Origin: Solwaraspora sp. WMMD792
GTDB lineage: Bacteria > Actinomycetota > Actinomycetes > Mycobacteriales > Micromonosporaceae
Assembly (NCBI RefSeq): GCF_029626105.1
Contig: NZ_JARUBH010000009.1
Span: 434,001-498,000, forward strand
Length of the DNA stretch: 64,000 nucleotides
Direction: 5' to 3'
The notes beneath the pieces were generated by a model, which was not told the origin of the DNA, made no database searches, and was given only the letters and a program-made list of their open reading frames with translations. Below are positions 1 to 64,000 of the stretch, in pieces. The number at the start of each line of letters is the position of its first letter. Within the stretch, counting starts at the first letter, position 1. The translations under genes and the position numbers were made by a program.

Positions 1-1080
1 ACCAACGGTGGCTCGGGCTGGCCGACCGCGTACTGTGACGCGCTGGCCCGCTACGAGACCGCCACCCGGGGCAGCGGCCTCAACGCCACCTGGCTCAACT
101 TCACCGGCAATGACACCATCACCTCGGTGGTGGTCCGCGACGGCATCGCTTACACCGGTGGGCACTTCCGCTGGCTGAACAACCCGAACCGCAGCGACAA
201 CGCTGGCGACGGCGCGGTCGACCGACTCGGTATCGGTGCGGTGACGGTGGCGACCGGAATGCCGGTCAACTGGAACCCGCGACGCAGCGGCGGATCGGCG
301 CTGCCGGCCGGTGCCAGCAGCTGGGGTTCCGCGGTACCGGTGCTCTGGTTCGGCTCCGACGGCCTCTACTTCGGCCACAACTCCGACGGCATGGGCAACG
401 AGTACCACGGCCGGCTGGGTATGTTCCCCGACGCGGGCGGGCGGACCATCGTGCCGCGTAACCCACCGACCGACAGCACCGGCTACCTCTACCTGGCGGC
501 GGCCAACGGCGACCTGACCAAGGTACCGTTCGACGGGGCCACGCTCGGCGCGGCGACCATCACCAACCAGCCCAACCTGGTCGACGCCGGCGCGGTGTGG
601 CGGGTGCACGACCGAATCTTCTGGGCCCGCCCGGTCGCCGGCACCGAGACCGGCAGCCGGCTGGACATCTCGATCTTCAACGGCAGCAGCGTCGGCGGGC
701 CGTGGGAGAGCTCGGGCTACAACTCCTGGTTCGACGCGTTGTCGCTGAACGCGGCGTTCTACCTGGACGGCCGGCTCTACTACACCCGCTCCGGCAGCGG
801 CAACAACCAGCTGTTCTACCGGTACTTCGAACTCGACGGCAACTATCTCGGCGCCACCGAGTTCACCGTGCCGACCGACGGCGTCACCTGGAGCTCGGTC
901 CGTGGCATGGCCTGGGTGGCCGGCAGCATCGTGTTCGGCTCGTCCGACGGGCGGCTGCGAGCGGTGCCGTTCGATCCGACCGCCGACGTCGCGGTGGCCG
1001 GCACCTCGGTGACCGTGCTGGCCGAGCCCGACCCGGCGCTCGACTGGACCAACCGGTCGATGTTCTTCGCGGCCGAGTGA
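1..1080 (+). CDS. Secreted beta-propeller-like protein, 3' end (partial)
   Basis: The reading frame is open from the first base, so the start lies outside the window and 359 codons are visible. The protein is rich in Gly, Asn, Trp and Tyr, with repeating blade-like units (for example VVRDGIAYTGGHFRWL and LNAAFYLDGRLYYTRSG). This resembles delta-60/kelch-type propellers of secreted actinomycete proteins. There are no membrane segments in the visible part and it ends in a soluble tail (MFFAAE). It lies 111 bp upstream of the polysaccharide genes on the same strand, so a role at the cell surface or in polysaccharide binding is inferred only. No catalytic motif is recognised. Confidence 0.6.
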   Translation, partial: TNGGSGWPTAYCDALARYETATRGSGLNATWLNFTGNDTITSVVVRDGIAYTGGHFRWLNNPNRSDNAGDGAVDRLGIGAVTVATGMPVNWNPRRSGGSALPAGASSWGSAVPVLWFGSDGLYFGHNSDGMGNEYHGRLGMFPDAGGRTIVPRNPPTDSTGYLYLAAANGDLTKVPFDGATLGAATITNQPNLVDAGAVWRVHDRIFWARPVAGTETGSRLDISIFNGSSVGGPWESSGYNSWFDALSLNAAFYLDGRLYYTRSGSGNNQLFYRYFELDGNYLGATEFTVPTDGVTWSSVRGMAWVAGSIVFGSSDGRLRAVPFDPTADVAVAGTSVTVLAEPDPALDWTNRSMFFAAE

Positions 1081-1191
1081 CCTGGCGGTAGACCGCCCGG
1101 TGACCGGAGGTGGGCCGGCGGCAGCACCGAGGCTGCCGGCCCACCGGCCATTTTGTATGGTGAGGCATCGTTGCACAGGGGAGGCGGACCG

Positions 1192-1740
1192 GTGGGGTCG
1201 AGCACACGTCGGCACGGCGCGTTGCTGCGGGTGTTGTTCGCCGTCAAACGGACCTACTACCAGCTGCGCTATCCCCGGCTGCGGCTCGGCCGGGACGTCG
1301 AGATCCGGGGCCGGGTCCGGCTGCGCCGAGGGGTACGGGTGACGATCGGCGACCGGACCCGGCTCAACAAGCTGGTCCGCTTCGCCGGCACGGGTGAGGT
1401 CACCGTCGGTGCCGACTGCCTGCTCAACGCCACCTGGATCGGCAGTTGGACCAGCGTCGAGGTCGGCGACCGCTGTCTGCTGTCCGACTGTGAACTGATG
1501 GACAACGACTTCCACAATCTCCCGCCGCAGCTGCGGCACGCACCGCCCGGCCCGGCGACCCGGGCACCGATCGTCGTCGGGGACAACGTCTGGATCGGGG
1601 CGCACGTCCTGGTGATGAAGGGCGTCCGGATCGGCCACGACAGCGTCGTCGGGGCCGGCACGGTGGTTCGCGTCGACGTACCTGACCGGGTCGTCGTGAT
1701 CGGCAATCCGCAGCAGATTGTGAAGAAGTTCGATGAGTGA
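1192..1740 (+). CDS. Left-handed beta-helix (hexapeptide) acyltransferase
   Basis: Predicted O-acetyl/acyltransferase of 182 residues that would decorate a sugar or polysaccharide intermediate in the cytoplasm. Imperfect hexapeptide repeats run through most of the chain (VRLRRGVRVTIGDRTRL, then IVVGDNVWIGAHVLVMKGVRIG). The closing segment GAGTVVRVDVPDRVVVIGNP is typical of the NodL/LacA/WbbJ group. I chose GTG 1192 because GGGGAGG lies about 7 bases upstream. An in-frame ATG at 1153 has no ribosome site. It overlaps the next gene by 8 bp, so the two are cotranscribed. The acceptor cannot be told from sequence. Confidence 0.85.
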   Translation: MGSSTRRHGALLRVLFAVKRTYYQLRYPRLRLGRDVEIRGRVRLRRGVRVTIGDRTRLNKLVRFAGTGEVTVGADCLLNATWIGSWTSVEVGDRCLLSDCELMDNDFHNLPPQLRHAPPGPATRAPIVVGDNVWIGAHVLVMKGVRIGHDSVVGAGTVVRVDVPDRVVVIGNPQQIVKKFDE

Positions 1741-3481
1741 CCAGCCAGCCCGGACCGTGACCCTCACCGACCTGCTGCGGATCCCGAGTCTGCGGTGGAT
1801 GACGGTCGTCGCGGGTGCCGCGACCGGCCTGCTGTTGGCGATCGGCTACCTGGTGGTGGCCCCACCCGCCGCCTCGGCCACCGCGGTCGTCGCGGTCCGG
1901 CCGGTGGTCACCGACGCCTTCACCTATCCCGGGGCCGGTGCCGACCGTTCGGTCAACATGAACGTCGAGAGTGGCATCGCGGCCAGCACCGAGGTGCTTT
2001 CCCGGATCGCCGAGGCCCGGTCCTCCGACGTCGTGGAGGTCCGCCGGGCGCTGGAGATCGAGGTCCCCACCGGCGGCCAGATCCTACGGTTCACCTACTC
2101 GACCGGCACGGTCGACGACGCCGTCGACACCGTGAACCTGGCTGCCGCCACCTACCTGCAGGTCCGCCAGGAGATGTACGAGCGGCAGCGGACCGACATG
2201 CTGGCCTCCTACGACGAGAGCATCGTCAAGGTCGCCGAGCAGCAGGACGCGGCGCAGAGTCGGGTCGCCAACGCGAACAGCACCCCGGCGGCCGACGCCG
2301 CGCTGGCCGAGTTCGGCTCGCTGAGCAACCAGCTGACCGAGCTCAACGCGGCCCGTACCGAGATCGCCGCGATCGACGTCACGCCCGGCTGGATCACCCA
2401 AAGTGCCCAGCAGCAGCTGTCCACCGACGGTCCGCCCGGGATCCTGTACCTGGTGGCCGGTCTGCTGGTCGGCGCGGTGCTCGGGGTGCTGCTGACCTAC
2501 CTGCGGGAGTCGGTGGACCGGCGGATCCGCAGCGAGGCGGAGGCCAGCGAGGTCGCCGGGCTGCCGCTGCTGGGCACCGTACGCCGCCGCGGGTTGCGGG
2601 TCGACGCGCGTACCGTCGATGCCGACGTCCGGTACGTCGGCATGGCCATCGCCGAACAGCTCCGCCAGGCGGTCCGTACCCCGGTGGTGGTGATCTCGTC
2701 GCGCAACCGGGAGGACACCACCCCGATGACCGCGAGCCTCGCCGTCGCACTCGCCGCCGACGGGCGGGACGTCTACATCGGCGACGACAGTCACCGGGTG
2801 ACCGCGCTGCGCGACGCGCTGCTCGCCGACCGGCGCCGGGTGCCGTCCGGGCCGTTCGTGCCGGCCCAGCCGGGTGGCGCGGCACCGGCCCAGTCGGGTG
2901 CTGCGGCACCGACCCAGCCGAATGCTGCGGCACCGGCCCAGTCGGGTGGCGCGGAGCAGCGTCCCGGCGACAGCGGCGACCCGGAGAGCACCCTGATCTT
3001 CTCCCTGCCCAACGTCGACCAGGACCGCACGGTGATCCTGCCCCGGGTGACCGACACGGCGGACGCCCCGGCGGGTCCCGCCCGGCGCCCGTCACCCCGG
3101 CCGACCCCGGGTACCGGGCAGTCCCAGCCGTCGGGCGGGGACCGGTCGGCGGCCGGCGATCGCCCGGCCGGTGACGGCGGCCCGGTGGTGGCCACCATCC
3201 CGGTCCGTACGCTGCCGGCGGACGCGCTTACCGTCGGGGCCGGCATGGTCCGGATCGGCCTGTACGCCCAGGCACCGCGCGACGGGGGGATCGTGCTGTT
3301 CAACGCCCCACCGGCCGAGTCGGACGAGCGTGGCGTGCGGGAGGCGCGGACCGGCACCGCGATCGTCGTGGTCGAGCGGGACCGTACCCGGCTGGCCGAC
3401 CTGCGTCGGTTGACCGACCGGTTGCGCGCCGCCGGGGCCGAGCCGCTCGGCTTCGTGCTCACCGGCAGCGGCCGTGGTTGA
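1733..3481 (+). CDS. Wzz/YveK-like polysaccharide copolymerase with degenerate BY-kinase domain
   Basis: 582 residues. The N-terminal half has two membrane segments (about residues 22-45 and 236-257) around an extracytoplasmic helical region, the layout of Wzz-type chain-length regulators. After the second segment comes a ParA/BY-kinase-like fold. Its first strand (VVVISSRNREDTTP, near residue 317) aligns with a Walker A strand but has lost the GKT residues. An Ala/Pro/Gln-rich insertion of about 130 residues follows, including four 8-residue repeats. The fold then resumes with GIVLFNAPPAES and ends at GFVLTGSG. It is probably a structural copolymerase without kinase activity. It overlaps both neighbours by 8 bp. 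Confidence 0.8.
   Translation: MSDQPARTVTLTDLLRIPSLRWMTVVAGAATGLLLAIGYLVVAPPAASATAVVAVRPVVTDAFTYPGAGADRSVNMNVESGIAASTEVLSRIAEARSSDVVEVRRALEIEVPTGGQILRFTYSTGTVDDAVDTVNLAAATYLQVRQEMYERQRTDMLASYDESIVKVAEQQDAAQSRVANANSTPAADAALAEFGSLSNQLTELNAARTEIAAIDVTPGWITQSAQQQLSTDGPPGILYLVAGLLVGAVLGVLLTYLRESVDRRIRSEAEASEVAGLPLLGTVRRRGLRVDARTVDADVRYVGMAIAEQLRQAVRTPVVVISSRNREDTTPMTASLAVALAADGRDVYIGDDSHRVTALRDALLADRRRVPSGPFVPAQPGGAAPAQSGAAAPTQPNAAAPAQSGGAEQRPGDSGDPESTLIFSLPNVDQDRTVILPRVTDTADAPAGPARRPSPRPTPGTGQSQPSGGDRSAAGDRPAGDGGPVVATIPVRTLPADALTVGAGMVRIGLYAQAPRDGGIVLFNAPPAESDERGVREARTGTAIVVVERDRTRLADLRRLTDRLRAAGAEPLGFVLTGSGRG
2861..2956 (+). repeat. Four tandem 24-bp units coding PAQ(P/S)GGAA-like repeats
   Basis: Units begin at 2861, 2885, 2909 and 2933 and encode PAQPGGAA, PAQSGAAA, PTQPNAAA and PAQSGGAE. 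They lie in the disordered insertion of the copolymerase gene. In-frame copy-number change here would alter linker length without a frameshift. Confidence 0.85.
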
Positions 3482-4772
3482 CCAGGCCCGGCACCCCCCG
3501 GCGCTGCCGATCTGGCCGCTGTGGCTGATGTTCGGCCTGGTGCCGGTCTGGTGGCTCAGCGGGCTGTTCTACTTCGGCTGGCCGGTGTTCGGCGCGCTGC
3601 TGCTGATCGTCATGTTCGTCCGGGGACGGATCCCGTTGCCCGCCGGCGCCGGGCTCTGGCTGGCCTTCCTGGCCCTCGTGGTGGTCAGCGCCACCCAACT
3701 GGCCGACGTCGGCGCGCTGCTCACCTTCACCTTCCGGTTGTTGTTCTACGTCACCGCGATCGTCGTCTGCTGCTACGTGTACACGATGGCGCGGGAGCGG
3801 GACGCGTTGACGGTGGTGCTCGGCCCGCTGTGCGCGTTCTTCGTCGCCCTGGTGTTGCTCGGCTGGCTCGGCCTGCTGATGCCCCGGTTCGGCATGGTCA
3901 CCCCGTTCGAACTGGTGCTACCGGGTGGGTTGTCCGGCAACCCGTTCATCCGGGACATGGTGCACGCCCAGGCGACCGAGTACAGCGCCCGCTCGACCAA
4001 TCCGATCTTCCGGCCGGCGGCCCCGTTCGCCTACACCAACACGTTCGGCAGCACGTTTGCCATCACCCTGCCGGCGGTGGTGGCCTGCCTGCTGCTCGGT
4101 GCCCGAGGGCCGGCCCGGACGGTCCTGCTGGTCGCCCTGCCGTTGTCGCTGCCGCCGGCGTTCCTGACCCTCAACCGGGGCATGTTCCTCAGCCTCGGCG
4201 TCGGGCTGGCCGTGCTCGGCCTGCGGGCCGCGGCCCGGGGCAACGTCAAGGCGTTGGCGTCCATGCTCGGGATGCTGGCCGTCGGCGGGCTGGTCACCCT
4301 GTTCATTCCGATCGGCGAACTGATCGAGCGCCGGGTGAGTGTCAGCGACACCAACACCGACCGGCTGTCGCTCTACCTGGAGGTGCTGCGCTGGGTCCAG
4401 CGGTCGCCGCTGCTCGGTTTCGGTGCACCGGTGCAGGTCGACACGGTCACCGCCGACGCGCCGATCGGCACCCAGGGCCAACTGTGGGCGGTGCTGTTCA
4501 GCCACGGTATTCCGGCGTTGGTCTGCTTCATCGGCTGGTTCGTGATCGTCGGGCTCCGCTGCTGGCCGGCCCGGACGGCGGCCGCGCAGTGGCTCTCCGT
4601 CGTGCCACTGATCGGCCTGGTCCAACTGCCCTTCTACGGACTGGTCAACCAGAACCTGACTGCGATCTTCTACGTCGCCGGGGTGGCGTTGGTGCTCGTC
4701 GACCGGGAACGTCCGGGCCGCCCGCCCAGTCAGCGTCCAGTCCCGCAGCCTCTGGCCGGGGCCGTACGGTGA
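3474..4772 (+). CDS. O-antigen ligase / polysaccharide polymerase family membrane protein
   Basis: 432 residues, almost entirely hydrophobic, with about 10-12 predicted membrane helices and one larger external loop between them (near residues 150-190). This is the topology of WaaL/Wzy-type (O-antigen ligase) proteins. The segment TLNRGMFLSLGVGLAVLGL and the late segment LYLEVLRWVQRSPLLGFGAP match the conserved Arg-bearing region and the polymerase signature seen in this family. The GTG start overlaps the copolymerase by 8 bp, and its stop overlaps the next gene by 4 bp (GTGA). It probably polymerises repeat units outside the membrane. Ligase versus polymerase cannot be separated here. Confidence 0.8.
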   Translation: MVDQARHPPALPIWPLWLMFGLVPVWWLSGLFYFGWPVFGALLLIVMFVRGRIPLPAGAGLWLAFLALVVVSATQLADVGALLTFTFRLLFYVTAIVVCCYVYTMARERDALTVVLGPLCAFFVALVLLGWLGLLMPRFGMVTPFELVLPGGLSGNPFIRDMVHAQATEYSARSTNPIFRPAAPFAYTNTFGSTFAITLPAVVACLLLGARGPARTVLLVALPLSLPPAFLTLNRGMFLSLGVGLAVLGLRAAARGNVKALASMLGMLAVGGLVTLFIPIGELIERRVSVSDTNTDRLSLYLEVLRWVQRSPLLGFGAPVQVDTVTADAPIGTQGQLWAVLFSHGIPALVCFIGWFVIVGLRCWPARTAAAQWLSVVPLIGLVQLPFYGLVNQNLTAIFYVAGVALVLVDRERPGRPPSQRPVPQPLAGAVR

Positions 4773-6268
4773 CCGCCGCCACCGATCAGCGGGAGACCCG
4801 GCGTAGCGCCCGCAGCGGCGCCATCGGACTGGCCGGCGCGGCGGTCAGCGGGCTGTTCGGCTTCGTCCTGGCGGTGGTCATCACCCGCGGCTACGGGCCA
4901 ACCGGCGCGGGCGCGTTCTTCGCCGCCGTCGGACTGCTCACCGTGGCCACTGCGGTCTGCACCCTGGGGGCCGAGACGGGACTGCTCTGGGCGTTGCCCC
5001 GGCGCCGTACCGGCGCCACCGGGGACGCCGCCCGGATGCTGCCGGTGGCGTTGCTGCCGCCGCTGGTGTTCGCCATCGTGGTGGCCGTCGTCGGGCTGCT
5101 GGTCGCCCCGCAGCTCGCGGACGGCCTGTTCGACCGGGCGAGCACGGAGACCGTACGCCTGGTTCAGCTCTGCGCGGTCGGGTTGCCGGTGCTGGTCGCC
5201 ACCGGTCTGATGCTCGCGGCCGTACGCGGAGTCCGACCGATCGGCGGCTACGTGGCGGTGCAGTTCTTCCTGCTGCCGATCGGCCGGCCGGTGCTGGTCG
5301 GCCTCGCCGCGCTGGCCAGCGGCGCAGTGCTGCTCGGGTTGGCCGGCTGGCTGGTGCCGGCGCTGGCCGCCCTGCTGGTCTGCGCCGGTCTGGTCGCCGG
5401 ACCGCTCGGTCTGGGGCGCGGCGCCCGACTGCGTGCCGGGTCGGCGGACTGGCGTGGCTTCTGGCGGTTCGCGCTGCCGAGGGCCGGCTCGGCCGCCATC
5501 GACGCGGGCAGCATGTGGATCGGGGTGCTGCTGGCTGTCGCGCTGGCCGGGCAGGCCGAGGCGGGCATCTTCGGCGCGGTCGGTCGGTACATCCTGGCCG
5601 GGCAGCTCGCCCTGCAGGGGCTGCGGGTCGCGGTCGCGCCGCAGCTGTCCCGGCTGCTCGGCGCGGACCGGCCGGCCGAGGCGGCGGCGGTGCACCGGCA
5701 GACCACCAGCTGGGCGATCGTGCTCTCCTGGCCGGTCTATCTGCTGCTGGCGGTCTTCGCGCCGGGTTTCCTGAGCATCTTCGGGCCGGAGTTCGCCGCC
5801 GGCGCCACGGCGATGACGGTGCTGGCGGTCGCGATGCTGGTGAACGTCGCGGTCGGCAACGTGCAGACGTTGTTGCTGATGAGTGGTCACAGCGGCCTGC
5901 ACCTGGTGGCCACGCTGGTGAATCTGACGGCGACGGTGTCGTTGGCGTTCTGGCTGGTGCCCCGGCACGGGGTGCTCGGCATGGCGGTGGCCTGGGCCAC
6001 CGGGATCGTGCTGGAGAACCTGATCGCGGCGACCGCCGCCCGGCTGGTGGTCGGGCAACCACTGGTGGACCGCCCGGTGTCGGTGGCGGCGGCGGCGACG
6101 TTGGCCGGCGTCGGGGCGGTCAGCGTGGTCGCGGTCGCTGCGGCCGGCCGGGACGTGGCCGGCCTCGGTACCGCGTTGGCTCTGGTCGGCGCGGTCGTGA
6201 TCGTAATGTCGGCGCTGCCGGGTGTGCGGCGCCGGGTGTGGCGCAGCGTCAGACAGAGAGGTGGGTGA
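4769..6268 (+). CDS. Wzx-like polysaccharide flippase (MOP superfamily)
   Basis: 499 residues with about 14 membrane helices and the N-terminal pattern RSARSGAIGLAGAAVSGLFG followed by VVITRGYGPTGAGAFFAAVG. This is typical of lipid-linked oligosaccharide flippases (RfbX/MATE-like). The start is GTG 4769, in a 4-bp overlap with the polymerase stop. The frame is open far upstream of this point, but that part runs antisense-like through the polymerase gene and is not coding. It would move undecaprenyl-linked repeat units across the membrane for the polymerase just upstream. Confidence 0.85.
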   Translation: MTAATDQRETRRSARSGAIGLAGAAVSGLFGFVLAVVITRGYGPTGAGAFFAAVGLLTVATAVCTLGAETGLLWALPRRRTGATGDAARMLPVALLPPLVFAIVVAVVGLLVAPQLADGLFDRASTETVRLVQLCAVGLPVLVATGLMLAAVRGVRPIGGYVAVQFFLLPIGRPVLVGLAALASGAVLLGLAGWLVPALAALLVCAGLVAGPLGLGRGARLRAGSADWRGFWRFALPRAGSAAIDAGSMWIGVLLAVALAGQAEAGIFGAVGRYILAGQLALQGLRVAVAPQLSRLLGADRPAEAAAVHRQTTSWAIVLSWPVYLLLAVFAPGFLSIFGPEFAAGATAMTVLAVAMLVNVAVGNVQTLLLMSGHSGLHLVATLVNLTATVSLAFWLVPRHGVLGMAVAWATGIVLENLIAATAARLVVGQPLVDRPVSVAAAATLAGVGAVSVVAVAAAGRDVAGLGTALALVGAVVIVMSALPGVRRRVWRSVRQRGG

Positions 6269-6275
6269 GACGGCC

Positions 6276-7178
6276 ATGGCGTCCATCAGGGACCGCATCA
6301 AGCAGGCGGTACCGACCCAGGTGACCGACCGGGTACGCGAGTCGATGGTGCACTACGGAGTACGTACCAGTCACCGTCGCCCGCTGCCGGACTTCCTGAT
6401 CATCGGCACGAAGCGCGGCGGCACCACGTCGCTGTGGAACTACCTGATCCAGCATCCGCTGGTACCGCGGCTCTTCCCGGCCTGGAACACCAAGGCCACC
6501 CACTACTTCGAGGAGCACTGGTCGCGGGGGGAGGCGTGGTACCGGTCGCACTTTCCCACCGAGCGTCAGCGCGCCGCGCTGACCGCCCGGTACGGCGGCC
6601 CGGTCCGTGCCGGTGAGGCCGCTCCGCTGTACATGTTCCACCCGACGGCCGCCGAGCGGGTCCAGCAACTGCTGCCCCAGGTACGGCTGATCGTGCTGCT
6701 GCGCGATCCGGTGGAGCGGGCGTACTCGCACTGGAAGGAGCGGCGGACCGAGGGCAAGGAGCCGCTGGACTTCCCGCAGGCGTTGGCGAGCGAGCCGGAG
6801 CGGACCGCCGGTGAGCGCGACCGGCTGATCGCCGACCCGAACTACTTCTCCGAGCCGTACGACTGGTACACCTACCGGGCGCGCGGGCGCTACCTGGAGC
6901 ATCTCGAGCCCTGGCTGGACCGGTTCGACCGCGCCCAGTTCCTCTTCCTGACCAGCGAGGAGTTCTACCGCGACACCCGGTCGGCCTATCTGCGTACCCT
7001 CGATTTCCTCGGCCTGCCCGGGCATGAGCTGCCGACGTTCAAGGTGTACAACGACCGCCGGTCGGCGCCGATGGACGACGCGCTGCGTGCCGAGCTGACC
7101 GCCTACTACCAGCCGCACAACGAGGCGCTGGCGCAGCGGCTGGGGTTGCGGCTGGACTGGGCCGGGTCGCCGCGATGA
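6276..7178 (+). CDS. PAPS-dependent sulfotransferase
   Basis: 300-residue cytosolic enzyme. It carries the 5'-phosphosulfate-binding loop (IIGTKRGGTTSLWNYL, near residues 42-57) and the 3'-phosphate-binding motif (LIVLLRDPVERAYSHW), both diagnostic of the Sulfotransfer_1/3 group. I chose ATG 6276; an in-frame GTG at 6261 is an alternative. It follows the flippase by 7 bp and overlaps the next gene by 4 bp (ATGA). Its location implies that the exported polysaccharide, or a surface glycan, is sulfated. The acceptor is unknown. Confidence 0.9.
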   Translation: MASIRDRIKQAVPTQVTDRVRESMVHYGVRTSHRRPLPDFLIIGTKRGGTTSLWNYLIQHPLVPRLFPAWNTKATHYFEEHWSRGEAWYRSHFPTERQRAALTARYGGPVRAGEAAPLYMFHPTAAERVQQLLPQVRLIVLLRDPVERAYSHWKERRTEGKEPLDFPQALASEPERTAGERDRLIADPNYFSEPYDWYTYRARGRYLEHLEPWLDRFDRAQFLFLTSEEFYRDTRSAYLRTLDFLGLPGHELPTFKVYNDRRSAPMDDALRAELTAYYQPHNEALAQRLGLRLDWAGSPR

Positions 7179-8512
7179 CCGGCACCGACCCGCGTCGCCG
7201 CGACGACGGTCTCGGCTGGGTGACCCGGGCGGTCTTCCCGGACGAACGGGTGCGGCTGACGCTGCTGCCGGCCGGGGCGTCGCAGCCGGCGCTGGATCCA
7301 GCCGACCGGCTGCTGGCCCGGTACGCGGTGGTGCCGTCGCCGGCCCGGGCCCGGTTCCTGTTGCCGTTGGGGCCGCGTCGGGTGACCGCCGCCTCGGTCT
7401 GGGCGTACAACGCGCTGCGCCCGCTGCGGGTGCGGCTGCCCCGGGCGTTGCTCGGTCTGGCGGCCCGGACCGGGGTGCTGCAGGTGACCCGGCCGGCGGT
7501 GCTGACCGTGTCGGCCGGGCCGGAGCCGGCCGGGCAGTTGACGCTGGTCGACCATCTGGCGGCGCACTCCGGCGGGGCGCGCTGGTACGCGGCGATCGGG
7601 GTCCGTCCGCCGGACCCGAACCACAAGCCGACGGTGCAGCTGTTCGACGAGGCCGGCCGGCCACGCGGCTACGCCAAGATCGGTTGGAACGACGCCACCC
7701 GGGAACTGGTCCGTGCCGAGGCCGCCGCGTTGGCGGCGGTGGCGCCGGTCGCGGGGGTGGGCGACCATCCGGTGGTGCCGAGGTTGCTGGCCGCAGGCGA
7801 GTGGTCCGGTCAGGCGGTCACCGTCGTCGAACCGCTGCCCGCCGACGTGCGGGGGGTCGGGGTGGGCGAGCCGCCGCAGGTCGCGGCGGTGCTGGCGGTC
7901 GCCCGGCGGGGTGGTGCGCCGGCCGCGCCGCGGCCGCTGGCCGGCTCGGCATTCCTGGACCGGCTGCGGCGGACGGCCGCTGCGGCCGCCAGTGACCCCG
8001 ACGGTACGGCGGCGGCCGGTCGACCCGACGGTACGCCGGCGGCCGGCGGGCCTGCCGCCGGCGCCGCCGACCCGCTGGCCGGACGCCGGCTGGCAGCGGC
8101 GGTGGAACGGCTGGCCGAGCGGTTCGAACAGGTGCGGGTCGAGTTCGGTCACTGGCACGGCGACTGGGTGCCGTGGAATCTCGGCCGGTACGCCGGCCGG
8201 CTGGTCGCCTGGGACTGGGAGCACAGTGGCCCCGAGGTACCGGTCGGCTTTGACCTGGCGCACGATGCCTTCCAGCGCAAACTGGTGCTCGACGGGGCTC
8301 CGGCGGCGAGCGCGGCGGCTGCTGTGGACGCCCAACTGCACCGGCTGGCCCCAGCGTTGGGTGTGGACGCCGAGCGGCGGCGGCTGATCGTCCAGAGTTA
8401 CCTGATTGAGATGTGGCTACGGACCTGGCGGCTGGCGGCTGGCGGCGCCGGTTGGAATCCGGCGCTGCACCCGGCGCTGCTGGACGTGATCGAGCAGCGG
8501 GGCGCCGACTGA
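7175..8512 (+). CDS. Aminoglycoside-phosphotransferase-fold protein in the polysaccharide locus
   Basis: 445 residues. The C-terminal half has the APH/choline-kinase catalytic loop HGDWVPWN (His328-Gly-Asp330, Asn335) followed by WDWEHSGPE, which takes the place of the metal-binding DxD/DFE motif. The N-terminal 200 residues contain GARWYAAIGVRPPDPNHKP and a KPTVQLFD strand, consistent with a nucleotide-binding lobe. A low-complexity Ala/Gly/Asp linker lies near residues 270-300. The family phosphorylates small hydroxyl substrates such as sugars, choline or antibiotics. The context suggests a sugar or lipid head group rather than drug resistance. It is the last gene of the first run, before a 366-bp gap. 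Confidence 0.7.
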   Translation: MTGTDPRRRDDGLGWVTRAVFPDERVRLTLLPAGASQPALDPADRLLARYAVVPSPARARFLLPLGPRRVTAASVWAYNALRPLRVRLPRALLGLAARTGVLQVTRPAVLTVSAGPEPAGQLTLVDHLAAHSGGARWYAAIGVRPPDPNHKPTVQLFDEAGRPRGYAKIGWNDATRELVRAEAAALAAVAPVAGVGDHPVVPRLLAAGEWSGQAVTVVEPLPADVRGVGVGEPPQVAAVLAVARRGGAPAAPRPLAGSAFLDRLRRTAAAAASDPDGTAAAGRPDGTPAAGGPAAGAADPLAGRRLAAAVERLAERFEQVRVEFGHWHGDWVPWNLGRYAGRLVAWDWEHSGPEVPVGFDLAHDAFQRKLVLDGAPAASAAAAVDAQLHRLAPALGVDAERRRLIVQSYLIEMWLRTWRLAAGGAGWNPALHPALLDVIEQRGAD

Positions 8513-8527
8513 CAGTTGCCCTGGATC

Positions 8528-8544
8528 GTCTCATATATTGAGAC
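8528..8544. promoter_or_regulatory. Inverted repeat, candidate operator or weak hairpin
   Basis: GTCTCATATATTGAGAC has 6-bp perfect arms and a 5-bp AT spacer, 16 bases after the stop of the upstream gene. The arms are too short and AT-rich for a good terminator, so a dimeric regulator site is the likelier reading. Confidence 0.4.
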
Positions 8545-8634
8545 ACCTTTGTCGTGTGCCCGACGTCAGGATTGTCGATCATGTGATTGCCAGCTTGTCG
8601 GCGGTGGCGCCGGGGGTCTGCTTACCTACTAATC

Positions 8635-8649
8635 CTATCGAACGGATAG
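8635..8649. promoter_or_regulatory. Inverted repeat CTATC-N5-GATAG
   Basis: Perfect 5-bp arms around GAACG, about 230 bp upstream of the Alg14-like gene. A further GGATAG half-site follows near 8674. This may be a regulator-binding site; no family can be assigned. Confidence 0.3.
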
Positions 8650-8878
8650 AAGATCTCTCACATTCTTGGGCACGGATAGTAACTGCTTGTTGGAATGCTC
8701 AGTTGTCGGACGGTTTCGGTGTGTAGTTGCGAACTGTGGTGATCGGGGATGTTGTCGCAGGTCAAGTGGATCGACGGGAAGGTGTCAAGCGACCTCCGCC
8801 AATTTTCTTTCCGGCCGTGGTCGCATATATTGTTAATCCAAACAGCGGTTGGCCGGCTAGTGAACTCTGGGGGCGTCT

Positions 8879-9361
8879 GTGGCCAACAACGTGCCTGACG
8901 TTGACAGTGCACCCACGCTCCTGCTCGTCGGCTCGAGCGGTGGTCACCTCGCGCAGTTGCTTGCGCTCGAGCCGTGGTACGTCAACCGAACCCGGTGCTG
9001 GGTGACCTTCGACACGCCGGACGCCACGTCGCTGTTGCGTGGCGAGGATGTCATGTGGGCGCACCATCCGACGACCCGGAACCTGCGGAACCTGGTCCGC
9101 AATGCCCGGCTCGCCGCGCGGATCTTCCGGCGGCGGCGGGTCGCCGCCGTGATCACCACCGGTGCCGGAGTGGCCTTTCCCTTCGTGTTTCTTGCCTGGT
9201 TGCGCGGGGTGCCGGCGATCTACATCGAGGTCTATGACCGCATCGACACGGCGACGCTCACCGCGCGGCTGTGCCGCCCTTTCCTGTCGGCGATGCTCGT
9301 GCAGTGGGAGGAGCAGCGGCGCCAGTACCCGGAGGCGACCGTCGTCGGCAACCTGCTATAA
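8879..9361 (+). CDS. Alg14/PssD-like glycosyltransferase subunit
   Basis: 160 residues beginning at GTG 8879. The N-terminal motif LLLVGSSGGHLAQLLALEP is the hallmark of Alg14/PssD/EpsE-type proteins, which anchor and complete a two-subunit GT-B glycosyltransferase. A hydrophobic segment near residues 95-115 (AGVAFPFVFLAWLRGVPAIY) would sit at the membrane. The next gene encodes the matching Alg13/PssE-type catalytic half. The pair probably adds a sugar to the lipid-linked repeat unit on the cytoplasmic face. Confidence 0.85.
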   Translation: MANNVPDVDSAPTLLLVGSSGGHLAQLLALEPWYVNRTRCWVTFDTPDATSLLRGEDVMWAHHPTTRNLRNLVRNARLAARIFRRRRVAAVITTGAGVAFPFVFLAWLRGVPAIYIEVYDRIDTATLTARLCRPFLSAMLVQWEEQRRQYPEATVVGNLL

Positions 9362-9434
9362 CTGTGCGCATTTATAAACGACGATGACATGTCAACGTAA
9401 CAAGAGTAGAAGTGGCCAGGTCAAGGAGTTGATC

Positions 9435-10061
9435 GTGGTGGAATCCGCGTTGTCGAACACCGGGCCGACCAGCGTCGCCGCACGAATCCCCCGGCAGCGC
9501 GGTGGGTCGCGTACCGGCACCATCCTGGTCGCTGTCGGAACCGACCGGCACCGGTTCGACCGGCTGATCGGCTGGCTGGAGGACTGGCACGCCGCTGCCG
9601 CCGACCGAGCCGAGCTGATTGTGCAGTACGGGCACAGCCGGGCACCGGAGCTGGCCGGGGCGATCGACTTTCTCGACCACGACGCCCTGCAACAGGCTAT
9701 GCAGCGGGCCACCCTGGTGGTGTGCCACGGCGGCCCGGCGACCATCCTCGAAGCCCGTCGGCACCGGCATCTGCCGATCGTCGTACCCCGGGATCCCACT
9801 CTGGACGAGCACGTCGACGACCATCAGATGCTGTTCGCCCGCCGGCTGGCCGACGCCGGGCTGATCCGGCTCTGCCAGTCGCGTACGGCGCTGTTCGAGG
9901 CGCTGGAGGCCGGGCTGCGCGCCCCGGCGAGCTTCGGCGTCACCGCCGACGCCGGCACCGACACGGCACGACTCGCGGCCGTCGCCCGGGTCGGCGAGAT
10001 CATCGAAGGGCTGATCTCGTCGGCGAACCCGCGCCGCGTGCTCAGCCGGCGGTCGCGTTGA
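9435..10061 (+). CDS. Alg13/PssE-like glycosyltransferase subunit (GT28 C-terminal fold)
   Basis: 208 residues from GTG 9435, preceded by AAGGAG at 9423-9428; an ATG at 9384 lacks a ribosome site. The core ILVAVGTDRHRFDRLIGW and the nucleotide-sugar-binding stretch VVCHGGPATILEARRHRHLP match the C-terminal half of GT28/MurG enzymes. As in Alg13 it lacks an acceptor domain, which the preceding Alg14-like gene supplies. An AT-rich 73-bp gap separates the halves. Its stop overlaps the next gene start by 4 bp. Confidence 0.85.
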   Translation: MVESALSNTGPTSVAARIPRQRGGSRTGTILVAVGTDRHRFDRLIGWLEDWHAAAADRAELIVQYGHSRAPELAGAIDFLDHDALQQAMQRATLVVCHGGPATILEARRHRHLPIVVPRDPTLDEHVDDHQMLFARRLADAGLIRLCQSRTALFEALEAGLRAPASFGVTADAGTDTARLAAVARVGEIIEGLISSANPRRVLSRRSR

Positions 10062-10981
10062 CCGCCGGCCGGGCCCCGACGATCAGCGTCGTGGTCCCCA
10101 CCCGGGACCGGCCCGAGCTGCTACGCGAGGCCATCGCCGCGATTTGCGAGCAGGACTATCCGGCACCTGTCGACGTGGTCGTGGTCTACGATCAGTCCAC
10201 CCCGGACACCACGCTGGCCAGTGACGACCCGCACCGGCCGGTCCGGGTGATCAGCAACGGCCGGACCGCCGGCCTGGCCGGTGCCCGCAACAGCGGCATC
10301 CTGGCCGCGACCGGCGAGCTGGTCGCGTTCTGTGATGACGACGACCGGTGGCTCCCCGGCAAGCTCGCCGCCCAGGTCGACGAGCTGCTCGCCCACCCGG
10401 ACGCCGAGTTCGTCAGCTGCGGCATCCAGGTCAGCTACGACGGCACCGTCAACGACCGGGTGCTCGACCTCGACAGCGTGTCGCTCGCCGCGCTGCTGCG
10501 GGACCGGATGACCGAGCTGCACCCGTCGACCTTCCTGATCCGCCGCGCGGCGCTGGTCGACGGCTTCGGGCTGGTCGACGAGGAGATTCCGGGCAGCTAC
10601 GCGGAGGACTACGAGTTCCTGCTCCGGGCCGCCCGCAGCGCGCCGCTGCGCAACCTACGTACGCCGTACGTGCTGGTCCGCTGGCACAAGCGGTCCTATT
10701 TCGCGCAGCGCTGGGACACCATCGCCACCGCCCTGCAGTGGCTGCTGGACCGCTACCCGGAGTTCGCCACCGAGCCGGCCGGCGAGGCCCGGGTCGCCGG
10801 ACAGATCGCCTTCGCCGAGGCCGCGGCCGGGCACCGCCGCGGGGCGATCCGCTGGGCCCGGCACACCCTGGCCCGCAACCCGCGCGAGCCGCGCGCCTAC
10901 CTCGCCCTCGCCGTCGCCAGCCGAGCGGTACGGCCGGACCTGGTGCTCCGTACCCTGCACAAGCGCGGCCGGGGCATCTGA
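10058..10981 (+). CDS. Family 2 glycosyltransferase (GT-A)
   Basis: 307 residues from TTG 10058, which sits in a TTGA overlap with the previous stop. The GT-A nucleotide-binding start ISVVVPTRDRPELLREAI is present. The DxD-type motif lies within LVAFCDDDDRWLPGKL, and the acceptor-side YAEDYEFLLRAAR ends the catalytic part. The C-terminal 70 residues look helical and TPR-like (AHRRGAIRWARHTLARNPRE). It is cytosolic and probably completes the repeat unit. TTG is the only start that keeps the whole fold and the overlap. Confidence 0.88.
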   Translation: MTAGRAPTISVVVPTRDRPELLREAIAAICEQDYPAPVDVVVVYDQSTPDTTLASDDPHRPVRVISNGRTAGLAGARNSGILAATGELVAFCDDDDRWLPGKLAAQVDELLAHPDAEFVSCGIQVSYDGTVNDRVLDLDSVSLAALLRDRMTELHPSTFLIRRAALVDGFGLVDEEIPGSYAEDYEFLLRAARSAPLRNLRTPYVLVRWHKRSYFAQRWDTIATALQWLLDRYPEFATEPAGEARVAGQIAFAEAAAGHRRGAIRWARHTLARNPREPRAYLALAVASRAVRPDLVLRTLHKRGRGI

Positions 10982-11175
10982 CACCGGTACGTGCCGCCCT
11001 GCTCGCCGGTGTCCACTAGGTCGCCTTTGGAGGTTGATTGGTGGGGTTCGCCGCTGCCGTTGGTGCTTGATTCAGTTCGTACTCAGATTCTTCCCATATT
11101 TACGCTCTGGCGTCTTTTGGTGACGCTGTGGTCGCCGTAGGGTGCTGGCTACCTGTGTTGATCTTCGGGGTGGCT

Positions 11176-11445
11176 ATGTCGGATCGTCGGGCTGGTCGGG
11201 TGTGGTTGTCGGGTGTGCCGTGCCGGGTCGCTGGGGTGACGGTGGTGGTGGCGTCCGCGTTGGTGGCTCCGCAGGAGGTGGCTGCGCCGGTGGGGACGGC
11301 GGTGGAGCCGGAGGTGGCCCAGCGGTCGGTGCCGGTGGCGGAGCATGTGCCGGCTGGGGTGGACGGCGAGGCGTCGCTGGCGGATTTGCCTGCGATTGGC
11401 AGACTAGAACCTCTGCGATTGGCAGACTATGGGTCCTGCGTTTAG
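11176..11445 (+). pseudogene. Orphan N-terminal fragment of a secreted protein (possible RHS/wall-protein remnant)
   Basis: From ATG 11176 the frame encodes a basic N-terminus (MSDRRAGRVWL), a hydrophobic export segment (VAGVTVVVASALVAPQE) and a Val/Pro-rich stretch, then stops after 89 residues. Very large RHS-type secreted proteins of this bacterial group begin in this way, and the body of the gene is missing. The break lies at a 16-bp direct repeat. I read it as the truncated head of a larger gene; a small secreted protein is possible. Confidence 0.35.
11391..11429. repeat. 16-bp direct repeat TGCGATTGGCAGACTA
   Basis: Two identical copies lie at 11391-11406 and 11414-11429, separated by 7 bases. 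They fall exactly where the secreted-protein fragment ends and just upstream of the ATPase gene (start 11458). This could be a recombination junction or paired operator half-sites for the ATPase promoter. Confidence 0.7.
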
Positions 11446-11457
11446 TAGAGTGCCTCT

Positions 11458-12726
11458 GTGGTCGAGTATCGGCGCCGCGTCCTGGACGGCACGCTGGATG
11501 AGCTTCAGCCGCATCTTCGTGCCTTGTCGATCCACGGGCCGAAGGGGGTTGGGAAGACAGCGACGGCGATGCAACGAGCCGCGTCGGTCATCGATCTCAG
11601 TCTGGCCGCCCAGCGCGAGATCGTCACGGCTGACCCGTCGATCCTGACCCGGCTGCCGGGGCCGGTGCTGGTGGACGAGTGGCAGCGCCTGCCCGAGGTG
11701 TGGGACTACGTGCGGCGTGCCGTCGATGCCGGCTCCCCGCCCGGTCACTTCATTGTCGCTGGAAGCTCGGCACCGCGGGGCGCAGTCGTCCACTCCGGTG
11801 CCGGGCGGATGGTGCCGATGCGGATGCGGCCGCTGAGTCTGGCCGAGCGGGCCATCGAAACGCCGACCGTGAGCCTGGCGGCGCTGCTGGCGGGCGACCG
11901 CGTCGTCGGCGGTGCCACCAAGCTCCGGTTGACGGACTATGTCGAGGAGATCGTGGCGTCGGGCTTTCCTGCCATCCGTGGATTGCCGCCTCGGGTGCGT
12001 CGAAGGGAGTTGGACGCGTACCTGGACAACGTCGTCCAGCGGGAGTTCCCCGAGCAGGGCTATCCGGTTCGCCGGCCGGCCGTGCTGCGTGCGTGGCTAG
12101 CCGCGTACGCGGCCGCGACATCAACCACGACGGCGTACTCGAAGATTCTCGACGCGGCAACCGCCGGGCTGGCGAACAAACCGGCCAAGGAGACCACCCT
12201 CGCCTACCGCGACGCCCTGACATCACTGTGGCTACTCGATGCGATACCGCCGTGGATTCCCAGCCACAACCACCTGGACCGGCTCGGCCAAGCGGCCAAA
12301 CACCACCTTGCCGACCCAGCGTTGGCTGCCCGGCTGCTCGGGCTCGACGGCGCCGCGCTGTTGCGCGCCGAGCAGGGCAGCACGGACCGGCCAGAAGGCA
12401 CGATCCTCGGCGCGCTCTTCGAGCACCTCGCCGCGCTGAGCATTCACACCTACGCAGAGGCCGCGGAGGCCCGAGTTGGTCATCTGCGCACCCGCAACGG
12501 CGATCACGAGGTGGACCTGATCGTCCAACACGCGGACGGCCGAGTGCTGGGTGTCGAAGTCAAGCTGGCCGATCGCGTCGAGGACGCCGACACAAAGCAC
12601 CTGCGATGGCTCCGCGACCGCATCGGCAAGGAGCTGATCGATGGAATTGTCGTGTACGCGGGCGAACACGCCTTTCGGCGCCGCGACGACATCGCGGTCG
12701 TACCGCTGGCCCTACTCGGCCCGTGA
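11458..12726 (+). CDS. AAA ATPase with DUF4143 and PD-(D/E)XK-like C-terminus
   Basis: 422 residues. Walker A is GPKGVGKT (residues 27-34) and Walker B is LVDEWQRLP (Asp73-Glu74). The middle carries the DUF4143 pattern around YVEEIVASGFPAIRGLP. The C-terminus has GDHEVDLIVQ followed by GVEVKLA, the D...ExK arrangement of the nuclease-like fold found in this ATPase family. These proteins are common, mobile and functionally obscure, and some act with toxin or defence modules. The GTG start is at 11458. It stands alone between gene fragments on both sides, suggesting an acquired gene. Confidence 0.85.
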   Translation: MVEYRRRVLDGTLDELQPHLRALSIHGPKGVGKTATAMQRAASVIDLSLAAQREIVTADPSILTRLPGPVLVDEWQRLPEVWDYVRRAVDAGSPPGHFIVAGSSAPRGAVVHSGAGRMVPMRMRPLSLAERAIETPTVSLAALLAGDRVVGGATKLRLTDYVEEIVASGFPAIRGLPPRVRRRELDAYLDNVVQREFPEQGYPVRRPAVLRAWLAAYAAATSTTTAYSKILDAATAGLANKPAKETTLAYRDALTSLWLLDAIPPWIPSHNHLDRLGQAAKHHLADPALAARLLGLDGAALLRAEQGSTDRPEGTILGALFEHLAALSIHTYAEAAEARVGHLRTRNGDHEVDLIVQHADGRVLGVEVKLADRVEDADTKHLRWLRDRIGKELIDGIVVYAGEHAFRRRDDIAVVPLALLGP

Positions 12727-12759
12727 CCCTGAACGAGGCACCATCCGGCGCGGGTCGGC

Positions 12760-12840
12760 GGCAGCGACGTCATGCGCGAGCAGCTCACCCACCTTGTGTC
12801 CAGCAGACAGGCGAACGTCACCGTCTGGTCAGTGCAGGGG
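12760..12840 (+). pseudogene. Remnant of a DUF5753-type XRE regulator
   Basis: Immediately downstream of the ATPase, a short frame reads VMREQLTHLVSSRQANVTV. This closely resembles the conserved middle of DUF5753 domains, which sit at the C-terminus of many actinomycete XRE regulators. No helix-turn-helix region or full domain surrounds it, and it runs straight into the convergent hutH end. It is probably a decayed gene fragment. Confidence 0.35.
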
Positions 12841-14370
12841 GCCGATCTCGGATTCGATCGCGGTGCGCAGCTCCCGGCCGGCGACCACGTCTCGGACGGC
12901 TTCCAGCACCGGGGCCAGGAAGATGTCCGGCCCCGGCTGACCGGCCAATGCGCCGACCAGCTTCACCGCCGCCTGGCCGGCCGGCGACGGCCGTAACGGG
13001 GCGCGCAGCTGCAGACCGCGTACCGCCGCCAGCAGCTCCACCGCCAGCAGGCTGGTCAGGTTGTCCAGCACGGTACGCAGCTTGCGGGTCGCCGCCCAGC
13101 CCATCGACACGTGATCCTCCTGCATCCCGGAGGTCGGCACCGAGTCCACCGAGGCCGGTGCGGCCAGCCGGCGGTTCTCCGCGACGATGCCGGCGGCGGT
13201 GTACTGGGCGATCATCAGCCCGGAGTTGACCCCGGCGTCCGGGGACAGGAACGCCGGCAGGCCCCGGGACCGGTTCACGTCCAGCAGCCGGTCCACCCGG
13301 CGTTCGCTGATCGACCCGACCTCGGCGGCCGCGATGGCCAGGAAGTCGGCGGCGAAGCCGAGTGGCGCGCCATGGAAGTTGCCGGTCGACTCGACCCGTC
13401 CGTCCGGCAGCACCACCGGGTTGTCCACCACCGACCGCAGCTCCCGGCCGGCGACCGTGCCGGCGAACGCCAGCGTGTCCCGGGCCGCCCCGGCCACCTG
13501 CGGCGCGCACCGCATCGAGTACGCGTCCTGCACCGCGTGCAGCAGATCGTCGCGGTGCGAGTCCATCACCGCCGAGTCCTGCAGCAGCCGGTGGATGTTG
13601 CCCGCCGACACGCCCTGACCGGGATGCGGCCGGATGGTGTGCAGGTCGGCCTGGAACGGCCGGTCCGAGCCGAGCATCGCTTCGATCGCCAGCGCGGCGG
13701 TGACGTCGGCCATGGTGAACAGGTGCCCGGCGTCCTCGACCGCCAGCAGCAGCATGCCGAGCATCCCGTCGGTGCCGTTGATCAGCGCCAGCCCCTCCTT
13801 GGCGGCCAGCTCCACCGGGGCCAGCCCGGCCCGACGCAATGCCACGGCGCCGTCGACCCGGTCCCCGGTGTCCGGGTCCCGCGCCCAGCCCTCGCCCATC
13901 AGCACCAGCGCGCAGTGCGCCAACGGCGCCAGGTCACCGGAGGCACCGAGCGACCCGTGCTCCGGCACCCACGGAGTGATCCGATGGTTGAGCAGGTCCA
14001 GCAGCGCCTGCGCGAGCAGCGGACGCACCCCGGAACGACCCAGCGCCAGCGACCGCACCCGCAGCACCAGCATGGCCCGGACCACCTCGTCGGGCATCGG
14101 CGCGCCGACCCCCGCCGCGTGCGAACGGATCAGCGCGTGCTGCAGCTCCGAACGCCGGTCCGGTGCGACGAAACTGCTGGCCAGCGCACCGAACCCGGTG
14201 GAGACGCCGTACACCGGGCGGCCGTCGCGTTCGATCGACTCGACGATGTCGCGGCTGCGGGTCATCGCCGCGACCGCACCGGGGCTCAACTCGACCCGTG
14301 CCCCGTCCCGGGCCACCGCCCGCACCTGTGCGGCGGTCATCCCGTCCGGTTCGATCGTCACAGTGGACAT
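12829..14370 (-). CDS. hutH: Histidine ammonia-lyase
   Basis: 513 residues, full length for the family. It removes ammonia from L-histidine to give urocanate, the first step of histidine breakdown. The self-cyclising MIO cofactor triad Ala143-Ser144-Gly145 lies in [14 protein letters not shown]. Other family signatures include YGVSTGFG and the late region [18 protein letters not shown]. It is the last gene of the leftward hut operon, and its start overlaps the end of hutI by 13 bp. Confidence is high because all catalytic landmarks and the pathway neighbours are present. Confidence 0.97.
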
Positions 14371-15542
14371 GTCGGTACTCCGTCGTGCAGGACCTGATGG
14401 ATCAGCGGCACACCCGGCCGGTAGGCCAGGTGCAGATGGGACGGTGCCTCGAGCAGCAGCAGGTCGGCGCGGGCACCCGGGCGCAGCACGCCGACGTCGG
14501 CGCGGCGCAGCGCTCGGGCACCGCCGGCGGTTGCCGCCCAGACCGCCTCCGCCGGGGTCATCGCCATTTCCCGGACCGCCAGCGCCACACAGAACGGCAT
14601 CGACGTGGTGTACGACGAACCCGGGTTACAGTCGGTGGCCAAGGCCACTGTGGCGCCGGCGTCGAGCAGCCGGCGGGCGTCCGGGTACGGCGACTGGGTG
14701 GAGAACTCCGCGCCCGGCAGCAGCGTCGCCACCGTTGACGACCCAGCCAGCGCGGCGACGTCCGCATCGGACAGATAGCTGCAGTGGTCGGCGCTGGCCG
14801 CCCCCAGCTCCACCGCCACCGCCACCCCAGGGCCGGGACCCAGCTGGTTGGCGTGCACCCGTAACCCCAGGCCGGCCGCGGCCCCGGCGGCCAGCACCGC
14901 GCGGGCCTGGTCGGCGTCGAACGCGCCGCGTTCGCAGAACACGTCCACCCAGCGGGCGTACGGGGCTGCGGCGGCCAGCATCGGGCCGGTGACCAGATCG
15001 ACGTAGCCGTCGGGGCGGTCCGCGTACTCGGCCGGCACCACATGGGCGCCGAGGAACGTCGTCTCGTCGGTGAACTCCGCCGCCACCCGCACCGACCTGG
15101 CCTCGTCGGTGACGCTGAGCCCGTACCCGCTCTTGATCTCGATCGTGGTGCTGCCCTGCCGCAGCGCCTCACGGCGCAGCCGCCCGACGGTGCAGCGCAG
15201 CTCGTCGTCGCTGGCGGCGCGGGTCGCCGCCACCGTGGTCCGGATGCCGCCGCCGTCGTAGCGGACCCCGGCCATCCGGGCGGCGAACTCGCCCGCCCGG
15301 TCCCCAGCGAAGACCAGATGCGCGTGACTGTCCACGAAACCGGGCAGGCCGGCCCGGCCGCCCGCGTCCAACCGCCGGTCGGCGGCCGGTGCGTGCGCCG
15401 CGCGCCCCACCCAGGCGACCCGGTCGCCGTCGACCAGCACCGCCGCGTCGGTGAGCAGCCCAAGCGGCCCGCCGTCGTGCGCAGGGTCGTTGGTGACCAG
15501 CTCCCCGATGCCGGTCACCAGCAGCGTGCCGCCCGCCGCCAT
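14358..15542 (-). CDS. hutI: Imidazolonepropionase
   Basis: 394 residues from ATG 15542, in a TGATG overlap with hutF. It hydrolyses 4-imidazolone-5-propionate to N-formimidoyl-L-glutamate (third step). It is an amidohydrolase-superfamily TIM barrel: metal-binding [14 protein letters not shown], then EIKSGYGLS, the late metal ligand in VHANQLGPG, and the Asp in [11 protein letters not shown]. In-frame codons upstream of 15542 encode only low-complexity Arg/Gly and overlap hutF, so they are rejected as the start. Confidence 0.96.
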
Positions 15543-16861
15543 CACCGGGTCAACGCCCGGATCGCGGCGACCAGTTCGGTCGGTACGTCGACGTGCAGAT
15601 GCCGGCCGTCGGCGACCACCGGACGGCCGTCGACCACCACGTCGGTGACGTCGGCGGCGGTCGCCGCGAACACCAGCCCGGCCGGGTCGACCCCGGCGGT
15701 CCGTACGCTGTCGCATCGGACGGTGACCAGGTCGGCGCGGGCGCCGACCGCGATCCGGCCGGCGTCGGCCCAGCCCAGCGCGGCGTGCCCGGCTCCGGCG
15801 GCCATCGAGATCAGCTCGCCGGGGGAGAAGTGCCCCCGCCGGCCGGTACGCAGCCGCTCGTGTGTCTCCACCGCCCGTGCCTCCTCGAACAGGTCGACCA
15901 CCGCGTGGCTGTCACTGCCCACGCTGAGCGTGACCCCGGCGGCCGCCAGCGGGCCGGCCGGGCCGATCCCGTCGGCCAGGTCCCGCTCGGTGGTCGGGCA
16001 GAGGCAGACCCCGGCCCGCGCTCCGGCCAGCAGCGTCACGTCGGTATCGGTCAGGTGGGTGGCGTGCACCGCGGTCGTCGTCGGGCCGAGCACCCCGGCG
16101 TCGGCCAGCAGCGCCGTCGGGGTCCGACCGTACCGGGCCAGACAGGCCGCGTTCTCCGCCGGCTGCTCCGACAGGTGCACGTGCAGCGGGGCACCCCGCT
16201 GCGCCGCCGCCCCGGCGACGACCGGCAGCTCGGCGGCCGGTACCGCCCGTACCGAGTGGACCGCCGCGCCGGCCCGGACGTGGTCGCCGGTGGGCCGCCA
16301 CCCGGCGGACCGGTCCGCCCAGTCGGCCGCGTCGGCGTCGCCGAACCGGCGCTGCACCCCGGCCAGCGGTGCCCCGTCCACCCCGGCGGTCAGGTAGCAG
16401 GTGTCCAGCAGGGTGAGTCGCAGCCCGGCGTAGGTGGCGGCCTGCGCGAGCGCGTCGGACATCACGTTCGGCTCGGCGTAGCGCCGGCCCTGCGGATCGT
16501 GGTGCAGGTAGTGGAACTCGCCGACGCAGGTCACCCCGGCGAGCGCCGCCTCGGCGTACACCGCGCGGGCCAGCGCCAGGTAGCTGTCCGGGTCGAGGCG
16601 CCCGGCGACCGCGTACATCCGGTCCCGCCAGGTCCAGAAGCTGCCCCGGTCGTCGTGGGTCCGCCCGCGCAGCGCCCGGTGGAAGGCGTGCGAGTGGGTG
16701 TCGGCCAGGCCGGGCAGGGTCACCCCGGCGAGCCTCGGTACGCCCGGCGGTGCCGCCACCCCGGCGGTGACCGCGGTGAACCGGCCCGCCTCGGCCTCGA
16801 TCAGCACCCCGGCCGCCGGGGCCGGCCCACCCAGCCAGGCGTGTTCGGCGTACCACCTCAT
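15542..16861 (-). CDS. hutF: Formimidoylglutamate deiminase
   Basis: 439 residues. It converts N-formimidoyl-L-glutamate to N-formyl-L-glutamate plus ammonia, the branch used when hutG formiminoglutamase is absent. The amidohydrolase landmarks are [18 protein letters not shown] near residue 60, then [24 protein letters not shown] and [15 protein letters not shown]. The N-terminus [12 protein letters not shown] is typical of HutF. I chose ATG 16861; the preceding gene ends 56 bp upstream. A long in-frame extension upstream runs antisense through the M20 gene and is not coding. Confidence 0.94.
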
Positions 16862-16917
16862 CCGCGCCGCCCCGGTTGCCGGCACCTTCGTCCGGGCCGC
16901 CCGATCCGCCGGCCGCC

Positions 16918-18210
16918 TCATTCGCCGGCCAGGTCGGCCAGCGCGGCGGCGAGGGCCCGCACCCCGGCGGCGCAGTCGTCGTCGGTGGCGTGCTCGTCCG
17001 GGGCGTGCGACACCCCGGTCGGATTCCGTACGAAGATCATCGCCGTCGGCACGTGTCCGGCCAGGACGCCGGCGTCGTGCCCGGCGGCGGTTGGCAGCAC
17101 CGGCACCGCGCCGGTCGGCAGCACCGGCACCGCGCCGGTCCGCCGCGCACCCACCGCCATGGCGATCCGGTCGGTCAGGTCCGGGTCGAAGGCGACCGGC
17201 GGGCTGTCCGACTCGCGGACCACCGCCACCGACGTACCGTCCGCCTGTGCCCGGGCCGCCGCGTCGGCCCCGACCGCCTCGACCAGCGTGGCCAGTGCGG
17301 TGGTGTCGGCGGCCCGCGCGTCCAGCCAGGCGTGCACCTGGGCCGGGATCGCGTTGGTGGCGTTGGGCCGCACCGAGATCCGGCCGATGGTGGCGTGCGC
17401 GCCCAGCCGGCGGGCCTGCGCATCGGCGGCGAGTACGGTGTGCGCGCAGGTCAGCATCGGGTCCCGGCGGTCGACCATCCGGGTGGTGCCGGCGTGGTCG
17501 CCGGACCCGGTGAACTCCAGCCGCCACCGGCCGTGCGGCCAGATAATGCTGGCCACCCCGACCGGGGCGCCGAGGTCGACCAACGCCCGGCCCTGCTCGA
17601 CGTGCAGCTCGACGAAGACCCCGATCCTGGCCAGCCGGTCCGGGTCCGGTCCGGCCGCCGCCGGGTCGGCGCCGGCCGCCCGCATCGCCTCGGCCACCGT
17701 CACCCCGTCGGAGTCGGTCAGCGCCAGCGCGTACTGCGCAGACACGCCGCCGGTGAGCAGCCGCGATCCGAGGCAGGCCAGGCCGAACCGGCCCCCCTCC
17801 TCCTCGACGAACGCGGCGACGGTCACCGGCCGGGCCGGGGTGAACCCACGGTCCCGCAGCTCGTCGACGGCGAGCAGCGCCGACACGATGCCCAGCGGCC
17901 CGTCGTAGCCGCCGCCGTGCGGCACCGAGTCGAAGTGGCTGCCGGTCACCACCGCCGGGGCATCGGGGTCCACACCAGACGGTACCCAGTCGGCCCACAG
18001 GTTGCCGTTGCCGTCGGCCCGCACCGCAAGCCCGCGTCGGACCGCCTCGGTGGTGAACCACTCCCGGCAGGTCAGCTCCGCCGCCGACCAGGCGTAGCGC
18101 AGGTAGCCGCCGGTGCCCGGGTCACGGCCGATGTCGGCCAGCTGCGCCCACATCGCCCGGAACCGTTCGACCAGCGGATCAGCGGCGGTCACCGGGGCCG
18201 GGCCGGTCAT
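16918..18210 (-). CDS. M20 family amidohydrolase (allantoate-amidohydrolase-like) in the hut operon
   Basis: 430 residues of the M20/AtzC group of metal-dependent amidases that includes allantoate amidohydrolase and N-carbamoyl-amino-acid hydrolases. Metal-binding stretches are [19 protein letters not shown] and [19 protein letters not shown]. The dimerisation-domain segment [17 protein letters not shown] and the C-terminal [12 protein letters not shown] ligand region are present. It overlaps hutU by 4 bp (ATGA) and precedes hutF. There is no HutG-type deformylase in the operon, so this enzyme is the obvious candidate for cleaving N-formyl-L-glutamate to glutamate and formate. That role is inferred from context. 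Confidence 0.85.
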
Positions 18211-19958
18211 CGGCGGCCCATCGGCACCGGCAGGTCGTGCGCGGCGGCGATCTGACCGGCCAGCTGGTAGCCGGCGTCGACGTGGCGCAGCACCCCGGTC
18301 GCCGGGTCGTTGCGCAGCACCCGTTCGATCTTCTGCCCGGCCAGCGCCGACCCGTCGGCGACGCAGACCTGACCGGCGTGGATCGACCGGCCGATGCCGA
18401 CCCCGCCGCCGTGGTGGATGCTCACCCAGGACGCGCCGCTGGCCGTGTTGACCAGGGCGTTGAGCAGTGGCCAGTCGGCGATCGCGTCGGAGCCGTCGGC
18501 CATCGCCTCGGTCTCCCGGTACGGCGACGCCACCGACCCGCAGTCCAGGTGGTCCCGGCCGATCACCACCGGGGCGGCCAGCTCACCGCGGGCCACCATC
18601 TCGTTGAACCGCACCCCGGCGAGTTCCCGTTCGCCGTACCCGAGCCAGCAGATCCGGGCCGGCAACCCCTGGAACGCGACCCGTTCGCCGGCCAGGCGGA
18701 TCCAGCGGGCCAGCGCCTCGTTGTCGCCGAACAGGTCGAGGATCGCCCGGTCGGTGGCGGCGATGTCGGCCGGGTCGCCGGACAGCGCCGCCCACCGGAA
18801 CGGGCCTTTGCCGGCGCAGAACAACGGCCGGATGTACGCCGGCACGAAACCGGGGAAGTCGAACGCCCGGTCGTAGCCACCGAGCCGGGCCTCGTCGCGG
18901 ATAGAGTTGCCGTAGTCGAACACCTCCGCGCCGGCGTCGGCGAAGCCGACCATCGCGGCGACGTGCCGGGCCATCGACTCGCGGGCCCGCTGCGTGTACT
19001 CCTGTGGTGCCCGGCCGGCGTACGCCGCCGCGTCGGCCAGCTCGACCCCTTCCGGCAGGTAGCTCAGCGGGTCGTGGGCGCTGGTCTGGTCGGTGACGAT
19101 GTCGATCTCGACGCCGTCGGCGAGCAGCTGCGGGAAGACGGTCGCCGCGTTGCCGACCACGCCGACCGACAGCGCCCGCCGGTCCCGCCGGGCGGCCTGG
19201 GTCAGGGCGACCGCCTCGGTCAGCGAGCCGGCGACGGTGTCCAGGTAGCCGGTGGCGACCCGGCGGGCGAGTCGCTGCGGGTCGACGTCGACGATCAGGC
19301 ACACCCCGCCGTTCATGGTGACCGCGAGCGGCTGCGCGCCGCCCATCCCGCCGCAGCCGGCGGTCAGGGTCAGCGTGCCGGCCAGCGACGCGGCGCCGAC
19401 CCGGTCGATCCAGGCCGGCGGCGCGGTCGGGTCGGTGACCTCGGCGGGAGCGCCGTCGGCCGCCAGTTTGGCGTCGGCCGCCAGTTTGGCGTCGGCCGCC
19501 AGTTTGGCGGCGACCGCCGCGAACGTCTCGTAGGTGCCCTGCAGGATGCCCTGGGTGCCGATGTAGATCCACGAGCCGGCCGTCATCTGCCCGTACATGG
19601 TCAGGCCGAGCTGTTCCAACCGGCGGAACTCCGGCCAGGTCGCCCAGTCGCCGACCAGGTTCGAGTTGGCCAGCAGCACCCGGGGCGCCCATTCGTGGGT
19701 GCGCAGCACGCCGACCGGCCGGCCCGACTGGACCAGCATCGTCTCGTCGTCGGCCAGCTCGGTCAGCGTCGCCACCAGCGCGTGGTAGGACGGCCAGTCC
19801 CGGGCCGCCCGGCCGGTGCCGCCGTACACCACCAGGTCGTCGGGGCGTTCGGCGACGTCCGGGTCGAGGTTGTTCATCAGCATCCGCAGCGCGGCCTCCT
19901 GCGGCCACCCCTTGGCGGTACGGGTGGCGCCGCGCGCCGCCCGGATCAGCTCAGCCAT
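18207..19958 (-). CDS. hutU: Urocanate hydratase
   Basis: 583 residues. It hydrates urocanate to 4-imidazolone-5-propionate using tightly bound NAD as an electrophile. Recognisable signatures include [54 protein letters not shown] and [19 protein letters not shown] tandem in-frame duplication (three AKLAAD units near residues 151-168) enlarges a surface loop. It is the first enzyme gene after the RpiR regulator (21 bp downstream) and overlaps the M20 gene by 4 bp. Confidence 0.97.
19455..19508. repeat. Three perfect 18-bp tandem repeats inside hutU
   Basis: The unit GTCGGCCGCCAGTTTGGC is present three times (19455, 19473, 19491) and encodes AKLAAD on the minus strand. It is an in-frame expansion in a helical loop. 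Identical copies suggest recent slippage. Confidence 0.95.
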
Positions 19959-19979
19959 GTCGCGGTCCCTTCCGGGTAG

Positions 19980-20906
19980 TCAGCCGATGAAGACGTTGCG
20001 CTGGGCGGCGGAGCGCTCGAACTGCTCCAGCCGGCGCTGTGCCTCACCCGGTGCCGCGTCGCAGATCGCCTGCAACAGCACCATCGCCAACGCCATCGGC
20101 GCGGCGTGCAGGTCGAACACCAGCTGGTCGCCGACCGGGGCGGGCAGCACCAGGTCGGCGTGTTCGGCGGCCGGGCTCAGTAGGGAGTCGGTGATCAGCA
20201 CCACGGCCAGGCCGACGGCGCGCGCCTCGACCAGCGCGTCGACGGCCTCCCGGGGGTAGCGGGGCAGCACGATGGCCAGCAACGCGGTCGCGCCGGCCTC
20301 CCGGGTCTGCTCCAGGCGCTCCGGAAGCAGGCTGCCGCCGCTGTCGAGCACCCGTACGTCGGGGCGGACCTTGGCGGCGAAGAATCCGAAGTAGGTGGCC
20401 AGTGGTGCGGCGGCCCGCAGTCCCAGTACCGGCAGCGGGGTGCTGCCGGCCAGCAGGGTGCCGGCGGCGGTGAGTCGGTCCCGATCACCCAGCTGGTCGG
20501 CGAGCGTGCTCAGATGCCGGGCCTCGGCGCGTACCGCGCGCTGCATCTCGTTGTCGGCGGCGTAGGCCCGCCGCCCGCCGCGCCGGGACTCGCCGCGCGG
20601 TGCCGGCAGGCCGGCCGCGCCGCCGGCCTGGCCGGTGCCAGCCGGGTTGACGGCGAACTCCCGTAGCCGGCGGCGCAGCGCCGGGTAGCCGTCGTAGCCG
20701 AGCGCCATCGCGAACCGGGTGACCGACGGCTGGCTGACCCGGGCCAGCTCGGCGACCTCGGCGGCGGACAGGAACGCGGCGGAGCCGGCGTGCTGCACCA
20801 GGCTGTGTGCGATCCGTCGTTGGGTGGGGGTGAGGCGGACACCGGTGAACAGGTCGAGCACCCGTTCGGCCGAAGCGGCCGGGACGACCTCGCTGTCATT
20901 CACCAT
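19980..20906 (-). CDS. MurR/RpiR family transcriptional regulator, probable hut repressor
   Basis: 308 residues. The N-terminal RpiR helix-turn-helix domain (RRIAHSLVQHAGSAAFLSAA, then VAELARVSQPSVTRFAMALG) is followed by an Ala/Gly-rich linker. A SIS domain follows (YFGFFAAKVRPDVRVLDSGG, then ALLAIVLPRYPREAVDALVE) that would sense a small ligand, plausibly a histidine-pathway intermediate. It is the first gene of the leftward hut operon. A near-palindrome sits 10 bases upstream of its ATG, so autoregulation and operon control are likely. No clear ribosome site precedes the ATG, and leaderless translation is possible. Confidence 0.9.
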   Translation of the reverse strand: MVNDSEVVPAASAERVLDLFTGVRLTPTQRRIAHSLVQHAGSAAFLSAAEVAELARVSQPSVTRFAMALGYDGYPALRRRLREFAVNPAGTGQAGGAAGLPAPRGESRRGGRRAYAADNEMQRAVRAEARHLSTLADQLGDRDRLTAAGTLLAGSTPLPVLGLRAAAPLATYFGFFAAKVRPDVRVLDSGGSLLPERLEQTREAGATALLAIVLPRYPREAVDALVEARAVGLAVVLITDSLLSPAAEHADLVLPAPVGDQLVFDLHAAPMALAMVLLQAICDAAPGEAQRRLEQFERSAAQRNVFIG

Positions 20907-20915
20907 GACACTGTA

Positions 20916-20927
20916 TGCAATATTTCA
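20916..20927. promoter_or_regulatory. Near-palindrome TGCAATATTTCA, candidate RpiR operator
   Basis: TGCAATATTTCA reads TGAAATATTGCA on the other strand, so 10 of 12 positions are symmetric (TGmAATATTkCA). It lies between the divergent hut operon and the MOSC gene, close to the regulator start. RpiR proteins commonly bind AT-centred palindromes of this kind upstream of their own genes. Confidence 0.55.
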
Positions 20928-21034
20928 TTCAGCCGGCAACGGTGGCCGCGACGGCACCGGCGGTCGCTGTGGTAGAACCAGCGCGTGGAACGCCTGCCGC
21001 CGCATCGCAACCCGGTCCGTACCCGGCCGCCGTC

Positions 21035-21904
21035 GTGACCGGCGTACGAGTCGCCGCCCTCCACACGTACCCGGTCAAGGGGTGTCGCCGCCTCGACCAC
21101 GACGATGCCCAGGTCGAGCCCTGGGGCCTGGCCGGGGACCGACGCTGGATGATCATCGACCCGGACGGAGTCGGCATCACCCAGCGGGAGGCCCCGGCCC
21201 TGGTCCACATCCGCCCCCAGCCCGTCGCCGGTGGACTCACCCTGCACACCGCCGGCCGGCCGACACCGGACGTCCCCCCACCGGTCGCGCCCACACTGGA
21301 TGTTTGCGCACCGGTCGCCGGCCCGCCGGTGCAGGTCCGCGTCTTCCGGGCCAAGGCCCCGGTGCCGGCCCGGCTCGCCGAAGCCACCGCACACGCCTGG
21401 ATCAGTGCGGTCATCGGCCGACCGGCCCGACTGGCCTGGCTGGCCGACCCGACGGTACGGGCGGTCAACCCCGACCACAGCCGTCCCGGTGACACGGTCA
21501 GCTTCGCCGACGGCTACCCGGTGCTGCTGACCAACGCGGCCTCCCTCGACGCGGTCAACGACTGGCTCGTCGAGTCGGGCGACCCGGCCGCGCCGTTGCC
21601 GATGCACCGGTTCCGCCCCAACGTGGTGATCAGTGGAGCGCCGGCCTGGGCCGAGGACGGGTGGCTGGGGCGTCGGATCCGGATCGGCGACGTCACCTTC
21701 CGGGTGGCCAAGGCCTGCACCCGCTGCGTCGTCACCACGACCGACCAGGACACCGGCGAACGCGGCCAACAGCCGCTGCGGATCCTCGCCCGACATCACC
21801 GTGGGCCGAAGGGCGTCCTGTTCGGGATGAACATCATTCCGGACGGCACCGGACGAGTCACCGTCGGCGACAACGTGGTGGTTGCGGCCGGTCCCGACTC
21901 TTAG
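21035..21904 (+). CDS. MOSC domain protein with N-terminal beta-barrel domain
   Basis: 289 residues from GTG 21035. The N-terminal MOSC_N barrel (LHTYPVKGCRRLDHDDAQVE, GDRRWMIIDPDG, ITQREAPALVHIRP) is followed by a MOSC domain with the conserved cysteine in KACTRCVVTTTDQDTGERG. Proteins of this kind (YcbX/mARC-like) bind molybdenum cofactor or transfer sulfur and often reduce N-hydroxylated compounds. An earlier in-frame ATG at 20915 would add 40 low-complexity residues and overlap the hut operator, so it is rejected. The gene is divergent from the hut operon. Confidence 0.85.
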   Translation: MTGVRVAALHTYPVKGCRRLDHDDAQVEPWGLAGDRRWMIIDPDGVGITQREAPALVHIRPQPVAGGLTLHTAGRPTPDVPPPVAPTLDVCAPVAGPPVQVRVFRAKAPVPARLAEATAHAWISAVIGRPARLAWLADPTVRAVNPDHSRPGDTVSFADGYPVLLTNAASLDAVNDWLVESGDPAAPLPMHRFRPNVVISGAPAWAEDGWLGRRIRIGDVTFRVAKACTRCVVTTTDQDTGERGQQPLRILARHHRGPKGVLFGMNIIPDGTGRVTVGDNVVVAAGPDS

Positions 21905-21958
21905 GTCTCACTTAGGACCGTTGCCCGGGTACGTCGCAGTACGGCAGCATCACCGGAC

Positions 21959-23023
21959 GTGACCGACGACGGACCCGCCTCCCATGCCCGCCGGCCTCGG
22001 GCCGGCCGGTCAACCTGGGCCGGTGGGTCAACCTTGGCCGGCCGGTCAACCTGGACCGGCCGGACCCGCTGGCTGGCCGGCGGTGCGGCCGCGGCCGGGG
22101 CCGGCCTGCTCGGCCTGCTGCTGGCCGCCCAGGTCGGAGCCAGCCCGGCCTGTGCGGCACCACCTGTCGGCGGCGGCACCCATCAGGGCAAGGCCACCTT
22201 CTACGACGCGCAGGGGCAGGGCGGCAACTGCTCGTTCGACAGCGCCCCGGCAGACCGGATGTACGTCGCGCTCGGCCCGGCCGAGTACGCCGACGCCGCC
22301 GCGTGCGGCGGGCACCTCGACGTCACCGGTCCACGCGGCACCGTCCGCGTCGTCGTCATGGACCAGTGCCCGGAGTGCGCCGTCGGTCACCTCGACCTGT
22401 CCCGGGAGGCGTTCGCCCGGATCGCCGACCCGGTGCGGGGCATCGTCGACATCAGCTACCGGGCGGTGGTCGACCCGCCGACCGGGCCGCTCGCGGTGCG
22501 GGTCAAGGAGGGCTCGTCGCAGTGGTGGTTCGCGGTGCGGGTCACCGACCACGGCAACCCGCTCGCGACCGTCGAGGCCCGAACCGGATCGGAGTGGCGC
22601 GGACTTGTCCGGCACGACTACAACTACTGGCTCGCCGACGACGGGCTCGGCCCCGGCCCGTACTCCCTGCGGGTCACCGACGTGTACGGCAACCGGGCGA
22701 CCGTGCCGGGGGTCCAGTTGGCCCCGGGGCGGACCCAGCAGACAGACGTGCGGCTGTACGGCAGCGGATCGGGTTCCAGCTCCGGCTCCGGGTCGTCCGG
22801 GTCGTCCTCGGCCGTCGGCGGCTCCGGTACCGACCGGTCCGGTGACCGGTCCACGGCGCCGCCTACGTCGACCGCCGAACCACCGTCGCCAGGTCCAACG
22901 CCCACCAGGTCGGCCTCGCCGGGTCCGTCGCCAACCGCCGGTGCAGCGGGTCTCGGCGCGGCCGCCAGCCCGTCGACGGTGCCGGCTGCGGCTCCTGCCG
23001 ACCCGCCGTCAGTCTGCGGCTGA
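21959..23023 (+). CDS. Secreted expansin-like protein
   Basis: 354 residues. A Ser/Thr/Trp-Arg-rich N-tail leads into an export segment (LAGGAAAAGAGLLGLLLAAQ) ending near ACAAPP. Then comes a double-psi beta-barrel of the RlpA/GH45-like type (GKATFYDAQGQGGNCSF, VVVMDQCPECAVGHLDLS). A second domain resembles expansin D2/CBM63 (GSSQWWFAVRVTDHGNP and HDYNYWLADDGLGPGPYSL). A long Ser/Gly then Pro/Thr/Ala tail ends the protein. Bacterial expansins loosen cellulose or plant-wall networks without hydrolysis, which fits a soil or plant-associated life. Its 3' end overlaps the convergent GNAT gene by 15 bp. Confidence 0.85.
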   Translation: MTDDGPASHARRPRAGRSTWAGGSTLAGRSTWTGRTRWLAGGAAAAGAGLLGLLLAAQVGASPACAAPPVGGGTHQGKATFYDAQGQGGNCSFDSAPADRMYVALGPAEYADAAACGGHLDVTGPRGTVRVVVMDQCPECAVGHLDLSREAFARIADPVRGIVDISYRAVVDPPTGPLAVRVKEGSSQWWFAVRVTDHGNPLATVEARTGSEWRGLVRHDYNYWLADDGLGPGPYSLRVTDVYGNRATVPGVQLAPGRTQQTDVRLYGSGSGSSSGSGSSGSSSAVGGSGTDRSGDRSTAPPTSTAEPPSPGPTPTRSASPGPSPTAGAAGLGAAASPSTVPAAAPADPPSVCG

Positions 23024-23575
23024 CCAGTTCGCCGGTGCGCCGCTCAGCTCCCGCCACATGATTATCTCGTCCCGGTCGTCGCCGTCAGCGACCCGCAGCG
23101 CGCCCGGCAGCCGGCCCACCTCCCGGTAGCCGCACCGCTGGTAGAACGCCGGCAGCCCGTGCCCGTCGCGGATGGTGACCTGCAGCGCGGACAGACCCAT
23201 CGACCGGCCGACCCGCTCCGCCTCGGCCATCAGGGCCAGCCCGTAGCCGCGCCCCTGCCGGTCCGGTGCGACCACCACCCGCTTGAGCACCCGCCAGTGC
23301 TCCTTGAGGTCGAACCGGTTGCTGGTGACGAAGACGAACGCGGCCAGCCCGGCATCGTCGTGGCCGACGAGCAGCCGGTCGACGCCGGCGGCGACCCCGG
23401 CGAACGCCGCCTCGGCGGTCGGACGCACGTCGGCGACGGTCACCGGGGCGACGAACCCGACCGCGCCGCCGGCGTTGGTCGCGTCCGCCCAGAGCGCGAT
23501 GATCCGCTCGCGCAGCTCGTCGACGAGCGGCGGATCAAGAACGAAGCCCAGCCGTACGGAGAGCGGGGGAATCAT
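23009..23575 (-). CDS. GNAT family N-acetyltransferase
   Basis: 188 residues from ATG 23575. The acetyl-CoA-binding motif is VLKRVVVAPDRQGRGYGLAL, and the C-terminal GLPAFYQRCGYREVGRLPGA is the usual final strand-helix of the fold. The substrate is unknown. Upstream in-frame codons would run through the adjacent tRNA gene, so the shorter start is chosen. It converges on the expansin-like gene with a 15-bp overlap. Confidence 0.88.
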   Translation of the reverse strand: MIPPLSVRLGFVLDPPLVDELRERIIALWADATNAGGAVGFVAPVTVADVRPTAEAAFAGVAAGVDRLLVGHDDAGLAAFVFVTSNRFDLKEHWRVLKRVVVAPDRQGRGYGLALMAEAERVGRSMGLSALQVTIRDGHGLPAFYQRCGYREVGRLPGALRVADGDDRDEIIMWRELSGAPANWSAAD

Positions 23576-23619
23576 CGCGGTGTGTCGACTCCGGGTGGGC
23601 CTGAGTGCCAGGCGCTGGG

Positions 23620-23693
23620 TAGGGCCGGCGGGACTTGAACCCACACTGGTGCGATCCTAAGTCGCATGCCTCTGCCAATTGGGCTACGGCCCC
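23620..23693 (-). tRNA. tRNA with anticodon UAG (leucine codon CUA), short variable loop
   Basis: Read leftward, 5'-GGGGCCG pairs with CGGCCCT (one G:U at the first pair). An imperfect D arm follows, then the anticodon stem TGCGA/TCGCA around loop CTTAGGA, a 5-base variable loop CCAGT, and a T arm around TTCAAGT. The anticodon is TAG. True bacterial leucine tRNAs have a long variable arm, and this one does not. D-stem pair 13-22 is mismatched and CCA is not encoded in place. The gene looks foldable, but its charging identity is doubtful. Confidence 0.75.
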
Positions 23694-23779
23694 GAGCGCT
23701 TCTAGGTTACGTGCCGAGGACAGGCTAGCCGAATCCCGGTCGGCCGGAGCCGGAGCCAGGGCCGGGGCCGGTTGTTGCG

Positions 23780-24271
23780 TCAGTCGAGGCCGAGGTCGCG
23801 GCGGAGCTTGGCGACGTGGCCGGTGGCCTTGACGTTGTACAGCGCCCTGGTGATCCGCCCGTCGGCGTCGATCACGAAGGTCGACCGGATCACCCCGGTG
23901 ACCGTCCTGCCGTACAGCTGCTTCTCGCCGTAGGCGCCGTACGCGGTGAGCACGGTCTTGTCCGGGTCGGACACCAGCGGGAAGGTGAGCCCGTCGCGCT
24001 CGCGGAACTTGGCGAGTTTCTCCGGTTTGTCGGGAGAGATGCCGACCACCTCGTAGCCGGCGGCCTGCAGTCCGGCGAGCGAGTCGCGGAAATCACATGC
24101 CTGCTTCGTGCAGCCCGGGGTCATCGCCGAGGGGTACGCGTACAGCACCACGTTGCGCCCGCGTAGCTCCTTGAGGGACAACTGGTCGCCACTGTCGGTC
24201 GGCAGGGTGAACTCCGGGGCGGAATCGCCTGGCGCGAGGCGGACCGGCCCGCCGGTGGCAGCTGAGGTCAT
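23780..24271 (-). CDS. bcp: Thioredoxin-dependent peroxiredoxin, BCP/PrxQ type
   Basis: 163 residues, usual length. It reduces hydrogen peroxide and organic peroxides, recycled by thioredoxin. The peroxidatic Cys54 is in YPSAMTPGCT, and the resolving Cys59 follows by the C-x4-C spacing typical of the alpha-helical PrxQ group (CTKQACDFRD). The thioredoxin-fold start is PEFTLPTDSGDQLSLKEL. The usual Lys/Asp of the YPKDxTPGC motif is replaced by Ser-Ala, a mild deviation. It is transcribed alone; the odd tRNA follows downstream on the same strand. Confidence 0.93.
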   Translation of the reverse strand: MTSAATGGPVRLAPGDSAPEFTLPTDSGDQLSLKELRGRNVVLYAYPSAMTPGCTKQACDFRDSLAGLQAAGYEVVGISPDKPEKLAKFRERDGLTFPLVSDPDKTVLTAYGAYGEKQLYGRTVTGVIRSTFVIDADGRITRALYNVKATGHVAKLRRDLGLD

Positions 24272-24325
24272 GGCCGGAGCCTACTCCGAGGCCGTGGGCC
24301 GGGTCGGACCGCCAACCGTGATTAG

Positions 24326-24342
24326 TTGCATGCCCTATGCAA
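24326..24342. promoter_or_regulatory. Candidate Nur (nickel Fur-family) box TTGCAT-N5-ATGCAA
   Basis: A perfect inverted repeat with 6-bp arms and a 5-bp spacer lies 63 bases before the cbiM start. Nickel-responsive Nur of streptomycetes is known to use TTGCAA-like half-sites separated by 5 bases upstream of nickel importers. The match in half-site, spacing and gene context suggests metal repression of this transporter, probably by nickel. Confidence 0.6.
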
Positions 24343-24404
24343 GAGCAGCGATAGCGAAATAGGCTGGCTGCGCACGAACGGATTGCCCAGCCGGGAGGAA
24401 CCAG

Positions 24405-25148
24405 GTGGACCCCCTCGCACTCCACATCCAGAACGGGGTGCTCAACGGCCCCGTAGCGATCAGCTACGCCGTGCTTGCCGCGGTGGCCTTCGGGTACTGC
24501 ATGGTCCGCGGCCGCCGGGACCTCGACGACCGGCTCGCCCCGATGGCCGGCCTGGTCGCCGCGTTCATCTTCGCCGTCCAGATGCTCAACTTCCCGGTGC
24601 TGCCCGGGGTCAGCGGCCACCTGCTCGGCGGCGCGCTGGCCGCGCTGCTGGTCGGCCCGTGGGTCGGCGCGCTCTGCGTGTCGATCGTGCTTATCGTGCA
24701 GGCACTGCTGTTCGCCGATGGCGGGGTCACCGCGATCGGCCCGAACGTCACCAACATGGCGCTGGTCGGCACCGCCGCCGCGTACGGGCTGATCTTCGTC
24801 CTGCTGCGGCTACTGCCGCGTACCCCGACCGGGCTGGCGGTCACCGCGTTCGTCGCGTCGGTGGTCAGTGTGGTCGCCGCCGCGTTGAGCTTCGTGCTGC
24901 AGTACGCCATCGGCGGCACCACGCAGCTGCAGGAGTTCGGCCTCGGTCAGGTGCTGGCCCTGATGACCGGCACCCACGTCCTGATCGGCGTGGGTGAGGG
25001 GTTGATCGCCGCGGTCACCGTGCTGACCGTCGCCCGGACGCGCCCGGACCTGGTGTACGCCCTGCGCGGACTGCGCCGCCCGAGCACGCCGAGCACACCG
25101 GCCGCTCCCACCACCACCCAGCCCGTGTCCACCGGAGGTGCCGCATGA
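24405..25148 (+). CDS. cbiM: ECF transporter S component for nickel/cobalt (CbiM/NikM type)
   Basis: 247 residues from GTG 24405, with GGAGGAA upstream. It has six or seven membrane helices. The N-terminus MDPLALHIQNGVLNGPVAIS resembles CbiM, in which an N-terminal His close to residue 2 or 7 binds the metal; here His7 follows an MDPLAL lead instead of the usual MHI start. It is the substrate-capturing subunit of the four-gene importer. It overlaps the cbiN-like gene by 4 bp (ATGA). Nickel versus cobalt is not decided by sequence; the upstream Nur-like box favours nickel. Confidence 0.88.
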   Translation: MDPLALHIQNGVLNGPVAISYAVLAAVAFGYCMVRGRRDLDDRLAPMAGLVAAFIFAVQMLNFPVLPGVSGHLLGGALAALLVGPWVGALCVSIVLIVQALLFADGGVTAIGPNVTNMALVGTAAAYGLIFVLLRLLPRTPTGLAVTAFVASVVSVVAAALSFVLQYAIGGTTQLQEFGLGQVLALMTGTHVLIGVGEGLIAAVTVLTVARTRPDLVYALRGLRRPSTPSTPAAPTTTQPVSTGGAA

Positions 25149-25540
25149 AGCGCAACACCGGTTTCGTCCTGGCCGGTCTGTTCGTCTCGCTGCTGCTGGC
25201 CGGCGTGGTCAGCAACTTCGCCTCCGGCTCGCCCGACGGGCTGGACTCGGCGTCGACCCAGGGCTGCGAACTCGACGGCGAGGAGATCGTCGGCGGGGCC
25301 TGCATGGGCTCCGGCGCGCAGGACCACGAGCTGGCCGACAGCCCGTTCGCCGACTACGGCCTGACCGCCGTGGACAACGGTTTCGTCGGTACGGCGGTCG
25401 CCGGCGCGGTCGGGGTGCTACTCACCTTCGCGGTCGCCGGTGGGCTGTTCTGGCTGACCCGCAGCCGCCGGCCGGCTGCCGGGACACCGGCCGCCGAGGC
25501 AGCGGCCATCGAGGCGCCGGCCGGCGGACCGAAGAGCTGA
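25145..25540 (+). CDS. cbiN: CbiN/NikN-like PDGLE-domain membrane subunit
   Basis: 131 residues with an N-terminal membrane segment (TGFVLAGLFVSLLLAGVVSN), the signature SPDGLDSA (PDGLE family) just after it, an acidic extracytoplasmic loop, and a second membrane helix (VGTAVAGAVGVLLTFAVAGG). This small subunit works with CbiM to load Ni/Co. The Cys-containing loop (CELDGEEIVGGACMG) is an extra feature that might bind metal; that is inference. Confidence 0.85.
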   Translation: MKRNTGFVLAGLFVSLLLAGVVSNFASGSPDGLDSASTQGCELDGEEIVGGACMGSGAQDHELADSPFADYGLTAVDNGFVGTAVAGAVGVLLTFAVAGGLFWLTRSRRPAAGTPAAEAAAIEAPAGGPKS

Positions 25541-25546
25541 CCAGCG

Positions 25547-26317
25547 GTGGGAGCCGGGCACACACAACTGCTGCACCTGGAGCGGGACAGCCCGGTGCAC
25601 CGGCTCCCGCCGGAGACGAAGATCGCCGCGATGCTGGCGTTCACCCTGGTGGTGGTGGCGACCCCGCGCGAGCGGCTGTGGGCCTTCGGCGGCTATCTGC
25701 TGCTGGTCGTGGCGGTCGCCGTCGTCGCCCGGGTGCCGGCCGGCTGGCTGGCCCGGCGGTCGCTGATCGAGGTCCCGTTCGTGGCCTTCGCGTTCGCGTT
25801 GCCGTTGCTGGCCGGCGGTGAACGGATCCCGGTCGCCGGTCTGAGCCTGTCCGTCGAAGGCCTCTACGGCGGCTGGAACATCCTGGCCAAGGCCACCCTC
25901 GGGGTGCTCGCGTCGCTACTGCTGGCGGCCACCACCACCAGCCGTGACCTGCTGGTCGGGCTGGACCGGCTGCGCTGCCCGTCGATCGTCACCCAGATCG
26001 CCACGTTCATGCTGCGCTACGTCGACGTGCTGGTCGACGAGGCCCGGCGGATGCGGATCGCCCGGATCTCCCGGGGTGACGACCCGCGTTTCCTCTGGCA
26101 AGTACGCGGTTTCGCAGCCGGCGTCGGTGCGTTGTTCCTCCGGGCGTTCGAGCGCGGCGAGCGGGTGTACCTGGCGATGATCTCCCGCGGTTACACCGGT
26201 CGGATGCCGGTCGCCTGGCAGGCCACCGGCGGTGCCACGGTCGGCCAGTGGATGCTGGCCGCGTCGGTGCCGGTGACGGCGGCTACCATCGCCGCCGTGG
26301 CGGTGTTGTCGCGGTGA
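25547..26317 (+). CDS. cbiQ: ECF transporter T component (CbiQ)
   Basis: 256 residues from GTG 25547. The N-terminal HRLPPETKIAAMLAFTLVVV and the two coupling-helix motifs with Ala-Arg-Gly-like signatures (ARRMRIARISRGD near residue 165, and RVYLAMISRGYTGRMP near 206) are characteristic of the EcfT/CbiQ scaffold, which links the S component to the ATPase. Four to five membrane helices are evident. It overlaps cbiO by 4 bp. Confidence 0.92.
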   Translation: MGAGHTQLLHLERDSPVHRLPPETKIAAMLAFTLVVVATPRERLWAFGGYLLLVVAVAVVARVPAGWLARRSLIEVPFVAFAFALPLLAGGERIPVAGLSLSVEGLYGGWNILAKATLGVLASLLLAATTTSRDLLVGLDRLRCPSIVTQIATFMLRYVDVLVDEARRMRIARISRGDDPRFLWQVRGFAAGVGALFLRAFERGERVYLAMISRGYTGRMPVAWQATGGATVGQWMLAASVPVTAATIAAVAVLSR

Positions 26318-27231
26318 GCGATCCGATCGACGCCGGTTCGACACGGCCTGTCGGCCCGGTGCCGCCTGCCGGTCCGGTGCCGCCTGTCGGTCCGGTGCCG
26401 CCGTCGCTGCGGGTGCGTGACCTGCGGTTCAGTTATCCGGACGGGCATCCGGCGCTGTACGGGGTGGATCTGACCGTGCCGGCCGGGGCCCGGGTGGCTT
26501 TGCTGGGGCCTAACGGTGCCGGCAAGACCACCCTGGTGCTGCACCTCAACGGCGTACTGCGGGGCGGGTCCGGCCAGGTCGAGGTCGGCGGGCTGCCGGT
26601 GGACCAGCGGCGGGCGACGCTCGCCGAGGTGCGCCGCCGGGTCGGCATCGTCTTCCAGGATCCGGACGACCAGCTGTTCCTGCCGACGGTCGCCGAGGAC
26701 GTGGCGTTCGGCCCGGCGAACCTGGGGCTGCGTGGCGCCGAGCTGGCGGCGCGGGTCGACGAGGCGCTCGACGCTGTCGGGATGGCGCAGCACCGGGACC
26801 GGTCCCCGCAGCACCTGTCGTTCGGTCAGCGGCGGCGGGTGGCGGTGGCGACGGTGCTGTCGATGCGTCCGGAGATCCTGGTGTTGGACGAGCCGTCGTC
26901 GAACCTCGACCCGGCGGCCCGCCGTGAGCTGGCCGAGATCCTGCACCGGCTGCCGGTGACGATCCTGATGGTCACCCACGACCTGCCGTACGCGTTGGAG
27001 CTGTGCGACCGGTCGGTGATCCTGGACGGCGGCCGGGTGGTGGCGGACGGTCCGACCACCGAATTGCTCGCCGACGCGGAACTGCTGGCCCGGCACCGGC
27101 TGGAGCTACCGTTGGGCTTCGACCCGCTGCTCGCCGCGCGCCAGCTCGCGACCGTCCGGGCCGACACCCTCCGGGCCGTCGCCGGCGGCCCGACCGACGC
27201 CGCCCGGGCCGGTGACGGGCTCCGCGCGTAG
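26314..27231 (+). CDS. cbiO: ECF transporter ATPase (CbiO)
   Basis: 305 residues from GTG 26314. Walker A is GPNGAGKT (residues 65-72), the Q-loop is VFQDPDDQLFLP, the signature is LSFGQRRR, Walker B is ILVLDEPSSNLD and the switch His is in VTHDL. It powers nickel/cobalt uptake with cbiMNQ. The N-terminus carries an unusual Gly-Pro-Val-Pro-Pro repeat (residues 13-30) before the domain. The last 126 bases are also covered by a convergent gene on the other strand. Confidence 0.94.
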   Translation: MSDPIDAGSTRPVGPVPPAGPVPPVGPVPPSLRVRDLRFSYPDGHPALYGVDLTVPAGARVALLGPNGAGKTTLVLHLNGVLRGGSGQVEVGGLPVDQRRATLAEVRRRVGIVFQDPDDQLFLPTVAEDVAFGPANLGLRGAELAARVDEALDAVGMAQHRDRSPQHLSFGQRRRVAVATVLSMRPEILVLDEPSSNLDPAARRELAEILHRLPVTILMVTHDLPYALELCDRSVILDGGRVVADGPTTELLADAELLARHRLELPLGFDPLLAARQLATVRADTLRAVAGGPTDAARAGDGLRA

Positions 27232-28257
27232 GCGTAGCACCGCGCCGAGCGTCACGGCGGCCCCGCTGACCAGGACGGCGGCGACCACGATCCGCGGCCA
27301 CCAGGCCGGTCCGGGCACCGGGGCGATCGCCCGGGTGAACACGGCGGCGTTGGCCGCCCCGGCGAAGATCGCCAGGCAGGTGCCGGTCAGGGCGAGGGCC
27401 AGCTCGGCACCGGGCCGGCGGCGTGCCGCGTACCCGGCGGCAGCCAGCGCGGCCAGCCCGGTCAGCAACGCCCAGACCGGCCCGTCGAGCAGCGCGCTGA
27501 GGAGGCTGGACGGCCCACCGGTGCCGGATTCGACGGCGCGGGCGATCGCATAGCCGACCGCGGCCGCGCCGCCGACGGCGAGCCCGCCGGCGGAGACCAG
27601 CTGTGCGGTCCACCGGCCGCGCCGGGCGGTGGCCACCAGAGCGACCGCCAGCAGTACGGTGCCGAGCAGCGTGCCGCCCCACCAGCGAAGCGGGTCGGGC
27701 GGCGGGATCCAGTCCAGCGTGCCGCGCAGCTCGACCGGGGTGACGCCGTCGCGCAGCGGCACCACCCAGTCGCGTACCCGGTGCACCTGGTCGGGTGCGG
27801 CCCGCACCACGTCCGGCGGTGCGGCGTCCAGCCAGTAGGTCCGCTGGTCGTGCCAGCGGACCACCGGGCGGTCGGCGATCCGTCGCCAGTCCGGCGGTGC
27901 GGCCGGATCGGCGTCGGCGGGCACCGGGGTGTCGCCGGACAGGGTCTCGTTCTGGTACGCGGTGGGGGAGCGCCGGTTCTGGTAGACCCCGTCCGGTCGG
28001 ATCTCCAGGTACGGCTCCCCGGTGTAGCCGAGCACCTCGATCGGCCGGCCGCTGTGGTTGGTCAGCTCGAGCCGGGCACCGGCCTCGACGACCCGTACGG
28101 TGAGCCCGTCGACGGCCGGCACGGTGCCGGTCACCGCCACCCGGTAGTCGGTGGCCGCGGGGGCATCCGCGCCGTGCGCGGCGGCCGGCGTCGCGGCACC
28201 GGTGAGCAGCACCGCCGCCACGCCGGCGAACACCGCCAGCCGTCGGGTGAACAGCAC
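27106..28257 (-). CDS. Membrane-anchored envelope protein of unknown function in a copper/redox cluster
   Basis: 383 residues. A signal peptide (LAVFAGVAAVLLTGAATPAAAHG) leads into an extracytoplasmic beta-rich domain of about 180 residues (RLELTNHSGRPIEVLGYTGE is a recognisable strand pair). Four or five membrane helices follow, and a Gly/Glu-rich tail. It starts 1 bp after the DsbA-like gene stop, so it belongs to that leftward operon. Its mature N-terminal His (AHG) resembles the His brace start of CopC/YcnI proteins nearby, which is suggestive only. The 3' end overlaps cbiO by 126 bp, so the tail may be shorter in reality than annotated. Confidence 0.7.
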   Translation of the reverse strand: MLFTRRLAVFAGVAAVLLTGAATPAAAHGADAPAATDYRVAVTGTVPAVDGLTVRVVEAGARLELTNHSGRPIEVLGYTGEPYLEIRPDGVYQNRRSPTAYQNETLSGDTPVPADADPAAPPDWRRIADRPVVRWHDQRTYWLDAAPPDVVRAAPDQVHRVRDWVVPLRDGVTPVELRGTLDWIPPPDPLRWWGGTLLGTVLLAVALVATARRGRWTAQLVSAGGLAVGGAAAVGYAIARAVESGTGGPSSLLSALLDGPVWALLTGLAALAAAGYAARRRPGAELALALTGTCLAIFAGAANAAVFTRAIAPVPGPAWWPRIVVAAVLVSGAAVTLGAVLRLRAEPVTGPGGVGRAAGDGPEGVGPDGRELARGEQRVEAQR

Positions 28258-28258
28258 G

Positions 28259-28969
28259 TCAGCCGGCCGCGTCGACGGCGGCGGTGATGGCCTCGGCGCT
28301 CGATGCGACGGTCTCGCCGTCGACCATCACGGTCGGGGTGCCGCTGACCCCGGCCCGGCCGGCCTGCTCGGTGACGTGGGCCGGCCAGCCGGCGTAGGTG
28401 TCGTCCCGGACGCACTGGCCGAAGCTGCCGGTGTCCAGCCCGACCTCACCGCCGATGGCGATCAGCTGCTCCTCGCTGAGCCCGGGGCCGCCCTCGGCCG
28501 GCTGCTGCTCGTAGAGCGCGGCGGCGTACTCCTCGAACTTGCCGCCGGCCGCCGCGCAGCCGGACGCCGCCGACGCCCGCGTCGAGTACGCGTCGTCGCT
28601 GAGCCGGTCGAGGATCGCGACGGGGTGGAACACGAGCGTGATCCTGCCATCCTCGACGAGCTGGTCCAGGGTCGGGCCGACCTGCTGTTCGAACTGCCGG
28701 CAGGCGGGGCAGAGGAAGTCGGCGTAGAGGTCGACGGTGACCGGGCCGTCGCCGATCGGGATGCCGGAGTCGTCGGCGACCGCACCGGGCGGCGCGGTGT
28801 ACTCGCCGCCGCGCTGGGTCTGGTAGACGGCCCAGCCGATCATGCCGGCGAGGACCAGCGCCACCACGGCCGCCACCGACGTCCAGATGGCGCGCTGGCG
28901 CCGCCGCTCCCGGGCCAGCTGTTCGCGGACCACCCGGGCTGCCTTCTTCTGCTCCACTCGCCGGCTCAT
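28259..28969 (-). CDS. DsbA-family thioredoxin-fold protein, membrane-anchored
   Basis: 236 residues from ATG 28969. A basic N-terminus (RRVEQKKAARVVREQLARER) precedes one membrane helix (WTSVAAVVALVLAGMIGWAV), then an extracytoplasmic thioredoxin domain with active site CPAC in YADFLCPACRQFEQQ and the cis-Pro loop SGTPTVMVDG. It is probably a disulfide oxidase or isomerase outside the membrane. It lies between the MauE/DoxX-like gene and the unknown envelope gene in one leftward unit. Upstream in-frame codons to 29056 overlap the MauE-like gene and are rejected. Confidence 0.9.
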   Translation of the reverse strand: MSRRVEQKKAARVVREQLARERRRQRAIWTSVAAVVALVLAGMIGWAVYQTQRGGEYTAPPGAVADDSGIPIGDGPVTVDLYADFLCPACRQFEQQVGPTLDQLVEDGRITLVFHPVAILDRLSDDAYSTRASAASGCAAAGGKFEEYAAALYEQQPAEGGPGLSEEQLIAIGGEVGLDTGSFGQCVRDDTYAGWPAHVTEQAGRAGVSGTPTVMVDGETVASSAEAITAAVDAAG

Positions 28970-29001
28970 CGCCGTCACCCGCCGATCTACCTGAAAGATG
29001 A

Positions 29002-29466
29002 CTATCTGTTGCTGTTTACCCACGAATCTGTCGACAGTGCCGTGCGCGGCCACCACACCAGGAACCCGGCGAGCGCCAGGAACGCAAGGTCGCGGGCGAT
29101 CTCCGGGCCGTACGCGGGGGTCTGCCCGGCGGCCAGTTCACCGCCGACGCCGAAGCAGCCGCAGTCGATCCGCAGCCCGCGCACCCACGCGGAGGTGATG
29201 CCGGCGATGAAGACGACCAGCAAGCCGGCTGAGACGACCGCGCAGAGCCGGGTGGCCAGCCCGATCAGCAGCAGCACCCCGAGCGCCAGTTCGACGAAGG
29301 GCAGCGCGGCGCCGATCACCATCGCCAGGTCGTACGGAAAGACCTGGTAGGCGTTGACCGCCCGGCCGGACCCGGCCAGGTCGGTGACCTTCGATCCGCC
29401 GGCGAACAACCAGACGGCGGCCAGCCCGAGGCGGACGGCGGCACCGATCCAGGGTCGTACCCTCAT
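29002..29466 (-). CDS. MauE/DoxX-family redox membrane protein
   Basis: 154 residues with four membrane helices. The N-terminal helix motif LGLAAVWLFAGGSKVTDL and a cysteine pair in RGLRIDCGCFGVGGEL are typical of the MauE/DoxX group, which pass electrons or assist disulfide and heme/copper maturation outside the membrane. It is probably the first gene of the leftward operon with the DsbA-like protein (33 bp apart). A 180-bp divergent promoter region separates it from the CopC-CopD gene. Confidence 0.85.
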   Translation of the reverse strand: MRVRPWIGAAVRLGLAAVWLFAGGSKVTDLAGSGRAVNAYQVFPYDLAMVIGAALPFVELALGVLLLIGLATRLCAVVSAGLLVVFIAGITSAWVRGLRIDCGCFGVGGELAAGQTPAYGPEIARDLAFLALAGFLVWWPRTALSTDSWVNSNR

Positions 29467-29646
29467 ATCTGTTAGTCGCTGCGCACCCGGTGCCGAGTTC
29501 CACGGCGACGCGACATCAAACCGGAAAATCCGATGTCGTACGTCACACCGGGCATCGCGGAACTTCGGCCACCGACCAGCCGACCAACCACCAATGAGGG
29601 GAGGCCGGGTCGCGCGGACCCAGGCGGACCGGCGAGCATATTGCCC

Positions 29647-31302
29647 ATGACTGCCGCAACGAATAGATGGACGTCGCGTCTCGCGGCCATCGCCGGCCTG
29701 CTGCTGGCGGCGCTGCCCGTGGTCCTGCTACCCGCCGCAGCGCCGGCCAGCGCGCACGCCGTCCTGGTCAGCACCAGCCCGGTGACCGACTCGGTGCTGC
29801 CGAACGCCCCGGCCGAAGTGGTGCTGACCTTCTCCGAATCGGTGCGGCAGGTCCCCGACCGGGTACGGGTGATCGCCCCGGACGGGCAGCGGGTCGACCA
29901 GGGCGAACCTGTCTTCGACGGCGCGGTGGTCACCGTCGGCGTCGAGCAGCAGACGTCGCGCGGCACCTACCTGGTCAGCTACCGGGTGATCTCCGCCGAC
30001 GGACACCCGGTCAGCGGCGGCTTCACCTACTCGGTCGGCGCACCGTCGGCGGTGCCCACCGACGACGGCGGCGCCGACACCGATCCGCTGGTCAGCGGGC
30101 TGCTCCAGGCGGCCAAGTTCGTCGGGTACGCCGGGCTGCTGCTGATCGTCGGCCCGGTGCTGGTGCTGAGCATGCTCTGGCCGCGCAGGCTCGACCGCGG
30201 CGGGCCGGGCCGGGTGATCTGGGCCGGGCTGGGACTCGTCGCGGCATCCACCCTGGCCACCATCTGGCTGCAGGCACCGTACGTCACCGGCGGCGGGATC
30301 GGTGACGCCGACGGCGCGGCGCTGCGCGACGTCCTCGGCAGCGGGATCGGCGCCGCGCTGCTGGTCCGGCTCGGGGTGCTGGCCGCCACGGCGGTGCTGC
30401 TGCGGCCGTTCCTGGCCGGCTCGGAAGGCCGCAGTGACCAGATCCTGCTCGGCGTCCTGGCCGTCATCGGGGTGTTCACCTGGCCACTGGCCGGACACCC
30501 GAGCGCCTCGCCGGTGCCGGCCGTCTCCGTCGTCATCGACGCCGTACACCTCAGCTCGATGGCGGTCTGGCTCGGCGGTCTGGCGATGCTCGCGGTGTTC
30601 CTGCTCCGGCAGGCCGAGGAGCGGGAACTCGCCGCGATCCTGCCGATCTGGTCGCGCTGGGCGGCGTTGGCGGTCTGTGCCCTGCTGCTGGCCGGTACGG
30701 TGCAGGCGCTGATCGAGGTGGGCACCCTCGAGGCGCTGTTCGGCACCACGTACGGCCGGTTGCTGCTGGCCAAGATCGGCCTGTTCGGGCTGGTCCTCGG
30801 GGTGGCGGCGTACTCGCGGCAGCTGGTGCGCAACCGCAGCGCCGCCGGCCGTCCCGGCCGGATGCGGCAGGCGATCGTCGCCGAACTGGCCGTCACCGCC
30901 GTGGTGCTGGCGGTCACCGCGGTGCTGGTGCAGACCACCCCGGCCCGGACCGCCATCGGCGAGGACCTGCGGGCCGACAGCGGCTACTTCTCCACCACGC
31001 TGAACAGTGACATCTACTCGCTGCAGGTCGAGGTGGACCCGGCCCGGCGGGGCAACAACTCCGTCCACCTGTACGCCTACACCGAGGACAACCGGCCGCA
31101 GCCGGTGATCGAGTGGCAGGCCACGGCGGCGTTGCCGGCCAGCGGGGTCGAGCCGATCGAGATCCCGCTGCTGCCGCTGACCGACAACCACGCCACCGGT
31201 GAGATCAGCCTGCCGGCGGCGGGAGACTGGGAACTGCGGATCACTGTCCGGATCTCCGACATCGATCAGGCGACCGTCTCCACGACGGTGGAAATCAACT
31301 AG
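29647..31302 (+). CDS. CopC-CopD fusion, copper import/resistance protein
   Basis: 551 residues from ATG 29647. The signal peptide ends before AHAVLVSTSPVTDSVL, which places a His at the mature N-terminus as in copper-binding CopC. The second CopC His motif is SADGHPVSGGFTYSV. A CopD domain with eight membrane helices follows (residues about 150-425), with TWPLAGHPSASP and HLSSMAVWLGGLAML. A C-terminal extracellular beta domain of about 120 residues ends the protein. It is paired with YcnI (13 bp downstream), a combination known in copper homeostasis. It probably moves Cu across the membrane. Confidence 0.9.
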   Translation: MTAATNRWTSRLAAIAGLLLAALPVVLLPAAAPASAHAVLVSTSPVTDSVLPNAPAEVVLTFSESVRQVPDRVRVIAPDGQRVDQGEPVFDGAVVTVGVEQQTSRGTYLVSYRVISADGHPVSGGFTYSVGAPSAVPTDDGGADTDPLVSGLLQAAKFVGYAGLLLIVGPVLVLSMLWPRRLDRGGPGRVIWAGLGLVAASTLATIWLQAPYVTGGGIGDADGAALRDVLGSGIGAALLVRLGVLAATAVLLRPFLAGSEGRSDQILLGVLAVIGVFTWPLAGHPSASPVPAVSVVIDAVHLSSMAVWLGGLAMLAVFLLRQAEERELAAILPIWSRWAALAVCALLLAGTVQALIEVGTLEALFGTTYGRLLLAKIGLFGLVLGVAAYSRQLVRNRSAAGRPGRMRQAIVAELAVTAVVLAVTAVLVQTTPARTAIGEDLRADSGYFSTTLNSDIYSLQVEVDPARRGNNSVHLYAYTEDNRPQPVIEWQATAALPASGVEPIEIPLLPLTDNHATGEISLPAAGDWELRITVRISDIDQATVSTTVEIN

Positions 31303-31315
31303 AAAGGGCTACTTC

Positions 31316-32152
31316 ATGCTCCGTCACCGACGCACACCGGTCCGCGCCACGGCGCTCGCCGGTGCGGCCGTCCTCGTCGGCGTCCTCGGCCTGGCCGCCC
31401 CGGCGGCCGCGCACATCACGGTCAACCCGTCGCAGGCCACCGTCGGCGACTACGCCCGGCTGGCGTTCCGGGTGCCGAACGAGAGCGACGAACACAGCAC
31501 CGTCGAGGTCGAGGTGGTCCTGCCGGAGGACGCGCCGGTCGCCTCGGTGTCGCTGGCCAGGGTGCCGGGCTGGACCGCCGACGTGCAGGTGGCGCCGGTG
31601 GACCCACCGCTGGAGGTGCACGGGGCGCAGATCACCGAGGCGGTGTCCCGGATCGTGTGGACCGCCGACAGCCCGCAGGACGGGGTGCAGCCGGGTGAGT
31701 TCGTGGAGTTCCCGGTCTCCCTCGGCCCGCTGCCCGAGGCCGAGCAACTGGTCTTCAAGTCGCTGCAGACCTACTCCGACGGCACCGTGGTGCGGTGGAT
31801 CGAGGTTCCGGTGCCCGGTGAGGAGGAGCCGGCCACCCCGGCCAGCGTGCTCACGTTGACCTCGGCTGAGGAGGACAGCCCGGCCGTCGGCGGCGGCGGT
31901 CAGGAACCAGTCGACGACGAGGCGCCGGCCGACGACGCCGCGACCGGCAGCGACGCCGGCGAAAGCGACACCGGCGGCAACGGTGCCGCGCTCGGGGTGG
32001 GGATCGTCGGGCTGCTCGCCGGCCTCGGCGGGTTGGCACTCGGCGGGCTGGCGTTCGCCCGGACCCGCCGCCCGACGCCTGCTCCGGCACCTGTCCCAGC
32101 GGCCGCTACCCGCCCGGAGTCGACGTCGGGTGGCGGCGGATCGGCAGACTGA
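31316..32152 (+). CDS. YcnI-like (DUF1775) copper-binding envelope protein
   Basis: 278 residues from ATG 31316, with AGAAAGGG upstream. The signal peptide ends at AAAHITVNPSQATVGD. The mature N-terminal His followed by this strand is the diagnostic copper site of YcnI. The late conserved SRIVWTADSPQDGVQPGEF matches the DUF1775 core Trp region. An acidic Gly/Asp linker and one C-terminal membrane helix (GVGIVGLLAGLGGLALGG) anchor it. It is cotranscribed with the CopC-CopD gene. The last 47 bases overlap the convergent GT87 gene. Confidence 0.92.
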   Translation: MLRHRRTPVRATALAGAAVLVGVLGLAAPAAAHITVNPSQATVGDYARLAFRVPNESDEHSTVEVEVVLPEDAPVASVSLARVPGWTADVQVAPVDPPLEVHGAQITEAVSRIVWTADSPQDGVQPGEFVEFPVSLGPLPEAEQLVFKSLQTYSDGTVVRWIEVPVPGEEEPATPASVLTLTSAEEDSPAVGGGGQEPVDDEAPADDAATGSDAGESDTGGNGAALGVGIVGLLAGLGGLALGGLAFARTRRPTPAPAPVPAAATRPESTSGGGGSAD

Positions 32153-33398
32153 CCAGCAACACCGCGGCCGCCAGCACGTACAGGTTGCGCAACACGAAGG
32201 TGGCCGGATCGTCGGTCGGCACCTTCGCGTGCCCCCAGTCGATCAGTGACACGACACCGACGACCAGCGCCGCGAAGATGACCGCCGCCAACGCCACCGA
32301 CGCCGCCGGTCCGGCGGCCCGGACTCCGCGCCGGGCCGCCGCCGGCTGCGGCCCGGCGGCGACCAGCGGGCGGTCCGGCAGCGCCGCGTCGAGGAGCACG
32401 ATCAGCGCCGGGACGAACCAGTAGACGTGGTGCGGCCAGGTGATCGGTGCGATCAGCGCGGCCACCAGACCGGTCAGGGTCAGCCCGGCCAGCTCGTCGC
32501 CGGCCCGTACCGCACGGGCCGCGCGCCACAGCCCGTAGCCGGCGGCGACGGTCACCAGCACCAGCCAGACCAGCCGGTCCGGCTCGGCCGGAGCGGCCAG
32601 CCGGGCGAGTAGCCCTTGCAGCGACTGGTTGCCGGTGTAGTCGCTGCGCCCCACCCGGTCGGTGCTCCACAGCTCGGTGAACCAGAACCGCCACGACTCC
32701 GCCGGGGCGACCGCCGCGGCGAGCCCGGTGGCGGCCGCCGCCGCCAGGCAGGACACCAGCGCCGCCCGCCACCGGCGGGTGACCAGCAGGTAGACGATGA
32801 AGATCCCCGGGAACAGCTTGATCGCCGTCGCCAGGCCGATGCCGACGCCGGCCCAGCGGGACCGCTTCGGTACGGCGAACAGCAGGTCGGCCAGGATCAG
32901 CACGACCAGCAGCATGTTGATCTGCCCGAGGAAGATCGTCTCCCGGGTCGGCTCGATCAGCACCACCAGCGGTACCGCCAGACCGGCCAGCCACCAGCGC
33001 GGCAGACCGCGCCGGCGGGCGATCGGGGTGACCAGCCAGACCGTGGTGACCACCACCGCCAGCAGCGTGCCGACGGTGAACACGGCGGCGGCGGTCCCGG
33101 CGCCCACGGCCGCGAACGGGCGCAGCAACAGCGCGGTGAACGGGGGATAGGTGAAGTAGAGCTGGCCCTGCACGATGTCGGGCTGAACGTAGTCGTACAG
33201 CGGGTTGCCGTCGGCCCACCAGCGCATCGCGCTCAGGTAGATCTTCAGGTCGTAGAAGTCGTGCCGGTTGCCGTACCAGATCAGGGCGGCGATCACGGCG
33301 GCGCTGAGCGCGACGACGACCGCGACCCGGCGCGGCGTGCGGGATCTGTCGTCGACGGGACGCGGCGCGGGGCCGTCCGGGAGGGTGTCGGCGGGCAC
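32106..33398 (-). CDS. GT87-family integral membrane mannosyltransferase
   Basis: 430 residues from GTG 33398, with about 10-11 membrane helices. The first periplasmic loop carries DFYDLKIYLSAMRWWADGNP, and a later loop has PTRETIFLGQINMLLV. This is the GT-C layout of polyprenyl-phosphomannose-dependent alpha-mannosyltransferases (the PimE family, DUF2029). It probably mannosylates lipoglycans such as PIMs or lipoarabinomannan on the outer face. In-frame codons upstream of 33398 run antisense through orn and are rejected. Confidence 0.88.
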   Translation of the reverse strand: MPADTLPDGPAPRPVDDRSRTPRRVAVVVALSAAVIAALIWYGNRHDFYDLKIYLSAMRWWADGNPLYDYVQPDIVQGQLYFTYPPFTALLLRPFAAVGAGTAAAVFTVGTLLAVVVTTVWLVTPIARRRGLPRWWLAGLAVPLVVLIEPTRETIFLGQINMLLVVLILADLLFAVPKRSRWAGVGIGLATAIKLFPGIFIVYLLVTRRWRAALVSCLAAAAATGLAAAVAPAESWRFWFTELWSTDRVGRSDYTGNQSLQGLLARLAAPAEPDRLVWLVLVTVAAGYGLWRAARAVRAGDELAGLTLTGLVAALIAPITWPHHVYWFVPALIVLLDAALPDRPLVAAGPQPAAARRGVRAAGPAASVALAAVIFAALVVGVVSLIDWGHAKVPTDDPATFVLRNLYVLAAAVLLVSLPIRRHPTSTPGG

Positions 33399-33470
33399 GC
33401 CCGCGAGCCTAGCGGGGGCCGCCGCCGGTGACCTGGCAGGCTGCTGGACGGTGCCGCGTAGGCTGTCCGC

Positions 33471-34061
33471 GTGGCGGATCTTCTTGTCTGGATCGACTGT
33501 GAGATGACCGGGCTCGACCTCGGCAGGGACGCGTTGATAGAGGTGGCCGCGTTGGTCACCGACTCCGACCTCAACGTGCTCGGTGACGGCGTCGACCTGG
33601 TGATCCACGCCGACGAGGAGGCACTGGCCGGGATGCCGGACGTGGTGCGGGAGATGCACGCCAAGTCCGGGCTGACCGAGGAGGTGCGGCGTTCGGCGGT
33701 CACCCTCGCCGAGGCGCAGGACCGGGTGCTGGAGTACGTGACCAGCTTCGTGCAGGAGCCGAAGACCGCGCCGCTGTGCGGCAACTCGATCGCCACCGAC
33801 CGGGGGTTCATCGCCCGAGATATGCCGCGACTCGACTCCTACCTGCATTACCGCATGATCGACGTTTCGTCGATCAAGGAGTTGTGCCGCCGGTGGTACC
33901 CCCGGGTCTATTTCGGGCAGCCGGCCAAAGGGCTGTCGCACCGGGCGCTGGCGGACATCCGGGAGAGCATCCGGGAGCTGGAGTACTACCGGCGGTCGAT
34001 CTTCGTGCCGTTGCCCGGCCCGGACGTCGACGCGGCCAAGGCGATCGCCGCCGGCCTCTGA
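33471..34061 (+). CDS. orn: Oligoribonuclease
   Basis: 196 residues, usual length. A DEDDh 3'-5' exonuclease that clears short RNA and pGpG in the cytoplasm. Catalytic Asp9 and Glu11 lie in [37 protein letters not shown] and the final [18 protein letters not shown] supply the remaining metal ligands and the His. The GTG start at 33471 is divergent from the GT87 gene. tRNA-His follows on the same strand. Confidence 0.97.
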
Positions 34062-34190
34062 CCGCCGCCGAATGACCGGCCGCTGGATGGCGGCTGGGCC
34101 GGCCCGGCGGAACCCGCTCGACGTGATGCCCGCCGGTAGGGCTATCATTGGTCGGCACCCCACGCGGCAGTCTGCCGGGTGTGGTTCTTG

Positions 34191-34266
34191 GTGGCTGTAG
34201 CTCAGCAGGTAGAGCACCGGGTTGTGGTCCCGGGTGTCGAGGGTTCAAGTCCCTTCAGTCACCCCA
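34191..34266 (+). tRNA. tRNA-His (GTG)
   Basis: GTGGCTG pairs with CAGTCAC. The D arm, an anticodon stem CCGGG/CCCGG with loop TTGTGGT (anticodon GTG), and the T loop TTCAAGT are all present. The base before the acceptor stem (34190) is G and the discriminator is C, the expected G-1:C73 identity pair of histidine tRNA. CCA is encoded (34264-34266). A possible -10 element TATCAT lies at 34143-34148. Confidence 0.97.
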
Positions 34267-34273
34267 TACCGAA

Positions 34274-34307
34274 GCGCCCGGCCAGGGAGATCCTGGCCGG
34301 GCGCTTT
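34274..34307 (+). terminator. Rho-independent terminator after tRNA-His
   Basis: A 13-bp perfect stem (GCGCCCGGCCAGG / CCTGGCCGGGCGC) with loop GAGAT is followed by TTTC. It ends tRNA-His, and on the other strand it may also end the L,D-transpeptidase operon. Confidence 0.9.
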
Positions 34308-34364
34308 CGCTCGGTGCCGGTCGTCGTCCGGGGCGGGCCGGGTGCCCGACCCGGACGGGACGGG

Positions 34365-35681
34365 TCAGCCCTGCGGGTCCGAGCCGGTTGCGGATCCGCC
34401 GGCGGCACCGCCCGGCGTCGACTCGGTGGACTCCGGCTCGGACGTCGCCGGCTCGTACGGCAGAGCGCTGCCTTCGACGAGCTCGTCCCAGCTGAGGTTC
34501 CACACGGTCCAACCGTTGCCGTTGGCGAGTTGGACCTCGGTGCCCTTGACCGTGACCGGGTCACCGACCTTGGTCTGGTTGAACAGCCACTTGGCGTTGT
34601 CCATCGACATGTTGACGCAGCCGTGTGACACGTTGCGTACCCCCTGGTCGGCCACCGACCACGGGGCAGCGTGGATGAACTCGCCGCCCCAGGTCAGCCG
34701 CTGGGCGTACTCGATGTCCGTCCGGTAGCCCTCCTCCGGGCCCAGCTCCTCGTACGTGTCGAAGACGGTCTCCTTCAGCTTCTCCATCACGATCATGGTG
34801 CCGCTGGAGGAGGGCGTCTTCGGCTTGCCGAGACTGACCGGGATCTCCTTGATCGTCTCGCCGTCCTTGGTGACCACCATCGTCTTGCTGGCGTTGTCCA
34901 CCGTCATCACCAGCGCCGCACCGACCTCGGCGTCCACGGTCAGGTCGTTGCGGCCGTACCAGCCGTCGCCCATCGGTAGGCCACCGGTCTGCGCCTTGTA
35001 GAACAGCTGGGTGCCGGCCTGCCAGAACTCGCGTGGCCGGAACTGGACCTCGGTGGGGCTCACCCAGTACCAGATGCCCTCCTGGGCGGGCTCGGTCTCG
35101 ACGCCCAACCGTCGCTGCACGTCGTCGCGGTAGTCCTGCGGGATGTCCCGGCTGAACCGCAGGATCAGTGGCATCGCGACGCCGACCACGTTGCCGTCGC
35201 CCAGGAAGCTGGACACCCGTACCTGGTTGCCCGGCTGGGCCATGGTCCGGAAGTTGTGGCTGGTCACGGTGGTCTCGCCGTCGTCGCCGGTCACCGTCAC
35301 CGTCGCGGTGTACGCGGCGTCGTACTCCAACTGCCCGTTTGGCAGGAAGACGGTGCCGTCGGCATCGACCTCGCCCGGCACCGGGTTGCCGTCGGCGTCG
35401 GTCAACTCCACCGTGGTTTGCGCCGCCTCGGTCGTGGTGAACGTGATCGCCGTCGACGCGGGCACGTCGGTGGCGTCGGCGGCCGGCTCGGTGATCGTCG
35501 CCTGGGCCTGTGGGCTCGGGTCGGCCTCCGTGCCGCCCTGCCAGGTGGGGGCGTCGCCGGCGCCGGTGCAGGCACCGGTGAGGGCGAGCGCGGCGGCGAG
35601 CGCGACGGCCGTGACAACCCGCGGTACGGGCGGTCGCGCCCGCCCGGTGCGCGGCTTTACCTGGAAGCGGCTGACTCGCAT
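34365..35681 (-). CDS. L,D-transpeptidase lipoprotein (first of tandem pair)
   Basis: 438 residues from ATG 35681, with a GAGGGG ribosome site. A lipoprotein signal with lipobox LTGAC (Cys38) is followed by an Ig-like domain (residues about 60-160) and a second beta domain. The YkuD catalytic domain has the SHGCVNMS motif with Cys355. It makes 3-3 (mDAP-mDAP) peptidoglycan cross-links outside the membrane, like mycobacterial LdtMt2. A Gly/Ser/Thr tail closes the chain. The next gene upstream is a paralogue with the same layout, 222 bp away. Confidence 0.93.
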   Translation of the reverse strand: MRVSRFQVKPRTGRARPPVPRVVTAVALAAALALTGACTGAGDAPTWQGGTEADPSPQAQATITEPAADATDVPASTAITFTTTEAAQTTVELTDADGNPVPGEVDADGTVFLPNGQLEYDAAYTATVTVTGDDGETTVTSHNFRTMAQPGNQVRVSSFLGDGNVVGVAMPLILRFSRDIPQDYRDDVQRRLGVETEPAQEGIWYWVSPTEVQFRPREFWQAGTQLFYKAQTGGLPMGDGWYGRNDLTVDAEVGAALVMTVDNASKTMVVTKDGETIKEIPVSLGKPKTPSSSGTMIVMEKLKETVFDTYEELGPEEGYRTDIEYAQRLTWGGEFIHAAPWSVADQGVRNVSHGCVNMSMDNAKWLFNQTKVGDPVTVKGTEVQLANGNGWTVWNLSWDELVEGSALPYEPATSEPESTESTPGGAAGGSATGSDPQG

Positions 35682-35903
35682 GATCCCCTCACGAAGTTCG
35701 GTCCCCGGATCCCATCGTCCATCAAAGACGCAGTGGGGCAACTCCCGGGTTCGTGCCTCAACGTATGCAACATCGACACGGCTGACCGATATTTCCCGGA
35801 TCATCCGGTCCGTTCGGCCAGCCGTGTCTCGTTCATGCGTATTTGGCAGTTATTCAGATGTCATACTGTGCCGATCTGACGCCGACCGGCACCGCATCGA
35901 CCG

Positions 35904-37184
35904 TCACCCGGACGTTGCTGTCGGTACCGGCGTCGGTGCCGTCGGTGTCGGTGAACCAGCCCCTGCCGGCTGCAGATCGGCCGGAACCGGCAACGCACTA
36001 CCTTTGACGAACTCGTCCCAGGTGAGGTTCCAGGCGGTCCAGCCGTTGCCGTCCGCCAGCTCCCGCTCGGTGCCCTTGACCGTGATCGGGTCACCGACCT
36101 TCGTCTGGTTGAACAGCCACTCGGCGTTGGCCATCGACAGGTTGACACAACCGTGTGACACGTTGCGTACCCCCTGGTCGCCGACCGACCACGGGGCGGC
36201 GTGGATGAACTCGCCACCCCAGGTGATCCGCTGGGCGAACGAGATGTCCGTCCGGTAGCCCTCCTCCGGGCCCAACTCGGCGAAAGTGTCGAAAACGGTC
36301 TGTTCCTGCTTGTCCATCACCACCATGGTGCCGCTCGACGACGGCGTACTCGGCTTGCCGAGACTGACCGGCATCTGCTTGACCAGCTTGTCGTTCTTGA
36401 ACATCGACAGCTGCTTGGTGGCGTTGTCGACCTCCACGGTCACCTTGTCGCCGATCTTCGCGGTGGCGCCCCGGTCCATGTCCCCGTACCGGCCGTCACC
36501 GGTCGGATGACCATCCAGCGCGATCCGGGCGGTCACCGTCGTGCCGGCCTGCCAGAAGTCCGGAGCCCGGTAGAACGCCTGGGTACCGTTGGACACCCAG
36601 TACCAGGTGCCCGGCTGTGGCGGGTCGGTCTTGACGAACATCCGCTTCTGTACGCTGGCCCGCTCCTGCTCCGGGATGCCGGGGAAGAACTCGACCACCA
36701 CCGGCATCGCCACCCCGTACGTCCGTCCGTCGAACAGGTAGAGGCCGGTGCCGGTCTGCGACCCGGACTTGCCCATCGTGGTGAACGACGTGGTCTTGGT
36801 CTCCTCCTCCCCGGTGCTGCTGGTCGCGACGACAGTCGCCGTGTACTTCTTCTGATTCTTGAGTGGTTTGTCCGGCACCCAGGCGGTGCCGTCCTCCCGC
36901 ATACTGCCGCTGACCTCGCCGCCACCGTCCTCGACGAGGGTCACCGAGGTGACCTCCCCGCCGCTCACCGTGGTGCCGATCTCCGTGCTGATCGGCAGGT
37001 TCTTCGCGTCCGCCTTCGGCGCGATGGCGAACTCGAACGGCTCCGGCGGGGGTGTCGGACTCGCCGTGGCCACCTGGCCGTTGACGAATCGTGGCGTCTT
37101 GTCCGATCCACACCCTGCCAGTGCCGCCGGTGCGATGACTGCCAGTGTCACCGCGACCGACCAACCCCTCCTGACCTTGTGCAT
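35904..37184 (-). CDS. L,D-transpeptidase lipoprotein (second of tandem pair)
   Basis: 426 residues from ATG 37184, preceded by AAGGAACGGG. The lipobox is LAGC (Cys25). Two Ig-like/beta domains lead to a YkuD domain with the SHGCVNLS motif (Cys346). Long stretches around the active site (GGEFIHAAPWSVGDQGVRNV) are nearly identical to the neighbouring paralogue, showing tandem duplication. An in-frame ATG at 37220 would add 12 residues without a ribosome site. It catalyses 3-3 cross-linking of peptidoglycan. Confidence 0.93.
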   Translation of the reverse strand: MHKVRRGWSVAVTLAVIAPAALAGCGSDKTPRFVNGQVATASPTPPPEPFEFAIAPKADAKNLPISTEIGTTVSGGEVTSVTLVEDGGGEVSGSMREDGTAWVPDKPLKNQKKYTATVVATSSTGEEETKTTSFTTMGKSGSQTGTGLYLFDGRTYGVAMPVVVEFFPGIPEQERASVQKRMFVKTDPPQPGTWYWVSNGTQAFYRAPDFWQAGTTVTARIALDGHPTGDGRYGDMDRGATAKIGDKVTVEVDNATKQLSMFKNDKLVKQMPVSLGKPSTPSSSGTMVVMDKQEQTVFDTFAELGPEEGYRTDISFAQRITWGGEFIHAAPWSVGDQGVRNVSHGCVNLSMANAEWLFNQTKVGDPITVKGTERELADGNGWTAWNLTWDEFVKGSALPVPADLQPAGAGSPTPTAPTPVPTATSG

Positions 37185-37370
37185 GCCAGTCCCCGTTCCT
37201 TGTTCCGTCCCTGCCGACATCGTGCATCACCCGCCATGCCCTTCGTGCCTGATCCGGAAGGGTGCCAGATCCGCGCACATGGGCAGGTCCGCCGGACAGA
37301 CGGCTCGTTGCCGGCAACTGGTTGGAAGCCGGACGGCCGGACATGCTAGGGTTGCCCGCGTTGTCAGCGA

Positions 37371-37446
37371 GCGCCGCTAGCTCAACTGGCAGAGCAGCGG
37401 ACTCTTAATCCGCGGGTTGTAGGTTCGAGTCCTACGCGGCGTACCA
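37371..37446 (+). tRNA. tRNA-Lys (CTT)
   Basis: GCGCCGC pairs with GCGGCGT. The D arm is GCTC/GAGC, the anticodon loop is ACTCTTAAT (anticodon CTT), the T loop is TTCGAGT, and CCA is encoded at 37444-37446. A TAGGGT -10-like element at 37347-37352 follows TTGGAA at 37322-37327. A degenerate copy of its 3' half is found at 40883, marking an integration target. Confidence 0.97.
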
Positions 37447-37452
37447 GACACC

Positions 37453-37494
37453 AAGGCCCCGAACAGGCGGTTTCCGCCCGGTCGGGGCCTTTTG
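37453..37494 (+). terminator. Rho-independent terminator after tRNA-Lys
   Basis: Stem AAGGCCCCGA ... TCGGGGCCTT, with an internal smaller hairpin (GGCGG/CCGCC), is followed by TTTTG. A diverged copy lies at 40929-40965. Confidence 0.88.
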
Positions 37495-37722
37495 CCGTAC
37501 GCCGTACGGCCGGCTGGGTGCTCGCCGGGCTGGCGGACTCTCGGCGGCAGCCCGGCGAGCCAGCCACCCCGGTGTCGTACGTCGGTTGCGTGTCTGATGT
37601 GCAGGCTTGGCGGTACGAGCGCGGCGGCGCGCGGACAACGCTGGGAGGATCTAGGGCCATGGTCGGCGTTCGGAAACCCCTGTGTCGACCCGTTCCGGCT
37701 CGAGGTGTGCGATTATCGCACC

Positions 37723-38823
37723 ATGGCTGGGGAACAGCAGGACTGGCACCGCATCGGCGAGCAGGTCCGGCAGGCGCGTCTGTCGGTCGGCATATCGCAG
37801 CAGGACCTTGCCGATCGCGTGGGGCTAGATCGAACCATGCTGGCCAAGGTTGAGGCTGGTAGCAGGCGCCTCGACGCGGTGGAGTTGGCACGACTGTCCC
37901 GTGCGCTCGAGGTGTCGATGGAGTATCTGATCGAGCCGCAGCCAGCGGTGCTGTCCCGACGGTCTGCGGTACTGACGGAAGAGACGGACACCGAGGCGGC
38001 GCGGTCTTCTGAGCGCTTGGAGATCGCCCTGGTCGGCTGGCTGCGCGATGTGCAGCAGCTGGTAGACATCGGCACTCTCCAGACGGTTCCGCTACTTCGT
38101 TACCCGGGTACGGTGACATCCGAGACTGATGCGAGGCAAGCAGCGCACTGGTTGCGGCAGCAACTTCATCTTGGCGATGAACCGGTGGGTAGCATCACGG
38201 AGATCTGTGAGCGTGCAGGGCAGTGGGTCCTTGTAGCTGATCTGCCAGGCGATGGCGCGTCCCTCATCCAGGGGGAGGTGGCTGTTGCGGTTGTGAGCGC
38301 ACAAGGTGATCCTGGCCGTCGACGAGCTACCGCCGCACACGAGCTTGGACATTTGGTTATTGGGGACGAATACTCCAGTGATCTGGGAGTCAGCACGTCT
38401 CGCGCGGAGCGCGAAGGGGTGATCGACGCATTCGCTGCTGAGTTGCTGTTACCGCTCAACGCCATGGCCGGATCCCCGAACGATGGGCGCGTGAGCCGGG
38501 ACCTGCTGATTAATTACGCCGCTCGGTACCGCACCTCCTGGGTATTGGCATTACGTCAGGCTGAGCAGGCCGGGGTAATTGATTCCGCGACCCGTCGGGC
38601 TTGGACCTTCCCGCGGCCCACTCGGGCAGAGTTCATGGAGGCTCTAGGCTGGGTGCCTCAGCCCGATCTTGCCTCGGTGCGCGTGTCACCGGGCTATGCG
38701 CATGCGGTGATCGAGGCGTGGCGGGCCAGTCGAATCACTCGGGCCAGGGCGGTCGAGTTGATGTATGGCCAGATCACTGATGCGGACCTGCCTGATGAGG
38801 ATGACCTGGAGACCGCTCCGTGA
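37723..38823 (+). CDS. XRE-family regulator fused to ImmA/IrrE metallopeptidase
   Basis: 366 residues from ATG 37723. The N-terminal helix-turn-helix (IGEQVRQARLSVGISQQDLA, then LDRTMLAKVEAGSRRLDAVE) is followed by a linker and an ImmA/IrrE zinc-peptidase domain with HELGH at residues 206-210 and a downstream Glu region (EGVIDAFAAELLLP). These proteins derepress promoters by proteolysis, often in mobile elements or toxin-antitoxin-like units. The partner gene overlaps by 4 bp (GTGA) and is PIN-like. Codon use is less GC-biased than in surrounding genes, consistent with transfer. Confidence 0.9.
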   Translation: MAGEQQDWHRIGEQVRQARLSVGISQQDLADRVGLDRTMLAKVEAGSRRLDAVELARLSRALEVSMEYLIEPQPAVLSRRSAVLTEETDTEAARSSERLEIALVGWLRDVQQLVDIGTLQTVPLLRYPGTVTSETDARQAAHWLRQQLHLGDEPVGSITEICERAGQWVLVADLPGDGASLIQGEVAVAVVSAQGDPGRRRATAAHELGHLVIGDEYSSDLGVSTSRAEREGVIDAFAAELLLPLNAMAGSPNDGRVSRDLLINYAARYRTSWVLALRQAEQAGVIDSATRRAWTFPRPTRAEFMEALGWVPQPDLASVRVSPGYAHAVIEAWRASRITRARAVELMYGQITDADLPDEDDLETAP

Positions 38824-39368
38824 GTCTGCCGATGCCGCCGGGTTCGGTCCTTGTGCTCGATGCGATGCTCTTGCATCACTTTGCCCTTGCTGACCGGTTG
38901 GAGGTCCTGCGCGATCTGCTTATGGATGCTGACTGCTGGACAACGCAGGTGGTCATGGAAGAGTTGCGGTCGGGAGCCGTAAACCGACCAGAGCTGATGG
39001 CTGCATGTGAGGTGGACTGGCTGAAGCGAGCTCAGCTGGACACTCTTGATGAGATTCGATGCTTCACCGTATGGGTCAAAAGACTTGGTGCTGAGGAGCG
39101 CAATCTCGGTGAGGCATCCGTTCTCGCTGCTGCTGAGCTGCGGAGAGGTATCGCAATCACGGATGATCGGCAGGCCACCAAGGTCGCCCGTGCCTACCGG
39201 GCAGAAGTGCATGGCACGATCTGGCTTCTCGCGGCAGCTTGTCGGACCGGCAAACAGACTGAGGTGGGTGCGGGCAACCTCATCGACGCCTTGAGAGCGA
39301 CGAGTGCTCGTCTACCCTGCTCGGGTGCAGACTTCTCGGCCTACGCCCGTAGGCATCACCTGCTATAA
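38820..39368 (+). CDS. PIN-like domain protein, partner of the XRE-ImmA gene
   Basis: 182 residues. Acidic residues fall in a PIN-type order: Asp in SVLVLDAMLLHHF, Glu in VVMEELRSGA, Glu in NLGEASVLAAAELRRG, and Asp in IAITDDRQATKVA. This matches the nuclease site of PIN-domain ribonucleases. The 4-bp overlap with the regulator implies a coupled two-gene unit, probably toxin-antitoxin-like with the ImmA protein as regulator. RNA cleavage is inferred and has not been shown. Confidence 0.75.
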   Translation: MSLPMPPGSVLVLDAMLLHHFALADRLEVLRDLLMDADCWTTQVVMEELRSGAVNRPELMAACEVDWLKRAQLDTLDEIRCFTVWVKRLGAEERNLGEASVLAAAELRRGIAITDDRQATKVARAYRAEVHGTIWLLAAACRTGKQTEVGAGNLIDALRATSARLPCSGADFSAYARRHHLL

Positions 39369-39403
39369 GACGTCTACGCGAGACCGGAGTCGGAGTCTTT
39401 CCA

Positions 39404-39449
39404 GCGCCTGCCGGGGAGAGCGCAGGTGTCGCTCTCGCCCGGCAGGCGC
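39404..39449. terminator. Long hairpin between convergent genes
   Basis: GCGCCTGCCGGGGAGAGCG and its complement form a 19-bp stem with one bulge and loop CAGGTGT. It lies between the PIN-like gene and the convergent nuclease gene. There is no T-run, but its place fits a bidirectional terminator. Confidence 0.65.
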
Positions 39450-39508
39450 CTGCGGTTGCCTCGCGCCCGATCCTGCCTCGAACCAGGCTGTCGGGTTCGA
39501 GTCGAGTC

Positions 39509-40624
39509 TCAGCGGTTCTTGTCGCCCCCGTCACCCATGAATGCCCTGACCGCAACCCGTATCGCTTCCGCATGCAGATAGATGTCGTCAAGCGAGCTGA
39601 TCAGATGGCGGGTCTCTGTCTTGTCGGCATCGAAGGTTCCGATATACTTCCGGGCCTTTCCGTTGAAGTGCAGTCGCGCTATGGGCTTGCGGTTGTTGTC
39701 GTCGAGAATGATCGCGAAGTATGACTTCGCATCGCGGCCTACGACGCGTTGGGGCTTGACGTCGCTACACGCGATCGCCTTGACGATCTGATACCCGGTC
39801 AATTCCTCGAGTGTGGTGTCGACCTCCGTGTCGCGTGCGACATCGCCGAGTGCAACCTCCTCGCTTTCGAGTGCCTCGGGATGCCCCCCAGTAGCCTGCT
39901 TGGGAGGGTTCGCGTGGAGTGCGCCTTTCAGTCGTTCGTTCACCTGATCCCTGATGAACTGGGAGGCGGCCTTGGCGACAATTGGCCGGAACTGCTCCCG
40001 TCTTTTTTGGGTCAGCGAGCCCTCGTACACCTTGGCTGCGAAGAATCTGATCCACTCGTCTTCGGGCTCCTCGAACTGCTTTGCCATCGAGCGCTTGAAC
40101 TGTCCGAGGTACTTCAGTTCCTCCGCTGCACTGATGATGGAATCGAGATCGAAAACTTCTTTTGTAAGCTTCCGCAACTCCGGCAGGAGGGTGTCGTCGA
40201 TGTCCTCCAAGTCGAATATGAGGAAGGGCTTGGTGTCCATCTTGTTGGGTGCGTCAAGGTCGGTGTAGAAGTGGTAGACCTGACCGTTGGTGAGGATGGC
40301 GATACGGGCGTTCGTGACGGAGAAGTACCGGTAGAGCTGCGATGCGTGTTCGATCTTCAGGGGGTCGCGTGGTTGCTTGCATTCGATGAGAATCTGCACC
40401 TCGCCGGCGTGCATGATCGCGTAGTCGACCTTCTCGCCCTTCTTGGTTCCGACGTCAGCGGTGAACTCCGGTATGACCTCCAGCGGGTCGAATACGTCGT
40501 AGCCAAGAATCATCGAAATGAACGGCATGACGAAAGCGTTCTTGGCGGCTTCTTCCGTCTGAATCGCATCCCGTTGATTGCTGACCTTTGTGGCGAGGGC
40601 GGCGACCCGTTCATCGAATTCCAT
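39509..40624 (-). CDS. Orphan HsdR-N-type (type I restriction) nuclease-like protein
   Basis: 371 residues. The N-terminal 150 residues match the HsdR N-terminal PD-(D/E)XK nuclease: FVMPFISMILGYDVFDPLEV, then KGEKVDYAIMHAGEVQILIE with ECKQPRDPL supplying the D...E-x-K site. The C-terminal half has no helicase motifs, and there is no methylase or specificity subunit beside it. Proteins of this type are common orphan genes in prophages and defence islands. Low GC relative to neighbours, and its place inside a tRNA-bounded island, suggest acquisition. The start is ATG 40624. Confidence 0.8.
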   Translation of the reverse strand: MEFDERVAALATKVSNQRDAIQTEEAAKNAFVMPFISMILGYDVFDPLEVIPEFTADVGTKKGEKVDYAIMHAGEVQILIECKQPRDPLKIEHASQLYRYFSVTNARIAILTNGQVYHFYTDLDAPNKMDTKPFLIFDLEDIDDTLLPELRKLTKEVFDLDSIISAAEELKYLGQFKRSMAKQFEEPEDEWIRFFAAKVYEGSLTQKRREQFRPIVAKAASQFIRDQVNERLKGALHANPPKQATGGHPEALESEEVALGDVARDTEVDTTLEELTGYQIVKAIACSDVKPQRVVGRDAKSYFAIILDDNNRKPIARLHFNGKARKYIGTFDADKTETRHLISSLDDIYLHAEAIRVAVRAFMGDGGDKNR

Positions 40625-40882
40625 GAAGCAGACTCCTTGTCGTCGGGTGGATGGAAGGGCGCTAAGGATTACTGGAAGTTCTTTGCTTGTTATTGGACGT
40701 CCCTGGCGTCGACCGGATTTTACCGGCCGGTTGCGGGGTGCGATGCCCCGAAAAGGGGCCGGGCGATCCCACTTTCCGTCAGTTCGGTGCGTCGGAAAGG
40801 GTAGGTTTGCAAGGCTCCTGGTTATGGCTAAGATGCGCTACCCACATGAGCCCTTCACGAGTGACCACAGGCCAAGCCCTCG

Positions 40883-40967
40883 ATCCGCAGGGCGTAGGTT
40901 CACGTCCTACACGGGCGTACCTGACGACAAGGCCCCGACCAGGCTCTTTCGCCCGGCCGGGGCTTTA
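40883..40967 (+). repeat. Degenerate copy of the tRNA-Lys 3' end and its terminator (att-like)
   Basis: ATCCGCAGGGCGTAGGTTCA continues as a T-arm-like CGTCCTAC, an acceptor-like ACGGGCGTACC, then a diverged terminator (AAGGCCCCGACC...GGCCGGGGCTTT, 40929-40965). It aligns along its length with 37409-37494, the anticodon-stem 3' side to terminator of tRNA-Lys, with scattered mismatches. It marks the far end of the island and, read leftward, may serve as the terminator of valS. Confidence 0.75.
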
Positions 40968-41001
40968 TTCGAACTCCTACTACTGGTACGACTGCTCGCT
41001 G

Positions 41002-43557
41002 CTACACCGTCACCTGGGTGCTCAGGCCCGGCTCGCCAGCTTCCTCGGTGTCGAGCGAGGCGACCCGGCCGGCGGCACGCAGATCCTCCGCGACGTCGCC
41101 GAGTGCGACCAGCATCGCCGGCTCGGCACGGACCAGGACCTTCGACACGTTCGCCCGCATAGACAGCTTCGCTTCCGACTTGGCCTTGCGGATCGCGGCG
41201 ATGACCTGGCTGGCGACGGTCAGCGCCGTCGAGTCGGCACCATCGGCCGCCGCCCGCAGCTCGTCACCCGTCGGCCAGGCAGCCCGGTGCACCGTGCCGG
41301 TGTGCCACCAGGACCACACCTCCTCGGCGACGAAGGGTAGGAACGGCGCGAACAGTCGCAGCAGCGTGGCCAGAGCGATGGTCAGCGCGGCGCGGGCGGA
41401 CTCGGCTGGGGCGGAGCCGCGTTCGCCGTACCCCCGGCTCTTGGCCAGCTCAAGGTAGTCGTCGCAGAACCGCCAGAAGAACTGCTCGACGCCTTCCAGG
41501 GCGCGGGCGTAGTCGTAGCCGTCCAGCGCGGCGGTGGCGTCCTCGACCACGCTGGCCAGCTCCGCCAGCATCGCCCGGTCCAGCGCTTCGGTCACGGTGG
41601 CCGACTCGGCGGGAGCGCCCAGGCCGAGCACGAACCGGCTGGCGTTGAGGATCTTCATCGCCAGCCGGCGACCGACCTTCATCTGCCCGGTGTCGAACGC
41701 GGTGTCGGTGCCCGGGCGGCCGTTGACCGCCCAGTAGCGGGCCGCGTCGGATCCGTACTCCTCCAGCAGCGCCAGCGGAGTGACGACGTTGCCCTTGGAT
41801 TTCGACATCTTCTTGCGGTCCGGGTCGAGGACCCAGCCGGAGATCGCCGCATGCGACCACGGCAGGCTGTCATGCTCCAGATGCGACCGTACGACGCTGG
41901 AAAACAGCCAGGTCCGGATGATCTCGTGCGCTTGGGGCCGCAGGTCCATCGGGAACACCCGCAGGAACAGGTCGTCGTCGGTGCCCCACTTGCCGGCGAT
42001 CTGCGGCGTCAACGAGGACGTGGCCCAGGTGTCCATGACGTCCGGGTCGCCGACGAAGCCACCGGGGGTTCCCCGCTGCCAGGCCTGGTAATCCGGCGGA
42101 GTGTCCACGCTCGGGTCCACCGGCAACGCCGTCTCGTCGGGCAGGATCGGCTGGTCGTGGACCGGCTCGCCATGCTCGTCGAGGGGGTACCAGACCGGGA
42201 TCGGCACCCCGAAGAACCGCTGCCGGCTGACCAGCCAGTCCCCGGTCAGGCCGCCGACCCAGCCTTCGTAGCGGGCCCGCATGTACTCCGGCTGCCAGGC
42301 CAGCTCCCGGCCCCGGTCCAACAGGGCCTCCCGCAGATCGGTTTCCCGGCCCCCGTTGCGCAGGTACCACTGCCGGGTCGTGACGATCTCCAGTGGCTTG
42401 TCGCCGCGCTCGTAGAACTTCACCGGATGCGTGATCTTCTCTGGCTCACCGACCAGCTCGCCGGACGCGCGCAGCAGCGCCACCACCCGTTCCCGGGCGG
42501 TGTGCATGGTGGCCCCGACCAGTTCGGCGTAGGCCGCGCGTGCCTGCGGGTCGTCCAGGCCGGGCGGCGGGTCGGCCAGGACCCGCCCGTCCCGGCCGAC
42601 GATCGGCCGGGTGGCCAGCTGCAGCTCGCGCCACCACAGCACGTCGGTCAGGTCGCCGAAGGTGCAGATCATGGCGATGCCGGTGCCCTTGTCGGGGGCC
42701 GCGAGCCGGTGCGCGGTGACTGGGACCTCGATCCCGAACAGCGGGGTACGGACGGTGGCGCCCACCAGGTCGCGGTACCGCTCGTCATCCGGATGCGCCA
42801 CCAGTGCCACGCATGCCGGCAGCAACTCCGGCCGGGTGGTCATGATGTGCACCGGGCTGCCGTCCGGCCGGTGGAACGCCACCCGATGCTGCGCCCCGGG
42901 CCGCTCCCGGTCCTCCAGCTCCGCCTGCGCGACCGCGGTCCGGTACGTGACGTCCCAGAGCGTCGGCGCCTCGGACAGGTACGCCTCACCGCGCGTGACG
43001 TTGCGCAGAAACGCCCGCTGCGACACCCGCCGCGCGTCGGCGTCGATGGTCTGATAGGTCAGCTGCCAGTCGACCGACAGCCCCAACCGCCGCCACAGCT
43101 GCTCGAACACCTGCTCGTCGGCGACCGTCAACCGCTCACACAACTCGATGAAGTTGCGCCGGGACACCTGAATCTCCGACTTGCCTGGCTGTTCCGGCGG
43201 GGTGAAATCCGGGTCGTACGGCAGTGAGGGGTCGCAGCGCACCCCGAAGAAGTTCTGCACCCGGCGCTCGGTGGGCAGGCCGTTGTCGTCCCAGCCCATC
43301 GGGTAGAACACCGCCTTGCCGCGCATCCGCTGATACCGGGCGATGACGTCGGTGTGGGTGTACGAGAACACGTGACCGACGTGCAGCGACCCGCTGACCG
43401 TGGGCGGCGGTGTGTCGATGGAGTACACCCCGGCTCGGTCGGCGGACCGGTCGAACCGGTATACGCCCTGCTCCTCCCAGCGACGCGCCCACTTGTCTTC
43501 CAGCCCGTTCAACGACGGTGCCGACGGAACGGCGAAGCCCGCAGAGGTGTCAGCCAT
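41002..43557 (-). CDS. valS: Valine--tRNA ligase
   Basis: 851 residues. Class I synthetase with the HIGH-type motif HVGH (residues 59-62) in GSLHVGHVFSY and KMSKS at residues 583-587. The editing domain lies between (VHIMTTRPELLPACVALVAH). The anticodon-binding domain is near the C-terminus, but the long C-terminal coiled coil of most bacterial ValRS is missing; it ends at LSTQVTV. It charges tRNA-Val. No T-box leader is visible in the short upstream gap. It may be one of two ValRS types in such genomes (inference). Confidence 0.97.
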   Translation of the reverse strand: MADTSAGFAVPSAPSLNGLEDKWARRWEEQGVYRFDRSADRAGVYSIDTPPPTVSGSLHVGHVFSYTHTDVIARYQRMRGKAVFYPMGWDDNGLPTERRVQNFFGVRCDPSLPYDPDFTPPEQPGKSEIQVSRRNFIELCERLTVADEQVFEQLWRRLGLSVDWQLTYQTIDADARRVSQRAFLRNVTRGEAYLSEAPTLWDVTYRTAVAQAELEDRERPGAQHRVAFHRPDGSPVHIMTTRPELLPACVALVAHPDDERYRDLVGATVRTPLFGIEVPVTAHRLAAPDKGTGIAMICTFGDLTDVLWWRELQLATRPIVGRDGRVLADPPPGLDDPQARAAYAELVGATMHTARERVVALLRASGELVGEPEKITHPVKFYERGDKPLEIVTTRQWYLRNGGRETDLREALLDRGRELAWQPEYMRARYEGWVGGLTGDWLVSRQRFFGVPIPVWYPLDEHGEPVHDQPILPDETALPVDPSVDTPPDYQAWQRGTPGGFVGDPDVMDTWATSSLTPQIAGKWGTDDDLFLRVFPMDLRPQAHEIIRTWLFSSVVRSHLEHDSLPWSHAAISGWVLDPDRKKMSKSKGNVVTPLALLEEYGSDAARYWAVNGRPGTDTAFDTGQMKVGRRLAMKILNASRFVLGLGAPAESATVTEALDRAMLAELASVVEDATAALDGYDYARALEGVEQFFWRFCDDYLELAKSRGYGERGSAPAESARAALTIALATLLRLFAPFLPFVAEEVWSWWHTGTVHRAAWPTGDELRAAADGADSTALTVASQVIAAIRKAKSEAKLSMRANVSKVLVRAEPAMLVALGDVAEDLRAAGRVASLDTEEAGEPGLSTQVTV

Positions 43558-43671
43558 AGCTGGTCATGCTACGGTCGGCCGCCGCCCGCCCGGCAAGGAA
43601 TTTCCTGCTCCCGGTCGTGGCGGCAGCATCTCAGCGACGTACGTGGAACCCGGGCGGGCGGGCAGTGGAAT

Positions 43672-46600
43672 TCAACTGCTCGGCCAACCATCCAGTTGAC
43701 CGAGCTGCTCGGACAGTTCCGTAGCCACCTGCTCCGGTTCGGCCAGGCAACGCCATGCGGGCACCCGGCGGACGGTGCCGTGGTGGGCGGCGACGTCGAG
43801 GCGGGCGAGGACCTTGCGCAGGGCGCGACCGGACGGATCGCCGGCCGGGTCGTCGACGTAGACGGCGATCTCCCGACCAGCCTGCCGGATGACGAGATCG
43901 GCGGTCTGCCCGGCCACGGCGACGTCCCGTTGTACGGCGACCCCGGCCTCGCGCAGGGCACGGTGCAGCTGATCGGCGGGCCCCGGGGCGGCGTCCGGCA
44001 GCGCTGCGGTCGACCTGTGGCCGAGGGCCACGGCGGTGAGCAGGCCCCGTTGGCCCGACCACCACGACCGGTCGCCGACGACGACGAGCTGGGACCGGGC
44101 CCGGGTGATGGCGACGTTCCACAGGTTCGTCTGGTGGGCGAGCCAGTCCCGGGTGCGGTCACCGATGCCGTGGGCACCGACCGGTGAGACGACCATGATG
44201 TCGCGTTCGCTGCCCTGGAACCGGTGGATGGTCGCGCAGAGCAGGTTCTCGGACAGGTCGGCGGCATAAAGCGCGGACTTCAGGCCGCGCTGCTGCGCGG
44301 CGAGCGGTGTGACTACTCCGATGGATGCCTCCGGGAAGGCCGCGCGAAGCTCGGCCACTTCGGTCACCACCGCCGCGATCTCGACGTCGTTGCGTCCGGA
44401 CCCGGTCGGTCCGTAGCTGTACGTGCCCGGCACGTCGCGCCACCGTACGGCCGGTTCGGCGGGCGCGGTCAGTCGGGCCGGATCGGTCAACACGGTGAGC
44501 CGGCCCTGGTACACCTCCCGGTTCGGGGCGTCGACGATGTCCGGGTGGCAGCGGTAGTGCTCGTCGAGCAGATAGGCCGTGCCGGCCGCTGCGGCGAACG
44601 CGTCGTACGCCGAATGGCGTGCGTAGCGCAGCCGTCGGGTGTTCAACCATTCGGTGCCCAGCCCGGCCTTGACCTGTTCGGCGAGATCGTCGGCGTCGGT
44701 AAGCTCGACGACGGGCGGCAACTGCCGGGGGTCACCGATGATCAGTGCCCGTTTGGCGCGGTACAGCATGGGCAGGATCGCCGGTACGGTGCACTGCGCG
44801 GCCTCGTCGATCACGACGAGGTCGTACATCGCCGGTTCCCGCCGCATCCATCGCACGGAGAGCGCCGTCACGGCCCAGCCCGGCAGCACCCGGAGCAGCT
44901 CCGGAAAGTAGGCCCAGCTGTCCGGCTTGGCCTTGGCCATCTCGTCGGCCCGGTTCTGCAGCAGCCGGGCCCCGGACGTCACCCGATGAGCGATCTGGGC
45001 GCGCAGCAGTTCGATGCTGCGCCTGGGCCGCTCGACGCCGATGAGTTCGGTCAACCGCTGCCAGGACGTCTCGGCAGTGGGCAGCGCGTCGGCCTGGCGC
45101 CGACAGTCCCGCCACCGCAGCTCGATGACGGCACGTTCACCGAGGGTCCGGATGGCATCCGGGTCGTCGGCGCCGTGCCGACGTAGCCGCCAGCGGTACC
45201 ACCAGCCGAGCCACCGGCTGTTCAGGGCACGGTCAGTGAGTTGGTGCAGCCGCGCGAGCGCCGCGTCGTCGTCCGGCAGCTCGACCGCTGCGGCATCGCG
45301 GCCGGCCCGGTGCTCGTGGCCGGCCCGGTGTTCGCGGCGCAGCCCCGGTCGGCGCTCGGCCGCGAGGTCGGCCAGGTCGCGTTCGAGCAGCCGCTGATCG
45401 TCCAGGCTCTGCCGCAGGCCGTTGATTTCGTCGGCGATCAGGTGGAGTTCGTACAGCGGTGTCCGATCGTCGGGCGCCAGGTGGCTTTCGGCCGGCGGGT
45501 ACGCGGCGAACAGGTCGGCGATGTGCTTCGGCTCCTGCAGCCGATGCTCCTTGTTCCCGGTGCGCAGCACCAGCCCGGGACCGACCAGCTCGCCGACCCG
45601 GCCGAACACCGCGTCCACCGCCTGGTTGCTGGTGGAGCCGATCAGCACGCTCTGGCCGGCGGCGGTGGCGGTGGCGAGCAGCGCGGTGACCAGTTGGCTC
45701 TTACCCGTCCCCGGTGGACCCTGCGCGACGGTCAACGGCTGCGACATCGCGGCCCGGATGATCTCCTCCTGCGCCTCGTTGGCCGGAGCCAGTGCGACGG
45801 TCGCGATCGGTGCCGGAGCCTCCTCGCCCGGGCCCGCCGCGAGGGTTGCCAACGCCGTCCGGTCGATGAGCCGTGGATTCTTGATCATGCTCTGCAGGTC
45901 GACGACGAGTTGCTGCTGCGGTGAGGCCGTGGCGTCGACGGAGTAGAGCAGCGCGGCGTTCTGCACCCGGTCGAGTGGCCCGGGTCGCGGTGGGCCGACC
46001 AGCGCAGTCGGGTCGAGGTCCGCCACCGGAGTCATACCGAACGTCTTCATCAGCAGGTCGACGGTGGCGGTGAGGGCCGCCGGGTCACCGGGTACGAAGA
46101 CCTGCTCGACCCGTTGCAGCAGTTCGTCGGACTCCACGTCGGACAACTGCAGCAGGTCGAGCAGCGCCGGGCCGGGCCGTGGCGGGAAGCAGGCGTGCAC
46201 GACATTGTCGGTGCCCACCGTGACGTCGCAGATCAGTAGCGGCGTCAACCGTACCGGCTGCTGCCTGGCGGGTCGGACCGCGACGACCGGATAGCCGTAC
46301 TGCAACTCCTTGCCGTCGTCGCGGGCCCGGGCGGCCAGCGCGGATGCCCGGCCGGTCAACCGGACCGGCGAGGCCGCCGTGAACACCGCCTCGGCACCCG
46401 CCGGTGCCGGAACGTACGTGCTGACCGCCTGCGGGTCGATGAAGGACCGCAGGGCGGCCGAGCGCTCCATGCAGTTGACGTAGTAGGTGATCAGGCGGCG
46501 CCACTGGTCAGCGTCGAACGGGGCGTCGTCGGCGGGGCTGGTCGGGCCGGTGTCAGGTCGCGCCTGGGCGGCCGCCGAGTCCGGCGCGGTGACCAGCCGG

Positions 46601-47304
46601 ATGGGTTCGGTCACCCCCTCGCTCGATTCGACCGGCGAGTGCTGCCGACGTCGGGCCATCTCGGTCATCGCGTAACGGGCGAGGTCGTTGGTGGTGACCC
46701 AGCCGTCGGCGGATCCGCCGGCCGCGCCGCGCAACCCCTCGAGCAGCACCTCGGTGAACACCGACGGCCGATCGGGCCCTTGCGCCTTTGCCGCCTTCAT
46801 GTGCGTGCTGGAGGTCAGGACGAAGGTGCCTCGTTCGCGCTTGCCCCGGCGAGGTTCCTCCCGTACGCCGCCCCGGAACCTGTGCCGTGCGGTGAAGGCT
46901 CCGGAGAAGCAACAGTCGAGCAGGACGACCTTCTGACTGGCCTTGGTGTTGTTCAGCAGATGCCGCAGGGTGCCGTCGACGTCGAAGGCGGTGGCGTGCA
47001 GCTGTCCGGCGTGGGAATCCGTGGCGGTGAGAAACAGCGACTCCCGGTCCTCGTGCAGCACGCCGTGTCCGGAGTAGTACAGCAGGGCCAGGTCGTCTCT
47101 GCCACACCGGCCGTAGAATTCCTCGACGACCTGGCGTAGGTGTGCGACCGGCAGGTCCAGTTGGGCGTCGACGGTGTCGAAGCCGCCGCTGCCGTCGAGT
47201 AGCGTCTTGAGCTGGGTGACGTCCTGGCGTACCGAGGGCAGTGCCGGGAGTCGCCGATCGGCGTGGTAGCTGGCTGTGCCGAGCAGCAGCGCGTGCCGGC
47301 CCAT
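43672..47304 (-). CDS. Caspase-like protease / UPF1-like helicase / PD-(D/E)XK-like fusion
   Basis: 1210 residues. Residues 1-240 form a C14 caspase domain: LALLYYSGHGVL (His80) and VVLLDCCFSGAF (Cys132) are the catalytic dyad. An unassigned alpha/beta linker runs to about 500. A superfamily 1 helicase follows: Walker A GPPGTGKS 529-536, DEAA 833-836, GDPRQLPPV 857-865, IHRFQGSERD and NVAITRAR 1063-1070. A charged insertion splits the helicase at about 640-700. The last 100 residues resemble a DUF559/Vsr-type nuclease fold (ADLVIR, then IAVYVDDP), with Tyr replacing the usual Glu. It overlaps the EACC1-like gene in TGATG. It is a likely NTP-driven, protease-armed conflict system. Confidence 0.85.
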   Translation of the reverse strand: MGRHALLLGTASYHADRRLPALPSVRQDVTQLKTLLDGSGGFDTVDAQLDLPVAHLRQVVEEFYGRCGRDDLALLYYSGHGVLHEDRESLFLTATDSHAGQLHATAFDVDGTLRHLLNNTKASQKVVLLDCCFSGAFTARHRFRGGVREEPRRGKRERGTFVLTSSTHMKAAKAQGPDRPSVFTEVLLEGLRGAAGGSADGWVTTNDLARYAMTEMARRRQHSPVESSEGVTEPIRLVTAPDSAAAQARPDTGPTSPADDAPFDADQWRRLITYYVNCMERSAALRSFIDPQAVSTYVPAPAGAEAVFTAASPVRLTGRASALAARARDDGKELQYGYPVVAVRPARQQPVRLTPLLICDVTVGTDNVVHACFPPRPGPALLDLLQLSDVESDELLQRVEQVFVPGDPAALTATVDLLMKTFGMTPVADLDPTALVGPPRPGPLDRVQNAALLYSVDATASPQQQLVVDLQSMIKNPRLIDRTALATLAAGPGEEAPAPIATVALAPANEAQEEIIRAAMSQPLTVAQGPPGTGKSQLVTALLATATAAGQSVLIGSTSNQAVDAVFGRVGELVGPGLVLRTGNKEHRLQEPKHIADLFAAYPPAESHLAPDDRTPLYELHLIADEINGLRQSLDDQRLLERDLADLAAERRPGLRREHRAGHEHRAGRDAAAVELPDDDAALARLHQLTDRALNSRWLGWWYRWRLRRHGADDPDAIRTLGERAVIELRWRDCRRQADALPTAETSWQRLTELIGVERPRRSIELLRAQIAHRVTSGARLLQNRADEMAKAKPDSWAYFPELLRVLPGWAVTALSVRWMRREPAMYDLVVIDEAAQCTVPAILPMLYRAKRALIIGDPRQLPPVVELTDADDLAEQVKAGLGTEWLNTRRLRYARHSAYDAFAAAAGTAYLLDEHYRCHPDIVDAPNREVYQGRLTVLTDPARLTAPAEPAVRWRDVPGTYSYGPTGSGRNDVEIAAVVTEVAELRAAFPEASIGVVTPLAAQQRGLKSALYAADLSENLLCATIHRFQGSERDIMVVSPVGAHGIGDRTRDWLAHQTNLWNVAITRARSQLVVVGDRSWWSGQRGLLTAVALGHRSTAALPDAAPGPADQLHRALREAGVAVQRDVAVAGQTADLVIRQAGREIAVYVDDPAGDPSGRALRKVLARLDVAAHHGTVRRVPAWRCLAEPEQVATELSEQLGQLDGWPSS

Positions 47305-47681
47305 CAGCGGTGGCCCGCTTCGATCGCGGCCCGTACCGTCTCGATCAGTTCGGCGGTCTCTCCCCGGGTGGGCTGGTCGATCGTCAACTCGACGTCGCCG
47401 ACGCGCAGCTGGACGCGGCGGCCGGTGTGGCGTTGCAGGAACGCCGCGATCACATCGACCAGCGACTGTACGTATGAGGGGTCGACGCTGGTCAGTACGG
47501 TGACGGCTGCCAGGGCCAGCTCCGCGATGCCTTTGCTCGCCGGACCGGGGGCGAGCGGAATGCGCCGTACCTCCCCGACCTCACGAAGATCGTCTGCCAA
47601 CTCCTCGGTGAGCTGGTCGAGAACGAAATCGTCATCGCCGGTCAGCGGTGTGAAAGTGACCTCGACACGTACCTGCGACAC
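47304..47681 (-). CDS. EACC1-like small partner of the caspase-helicase
   Basis: 125 residues from GTG 47681, with GGAGGAGG upstream. The pattern is two beta-alpha units: VRVEVTFTPLTGDDD; RIPLAPGPASKGIAELALAA; then VIAAFLQRHTGRRVQLRVGD and ELIETVRAAIEAG. This strongly recalls effector-associated constant component 1, which accompanies caspases and other effectors in actinomycete and cyanobacterial conflict systems. It is translationally coupled to the caspase gene (one shared base in TGATG). It may sense, tether or restrain the effector. The family assignment is from memory of its pattern. Confidence 0.65.
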   Translation of the reverse strand: MSQVRVEVTFTPLTGDDDFVLDQLTEELADDLREVGEVRRIPLAPGPASKGIAELALAAVTVLTSVDPSYVQSLVDVIAAFLQRHTGRRVQLRVGDVELTIDQPTRGETAELIETVRAAIEAGHR

Positions 47682-47930
47682 GCAGCCTCCTCCTGTTTCG
47701 CGACGAGAAGGCTACGGAGTCGCCGATGCGGCCGGGCGCGTCTGTCGGCTATCCGATCGTGCCGACAACCGGTCGATGCCTGCCGCCCGATGGTCTCATC
47801 GACTGTCGTCGAATAACTGTTGGTTCAAGGACAGAAGCCTCGCCGGTCGGGAGAAGACGATGATGATTCACCTATGGGAATACGTCCGAGTAGAGACCAC
47901 CGGACACCCACCTCATCATCGGGAGGTTCC

Positions 47931-48908
47931 ATGGACAACATGGCACGCCGGACGCTCGGTGTCCTCGTCGCGACGGCGGCGTTGGCGCTGGCTGCCGCGG
48001 CGACACCCGCCGCGGCCACACCCACCAGCACTGTCGACATGGTCACCCCGGTCTCCGACACGGGCGAAACCATCAACCCGGCGGTCCTCGCCGAGCGGAT
48101 CGACGAGACGATGGTACGGGCCACCCGTCCGGCGGCGCGGCGCGGCGCTGACGGGACGGACCGGGTGCCCGCCGCTGAGGTCGAAGGCAAGACCGAGCCG
48201 GGCGAGATCGGCATCAGCAGCATCATCGGTACGGACAACCGTTACCAGACGACCCCGGCGGACTGGTGGCCGGCGAGCTCCACGGTCCAGATCACCCGTA
48301 CCTCCGGTGGCGTCACCCGGGGACACTGCACCGGTTGGATGATCGGTGCCGACACGCTGATCACCGCTGGGCACTGCGTCTATCCCCGTAACGGCACCGC
48401 GTGGTACCCGCGCAACGAGTTCACCGTCTGGCCGGGACGCGACGGCGGTTCCACGCCGTACGGCTCGTGCAGCGTGGCCAGCCTGCACTCGGTCGGGGGA
48501 TGGGTGAACAGCTTCACCAACGGCTACGACTACGGTGCGATGAAGCTCAACTGCACGGTCGGCAACAGCACCGGAACCTTCGGGTTCATGTGGACCTCCG
48601 CCAGCCAGAACGGCACGTCGACCTACAACCGGGGGTACAGCGGGGACAAGTCCTTCGGCACCCAGTGGGCCAGCTCCGACCAGATCCGGGTGACCCAGTC
48701 CACCGAGCTGTTCTACCATCACGACACGGTCGGCGGTAACAGCGGCGGACCGGTCTACACGTATGCGGTCACCGATTGCGGCCCCTGTGCGGTGGCGGTA
48801 CACGCGCACGGCTTCCACGGCAGCGGCGCCCCGAACAACAACCACAACAGCGGACCGCGCATCACCGAGCCTGTGTTCAACAACTTCCTCTACTGGCGCG
48901 ACCTGTAG
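47931..48908 (+). CDS. Secreted trypsin-like (S1/V8 type) serine protease
   Basis: 325 residues from ATG 47931, with GGGAGG at 47921-47926. A signal peptide (LGVLVATAALALAAAATPAA) is followed by an acidic propeptide, then the catalytic domain. The triad is His148 in TAGHCVYPR, Asp200 in NGYDYGAMKL and Ser271 in TVGGNSGGPVY. This glutamyl-endopeptidase/V8-like layout suggests cleavage after acidic residues, which is inference. It is divergent from the EACC1-caspase operon, with a 249-bp gap that holds nothing else recognised. A hairpin follows the stop. Confidence 0.9.
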   Translation: MDNMARRTLGVLVATAALALAAAATPAAATPTSTVDMVTPVSDTGETINPAVLAERIDETMVRATRPAARRGADGTDRVPAAEVEGKTEPGEIGISSIIGTDNRYQTTPADWWPASSTVQITRTSGGVTRGHCTGWMIGADTLITAGHCVYPRNGTAWYPRNEFTVWPGRDGGSTPYGSCSVASLHSVGGWVNSFTNGYDYGAMKLNCTVGNSTGTFGFMWTSASQNGTSTYNRGYSGDKSFGTQWASSDQIRVTQSTELFYHHDTVGGNSGGPVYTYAVTDCGPCAVAVHAHGFHGSGAPNNNHNSGPRITEPVFNNFLYWRDL

Positions 48909-48925
48909 TACGACGGACGGCCCTG

Positions 48926-48954
48926 TCCGGTGACCGCACAACCCGGTCGCCGGA
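48926..48954 (+). terminator. Hairpin after the serine protease gene
   Basis: TCCGGTGACCG and CGGTCGCCGGA form an 11-bp stem with one G:U pair and a 7-base loop, 18 bases after the stop codon. No T-run follows. Confidence 0.6.
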
Positions 48955-49032
48955 CGGGGTCGGCACGGCGGCGACGCCCAGCACCTCGCCACAGGTTCTT
49001 GATACTCTGTGTGATCGAACAATGGCGTGATG

Positions 49033-49086
49033 CGAAGACTGGCCATGAAACGACGACTGGCCGCGAAACGAGGACTGGCCATGAAA
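49033..49086 (+). repeat. Three imperfect 18-bp repeats at the lipoprotein start
   Basis: CGAAGACTGGCCATGAAA, CGACGACTGGCCGCGAAA and CGAGGACTGGCCATGAAA follow each other at 49033, 49051 and 49069. The first and third each carry an in-frame ATG and a purine-rich element, so the array duplicates a translation start. Confidence 0.9.
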
Positions 49087-49524
49087 CCAGTACGACGAGC
49101 GCTTCTGCCGGTGCTGTTCGTCAGCTTGCTGGTGGCGGGCTGCGCGACCGAATCATCGCGTTCGTCCGAGCCGTCGGCACCGACCAGCCCGGATGCCCCG
49201 GTCTCCGACCAGCGGGACGTTTCCTCGGCGTCGCCGGGTTCAGCGGCCGGTCGGGGTACGGCGATCATCGAGGTACGGAACCCGGCGGGTGAACCGTTGC
49301 CGGTGATCCCGGTGGAGGTCCGTACGGTCGACTGGCCGATGCCCGCAGAACTGTCCGAGGACATCGCCCGGATGACCGACGCGCGTGGTGAGTACACCTG
49401 GACCGATCTGCCACCGGGGGAGTACGAATTCACCGTACGGATTCCGGGCGAGGACGTCGCCGCGACCCGGCGGGTGACGGTGGTGGCCGAAGAAATCAGC
49501 CGGGTGCCGATGACCCTCGGCTGA
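49081..49524 (+). CDS. Small lipoprotein with a carboxypeptidase-regulatory-like (Ig) domain
   Basis: 147 residues from ATG 49081. The GAGGA in the third repeat serves as ribosome site, and this start gives a clean lipoprotein signal (MKPVRRALLPVLFVSLLVAG then Cys21). A Ser/Pro/Asp linker leads to a beta domain (GTAIIEVRNPAGEPLPVIPV, TDARGEYTWTDLPPGEYEFT) of the carboxypeptidase-regulatory/Cna-B-like kind, a common surface adhesion or structural fold. Earlier in-frame starts at 49027, 49030 and 49045 would add the repeat-encoded RLAMKRRLAAKRG tail. The function is unknown. Confidence 0.75.
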   Translation: MKPVRRALLPVLFVSLLVAGCATESSRSSEPSAPTSPDAPVSDQRDVSSASPGSAAGRGTAIIEVRNPAGEPLPVIPVEVRTVDWPMPAELSEDIARMTDARGEYTWTDLPPGEYEFTVRIPGEDVAATRRVTVVAEEISRVPMTLG

Positions 49525-49551
49525 TCAGCAGCCGGTCCGGCTGCGTACTCG

Positions 49552-50382
49552 TCAAGGTACTGGCCGGCTGTGTGGCAGGTGCGTCCCGATTCGCTGGCGG
49601 GCCGATTCGTACAGCACGACAGTCGCGGCGGTCGCCGCGTTCAGGGAGCTGGCGGAGCCGACCATGGGAATCCGGACGAGCTGGTCGCAGGCTGCCCGCC
49701 AGCCGGCGCTGATGCCGGTGGTCTCGTTGCCGATCACCGTCAGCGTCGGCTGCGTGAAGTCGTGGTCGGCGGCCACCCGATCGCCGCGCTCATCGGTCGC
49801 CACGATGCCGATGTCGATGCCGCCGGCACGGATGTCAGCGACCCAGGACAGAACGGTCTGGTGGGTGGGCACCCGGACCACGGGCAGGGCGAACAGTGAG
49901 CCGGTGCTCGCCCGGACCGCCTTCGGGTCGTACACGTCGGCCGCGTGGCCGGTGACGATGACCCCGGATGCGCCGAACGCGTCCGCGGAGCGGATCAGGT
50001 TCCCGATGTTGCCGGGGCTGGTGGGCCGATCGAACACGACGACGTACATGGTCGGTCCGACCGGGATGCGGCGCAGGTCGTCGTCGGCGATCGCGACCAC
50101 GGCCAGCAGTTCGGGGACCGTGTCCGCCTTGCCACCCAGTTCGTGCATCAGCTCCCGGGTGACGGCGATCTTCTCGGCCGGGACCGTGTCCAGGGTCCGG
50201 CGTGCCCAGTCGGACAGGTGGCAGCTGTCGGCGTGCAACAGCTCGCGGATCTGCCAGCCGTGTTCGAGTGCCATGCTGATCGGGCGTACGCCCTGCACGA
50301 GGAGTTCGCCGCGCCGCTGCCGCTTGCTCCGGTTGCCGAGGAGAGCTTCCCACTGTTGAAACCGCGCATTGCGGCTACTCAC
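49552..50382 (-). CDS. SpoU/TrmH-family RNA 2'-O-methyltransferase
   Basis: 276 residues from GTG 50382 (GTG 50394 is possible). The N-terminal substrate-binding segment RRGELLVQGVRPISMALEHG is followed by a SPOUT knot domain with motif 1 VVVFDRPTSPGNIGNLIRSA, motif 2 TVIGNETTGISAGWRAACDQ and motif 3 VRIPMVGSASSLNAATAATV. It uses SAM to methylate a ribose in rRNA or tRNA. The target is unknown. It is divergent from the PhyH gene (109 bp). Confidence 0.93.
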   Translation of the reverse strand: MSSRNARFQQWEALLGNRSKRQRRGELLVQGVRPISMALEHGWQIRELLHADSCHLSDWARRTLDTVPAEKIAVTRELMHELGGKADTVPELLAVVAIADDDLRRIPVGPTMYVVVFDRPTSPGNIGNLIRSADAFGASGVIVTGHAADVYDPKAVRASTGSLFALPVVRVPTHQTVLSWVADIRAGGIDIGIVATDERGDRVAADHDFTQPTLTVIGNETTGISAGWRAACDQLVRIPMVGSASSLNAATAATVVLYESARQRIGTHLPHSRPVP

Positions 50383-50491
50383 CCGCAGACCCACGGGTCG
50401 GAAACTACGGCCGATGCCGGCGGCGTCGCCCGACAGAACCGGTACAGAACATGTCGGTTGGTCGGGAGCGGTGCTGTCGCACGATGGGGGC

Positions 50492-51310
50492 ATGGACGAC
50501 ACGACCCTGGTGTCCCGCTTTCTCCGCGACGGCTTCGTGAAGCTGCCGGGTGCCGTCGCGCCGCGCGTGGCCGCGGACTGCGCGCGGCTGCTGTGGCGTG
50601 AGACCGGCTGCGAACCGGACGATCCGGCGACGTGGACGCGGCCCGTGCACTGGGTGGCCGGCATGGCACAGGGCCCGTTCGCCGCCGCACCCAACTCGCC
50701 TTACCTGCATCACGCGTACGACCTGCTCGTCGGCGAGGGACGCTGGGAGCCGCGGTACTCGCTCGGCACGTTCCCGTTGCGCTTTCCGCACGACAGCGAG
50801 CCGGACGACGCGGGCTGGCACATCGAGGGGAGCTACCTGCCGGAGGGCGAGAGCTGGTACTTCACCAATGTTCGCTCCCGGGGCCGGGCGCTGCTGATGC
50901 TGTTCCTGTTCAGCGAGGTCGGTGCGGATGACGCCCCGACCCGGATCCGGGTCGGCTCGCACCTCGACGTGCCGAAAGTGCTGGAGAAGTACGGGGAGAA
51001 CGGAGCGAGCGGCCTCGCTCTTGCACCCGAGCTGGTGGCGGCATCCGAGCACCGGCCACTCGCCATCGCCACCGGGTCCCCGGGGGACGTCTACCTGTGC
51101 CATCCGTTCCTGGTGCACGCGGCGCAGCCGCACCATGGGGCGCGGCCACGTTTCATGGCCCAGCCACCGCTGATGCCTGCGGCTGCGTACGAACTGGAGC
51201 GGGCCGACGGCGCGTACTCACCGGTGGAGACCGCGATCCGCTGGGGGCTCGGCCGGGACACTCCCGGCCCGTGCGGGGAAGACACAGACGTACCGACGCA
51301 GTGGCTGTGA
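50492..51310 (+). CDS. Phytanoyl-CoA dioxygenase (PhyH) family protein
   Basis: 272 residues from ATG 50492 (GTG 50471 is an alternative). A Fe(II)/2-oxoglutarate oxygenase jelly roll: the N-terminal VSRFLRDGFVKLPGAVAP is typical of PhyH. The proximal metal pair lies in AGWHIEGSYLPEG (His and Glu instead of the usual HxD), and the distal His is in GDVYLCHPFLVHAAQPH. An Arg in the 2-oxoglutarate site may be in HHGARPRFM. The substrate is unknown. Confidence 0.82.
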   Translation: MDDTTLVSRFLRDGFVKLPGAVAPRVAADCARLLWRETGCEPDDPATWTRPVHWVAGMAQGPFAAAPNSPYLHHAYDLLVGEGRWEPRYSLGTFPLRFPHDSEPDDAGWHIEGSYLPEGESWYFTNVRSRGRALLMLFLFSEVGADDAPTRIRVGSHLDVPKVLEKYGENGASGLALAPELVAASEHRPLAIATGSPGDVYLCHPFLVHAAQPHHGARPRFMAQPPLMPAAAYELERADGAYSPVETAIRWGLGRDTPGPCGEDTDVPTQWL

Positions 51311-51704
51311 TCGATAACATCGCGGGCTATCCGGTGAGCCGGATGCTTGTTCCGTAGGTGAGCGGCCCGAGCCTTGTCCGACGAGGACACCTGTTTCGCC
51401 AGTCCAGACACTCTGAGTATCCCCGGCGGTCGATCGATCCGATCGACGTCGGTCGTTTGACGTATGACGTCGTGAGCGTTAACTTCTGAGGTAGCGGGTC
51501 AGGTGGCTGCCGGGAGCCTGCTGACACACCGCCGCGGTCTGCCGGGGCCTGCTTCGATCGTGGGCTCAGCGCGCCGCACCGCGCGCGGACTCTTTCCGTG
51601 CGACGTCCAACGTGCTGACGTCACCACCACAAGGGCGCCGGCACATCCCCTGAATCCCACGCGCATCCGTCCGCTCGTGGGTGATCCGATCGAAGGAGTG
51701 GATC
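51311..51704 (+). promoter_or_regulatory. Intergenic region before the lectin-esterase gene
   Basis: 394 bases with no supported gene. It must hold the promoter of the secreted esterase, and an AAGGAG ribosome site lies at 51693-51698. Stretches such as GATCGATCCGATCGACGTCG and ACGTATGACGTCGTGAGCGT are locally palindromic, but no regulator can be named. No repeats or RNA genes are seen. Confidence 0.5.
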
Positions 51705-53093
51705 ATGAAGTCTGTCAGTGCTGCACGTCCGGAATCTCCATCCAGACGTGGCTGGCGGTCGGCGGTGGCCGCAGCGGCCACCCTGGCCATGACGGCAGGC
51801 GCGCTCATCACCGTGAACGCGGCGCCCGCCGCCGCGGCCACGGTGGACACCAGCGCGTGGTACGTGCTGGTCAACCGCAACAGCGGCAAGGCATTGGACG
51901 TGTACGGGTTGGCCACCGACGACGGGGCCCGGATCAGCCAGTGGTCCCGCAACGACGGCGCCAACCAGCAGTGGCAGTTCGTCGACTCCGGCGGCGGCTA
52001 CTACCGGCTGAAGTCCCGCCACTCCGGCAAGGTCCTCGACGTCTACGAGTGGTCCACCGCCAACGGCGCGGCCATCGTCCAGTGGACCGACCACAACGGC
52101 ACCAACCAGCAGTGGCGCCTCGCCGACTCCGACGGCGGCCACGTCCGGCTGATCAGCCGACACAGCAACAAGGCCCTCGAAGTCCAGGGCGCGTCGACCG
52201 CCGACGGCGGCAACATCGTCCAGTACGACGACTGGGGCGGCGCCAACCAGCAGTGGCAACTCGTCCGCGTGGATGGCGGCGGTGACCCGCCGCCACCTGG
52301 CGACAGCGGGTGCGGCAGGGCTCCGACACTGTCCAGCGGCACCCACACGATCCAGAGCAACGGCCAGAACCGCCAGTTCATCCTGCGGGTGCCGGCCAAC
52401 TACAACAGCAACAACCCGTACCGGCTGATCTTCGCCTTCCACTGGCGGGGCGGCACCATGCAGGACATCTCGTCCGGCGGCACCAGCGGGGCTGCCTGGT
52501 CCTACTACGGCCAGCAGGAACAGTCGAACAACAGCGCGATCCTGGTCGCACCCCAGGGATTCGGCAACGGCTGGGCGAACAACGGCGGTGAGGACGTCAG
52601 GTTCGTCGACGACATGATCAGGCGGATCGAGAGCGGCCTCTGCGTCAACCCGCGACAGCGCTTCGCGCTCGGCTTCAGTTGGGGCGGCGGGATGAGCTAC
52701 GCCCTGGCCTGCGCGCGGGCCGACGTCTTCCGGGCCGTCGCGGTCATCTCCGGAGCGCAGATCAGCGGGTGCAGCGGCGGTAGCCAGCCGATCGCGTACT
52801 TCGGGCTGCACGGCATCTCGGACAACGTCCTCAGCATCGGCCAGGGCCGTTCGCTGCGGGACACCTTCGTCCGCAACAACGGATGCACCTTCCAGAACCC
52901 GCCGGAGCCGGGCGCTGGCAGCCGTACCCACATCACCACGGCGTACTCGGGATGCCGGGCGGGGTATCCGGTTCAGTGGGCGGCGTTCGACAACGGGCAC
53001 ATGCCGGGCCCGGTGGACGGGACGTACGCCGAAAGCGGCGTGACGACCTGGACCAAGGGCGAGATCTGGCGCTTCTTCGCACAGTTCTCCTGA
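51705..53093 (+). CDS. Secreted ricin-type lectin (CBM13) + CE1-like esterase / PHB-depolymerase-fold enzyme
   Basis: 462 residues from ATG 51705. A long signal peptide ends near APAAAATV. The ricin B-type lectin domain (about 45-188) has three QxW-type repeats (GANQQWQF, GTNQQWRL, GANQQWQL). A Gly/Pro linker precedes an alpha/beta-hydrolase of the LpqC/feruloyl-esterase family (about 205-462). Its nucleophile is Ser325 in LGFSWGGGMSYAL, with LHGISDNV and a late His in FDNGHMPGP. It probably deacylates plant or microbial polysaccharides (feruloyl or acetyl esters), with the lectin targeting xylan or similar. Confidence 0.92.
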   Translation: MKSVSAARPESPSRRGWRSAVAAAATLAMTAGALITVNAAPAAAATVDTSAWYVLVNRNSGKALDVYGLATDDGARISQWSRNDGANQQWQFVDSGGGYYRLKSRHSGKVLDVYEWSTANGAAIVQWTDHNGTNQQWRLADSDGGHVRLISRHSNKALEVQGASTADGGNIVQYDDWGGANQQWQLVRVDGGGDPPPPGDSGCGRAPTLSSGTHTIQSNGQNRQFILRVPANYNSNNPYRLIFAFHWRGGTMQDISSGGTSGAAWSYYGQQEQSNNSAILVAPQGFGNGWANNGGEDVRFVDDMIRRIESGLCVNPRQRFALGFSWGGGMSYALACARADVFRAVAVISGAQISGCSGGSQPIAYFGLHGISDNVLSIGQGRSLRDTFVRNNGCTFQNPPEPGAGSRTHITTAYSGCRAGYPVQWAAFDNGHMPGPVDGTYAESGVTTWTKGEIWRFFAQFS

Positions 53094-53153
53094 CCCCGAC
53101 CGGCCACCTGACTGGCGGCCCCGACCCCAACGCGGCTCGCCGCTGGAGCCGGA

Positions 53154-53195
53154 CGACAGCCGCCACTTCCAGTCACCTGGAAGTGGCGGCTGTCG
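53154..53195. terminator. Strong bidirectional terminator
   Basis: CGACAGCCGCCACTTCCAG, loop TCAC, then its perfect 19-bp complement. It lies between two convergent secreted-enzyme genes and can end both transcripts. Confidence 0.92.
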
Positions 53196-53245
53196 GGTGT
53201 CCGGTAGGTAACCGCTTCACGGACTACCGCGGCCGCCGCGGCGCG

Positions 53246-56200
53246 TCAGGCCGGGCTGAACCGCCACTGCTGGTTGAGGCCCTGGTGGCAGTTCCACTGG
53301 ATGAGGCGCGCGCCGTCGCCGGTGGCGGCACCGTTGACGTCCACGCACAGCCCACTCGGCACGCTCCGCAGCGTGTAGACCCCGGTGGTGCCGGTCGGGG
53401 TCGCGGTGAACCGCTGCTGGCTGCTGTTGGTACAGGTCGCCTGCTGGAGGAAGGCACCGGCGCTGGTGGATCCGCCGATGACCTCCGCGCACTTGCCGCT
53501 GTGGACGGCCTTGAGGTAGACCGCACCGCCACCGGCGTCCACGGCCTGCCACTTCTGGTTGTTCCCGCCGGTCGCCGCCCACTGGTGGATCTGAGCGCCG
53601 TCGGCGGTGGAGACGCCGTTGACGTCCATCAACTTGTTGCTGTGCTGCGCGGCGATGGTCCACGTCCGGCCGGCGACCCCGTCACCCGGCGGATCGTCCG
53701 GCTGGCCGACTCCGGCTCCGCCGAAGGTGAACGAGTCAAGGTCGAACCAGTTGTTCGAGCTTCCCTTGAACACCATGTAGAGGGTGTGGGTGCCGGCGAG
53801 TGGGGCGACGTTCACCGGGGACGTGGACTGGTAGTTGTCCCAGCCTCCGGTGCTCGGAACCGGTGTGGTGGCCAGCAGCGTGCCGGTCGGCGAGTCGGCG
53901 CGCAGTTCGATCGAGCCGCCGCCGGACGGCGACGACAGCCGGTACCTGACGTCGGTGATACCGGACAGGCTCATCGGGGTGAACGCCACCCAGTCGTTGT
54001 TGGAGATGTCCCCGATGCGCTTGCCGCTCTCCGCCCCGGCCTGATCGATGACCCGGGTGCCGGACTGGCTGCTGTAGTACTCGGCCTGCTTGTGCTTCGG
54101 CTGGAGGATCACCTTCGCGTAGCCGGTGAGCGGTGCGGCCCCTCCGTCGCCGCCGTCGTCGGTGTACCGGGCGTTGAGCGCGTAGAACAGGTTGGCTCCG
54201 TCGGGATGCCCGCCGAGCAGCTCGGTGGGGATCGTTCCTGAGCAACCCGGGTAGTCCGTGGTCTCGTGTTCATGGTCGTCGTGCCCGAGCGCCGGGTTGA
54301 CCAGCACATCGTCGCAGTCGACCGGTGCGCCGCCCGGGTCGGAGACGTCGACCGTGTACGACACCTCGTCACCGAAGGTGAGCATGCCGCCGTTGGCCGG
54401 GGTGGTGATGGTGACCACCGGCGCGCTGTTGCCGACGGTGATGTTCACGTTGGCGAAGGCGGTCCGGCCGGTGTTGTCGGTGACCGTCAACTGCGCCGTG
54501 TAGTTGCCGTTGCTGGTGTAGACGTGCGACGGGTTGGCCGCGGTCGAGGTGCCGCCGTCGCCGAAGGTCCACTGGTAGCTGATCGTGTCGCCGGGGTCGG
54601 GGTCGGCCGATCCGGCGCTGCTGAACTGGACCGTCAGCGGCGCGTACCCGCTGGTCGGCGTACCGGTCGCCTTGGCGATCGGTGACCTTCCGCCCTGGAT
54701 GTAGTCGATGCGGTAGAGACCGGAGTCGTTGTTGCCGCCACCGAAGTTGCTGCCCCACTCCAGCAGGTAGAGCGAGCCGTCCGGACCGAACTCCAGGTCC
54801 ATCGGCTTGTTGAACTCCGCGCTGGGCAGGAACGGGTTGGTACGGGTCACCGCTGTCGCGGAGTCGAAGTGCACCTCTTTGACGTAGCTGCGTGACCACT
54901 CGTAGAAGAAGTGCACGCCGTCGTAGTAGGGCGGGAACTTCGTGTCGGACGGGTTCGCGGCGTCGTACCGGTAGACCGGCCCGCCCATCGGCCCGGAGCC
55001 GCCGGCGCCGAGCTCCGGGAAGGTCGGCGAGGTGCCGTAGCCGTACCACATGTTGGGTGCGACGACCGGACGGAGGTTGGTCAGGCCGGTGTTGTTGGGT
55101 GAGTTGTTGACCGGCGCGTTGCAGTTGAACTTCGCGCCGACGACGCCGGTGTCCGGATTGTACGGCGCGTAGGGCTGGTTGTCGCCGTGGCAGAACGGCC
55201 ACCCGTAGTTGCCGGGCGACTTGATCACGTTCAGTTCGACCAGACCCTCGGGGCCGCGGTTGGTGGTGGGCGGGTTGCGGTCGGGCCCGTAGTCGGCCAG
55301 GTACACCCAGCCGTTGTCCGGGTCGATCGAAAAGCGGAAGGGGTTGCGGAAGCCCATCGCGTAGATTTCCGGTCGGGTCGACGCCGTCCCCTGGGGGTAG
55401 AGGTTGCCTGCCGGGATGCTGTAGCCGCCGCCGGCCGACGGCCTGATGCGCAGCAACTTTCCACGCAGGTCGTTGGTGTTGCCGGCGGTCCGGGCGGCGT
55501 CGAGCATGTGCCTGCCCGGCCGCCAGTCGAGCGGGGCGTAGCCCTGCCAGTTGGGGTCGAGGTTCGGCGCGACGTCGTCGCCGGTGCCGATGTAGAGGTT
55601 GCCGTCCGGCCCGAAGCTGATGTACCCGCCGGTGTGGCCGGGCTCGGCGAACGTCCGGTCCCGGTACGCCGGGATGTCGATGATGGTGACCTGGCTGGAC
55701 ATGTTCAGCGTGTCGCCGGTGAGGGTGAACCGGGACACCCGGTTGATGTCCGTGGAGCTGCTCGCCGGCGAGTGGTACAGGTAGACGTACCCGTTGCTGG
55801 CGAAGTCCGGGTCCAGCGCGATTCCTGTCAGTCCGTCCTCGCCACCGGTGTAGACGCTGAGGGTGCCGGCGGTGACCGTGCTGTTCGAGCTCGGCTTGAA
55901 GATCTTCACCTGGCCGCCGCGTTGGACGTAGAGCACGCGGCCGTCGGGCGCCACCGCCAGCGCCATCGGGTCGACGGTGTTGCTGTCCAGGGTGCGCTTT
56001 TCGAAGTTGTTCCAGACGGTGCCGCCGCAGTCGCCGGGCTCGTTGCCGGCGGCCCACTTCACGCCGCCGAGCACGTGGTCACGGAAGAGGGTCTCGCTGT
56101 ACGACTCGACGGCATGTCCCATGGCGGTGGCCCAGACCCGACCGCCTCCGACGTTACGGCACCAGGAGATCGGGTGGTCCGGCCCCATCGCCTGGGAGCC

Positions 56201-56800
56201 CGGGTTGTACGTCCGTTCGTCGGCGGTCACCAGGACGTGCACGGCGCCCCGCGGGTTGGCGTTGAAGTTGTACCACTCCTCACTGCGATTCCAGCGGTCC
56301 GGCAGGTCGGCCGTCGACGGGTGCGCCTTGTCGGCGACGATGGCGGTGCCCGGCAGCACCCCGGGGGAGTGTTCCGTCATGTGTACGCCGCCGTTGACGG
56401 TCTGGTCCCACCACGGATACTCGCCCTCGATGTTCATATCGGTGGCGTTGTGCACGGCGGCGATGCCCTTGCCGCTGGCGAGGTACCCCTCTACGGCCTG
56501 GCGTTGGGCGGCCGAGGTCCAGATCATGCCGGAGGTCTGGAACATGATGAGGACGTCGAAGGTGGCCAGGTTGGCTGGGGTGAAGACGTTCGAGTCCTCA
56601 CTGTGTACCAGTTCGAAGTTGTTGGCCGCCGCCTGTTGCTGAAACATGGCGATCCCGGCGGGGATCGAGTCGTGTCGGTATCCGACGGTCTTGCTGAACA
56701 GCAGGGCGCGGAAGGTCGGGGCCGCCGACGCCGGGTTCACGAGCGCGAGCGCCAGTATCAGGCCGGCGATCAGTCCGATGATGGGTGTGTTGCGACGCAT
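53246..56800 (-). CDS. Secreted ThuA-like / PQQ-dependent glucose-dehydrogenase-like / PKD / CBM6 / ricin-lectin protein
   Basis: 1184 residues from ATG 56800, with GAGGAG ahead. After a signal peptide come several domains. ThuA-like (about 28-257) has LLFSKTVGYRHDSIPAGIAM. A GSDH/PQQ-type six-bladed propeller (about 267-703) has DPDNGWVYLADYGPDRNPPT and ISFGPDGNLYIGTGDDV. A PKD domain (707-792) has YQWTFGDGGTSTAANPSHVY. An uncharacterised segment, a CBM6-like domain (905-1027, ending NNWFDLDSFTFGG) and three ricin repeats (1045-1184, GGNNQKWQ, NQQWRFSP) follow. It probably oxidises sugars at a bound polysaccharide. ThuA is linked to sugar metabolism. Confidence 0.88.
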   Translation of the reverse strand: MRRNTPIIGLIAGLILALALVNPASAAPTFRALLFSKTVGYRHDSIPAGIAMFQQQAAANNFELVHSEDSNVFTPANLATFDVLIMFQTSGMIWTSAAQRQAVEGYLASGKGIAAVHNATDMNIEGEYPWWDQTVNGGVHMTEHSPGVLPGTAIVADKAHPSTADLPDRWNRSEEWYNFNANPRGAVHVLVTADERTYNPGSQAMGPDHPISWCRNVGGGRVWATAMGHAVESYSETLFRDHVLGGVKWAAGNEPGDCGGTVWNNFEKRTLDSNTVDPMALAVAPDGRVLYVQRGGQVKIFKPSSNSTVTAGTLSVYTGGEDGLTGIALDPDFASNGYVYLYHSPASSSTDINRVSRFTLTGDTLNMSSQVTIIDIPAYRDRTFAEPGHTGGYISFGPDGNLYIGTGDDVAPNLDPNWQGYAPLDWRPGRHMLDAARTAGNTNDLRGKLLRIRPSAGGGYSIPAGNLYPQGTASTRPEIYAMGFRNPFRFSIDPDNGWVYLADYGPDRNPPTTNRGPEGLVELNVIKSPGNYGWPFCHGDNQPYAPYNPDTGVVGAKFNCNAPVNNSPNNTGLTNLRPVVAPNMWYGYGTSPTFPELGAGGSGPMGGPVYRYDAANPSDTKFPPYYDGVHFFYEWSRSYVKEVHFDSATAVTRTNPFLPSAEFNKPMDLEFGPDGSLYLLEWGSNFGGGNNDSGLYRIDYIQGGRSPIAKATGTPTSGYAPLTVQFSSAGSADPDPGDTISYQWTFGDGGTSTAANPSHVYTSNGNYTAQLTVTDNTGRTAFANVNITVGNSAPVVTITTPANGGMLTFGDEVSYTVDVSDPGGAPVDCDDVLVNPALGHDDHEHETTDYPGCSGTIPTELLGGHPDGANLFYALNARYTDDGGDGGAAPLTGYAKVILQPKHKQAEYYSSQSGTRVIDQAGAESGKRIGDISNNDWVAFTPMSLSGITDVRYRLSSPSGGGSIELRADSPTGTLLATTPVPSTGGWDNYQSTSPVNVAPLAGTHTLYMVFKGSSNNWFDLDSFTFGGAGVGQPDDPPGDGVAGRTWTIAAQHSNKLMDVNGVSTADGAQIHQWAATGGNNQKWQAVDAGGGAVYLKAVHSGKCAEVIGGSTSAGAFLQQATCTNSSQQRFTATPTGTTGVYTLRSVPSGLCVDVNGAATGDGARLIQWNCHQGLNQQWRFSPA

Positions 56801-57335
56801 GCCGTCTCCTCGTTGGGGGCGGGCAACAGTGGGGTGCGACCACGGGCCGGCCACCTCCCACCACCCGTCGGGCGGTTGCGCGGGTGCGAGGGCACGAGGG
56901 CCCGCTCCGGGGGGCGTCGTGCCGTCCGTCATTCCGGCGACTGGTACGCCGAATCTGACGCAACGTGATGATGGGATGGGGTGTGGCCTGCGGTCTGCCA
57001 GCGGTCATTTGATGCTGGTCGGTGAGCTGATCATCGATGTTAACGACAACATGCGCTGATGCCCTTCAGCGCGCTGGTGGCCCGGCAGCCCGCTTGGGTC
57101 GCGACGCCACGGCCGAGCGGTCGGCCGGGAGTCGCTGTGGGTTCAGGGATTGCGAACTCATTCCCAAGCACCTATCTTCATACGTGTGATGTTTCGTGTG
57201 TGTCAAGGAAAACTTGAGCACGACAACACCGAGTCCTGCTCTGAGCATTGAGGGCGAGGTCATTGCATTGACAGAAGGTGATCGACGCCAGACGAGACGA
57301 CGCCGCGACAACTACTATCCGTAAGGATTTCGACG
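56801..57335. promoter_or_regulatory. Divergent promoter region of the ThuA-GSDH gene and the sugar ABC operon
   Basis: 535 bases with no supported gene. The one clear signal is the dyad at 57037-57052. AAGGA just before ATG 57336 is the ribosome site of the ABC operon. TTGACA at 57268-57273 has no well-placed -10. The part from 57160 to 57320 is AT-richer than its surroundings, as expected for a promoter. Confidence 0.6.
57037..57052. promoter_or_regulatory. Imperfect palindrome ATGTTAACGACAACAT, LacI-like operator candidate
   Basis: The outer halves ATGTT and AACAT are perfectly complementary, and the centre AACGAC contains the CG step common in LacI-family operators. It lies between the ThuA-GSDH gene and the sugar ABC operon and could serve both. 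No regulator gene is in the window. Confidence 0.45.
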
Positions 57336-58826
57336 ATGGTGGACCGACGCCCGGCGTCGTTGCTCGCTCTGCGGGGCATCAGCAAGTCCTTCCTCGGGAC
57401 GCGGGTTCTCGACGGCGTCGACCTCGATGTCGCGCCGGGCGAGGTCCACGCGGTCGTCGGTGAGAACGGCGCCGGGAAGTCCACCCTCATGAAGATCGTC
57501 TCGGGCGGGTACGCCCCCGACGAGGGCTCCGTCGAGTTCGCTGGACGACGGTGCGTGTTCGCCGGACCGCGTGATGCCCAGCGGGCCGGGATCGGCATCA
57601 TCCACCAGGAGTTCAACCTGCTGCCGGAGCGCACCGTCGCGGAGAACGTGTTCCTGGGCCATGAGCCGCTTCGCCGCGGTCTGGTCGACCGTCGGCAGAT
57701 GCGCGCCCGGACCGAGAGACTGCTGGCCTCCGTCGGTGAGCGGGTGCTGCCGGTCGACACTCCGGTGGGGCGCCTCGGCGTCGCCCAGCAGCAGGTCGTC
57801 GAGATCGTCAAGGCGCTGGCCCTCGACGCCCGGCTGCTCATCATGGACGAACCCACCGCAGCCCTGGCCGACCACGAGGTGGAGCTGCTCTACCGACTGG
57901 TGCGTCGGCTGCAGGACCAGGGGATCGGTCTGCTCTACGTCTCGCACCGGCTCACCGAGGTCTTCGACCTGTCGAGCCGGATCACGGTTGTCAAGGACGG
58001 CCGCCGGGTGGACACGCTGCGCACCGCCGACACCACCGCCGAGGAACTGGTACGGCTCATGGTCGGTCGGGAGATGTCCACGCTCTACCCCGACCGCGCC
58101 GGGGCCGGCGACGGCGCCGTGCGGCTCGCCGTCCGGGGCGGGGGGAACCGGAAACTGCGGGATATCGACCTGCACCTGCGCGCCGGTGAGGTGCTCGGCG
58201 TCGGTGGCCTCCAGGGCTCGGGGCGCTCGGCGCTGGCTCGCGCGCTGTTCGGCGCGGTTCCGTTCACCACCGGTGAGGTCACGCTCGACGGCGTACCGGT
58301 GCGGTTGCGCTCCCCACGGTCGGCGACACGGGCCGGTATCGCCTACGTCACCGAGGACCGCAAGGGCGAGGGCATCGTCGCCCGACAGTCGGTGCTCGAC
58401 AACGCGTTGCTCGCGGTCCGGGCCGTGCCGGGCGGCCGGGCCGCCCGGGTCCGTGAGTTACTTGCCGCCGTCGATGTCCGGGCCGCCGGCGAGGACCAGG
58501 AGATCCGTTTCCTGTCCGGCGGCAATCAGCAGAAGGTCGTCCTGGCGAGATGGCTCGCGGTGGACCCGGTGGTCCTGCTCTTCGACGAACCGACCCGCGG
58601 CATCGACGTCGGCGCCAGATCGGCGATCCACCATCTCGTCCGTCGGCTCGCCCGCGACGGTGCCGCCGTGCTGATGATCTCGTCCGATCTGCCTGAGCTG
58701 ATCGGTATGAGTGACCGGATGATCGTCATGCGCGACGGTCGGATCGCGGGTGAGCTGCCCGCCGGCGCGACCGAGCCCGACGTCCTCGCCCTCGCGGTCG
58801 GGGCCGGGCGGGAGACGCCCGCGTGA
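57336..58826 (+). CDS. Sugar ABC transporter ATPase (CUT2, RbsA/MglA type)
   Basis: 496 residues with two nucleotide-binding domains. The first has Walker A GENGAGKST (42-50), IIHQEFNLLP, the signature region LGVAQQQVVEIVKAL and LLIMDEPTAAL. The second has a degenerate P-loop (LQGSGRSALARALFG), LSGGNQQKVVLARWL and LLFDEPTRGIDVG. This asymmetry is normal for RbsA. It energises the two permeases that follow (4-bp GTGA overlap). The substrate is probably a pentose, hexose or sugar alcohol, and the downstream isomerase may help identify it. Confidence 0.95.
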   Translation: MVDRRPASLLALRGISKSFLGTRVLDGVDLDVAPGEVHAVVGENGAGKSTLMKIVSGGYAPDEGSVEFAGRRCVFAGPRDAQRAGIGIIHQEFNLLPERTVAENVFLGHEPLRRGLVDRRQMRARTERLLASVGERVLPVDTPVGRLGVAQQQVVEIVKALALDARLLIMDEPTAALADHEVELLYRLVRRLQDQGIGLLYVSHRLTEVFDLSSRITVVKDGRRVDTLRTADTTAEELVRLMVGREMSTLYPDRAGAGDGAVRLAVRGGGNRKLRDIDLHLRAGEVLGVGGLQGSGRSALARALFGAVPFTTGEVTLDGVPVRLRSPRSATRAGIAYVTEDRKGEGIVARQSVLDNALLAVRAVPGGRAARVRELLAAVDVRAAGEDQEIRFLSGGNQQKVVLARWLAVDPVVLLFDEPTRGIDVGARSAIHHLVRRLARDGAAVLMISSDLPELIGMSDRMIVMRDGRIAGELPAGATEPDVLALAVGAGRETPA

Positions 58827-59797
58827 CCGCCCCCGCACTGTGGTCCGCTCGACGGTCCGTACCCGGCGTCTTCGTGGCACTCGCCCTCACCCTGGTCGCC
58901 GGCTGGCTGGTCGTCACGATCGACGGAGGCCAGCTGTTCAACCAGTCCACGACGGTGAGCCTGCTGCACGTCGCCGCCGGGCTGGGGCTGGTGGCGGTCG
59001 GCCAGACCCTGGTCGTCCTCGGCGGTTCGCTCGACCTCTCCGTGGCGTACGTGGTGAGCCTGAGCACCCTGGTCGCGGCGGAGACGATGAACGGCCGCGA
59101 CGGCGGGCTGCTGCCCGGCATCGGCCTGGCGCTCGCCGTCAGCGCCGCCATCGGGCTGTGCAACGGACTGCTCGTCACCCGGCTGCGGATCAACGCGTTC
59201 ATCGCGACACTGGGCGTCGGACTGCTGCTCAAGGGCTATCTCGACAACGGCTACGACGGCCCGGCCGGCAGCACCTCACCGGCGCTCGTGCAGACCCTCG
59301 GATACCAGCGGGTCGGTCCCGTTCCGGTGTCCTTCCTGCTGCTGATCGCGGTCACCGGGGCGTGCTGGTTCGTCCTTTCCCGGACCCGGTTCGGCCACCA
59401 CCTGGTCGCGGTCGGCGGTGACCCGCAGGTCGCCAGACTCTCCGGCGTCCGCAACGACCGAGTCCTGGTCACCGCCCATGTGATCTGCTCGCTCTGCGCC
59501 GGGCTCGCCGGGATCTACCTGGCCAGCCGGCTCGGCTCGGGCGCGCCCCGGGTGGGTACCGAGGGCCTCTACGACCTGGAGTCGATCGCCGCTGTCGTCA
59601 TCGGGGGCACCGCCCTCGCCGGTGGACGCGGTGGCGTCATCGGCACCGTCGGCGGCGTACTGCTGCTCGCCAGCATCGACGCCATCTTCAACCAGCTCGA
59701 GGTCGACGCCTTCTTCAAACAGGTGATCCGGGGCGCCGTGATCATCGTCGCCGTGGCCGTCTACGCCCGCCGGACGCTGGGAAAGGCGGCCTGGTGA
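58823..59797 (+). CDS. CUT2 sugar ABC transporter permease 1 (RbsC type)
   Basis: 324 residues, about 10 membrane helices, with the permease signature around VGQTLVVLGGSLDLSVAYVV and LESIAAVVIGGTALAGGRGG. The GTG start overlaps the ATPase by 4 bp. A second, similar permease overlaps its end, giving a probable heterodimeric channel. Confidence 0.94.
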   Translation: MTAPALWSARRSVPGVFVALALTLVAGWLVVTIDGGQLFNQSTTVSLLHVAAGLGLVAVGQTLVVLGGSLDLSVAYVVSLSTLVAAETMNGRDGGLLPGIGLALAVSAAIGLCNGLLVTRLRINAFIATLGVGLLLKGYLDNGYDGPAGSTSPALVQTLGYQRVGPVPVSFLLLIAVTGACWFVLSRTRFGHHLVAVGGDPQVARLSGVRNDRVLVTAHVICSLCAGLAGIYLASRLGSGAPRVGTEGLYDLESIAAVVIGGTALAGGRGGVIGTVGGVLLLASIDAIFNQLEVDAFFKQVIRGAVIIVAVAVYARRTLGKAAW

Positions 59798-60777
59798 TCA
59801 TGCAGATCGTCCAGCGTCGCCCCGGGTTGCCGCGCTGGGCAGGTGCCGGCGGTGTGCTGCCCATCCTCGCGATACTCGTGGTGCTGCTGATCCTCGTCAC
59901 CGTCCGGCAGCCCGACTTCCTGGCTCCGGCGTCGCTGATGTCGTTCCTCGGCCGTTCGGCGCCGATCATCCTCCTCGCCGCCGGGCAGTACTTCGTGATC
60001 GTCTCCGGCGAATTCGACCTGTCGGTCGGCGCCCTGGTCACCGCGCAGGTCGTGGTGGCCGCCCGGATCATCGACAGCGATCCCACCCGGACCTGGCCGG
60101 CGGTGCTGGTGCTGCTCTTCGGCGGTGCATTCGTCGGGCTGGTCAACGGTCTGATCACGACGCGCCTGCGGGTGCCTTCGTTCATCACCACCCTCGGCAT
60201 GTTCCTGATCCTGGTGGGCGCGGTCTACCTGTGGTCCAACGGCGCGCCCAAGGGCGGGTTCTCCGAAGAGTTCCGCCAGTTCGGCCGGCGTGCGGTCGAG
60301 GACGTGCCGGTACTGGGCCGGGTCCCGTACTCCCTGATGGTCCTGCTGGTCCTCGCGGCGCTGGCCGTGCTGCTGACGCGCTCCGACTTCGGCCGGATCC
60401 TGATCGCCGTCGGGGACAACCCCCGCACCGCGCACCTCAGCGGGGTGCGGGTCCGGCGGGTAGGCACCATCGCCTTCATCCTCAGCGGCCTCGCGGCAGC
60501 CGTCGCCGCCATCCTGATCGGTGGCTACAGCGGCGTCTCCTTCCAGGCCGGTGCCGGCCTCGAGTTCGGGTCCATCACCGCGGTCGTCCTCGGCGGGGTC
60601 GCGTTGGGCGGCGGTCGTGGGTCGGTCGTCGGCGCGATGCTCGGTGCGGTGACCCTCGAACTGCTGTTCGCCCTCATGAACTTCTACGGCGTCTCCGGCG
60701 CACTCAGACCGACCGTCCAGGGCGCCATCATCCTGTTCGCCGTGGCGGTCGCTACCCGACGTTCCTCGTCGAGATAA
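59794..60777 (+). CDS. CUT2 sugar ABC transporter permease 2 (RbsC type)
   Basis: 327 residues from GTG 59794 (ATG 59800 is also possible). The core AAGQYFVIVSGEFDLSVGAL and FGSITAVVLGGVALGGGRGS parallels the first permease, so the two arose by duplication and now probably pair. It ends 10 bp before the binding-protein gene. Confidence 0.94.
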   Translation: MIMQIVQRRPGLPRWAGAGGVLPILAILVVLLILVTVRQPDFLAPASLMSFLGRSAPIILLAAGQYFVIVSGEFDLSVGALVTAQVVVAARIIDSDPTRTWPAVLVLLFGGAFVGLVNGLITTRLRVPSFITTLGMFLILVGAVYLWSNGAPKGGFSEEFRQFGRRAVEDVPVLGRVPYSLMVLLVLAALAVLLTRSDFGRILIAVGDNPRTAHLSGVRVRRVGTIAFILSGLAAAVAAILIGGYSGVSFQAGAGLEFGSITAVVLGGVALGGGRGSVVGAMLGAVTLELLFALMNFYGVSGALRPTVQGAIILFAVAVATRRSSSR

Positions 60778-60787
60778 GGGGATCCTG

Positions 60788-61969
60788 GTGAAACGTCGCA
60801 TGACCGCGCTGTCCGCGGTGGCCCTGCTCGCCCTCGCCGGCTGCGCGACGGATCAGCCGACCGCAGCCAGTTCCGGCGGATCGTCGGCGCCGGCAACAGG
60901 CACCGGTGACCAGTCGAAGTTCTTCGTACAGGCCGACTACGACAACGAGCTGGCGCTGCTCGACGCCACCCCGACCGGCCCGGCGGACAAGCCGTGGGAG
61001 CAGGTGCTGGACCCGACGATGGTGGACACCGCGAAGTACGCCAAGGCCGGTCCGTACAAGATCTGCTTCTCCAACGCCGCGCTGAACAACCCGTGGCGGC
61101 AGGTCGGGTTCAAGACCATGCAGGCCGAGGTGGAAGCACAGGCGGACCTGATCAAGGAGTTCGTCCACATCGATGCCGAAGGCAAGGACCAGAAGCAGAT
61201 CGCCGACATCAACGACCTGCTCGGCAAGGACTGTGACGCGCTCATCGTCTCGCCGAACACCACCGCCACGCTCACTCCGGCGGTCGAGGCGGCCTGCCGT
61301 ACCGGTCTGCCGGTCATCGTCTTCGACCGGGGCGTGGACACGGACTGTCCGGTCACGTTCATCAACCCCATCGGCGGGTACGGCTTCGGCCATGTCAGCG
61401 CCGAGTTCGTCAGCCAGCGGATGACCCCGGGCGGCAAGCTGCTCGCCCTGCGTATCCTGCCCGGCGTCGACGTGCTGGAGACCCGCTGGTCCGCGGCGAA
61501 GGTCGTCTTCGACCAGGCGCAGGTCGACGTCGTAGGAGTCGAGTTCACCGACGGCGACCCGGCGAAGACCAAGAAGATCGTCGACGACTACATCCGGCGG
61601 TACGGCACGATCGACGGTGTCTGGATGGACGCCGGCGCGGTCGCGGTCGCCGCGGTCGAGGCGTTCCAGGACGCCGGCAAGCCGGTGCCACCCATCAACG
61701 GCGAGGACCAGCTCGACTTCCTGCGGATGTGGAAGGACAACGGCCTCACCGCGATCGCCCCGACCTACCCGACCTACCAGTGGCGTACGCCGATCATCGC
61801 CGCCCTGCGGATCCTCGACGGCCAGCAGGTGTCCAATCCGTGGAAGCTGCCGCAGCCGACGATCACGGAGGAGAATCTAGACAGCTACCTCGACCCGGAC
61901 ATGCCGCCGCTGCACTACGCGATGTGCGGCTGCACCGGCCTGCCGGGCTACCCGCAGCGCTGGAAGTAG
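60788..61969 (+). CDS. Sugar-binding lipoprotein of the CUT2 transporter (periplasmic-binding-protein type I)
   Basis: 393 residues from GTG 60788. The lipobox is LLALAGC (Cys19), followed by a Ser/Gly/Thr tether. The two-lobed fold begins YKICFSNAALNNPWRQVGFK and continues GKDCDALIVSPNTTATLTPA and GLPVIVFDRGVD, the RbsB/DUF-type sugar-binding pattern. A Trp-rich hinge (ETRWSAAKVVFDQ) and the C-terminal HYAMCGCTGLPGYPQRWK are notable; the CGC could form a disulfide. It captures the sugar for the permeases upstream. Confidence 0.93.
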   Translation: MKRRMTALSAVALLALAGCATDQPTAASSGGSSAPATGTGDQSKFFVQADYDNELALLDATPTGPADKPWEQVLDPTMVDTAKYAKAGPYKICFSNAALNNPWRQVGFKTMQAEVEAQADLIKEFVHIDAEGKDQKQIADINDLLGKDCDALIVSPNTTATLTPAVEAACRTGLPVIVFDRGVDTDCPVTFINPIGGYGFGHVSAEFVSQRMTPGGKLLALRILPGVDVLETRWSAAKVVFDQAQVDVVGVEFTDGDPAKTKKIVDDYIRRYGTIDGVWMDAGAVAVAAVEAFQDAGKPVPPINGEDQLDFLRMWKDNGLTAIAPTYPTYQWRTPIIAALRILDGQQVSNPWKLPQPTITEENLDSYLDPDMPPLHYAMCGCTGLPGYPQRWK

Positions 61970-61974
61970 GCCCG

Positions 61975-62880
61975 GTGTACCAGATCGGGGTGAACCCCTG
62001 GGTGTGGACCTCTCCTGTGGACGACGTGGCCCTGGCCGAGCTGCTGCCCCGGATCGCCGGGTTCGGCTTCGACGCCGTCGAACTGCCGATCGAGCAGCCC
62101 GGCGACTGGGATCCACGCCGTACCCGGGATCTGCTCGCGGAACTCGGGCTGACCGCGGCGGGCGTCTGCGCGGTCACCCCACCCGGCCGGGACCTCGTCG
62201 ACGCCCCACCGGCGGTGGTCGAGGCGACAGTGGCCTACCTGAAGGGCTGCGTCGACAGTGCGGCCGCCGTCGGCGCGCCGACCGTCGGTGGGCCGGTCTA
62301 CGCCTCGGTGGGTCGGACCTGGCGGATGACCCCGGCCGCCCGCGCCGCCTGCTACGCGGAATTCCGCCGAGCCCTGGCCCCGGTCGCCGACCATGCCGCC
62401 GCCCACGGCGTGTCGATCGGCGTGGAAGCGCTGAACCGCTACGAGACGAGCGTGGTCAACACGATCGATCAGGCGGTGGAGCTGATCGACGGCCTACCGC
62501 CGAACGTCGGGCTCATGATCGATACCTACCACATGAACATCGAGGAGGCCGATCCGTACGCGGCGGTCGCCGCCGCGGGTGCGCACATCAAACACGTCCA
62601 GGTCAGTGGCACCGATCGGGGGGCTCCCGGCGCTGACCACCTGGACTGGCCCCGGTTTCTCGCCGCGCTGGTCACGACCGGGTACCGGGGCGCGATCTGT
62701 ATCGAGTCGTTCACCCCGGAGAACGAGACGATCGCGACCGCCGCGTCGATCTGGCGGCCCCTCGCCGCGTCGCCAGACCGGCTCGCGCTCGACGGCCTGA
62801 CCTACCTTCGGCAGGCCCTGCGGTCCGTACCCGGACCGCCACCCGTCGGCCGACCCGGCGCGGGCGGTGATCACCAGTAG
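61975..62880 (+). CDS. Sugar isomerase/epimerase, xylose-isomerase-like TIM barrel
   Basis: 301 residues from GTG 61975, 5 bp after the binding protein. The AP-endonuclease-2/xylose-isomerase-like barrel shows GVSIGVEALNRYETSVVNTI (Glu metal ligand), LMIDTYHMNIEEADPYAAV (Asp and His) and HIKHVQVSGTDRGAPGADHL, then ICIESF. This is the pattern of D-tagatose/D-psicose 3-epimerases and related ketose enzymes. It probably acts on the sugar brought in by the transporter; the exact reaction is unproven. Confidence 0.9.
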   Translation: MYQIGVNPWVWTSPVDDVALAELLPRIAGFGFDAVELPIEQPGDWDPRRTRDLLAELGLTAAGVCAVTPPGRDLVDAPPAVVEATVAYLKGCVDSAAAVGAPTVGGPVYASVGRTWRMTPAARAACYAEFRRALAPVADHAAAHGVSIGVEALNRYETSVVNTIDQAVELIDGLPPNVGLMIDTYHMNIEEADPYAAVAAAGAHIKHVQVSGTDRGAPGADHLDWPRFLAALVTTGYRGAICIESFTPENETIATAASIWRPLAASPDRLALDGLTYLRQALRSVPGPPPVGRPGAGGDHQ

Positions 62881-63015
62881 GTTCGTGACGGTGCTGGCCA
62901 ACTGATCACTAGGGATTCACCTCGATCATCCCTGCCCACGCTCGCCCGCACGTATCATGCGAACGATCCACCATGAGCACTCTGTGCCCTTGCGTCGGGC
63001 TCGGACGGTGCCTCT

Positions 63016-63047
63016 ATCTGGTGCTGGCTGGCATCTGGTGCTGGCTG
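63016..63047 (+). repeat. 15-bp direct repeat ATCTGGTGCTGGCTG
   Basis: Copies at 63016-63030 and 63033-63047 are separated by GC, 36 bases before the last gene. No function is known. The other 150 bases of this gap show no gene. Confidence 0.8.
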
Positions 63048-63082
63048 AAAGGTGTGAGATCGGTGCCGAACGAGGCGATGCG

Positions 63083-64000
63083 ATGCGTATCTCGATGAGG
63101 AGTCAGTTCCGGATCCTCACCGGGGCGGCCATGGGCCTGGTCACGATGGTTGCCCTGACCGCCTCGGTGGCACCCAGCCCGGCCGACGCCGGTGAGCCGC
63201 TGCCCGGCACCAGGGTGTCCGACGCGGATCTTCGCCTGCTGACCGAGGCCGCCACGTCGTGTCCCACCTTGACCCCGGCGCGGCTCGCCGGTCAGGTGAT
63301 GGTCGCGTCCCGGTTCTCGGGGATGCCGGTCGAGGCGGTGCGCTCGGTCGGCGGGCAGGGCGTCGCCGGTCTGGTGCCGACCGTGTGGGAGAAGTGGGCC
63401 CCCTGGGAGGAGGCGCGGCCGGCTGACCGGGAAGCCAGCGTCACCGCCCTCGCCCGCCACATGTGCCAGCTGGTCGGCCAGCTCCGGGTGCTGCAGATCG
63501 ACGGCGACCGGTGGCAGCTGGCGTTGGCGGCGCACTGGGTCGGCATGGAGCCGGTCGTCGATGCTGGTGACGTCCCGGCCGGTGCCCAGGAGTACATCGA
63601 CACCGTGGAGCGGTACGCCATCTGGTACGCGTTGCAGCCGGAGTTCGGTGGCAGTGGTGACGCGGCGCCCGAGACGTTCGTACCGGCCGTCGTGCGGGCC
63701 GCCACCGACGCCGCGCCGTCGCCGGTGCCGGATGCGTATCTCGAACTGATCCAGGCTGCTGGTGCGGTCTGCCCGCAGCTGCCTCCGGCTCGGGTCGCCG
63801 CGCAGCTCATGGCGACCTCCGCGTTCGACCCGCAGCGGCTCGGCCCGTTGGGCGAGCAGGGCATCGCGCAGTTCCTCCCCCAGATGTGGGTGACCTACGC
63901 ACAGCCGTCGGCGACGGCGTCGCCGTGGACCCCGGCCTCGGCTGTTCCGGCTCTCGGCCAGGCCATGTGCGCCCTCCTGGAGGCCATACCCGGAACCGGA
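63083..64000 (+). CDS. Secreted protein with two degenerate lysozyme-like repeats (partial)
   Basis: From ATG 63083 (GAGG 7 bases upstream) the frame stays open for 306 codons to the window end. A signal peptide (FRILTGAAMGLVTMVALTAS, cleaved near PADAGE) precedes two units: CPTLTPARLAGQVMVASRFS...VWEKW and CPQLPPARVAAQLMATSAFD...FLPQMW. Both parallel the SLT/lysozyme pattern ExGFxP...GxxQxxPxTW, but the catalytic Glu is replaced (SRFS, TSAF). It may bind or sense cell-wall glycan rather than cut it. Confidence 0.7.
   Translation, partial: MRISMRSQFRILTGAAMGLVTMVALTASVAPSPADAGEPLPGTRVSDADLRLLTEAATSCPTLTPARLAGQVMVASRFSGMPVEAVRSVGGQGVAGLVPTVWEKWAPWEEARPADREASVTALARHMCQLVGQLRVLQIDGDRWQLALAAHWVGMEPVVDAGDVPAGAQEYIDTVERYAIWYALQPEFGGSGDAAPETFVPAVVRAATDAAPSPVPDAYLELIQAAGAVCPQLPPARVAAQLMATSAFDPQRLGPLGEQGIAQFLPQMWVTYAQPSATASPWTPASAVPALGQAMCALLEAIPGTG

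Follow-up and report, generated by a model that had tools for sequence, protein, structure and literature searches.

We conclude, with a probability of roughly 85%, that the island beside the tRNA-Lys(CTT) gene of Solwaraspora sp. WMMD792 is the remnant of a site-specific integration into that gene; from its sequence features, integration of a tyrosine-recombinase element at tRNA-Lys is well supported. This reading draws together the orientation of a tRNA 3' half-copy, its boundary near the anticodon loop, the half-copies found across the family, the integrases and integrase relics that adjoin several of them, and a gene pair shared with Micromonospora phytophila; it bears out the initial annotation, which had seen a tRNA integration footprint in our window (the whole stretch of 64,000 nucleotides analysed). 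We envisage that a tyrosine recombinase would have catalysed a crossover in the anticodon loop of tRNA-Lys(CTT): the incoming element would have brought a new tRNA 3' half, so that the tRNA stayed intact, while the old 3' half and its terminator would have been displaced by 3.4 kb and decayed there as attR. Given the divergence of the att copies and the fact that we saw no integrase, we take the segment to be probably fixed.

The intact tRNA-Lys(CTT) gene (37371..37446, + strand; ARAGORN) contains the proximal att site and is followed by its terminator hairpin (37453..37492, +; folding z −3.5). The proximal att copy, comprising the tRNA 3' half and the terminator, extends over 37402..37530 (+), that is, from tRNA position 32 in the anticodon loop (a left end taken from relatives) to about +160, as far as conservation reaches in all seven genus genomes. 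It is repeated at 40877..40967 (+), where we confirmed the diverged 3' half and terminator that the initial annotation had placed about 3.5 kb downstream: 40883-40966 aligns locally to tRNA-Lys(CTT) from position 38 to +121, with 81% identity over 84 bp (BLAST E 2.2e-14). The alignment that the annotation had proposed as a check lies far above chance, with a local score of 86; the tRNA region reached no more than 27 against any of 200 dinucleotide-shuffled versions of window positions 37511-41000. The distal copy has the orientation of the tRNA and retains only its 3' half; the 5' half is missing, with no aligned homology upstream, and the terminator hairpin still folds (z −4.3). Its counterpart in one congener (G002) is 88% identical over 102 bp and aligns from about tRNA position 30 to +144, from which we deduce that the repeat probably extends from the anticodon loop to beyond the terminator. 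The window alignment itself begins at position 38, six bases 3' of where the boundary is expected, and the crossover point is taken from relatives.

Of 300 family genomes, 115 contain two or more matches to the tRNA-Lys 3' half, a figure tallied by eye from the table of pattern matches. The half-copy search used an exact 31-base pattern from position 32, a choice biased towards well-preserved copies and blind to later-starting ones; the 99 matches that we inspected comprise 71 intact tRNA genes, 27 half-copies and one diverged copy. The 27 half-copies, which come from 21 genomes, show no homology 5' of the anticodon loop, identity in the 31 bases before position 32 averaging 8.9. When the whole tRNA is aligned, matches in other genera begin at position 32 (G007, G009 and both G028 copies) or at positions 25-28 (G014 and both G026 copies). 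Furthermore, in G080 (a 477-aa frame), G308, G280 and G256 an integrase ORF or fragment is found no more than about 165 bases from a tRNA-Lys gene or half-copy, and M. phytophila has a frameshifted integrase relic near a half-copy.

Judged from sequence, the strongest evidence for integration is the arrangement in M. phytophila, where an XRE-ImmA/PIN pair (87/91% amino-acid identity to that of the island) sits between two half-copies, at positions 1026 and 4762 of locus L251, with 86.5% DNA identity over 1715 bp. That unit carries a NUDIX-like gene and has no HsdR-N gene, and so is not the same element as the window island. In another genome (G276) the pair comes directly after a half-copy, 9.65 kb from the intact tRNA-Lys, and in G077 and G303 a distance of about 4-5 kb separates an HsdR-N gene from a tRNA-Lys(CTT), the match in G303 having a stop codon. 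Elsewhere, no tRNA-Lys copy was found near XRE-PIN relatives at 38 of 39 genome-contig loci, nor in 16 of the 17 family genomes other than the two carriers; the two samples share members, and contig ends cut some of the loci short.

Within the genus, the island is present in one of six congeners (G002), and the other five have different DNA in its place. The initial annotation had held that island-free relatives with a second copy would speak against its reading: all five lack one within 32-52 kb downstream of tRNA-Lys, their best scores being 27-34, where the two carriers reach 86 and 94. Its proposed comparator, in which tRNA-Lys runs directly into valS and its terminator, was found in none of the seven genus genomes, and we saw no empty site among them. 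The valS in question, in the flank outside the island (41002..43557, −), encodes an alternative valyl-tRNA synthetase (NF000540 alt_ValS, 1471.7 bits), and the window genome has a standard ValS as well. We considered this gene as the ancestral right neighbour and set it aside: the alternative valS lies at least 225 kb from tRNA-Lys in G009, G014, G016 and G026, is elsewhere in G005 and is inverted in G006. It sits in a variable tract and was probably not the ancestral neighbour of tRNA-Lys.

The same comparison raises the possibility, to which we give somewhat less than an even chance, that the integration took place in another lineage and that a block of island, attR and valS entered the window genome or G002 by homologous recombination. 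Four-fold-site divergence between G000 (the window genome) and G002 is 0.13 for XRE, 0.07 for PIN and 0.13 for valS, and is higher in 15 predicted genes upstream (0.16-0.32, median 0.29), which suggests exchange; the left flanks of G004 and G005, moreover, resemble that of G000 more closely (about 96% vs 85.5%), yet these two have no island. On the other hand, HsdR-N, at 0.21, falls inside the core range, four-fold sites are few (107 in PIN), a GC3 rule was used to pick the ORFs outside the island, some of which are perhaps wrong, and low-GC genes may differ in codon bias. Downstream of valS, too, six of seven predicted genes diverge by 0.18-0.38, a small doubtful ORF giving 0.04.

The initial annotation had proposed that the integrated element later lost its integrase; integration is supported, while the loss is something that we infer from finding no trace of a tyrosine integrase in the island. 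Our searches were directed at tyrosine integrases rather than serine recombinases: tblastn with six integrases at E up to 10 gave a best E of 0.11, and neither tblastn with 36 integrases (E 1e-4) nor an HMM built from 30 integrases returned a match. No tyrosine integrase or relic was detected in the G002 island either (tblastn, 36 integrases), nor was one found in the M. phytophila unit that carries the XRE-ImmA/PIN pair. Plasmid and phage collections yielded only 45-48-base matches to the tRNA 3' half, all within the tRNA part, and no attP.

These results also bear on an alternative that we consider unlikely: that the unit never had an integrase of its own and was inserted at the tRNA-Lys site by that of another element. 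Such cargo has precedents. Cis-mobilizable elements (CIMEs) have att sites on both sides and no recombination genes, and the tycheposons of Prochlorococcus carry small cargo units between partial tRNAs. The window island resembles a CIME in being att-bounded with no tyrosine integrase found, and differs in that its att sites have diverged to 81% and its mobilisation is only hypothetical; it shares small cargo between partial tRNAs with the tycheposons, which belong to another phylum. Among the matches listed, tblastn with 36 integrases (E 1e-4) detected no tyrosine integrase in 14 of the 21 att-bounded units of relatives, the M. phytophila XRE-PIN unit included; the sample consists mostly of units with spacing up to 20 kb, small ones being over-represented. 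Units as small as 1.2 kb occur (G302), and in M. phytophila the adjacent unit contains an integrase relic. However, frameshifted or truncated integrases beside other copies indicate that integrase decay is common in these relatives, and absence from the island therefore fits loss equally well. More doubtful still is a generalised version, in which the tRNA-Lys(CTT) of Micromonosporaceae would be a landing pad for small integrase-free cassettes, with arrays of anticodon-loop half-sites, mobilised in trans by a small number of resident integrases, and the window island would be one old, fixed cassette.

We regard it as very improbable that the distal copy arose by tandem duplication of tRNA-Lys and then decayed, with independently acquired genes in between. 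At least two intact tRNA-Lys(CTT) genes, separated by 0.1 kb to tens of kb, do occur in 23 of the 45 genomes in which we inspected an intact copy (most of them chosen for having at least two pattern matches), but the missing 5' half, with nothing aligned upstream, fits an att site better and led us to set duplication aside; other half-copies are interrupted at nearly the same base, and in another genus half-copies flank the XRE-ImmA/PIN pair.

Viewed as an integration remnant, the window island is ordinary in kind. Islands of the Islander class span 2-200 kb and may use an anticodon-centred site, termed A (PMC4383910). The window shows the same signature of an intact tDNA and a downstream 3' fragment in the same orientation, and at 3.4 kb, with a probable anticodon-loop site, falls inside that range; as to crossover subsite, the window copy aligns from 38, G002 from about 30 and relatives from 25-32. 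The Islander filter would reject the island for its lack of an integrase; a further difference is that its distal fragment is decayed. Actinomycete integrative and conjugative elements (AICEs) also occupy tRNA genes, and two tandem elements have been described in a Frankia tRNA-Lys gene (PMC3218068); shared with the window are an actinobacterial tRNA-Lys as integration site and tandem elements. Unlike AICEs and ICEs, the island has no int, rep or tra genes recognised among the three main genes, which, rather than the smaller ORFs, were covered by our family-library scans. Our literature searches turned up little on tRNA-Lys islands in Micromonospora or Micromonosporaceae, which does not prove their absence from print. 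The island illustrates that integration can leave useful genes after the integration machinery has gone, and it points to a single tRNA gene as the common entry site of defence-like modules in several genera of a natural-product family; searches that require an integrase would miss it, together with the 14 of 21 comparable units among the matches listed.

Between tRNA-Lys and the half-copy, an interval of about 3.4-3.5 kb, we found all three genes that the initial annotation had reported, an XRE-ImmA/PIN pair and a nuclease. The lower GC that it had noted is also present: 0.61, against 0.63-0.78 (30000-37500) and 0.67-0.74 (41000-47000) in 500-base windows of the flanks. Its description of the island as degenerate does not hold; the cargo genes are intact and under purifying selection (dN/dS 0.08-0.20), visible decay is confined to the att copy, and the cargo still looks functional from its sequence. 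The first gene (37723..38823, +; dN/dS 0.11) encodes an XRE HTH fused to an ImmA/IrrE-like Zn protease (Pfam HTH_3 1.6e-12, Peptidase_M78 8e-11), with an HELGH motif at residue 206 that is invariant in 30 aligned sequences. It overlaps by 4 bp, from coordinates, the gene for a PIN-domain (VapC-like) nuclease (38820..39368, +), which scores below the Pfam PIN cut-off; the protein model (pLDDT 94) has PIN/VapC chains as Foldseek matches (best E 3.2e-4; VapC4 5h4g E 1.3e-3, TM 0.57/0.72), and residues D14, E48, E98 and D116 are invariant in 31. The third gene (39509..40624, −) encodes a stand-alone protein of HsdR-N type (HSDR_N 2.2e-10, over the cut-off), whose ECK motif is at residue 81 and which has phage and plasmid relatives; it probably acts as a DNA nuclease in its own right. 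Profile matches to PADLOC RmrA (6e-25), PADLOC PDC-S70 (1.6e-11) and phrog_4225 'endonuclease' (8.5e-121), respectively, give these three proteins candidate, annotation-level labels.

A three-component Xre-COG2856-PIN toxin-antitoxin system has been described (PMC2701414). Nothing in it evidently differs from the window, where an Xre HTH is fused to a HEXXH Zn protease, PIN belongs to the same operon, and the putative toxin has a predicted PIN fold with its acidic residues. The pair may serve as a toxin-antitoxin module or in phage defence: the XRE-ImmA protein would probably repress its own operon at a 15-bp palindrome, and its Zn-protease part would be expected to bring about derepression under stress, releasing the PIN nuclease. 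This perfect palindrome, GTGCGATTATCGCAC (37707..37721, +), lies directly 5' of the XRE start codon and is likely to be the operator: the 15-mer is found upstream of 13 of the 14 XRE genes that we read (those of the window and G002 among them) and its 13-base core in the remaining one, and the core occurs at 24 of 39 genome-contig XRE loci.

The tRNA-Lys(CTT) gene (37371-37446) of this 7.4-Mb genome is followed by a worn copy of its own 3' half, with three genes in the 3.4-3.5 kb between the two. Positions 40883-40966 align to the gene from tRNA position 38 to +121 (81% identity, E 2.2e-14); the local alignment score of 86, against a maximum of 27 among 200 shuffles, bears out the initial annotation's claim that the tRNA-Lys 3' half and terminator are repeated. 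The terminator hairpin of this half-copy retains good predicted folding. The tRNA 5' half is absent, with no homology 5' of the aligned part, both in the window and in the congener G002, whose half-copy is alignable from about position 30 to +144. We read this island as the remnant of a site-specific integration at tRNA-Lys, with living cargo and a changeable right side; the same proposal in the initial annotation is upheld by the lack of a 5' half, by sibling half-copies in relatives, and by the same cargo lying between them. Upstream of tRNA-Lys are two paralogous, genus-conserved secreted proteins (34365-35804 and 35904-37220, both minus strand), L,D-transpeptidase-like by eye.

The first island gene encodes an XRE helix-turn-helix joined to an ImmA/IrrE-like protease, whose HELGH is present in all 30 sequences aligned, and is overlapped by 4 bp by a PIN gene. 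The predicted PIN protein has a PIN/VapC-like fold (pLDDT 94; Foldseek best E 3.2e-4, VapC4 1.3e-3), and all 31 sequences compared share D14, E48, E98 and D116. PMC2701414 proposes XRE-protease fusions adjoining PIN as three-part toxin-antitoxin systems. Immediately 5' of the XRE-ImmA start codon lies the palindrome GTGCGATTATCGCAC, probably an operator: the 15-mer occurs in 13 of the 14 XRE genes read (window included), and 24 of 39 wider loci have its 13-base core. The third gene encodes a stand-alone HsdR-N nuclease (phrog_4225 match, 8.5e-121); 18 phage records and 46 plasmid records contain relatives. Between the window's genome and G002, dN/dS is 0.11 for XRE-ImmA, 0.20 for PIN and 0.08 for HsdR-N; the cargo genes are therefore under selection and not degenerate, although the initial annotation called the island so.

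All seven genomes of the genus (the window's own, G000, to G006) are alike left of tRNA-Lys and out to about +160, with 85-96% identity to the window, and divergent beyond. G002 has the three island genes and the half-copy (93% identity, +162 through valS); G001, G003, G004, G005 and G006 have different DNA in place of the island. Island-free relatives retaining the second copy, the case set against integration at the outset, did not turn up: none of these five congeners (5/5) yielded one within 32-52 kb downstream (best scores 27-34 vs 86 and 94 in the carriers). At four-fold sites, 15 upstream predicted genes differ by 0.16-0.32 (median 0.29) between G000 and G002, and 6 of 7 predicted genes past valS by 0.18-0.38; HsdR-N (0.21) is inside the core range. 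Because XRE-ImmA (0.13), PIN (0.07) and valS (0.13) are less diverged than the upstream genes, and because G004 and G005 are nearer in the left flank (~96% identity, vs 85.5% for G002) yet island-free, part of the island-valS tract was likely exchanged between species.

Half-copies recur across the family. Of 300 family genomes, 115 contain two or more occurrences of the exact tRNA-Lys 3'-half pattern; the 99 matches inspected, being those in retrieved stretches (one from Micromonospora phytophila), comprise 71 intact tRNAs, 27 half-copies (21 genomes) and one diverged copy. In the half-copies homology ends at position 32 or a few bases before, with a mean identity of 8.9 in the 31 bases upstream (n=27) and no matching base immediately 5' of position 32 in 17 of 27, a boundary test informative for the 5' side only, since the search pattern itself starts at position 32. 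When the whole tRNA is aligned, the match begins at 32 for G007, G009 and both copies of G028, and at 25-28 for G014 and both copies of G026. This boundary appears to be the anticodon-loop subsite that PMC4383910 describes for tDNA islands, and integrases near the copies support such a site: a 477-aa frame about 164 bases past the half-copy in G080, fragments at most ~90 bases from tRNA-Lys or a half-copy in G308, G280 and G256 and ~1.6 kb from a half-copy in G014, and one within the 53-kb interval of G009.

Among the matches listed, a tyrosine-integrase trace was found in 7 of 21 att-bounded units of relatives (weakly in G126, E 1e-5) and was not detected in the other 14. Neither the window island nor that of G002 shows one, so the absence noted initially stands; a past loss of the integrase is unproven. 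The island is known in kind, and the more interesting lead is that small units in which no integrase can be detected use tRNA-Lys across the family.

Several family genomes have 2-4 intact tRNA-Lys(CTT) genes at spacings from 0.1 kb up to tens of kb (stretches L154-L155, L185, L187, L192 and others). Intact tRNA-Lys genes (in G001 and G003-G006) and distal half-copies (in L041, L042, L049, L168 and L251) alike are followed, often at about +155 to +177, by a stretch resembling GTGCTCGGGAGCCGTTGGACC, variants included. G003, G009 and G026 (L037, L039, L048) share an ORF block after tRNA-Lys, by eye kinase-like, glycosyltransferase-like and thymidylate-synthase-like.

In M. phytophila (L251), a NUDIX-like ORF (by eye), XRE-ImmA and PIN lie between half-copies at 1026 and 4762, with a frameshifted integrase relic 3' of the second; XRE-ImmA is 87% and PIN 91% identical to the window's, and the DNA 86.5% against 37655-39369. 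G276 has XRE-ImmA and PIN (84% each) directly after a half-copy that lies 9.65 kb from its intact tRNA-Lys. Several relatives of the PIN gene bear Micromonospora names, which points to Micromonosporaceae as the family. A tRNA-Lys copy near the pair was not found at 38 of 39 genome_contigs PIN loci, some of which stop at contig ends, nor in 16 of 17 family genomes, a set overlapping those loci. Because most relatives show no tRNA-Lys copy nearby, the pair moves by other routes too. HsdR-N relatives, whose wide context was inspected in 6 of 20 carriers outside the genus, lie ~4-5 kb from a tRNA-Lys(CTT) gene in G077 and in G303, where the match contains a stop codon, and adjoin tRNA-Ser in G007.

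The valS gene adjoining the half-copy (41002-43557, minus strand) encodes an alternative valyl-tRNA synthetase (NF000540), a standard ValS being elsewhere in the genome. In 6 of 7 genus genomes the alternative valS follows tRNA-Lys at a distance of 3.6-27 kb; in G006 it is inverted, in G005 it sits elsewhere, and in G009, G014, G016 and G026 of other genera it is at least 225 kb away. Since its position and orientation differ across genomes, the right flank is itself part of a changeable tract; the expected empty state, tRNA-Lys then valS, was not found in the genus genomes compared. Beyond valS, a single protein (43672-47304, minus strand) combines a caspase (Peptidase_C14), an AAA_11/AAA_12 helicase and, below the cut-off, a match to the MTES_1575 nuclease; present in 7 of 61 genomes searched, G000 counted, it looks like a defence gene.
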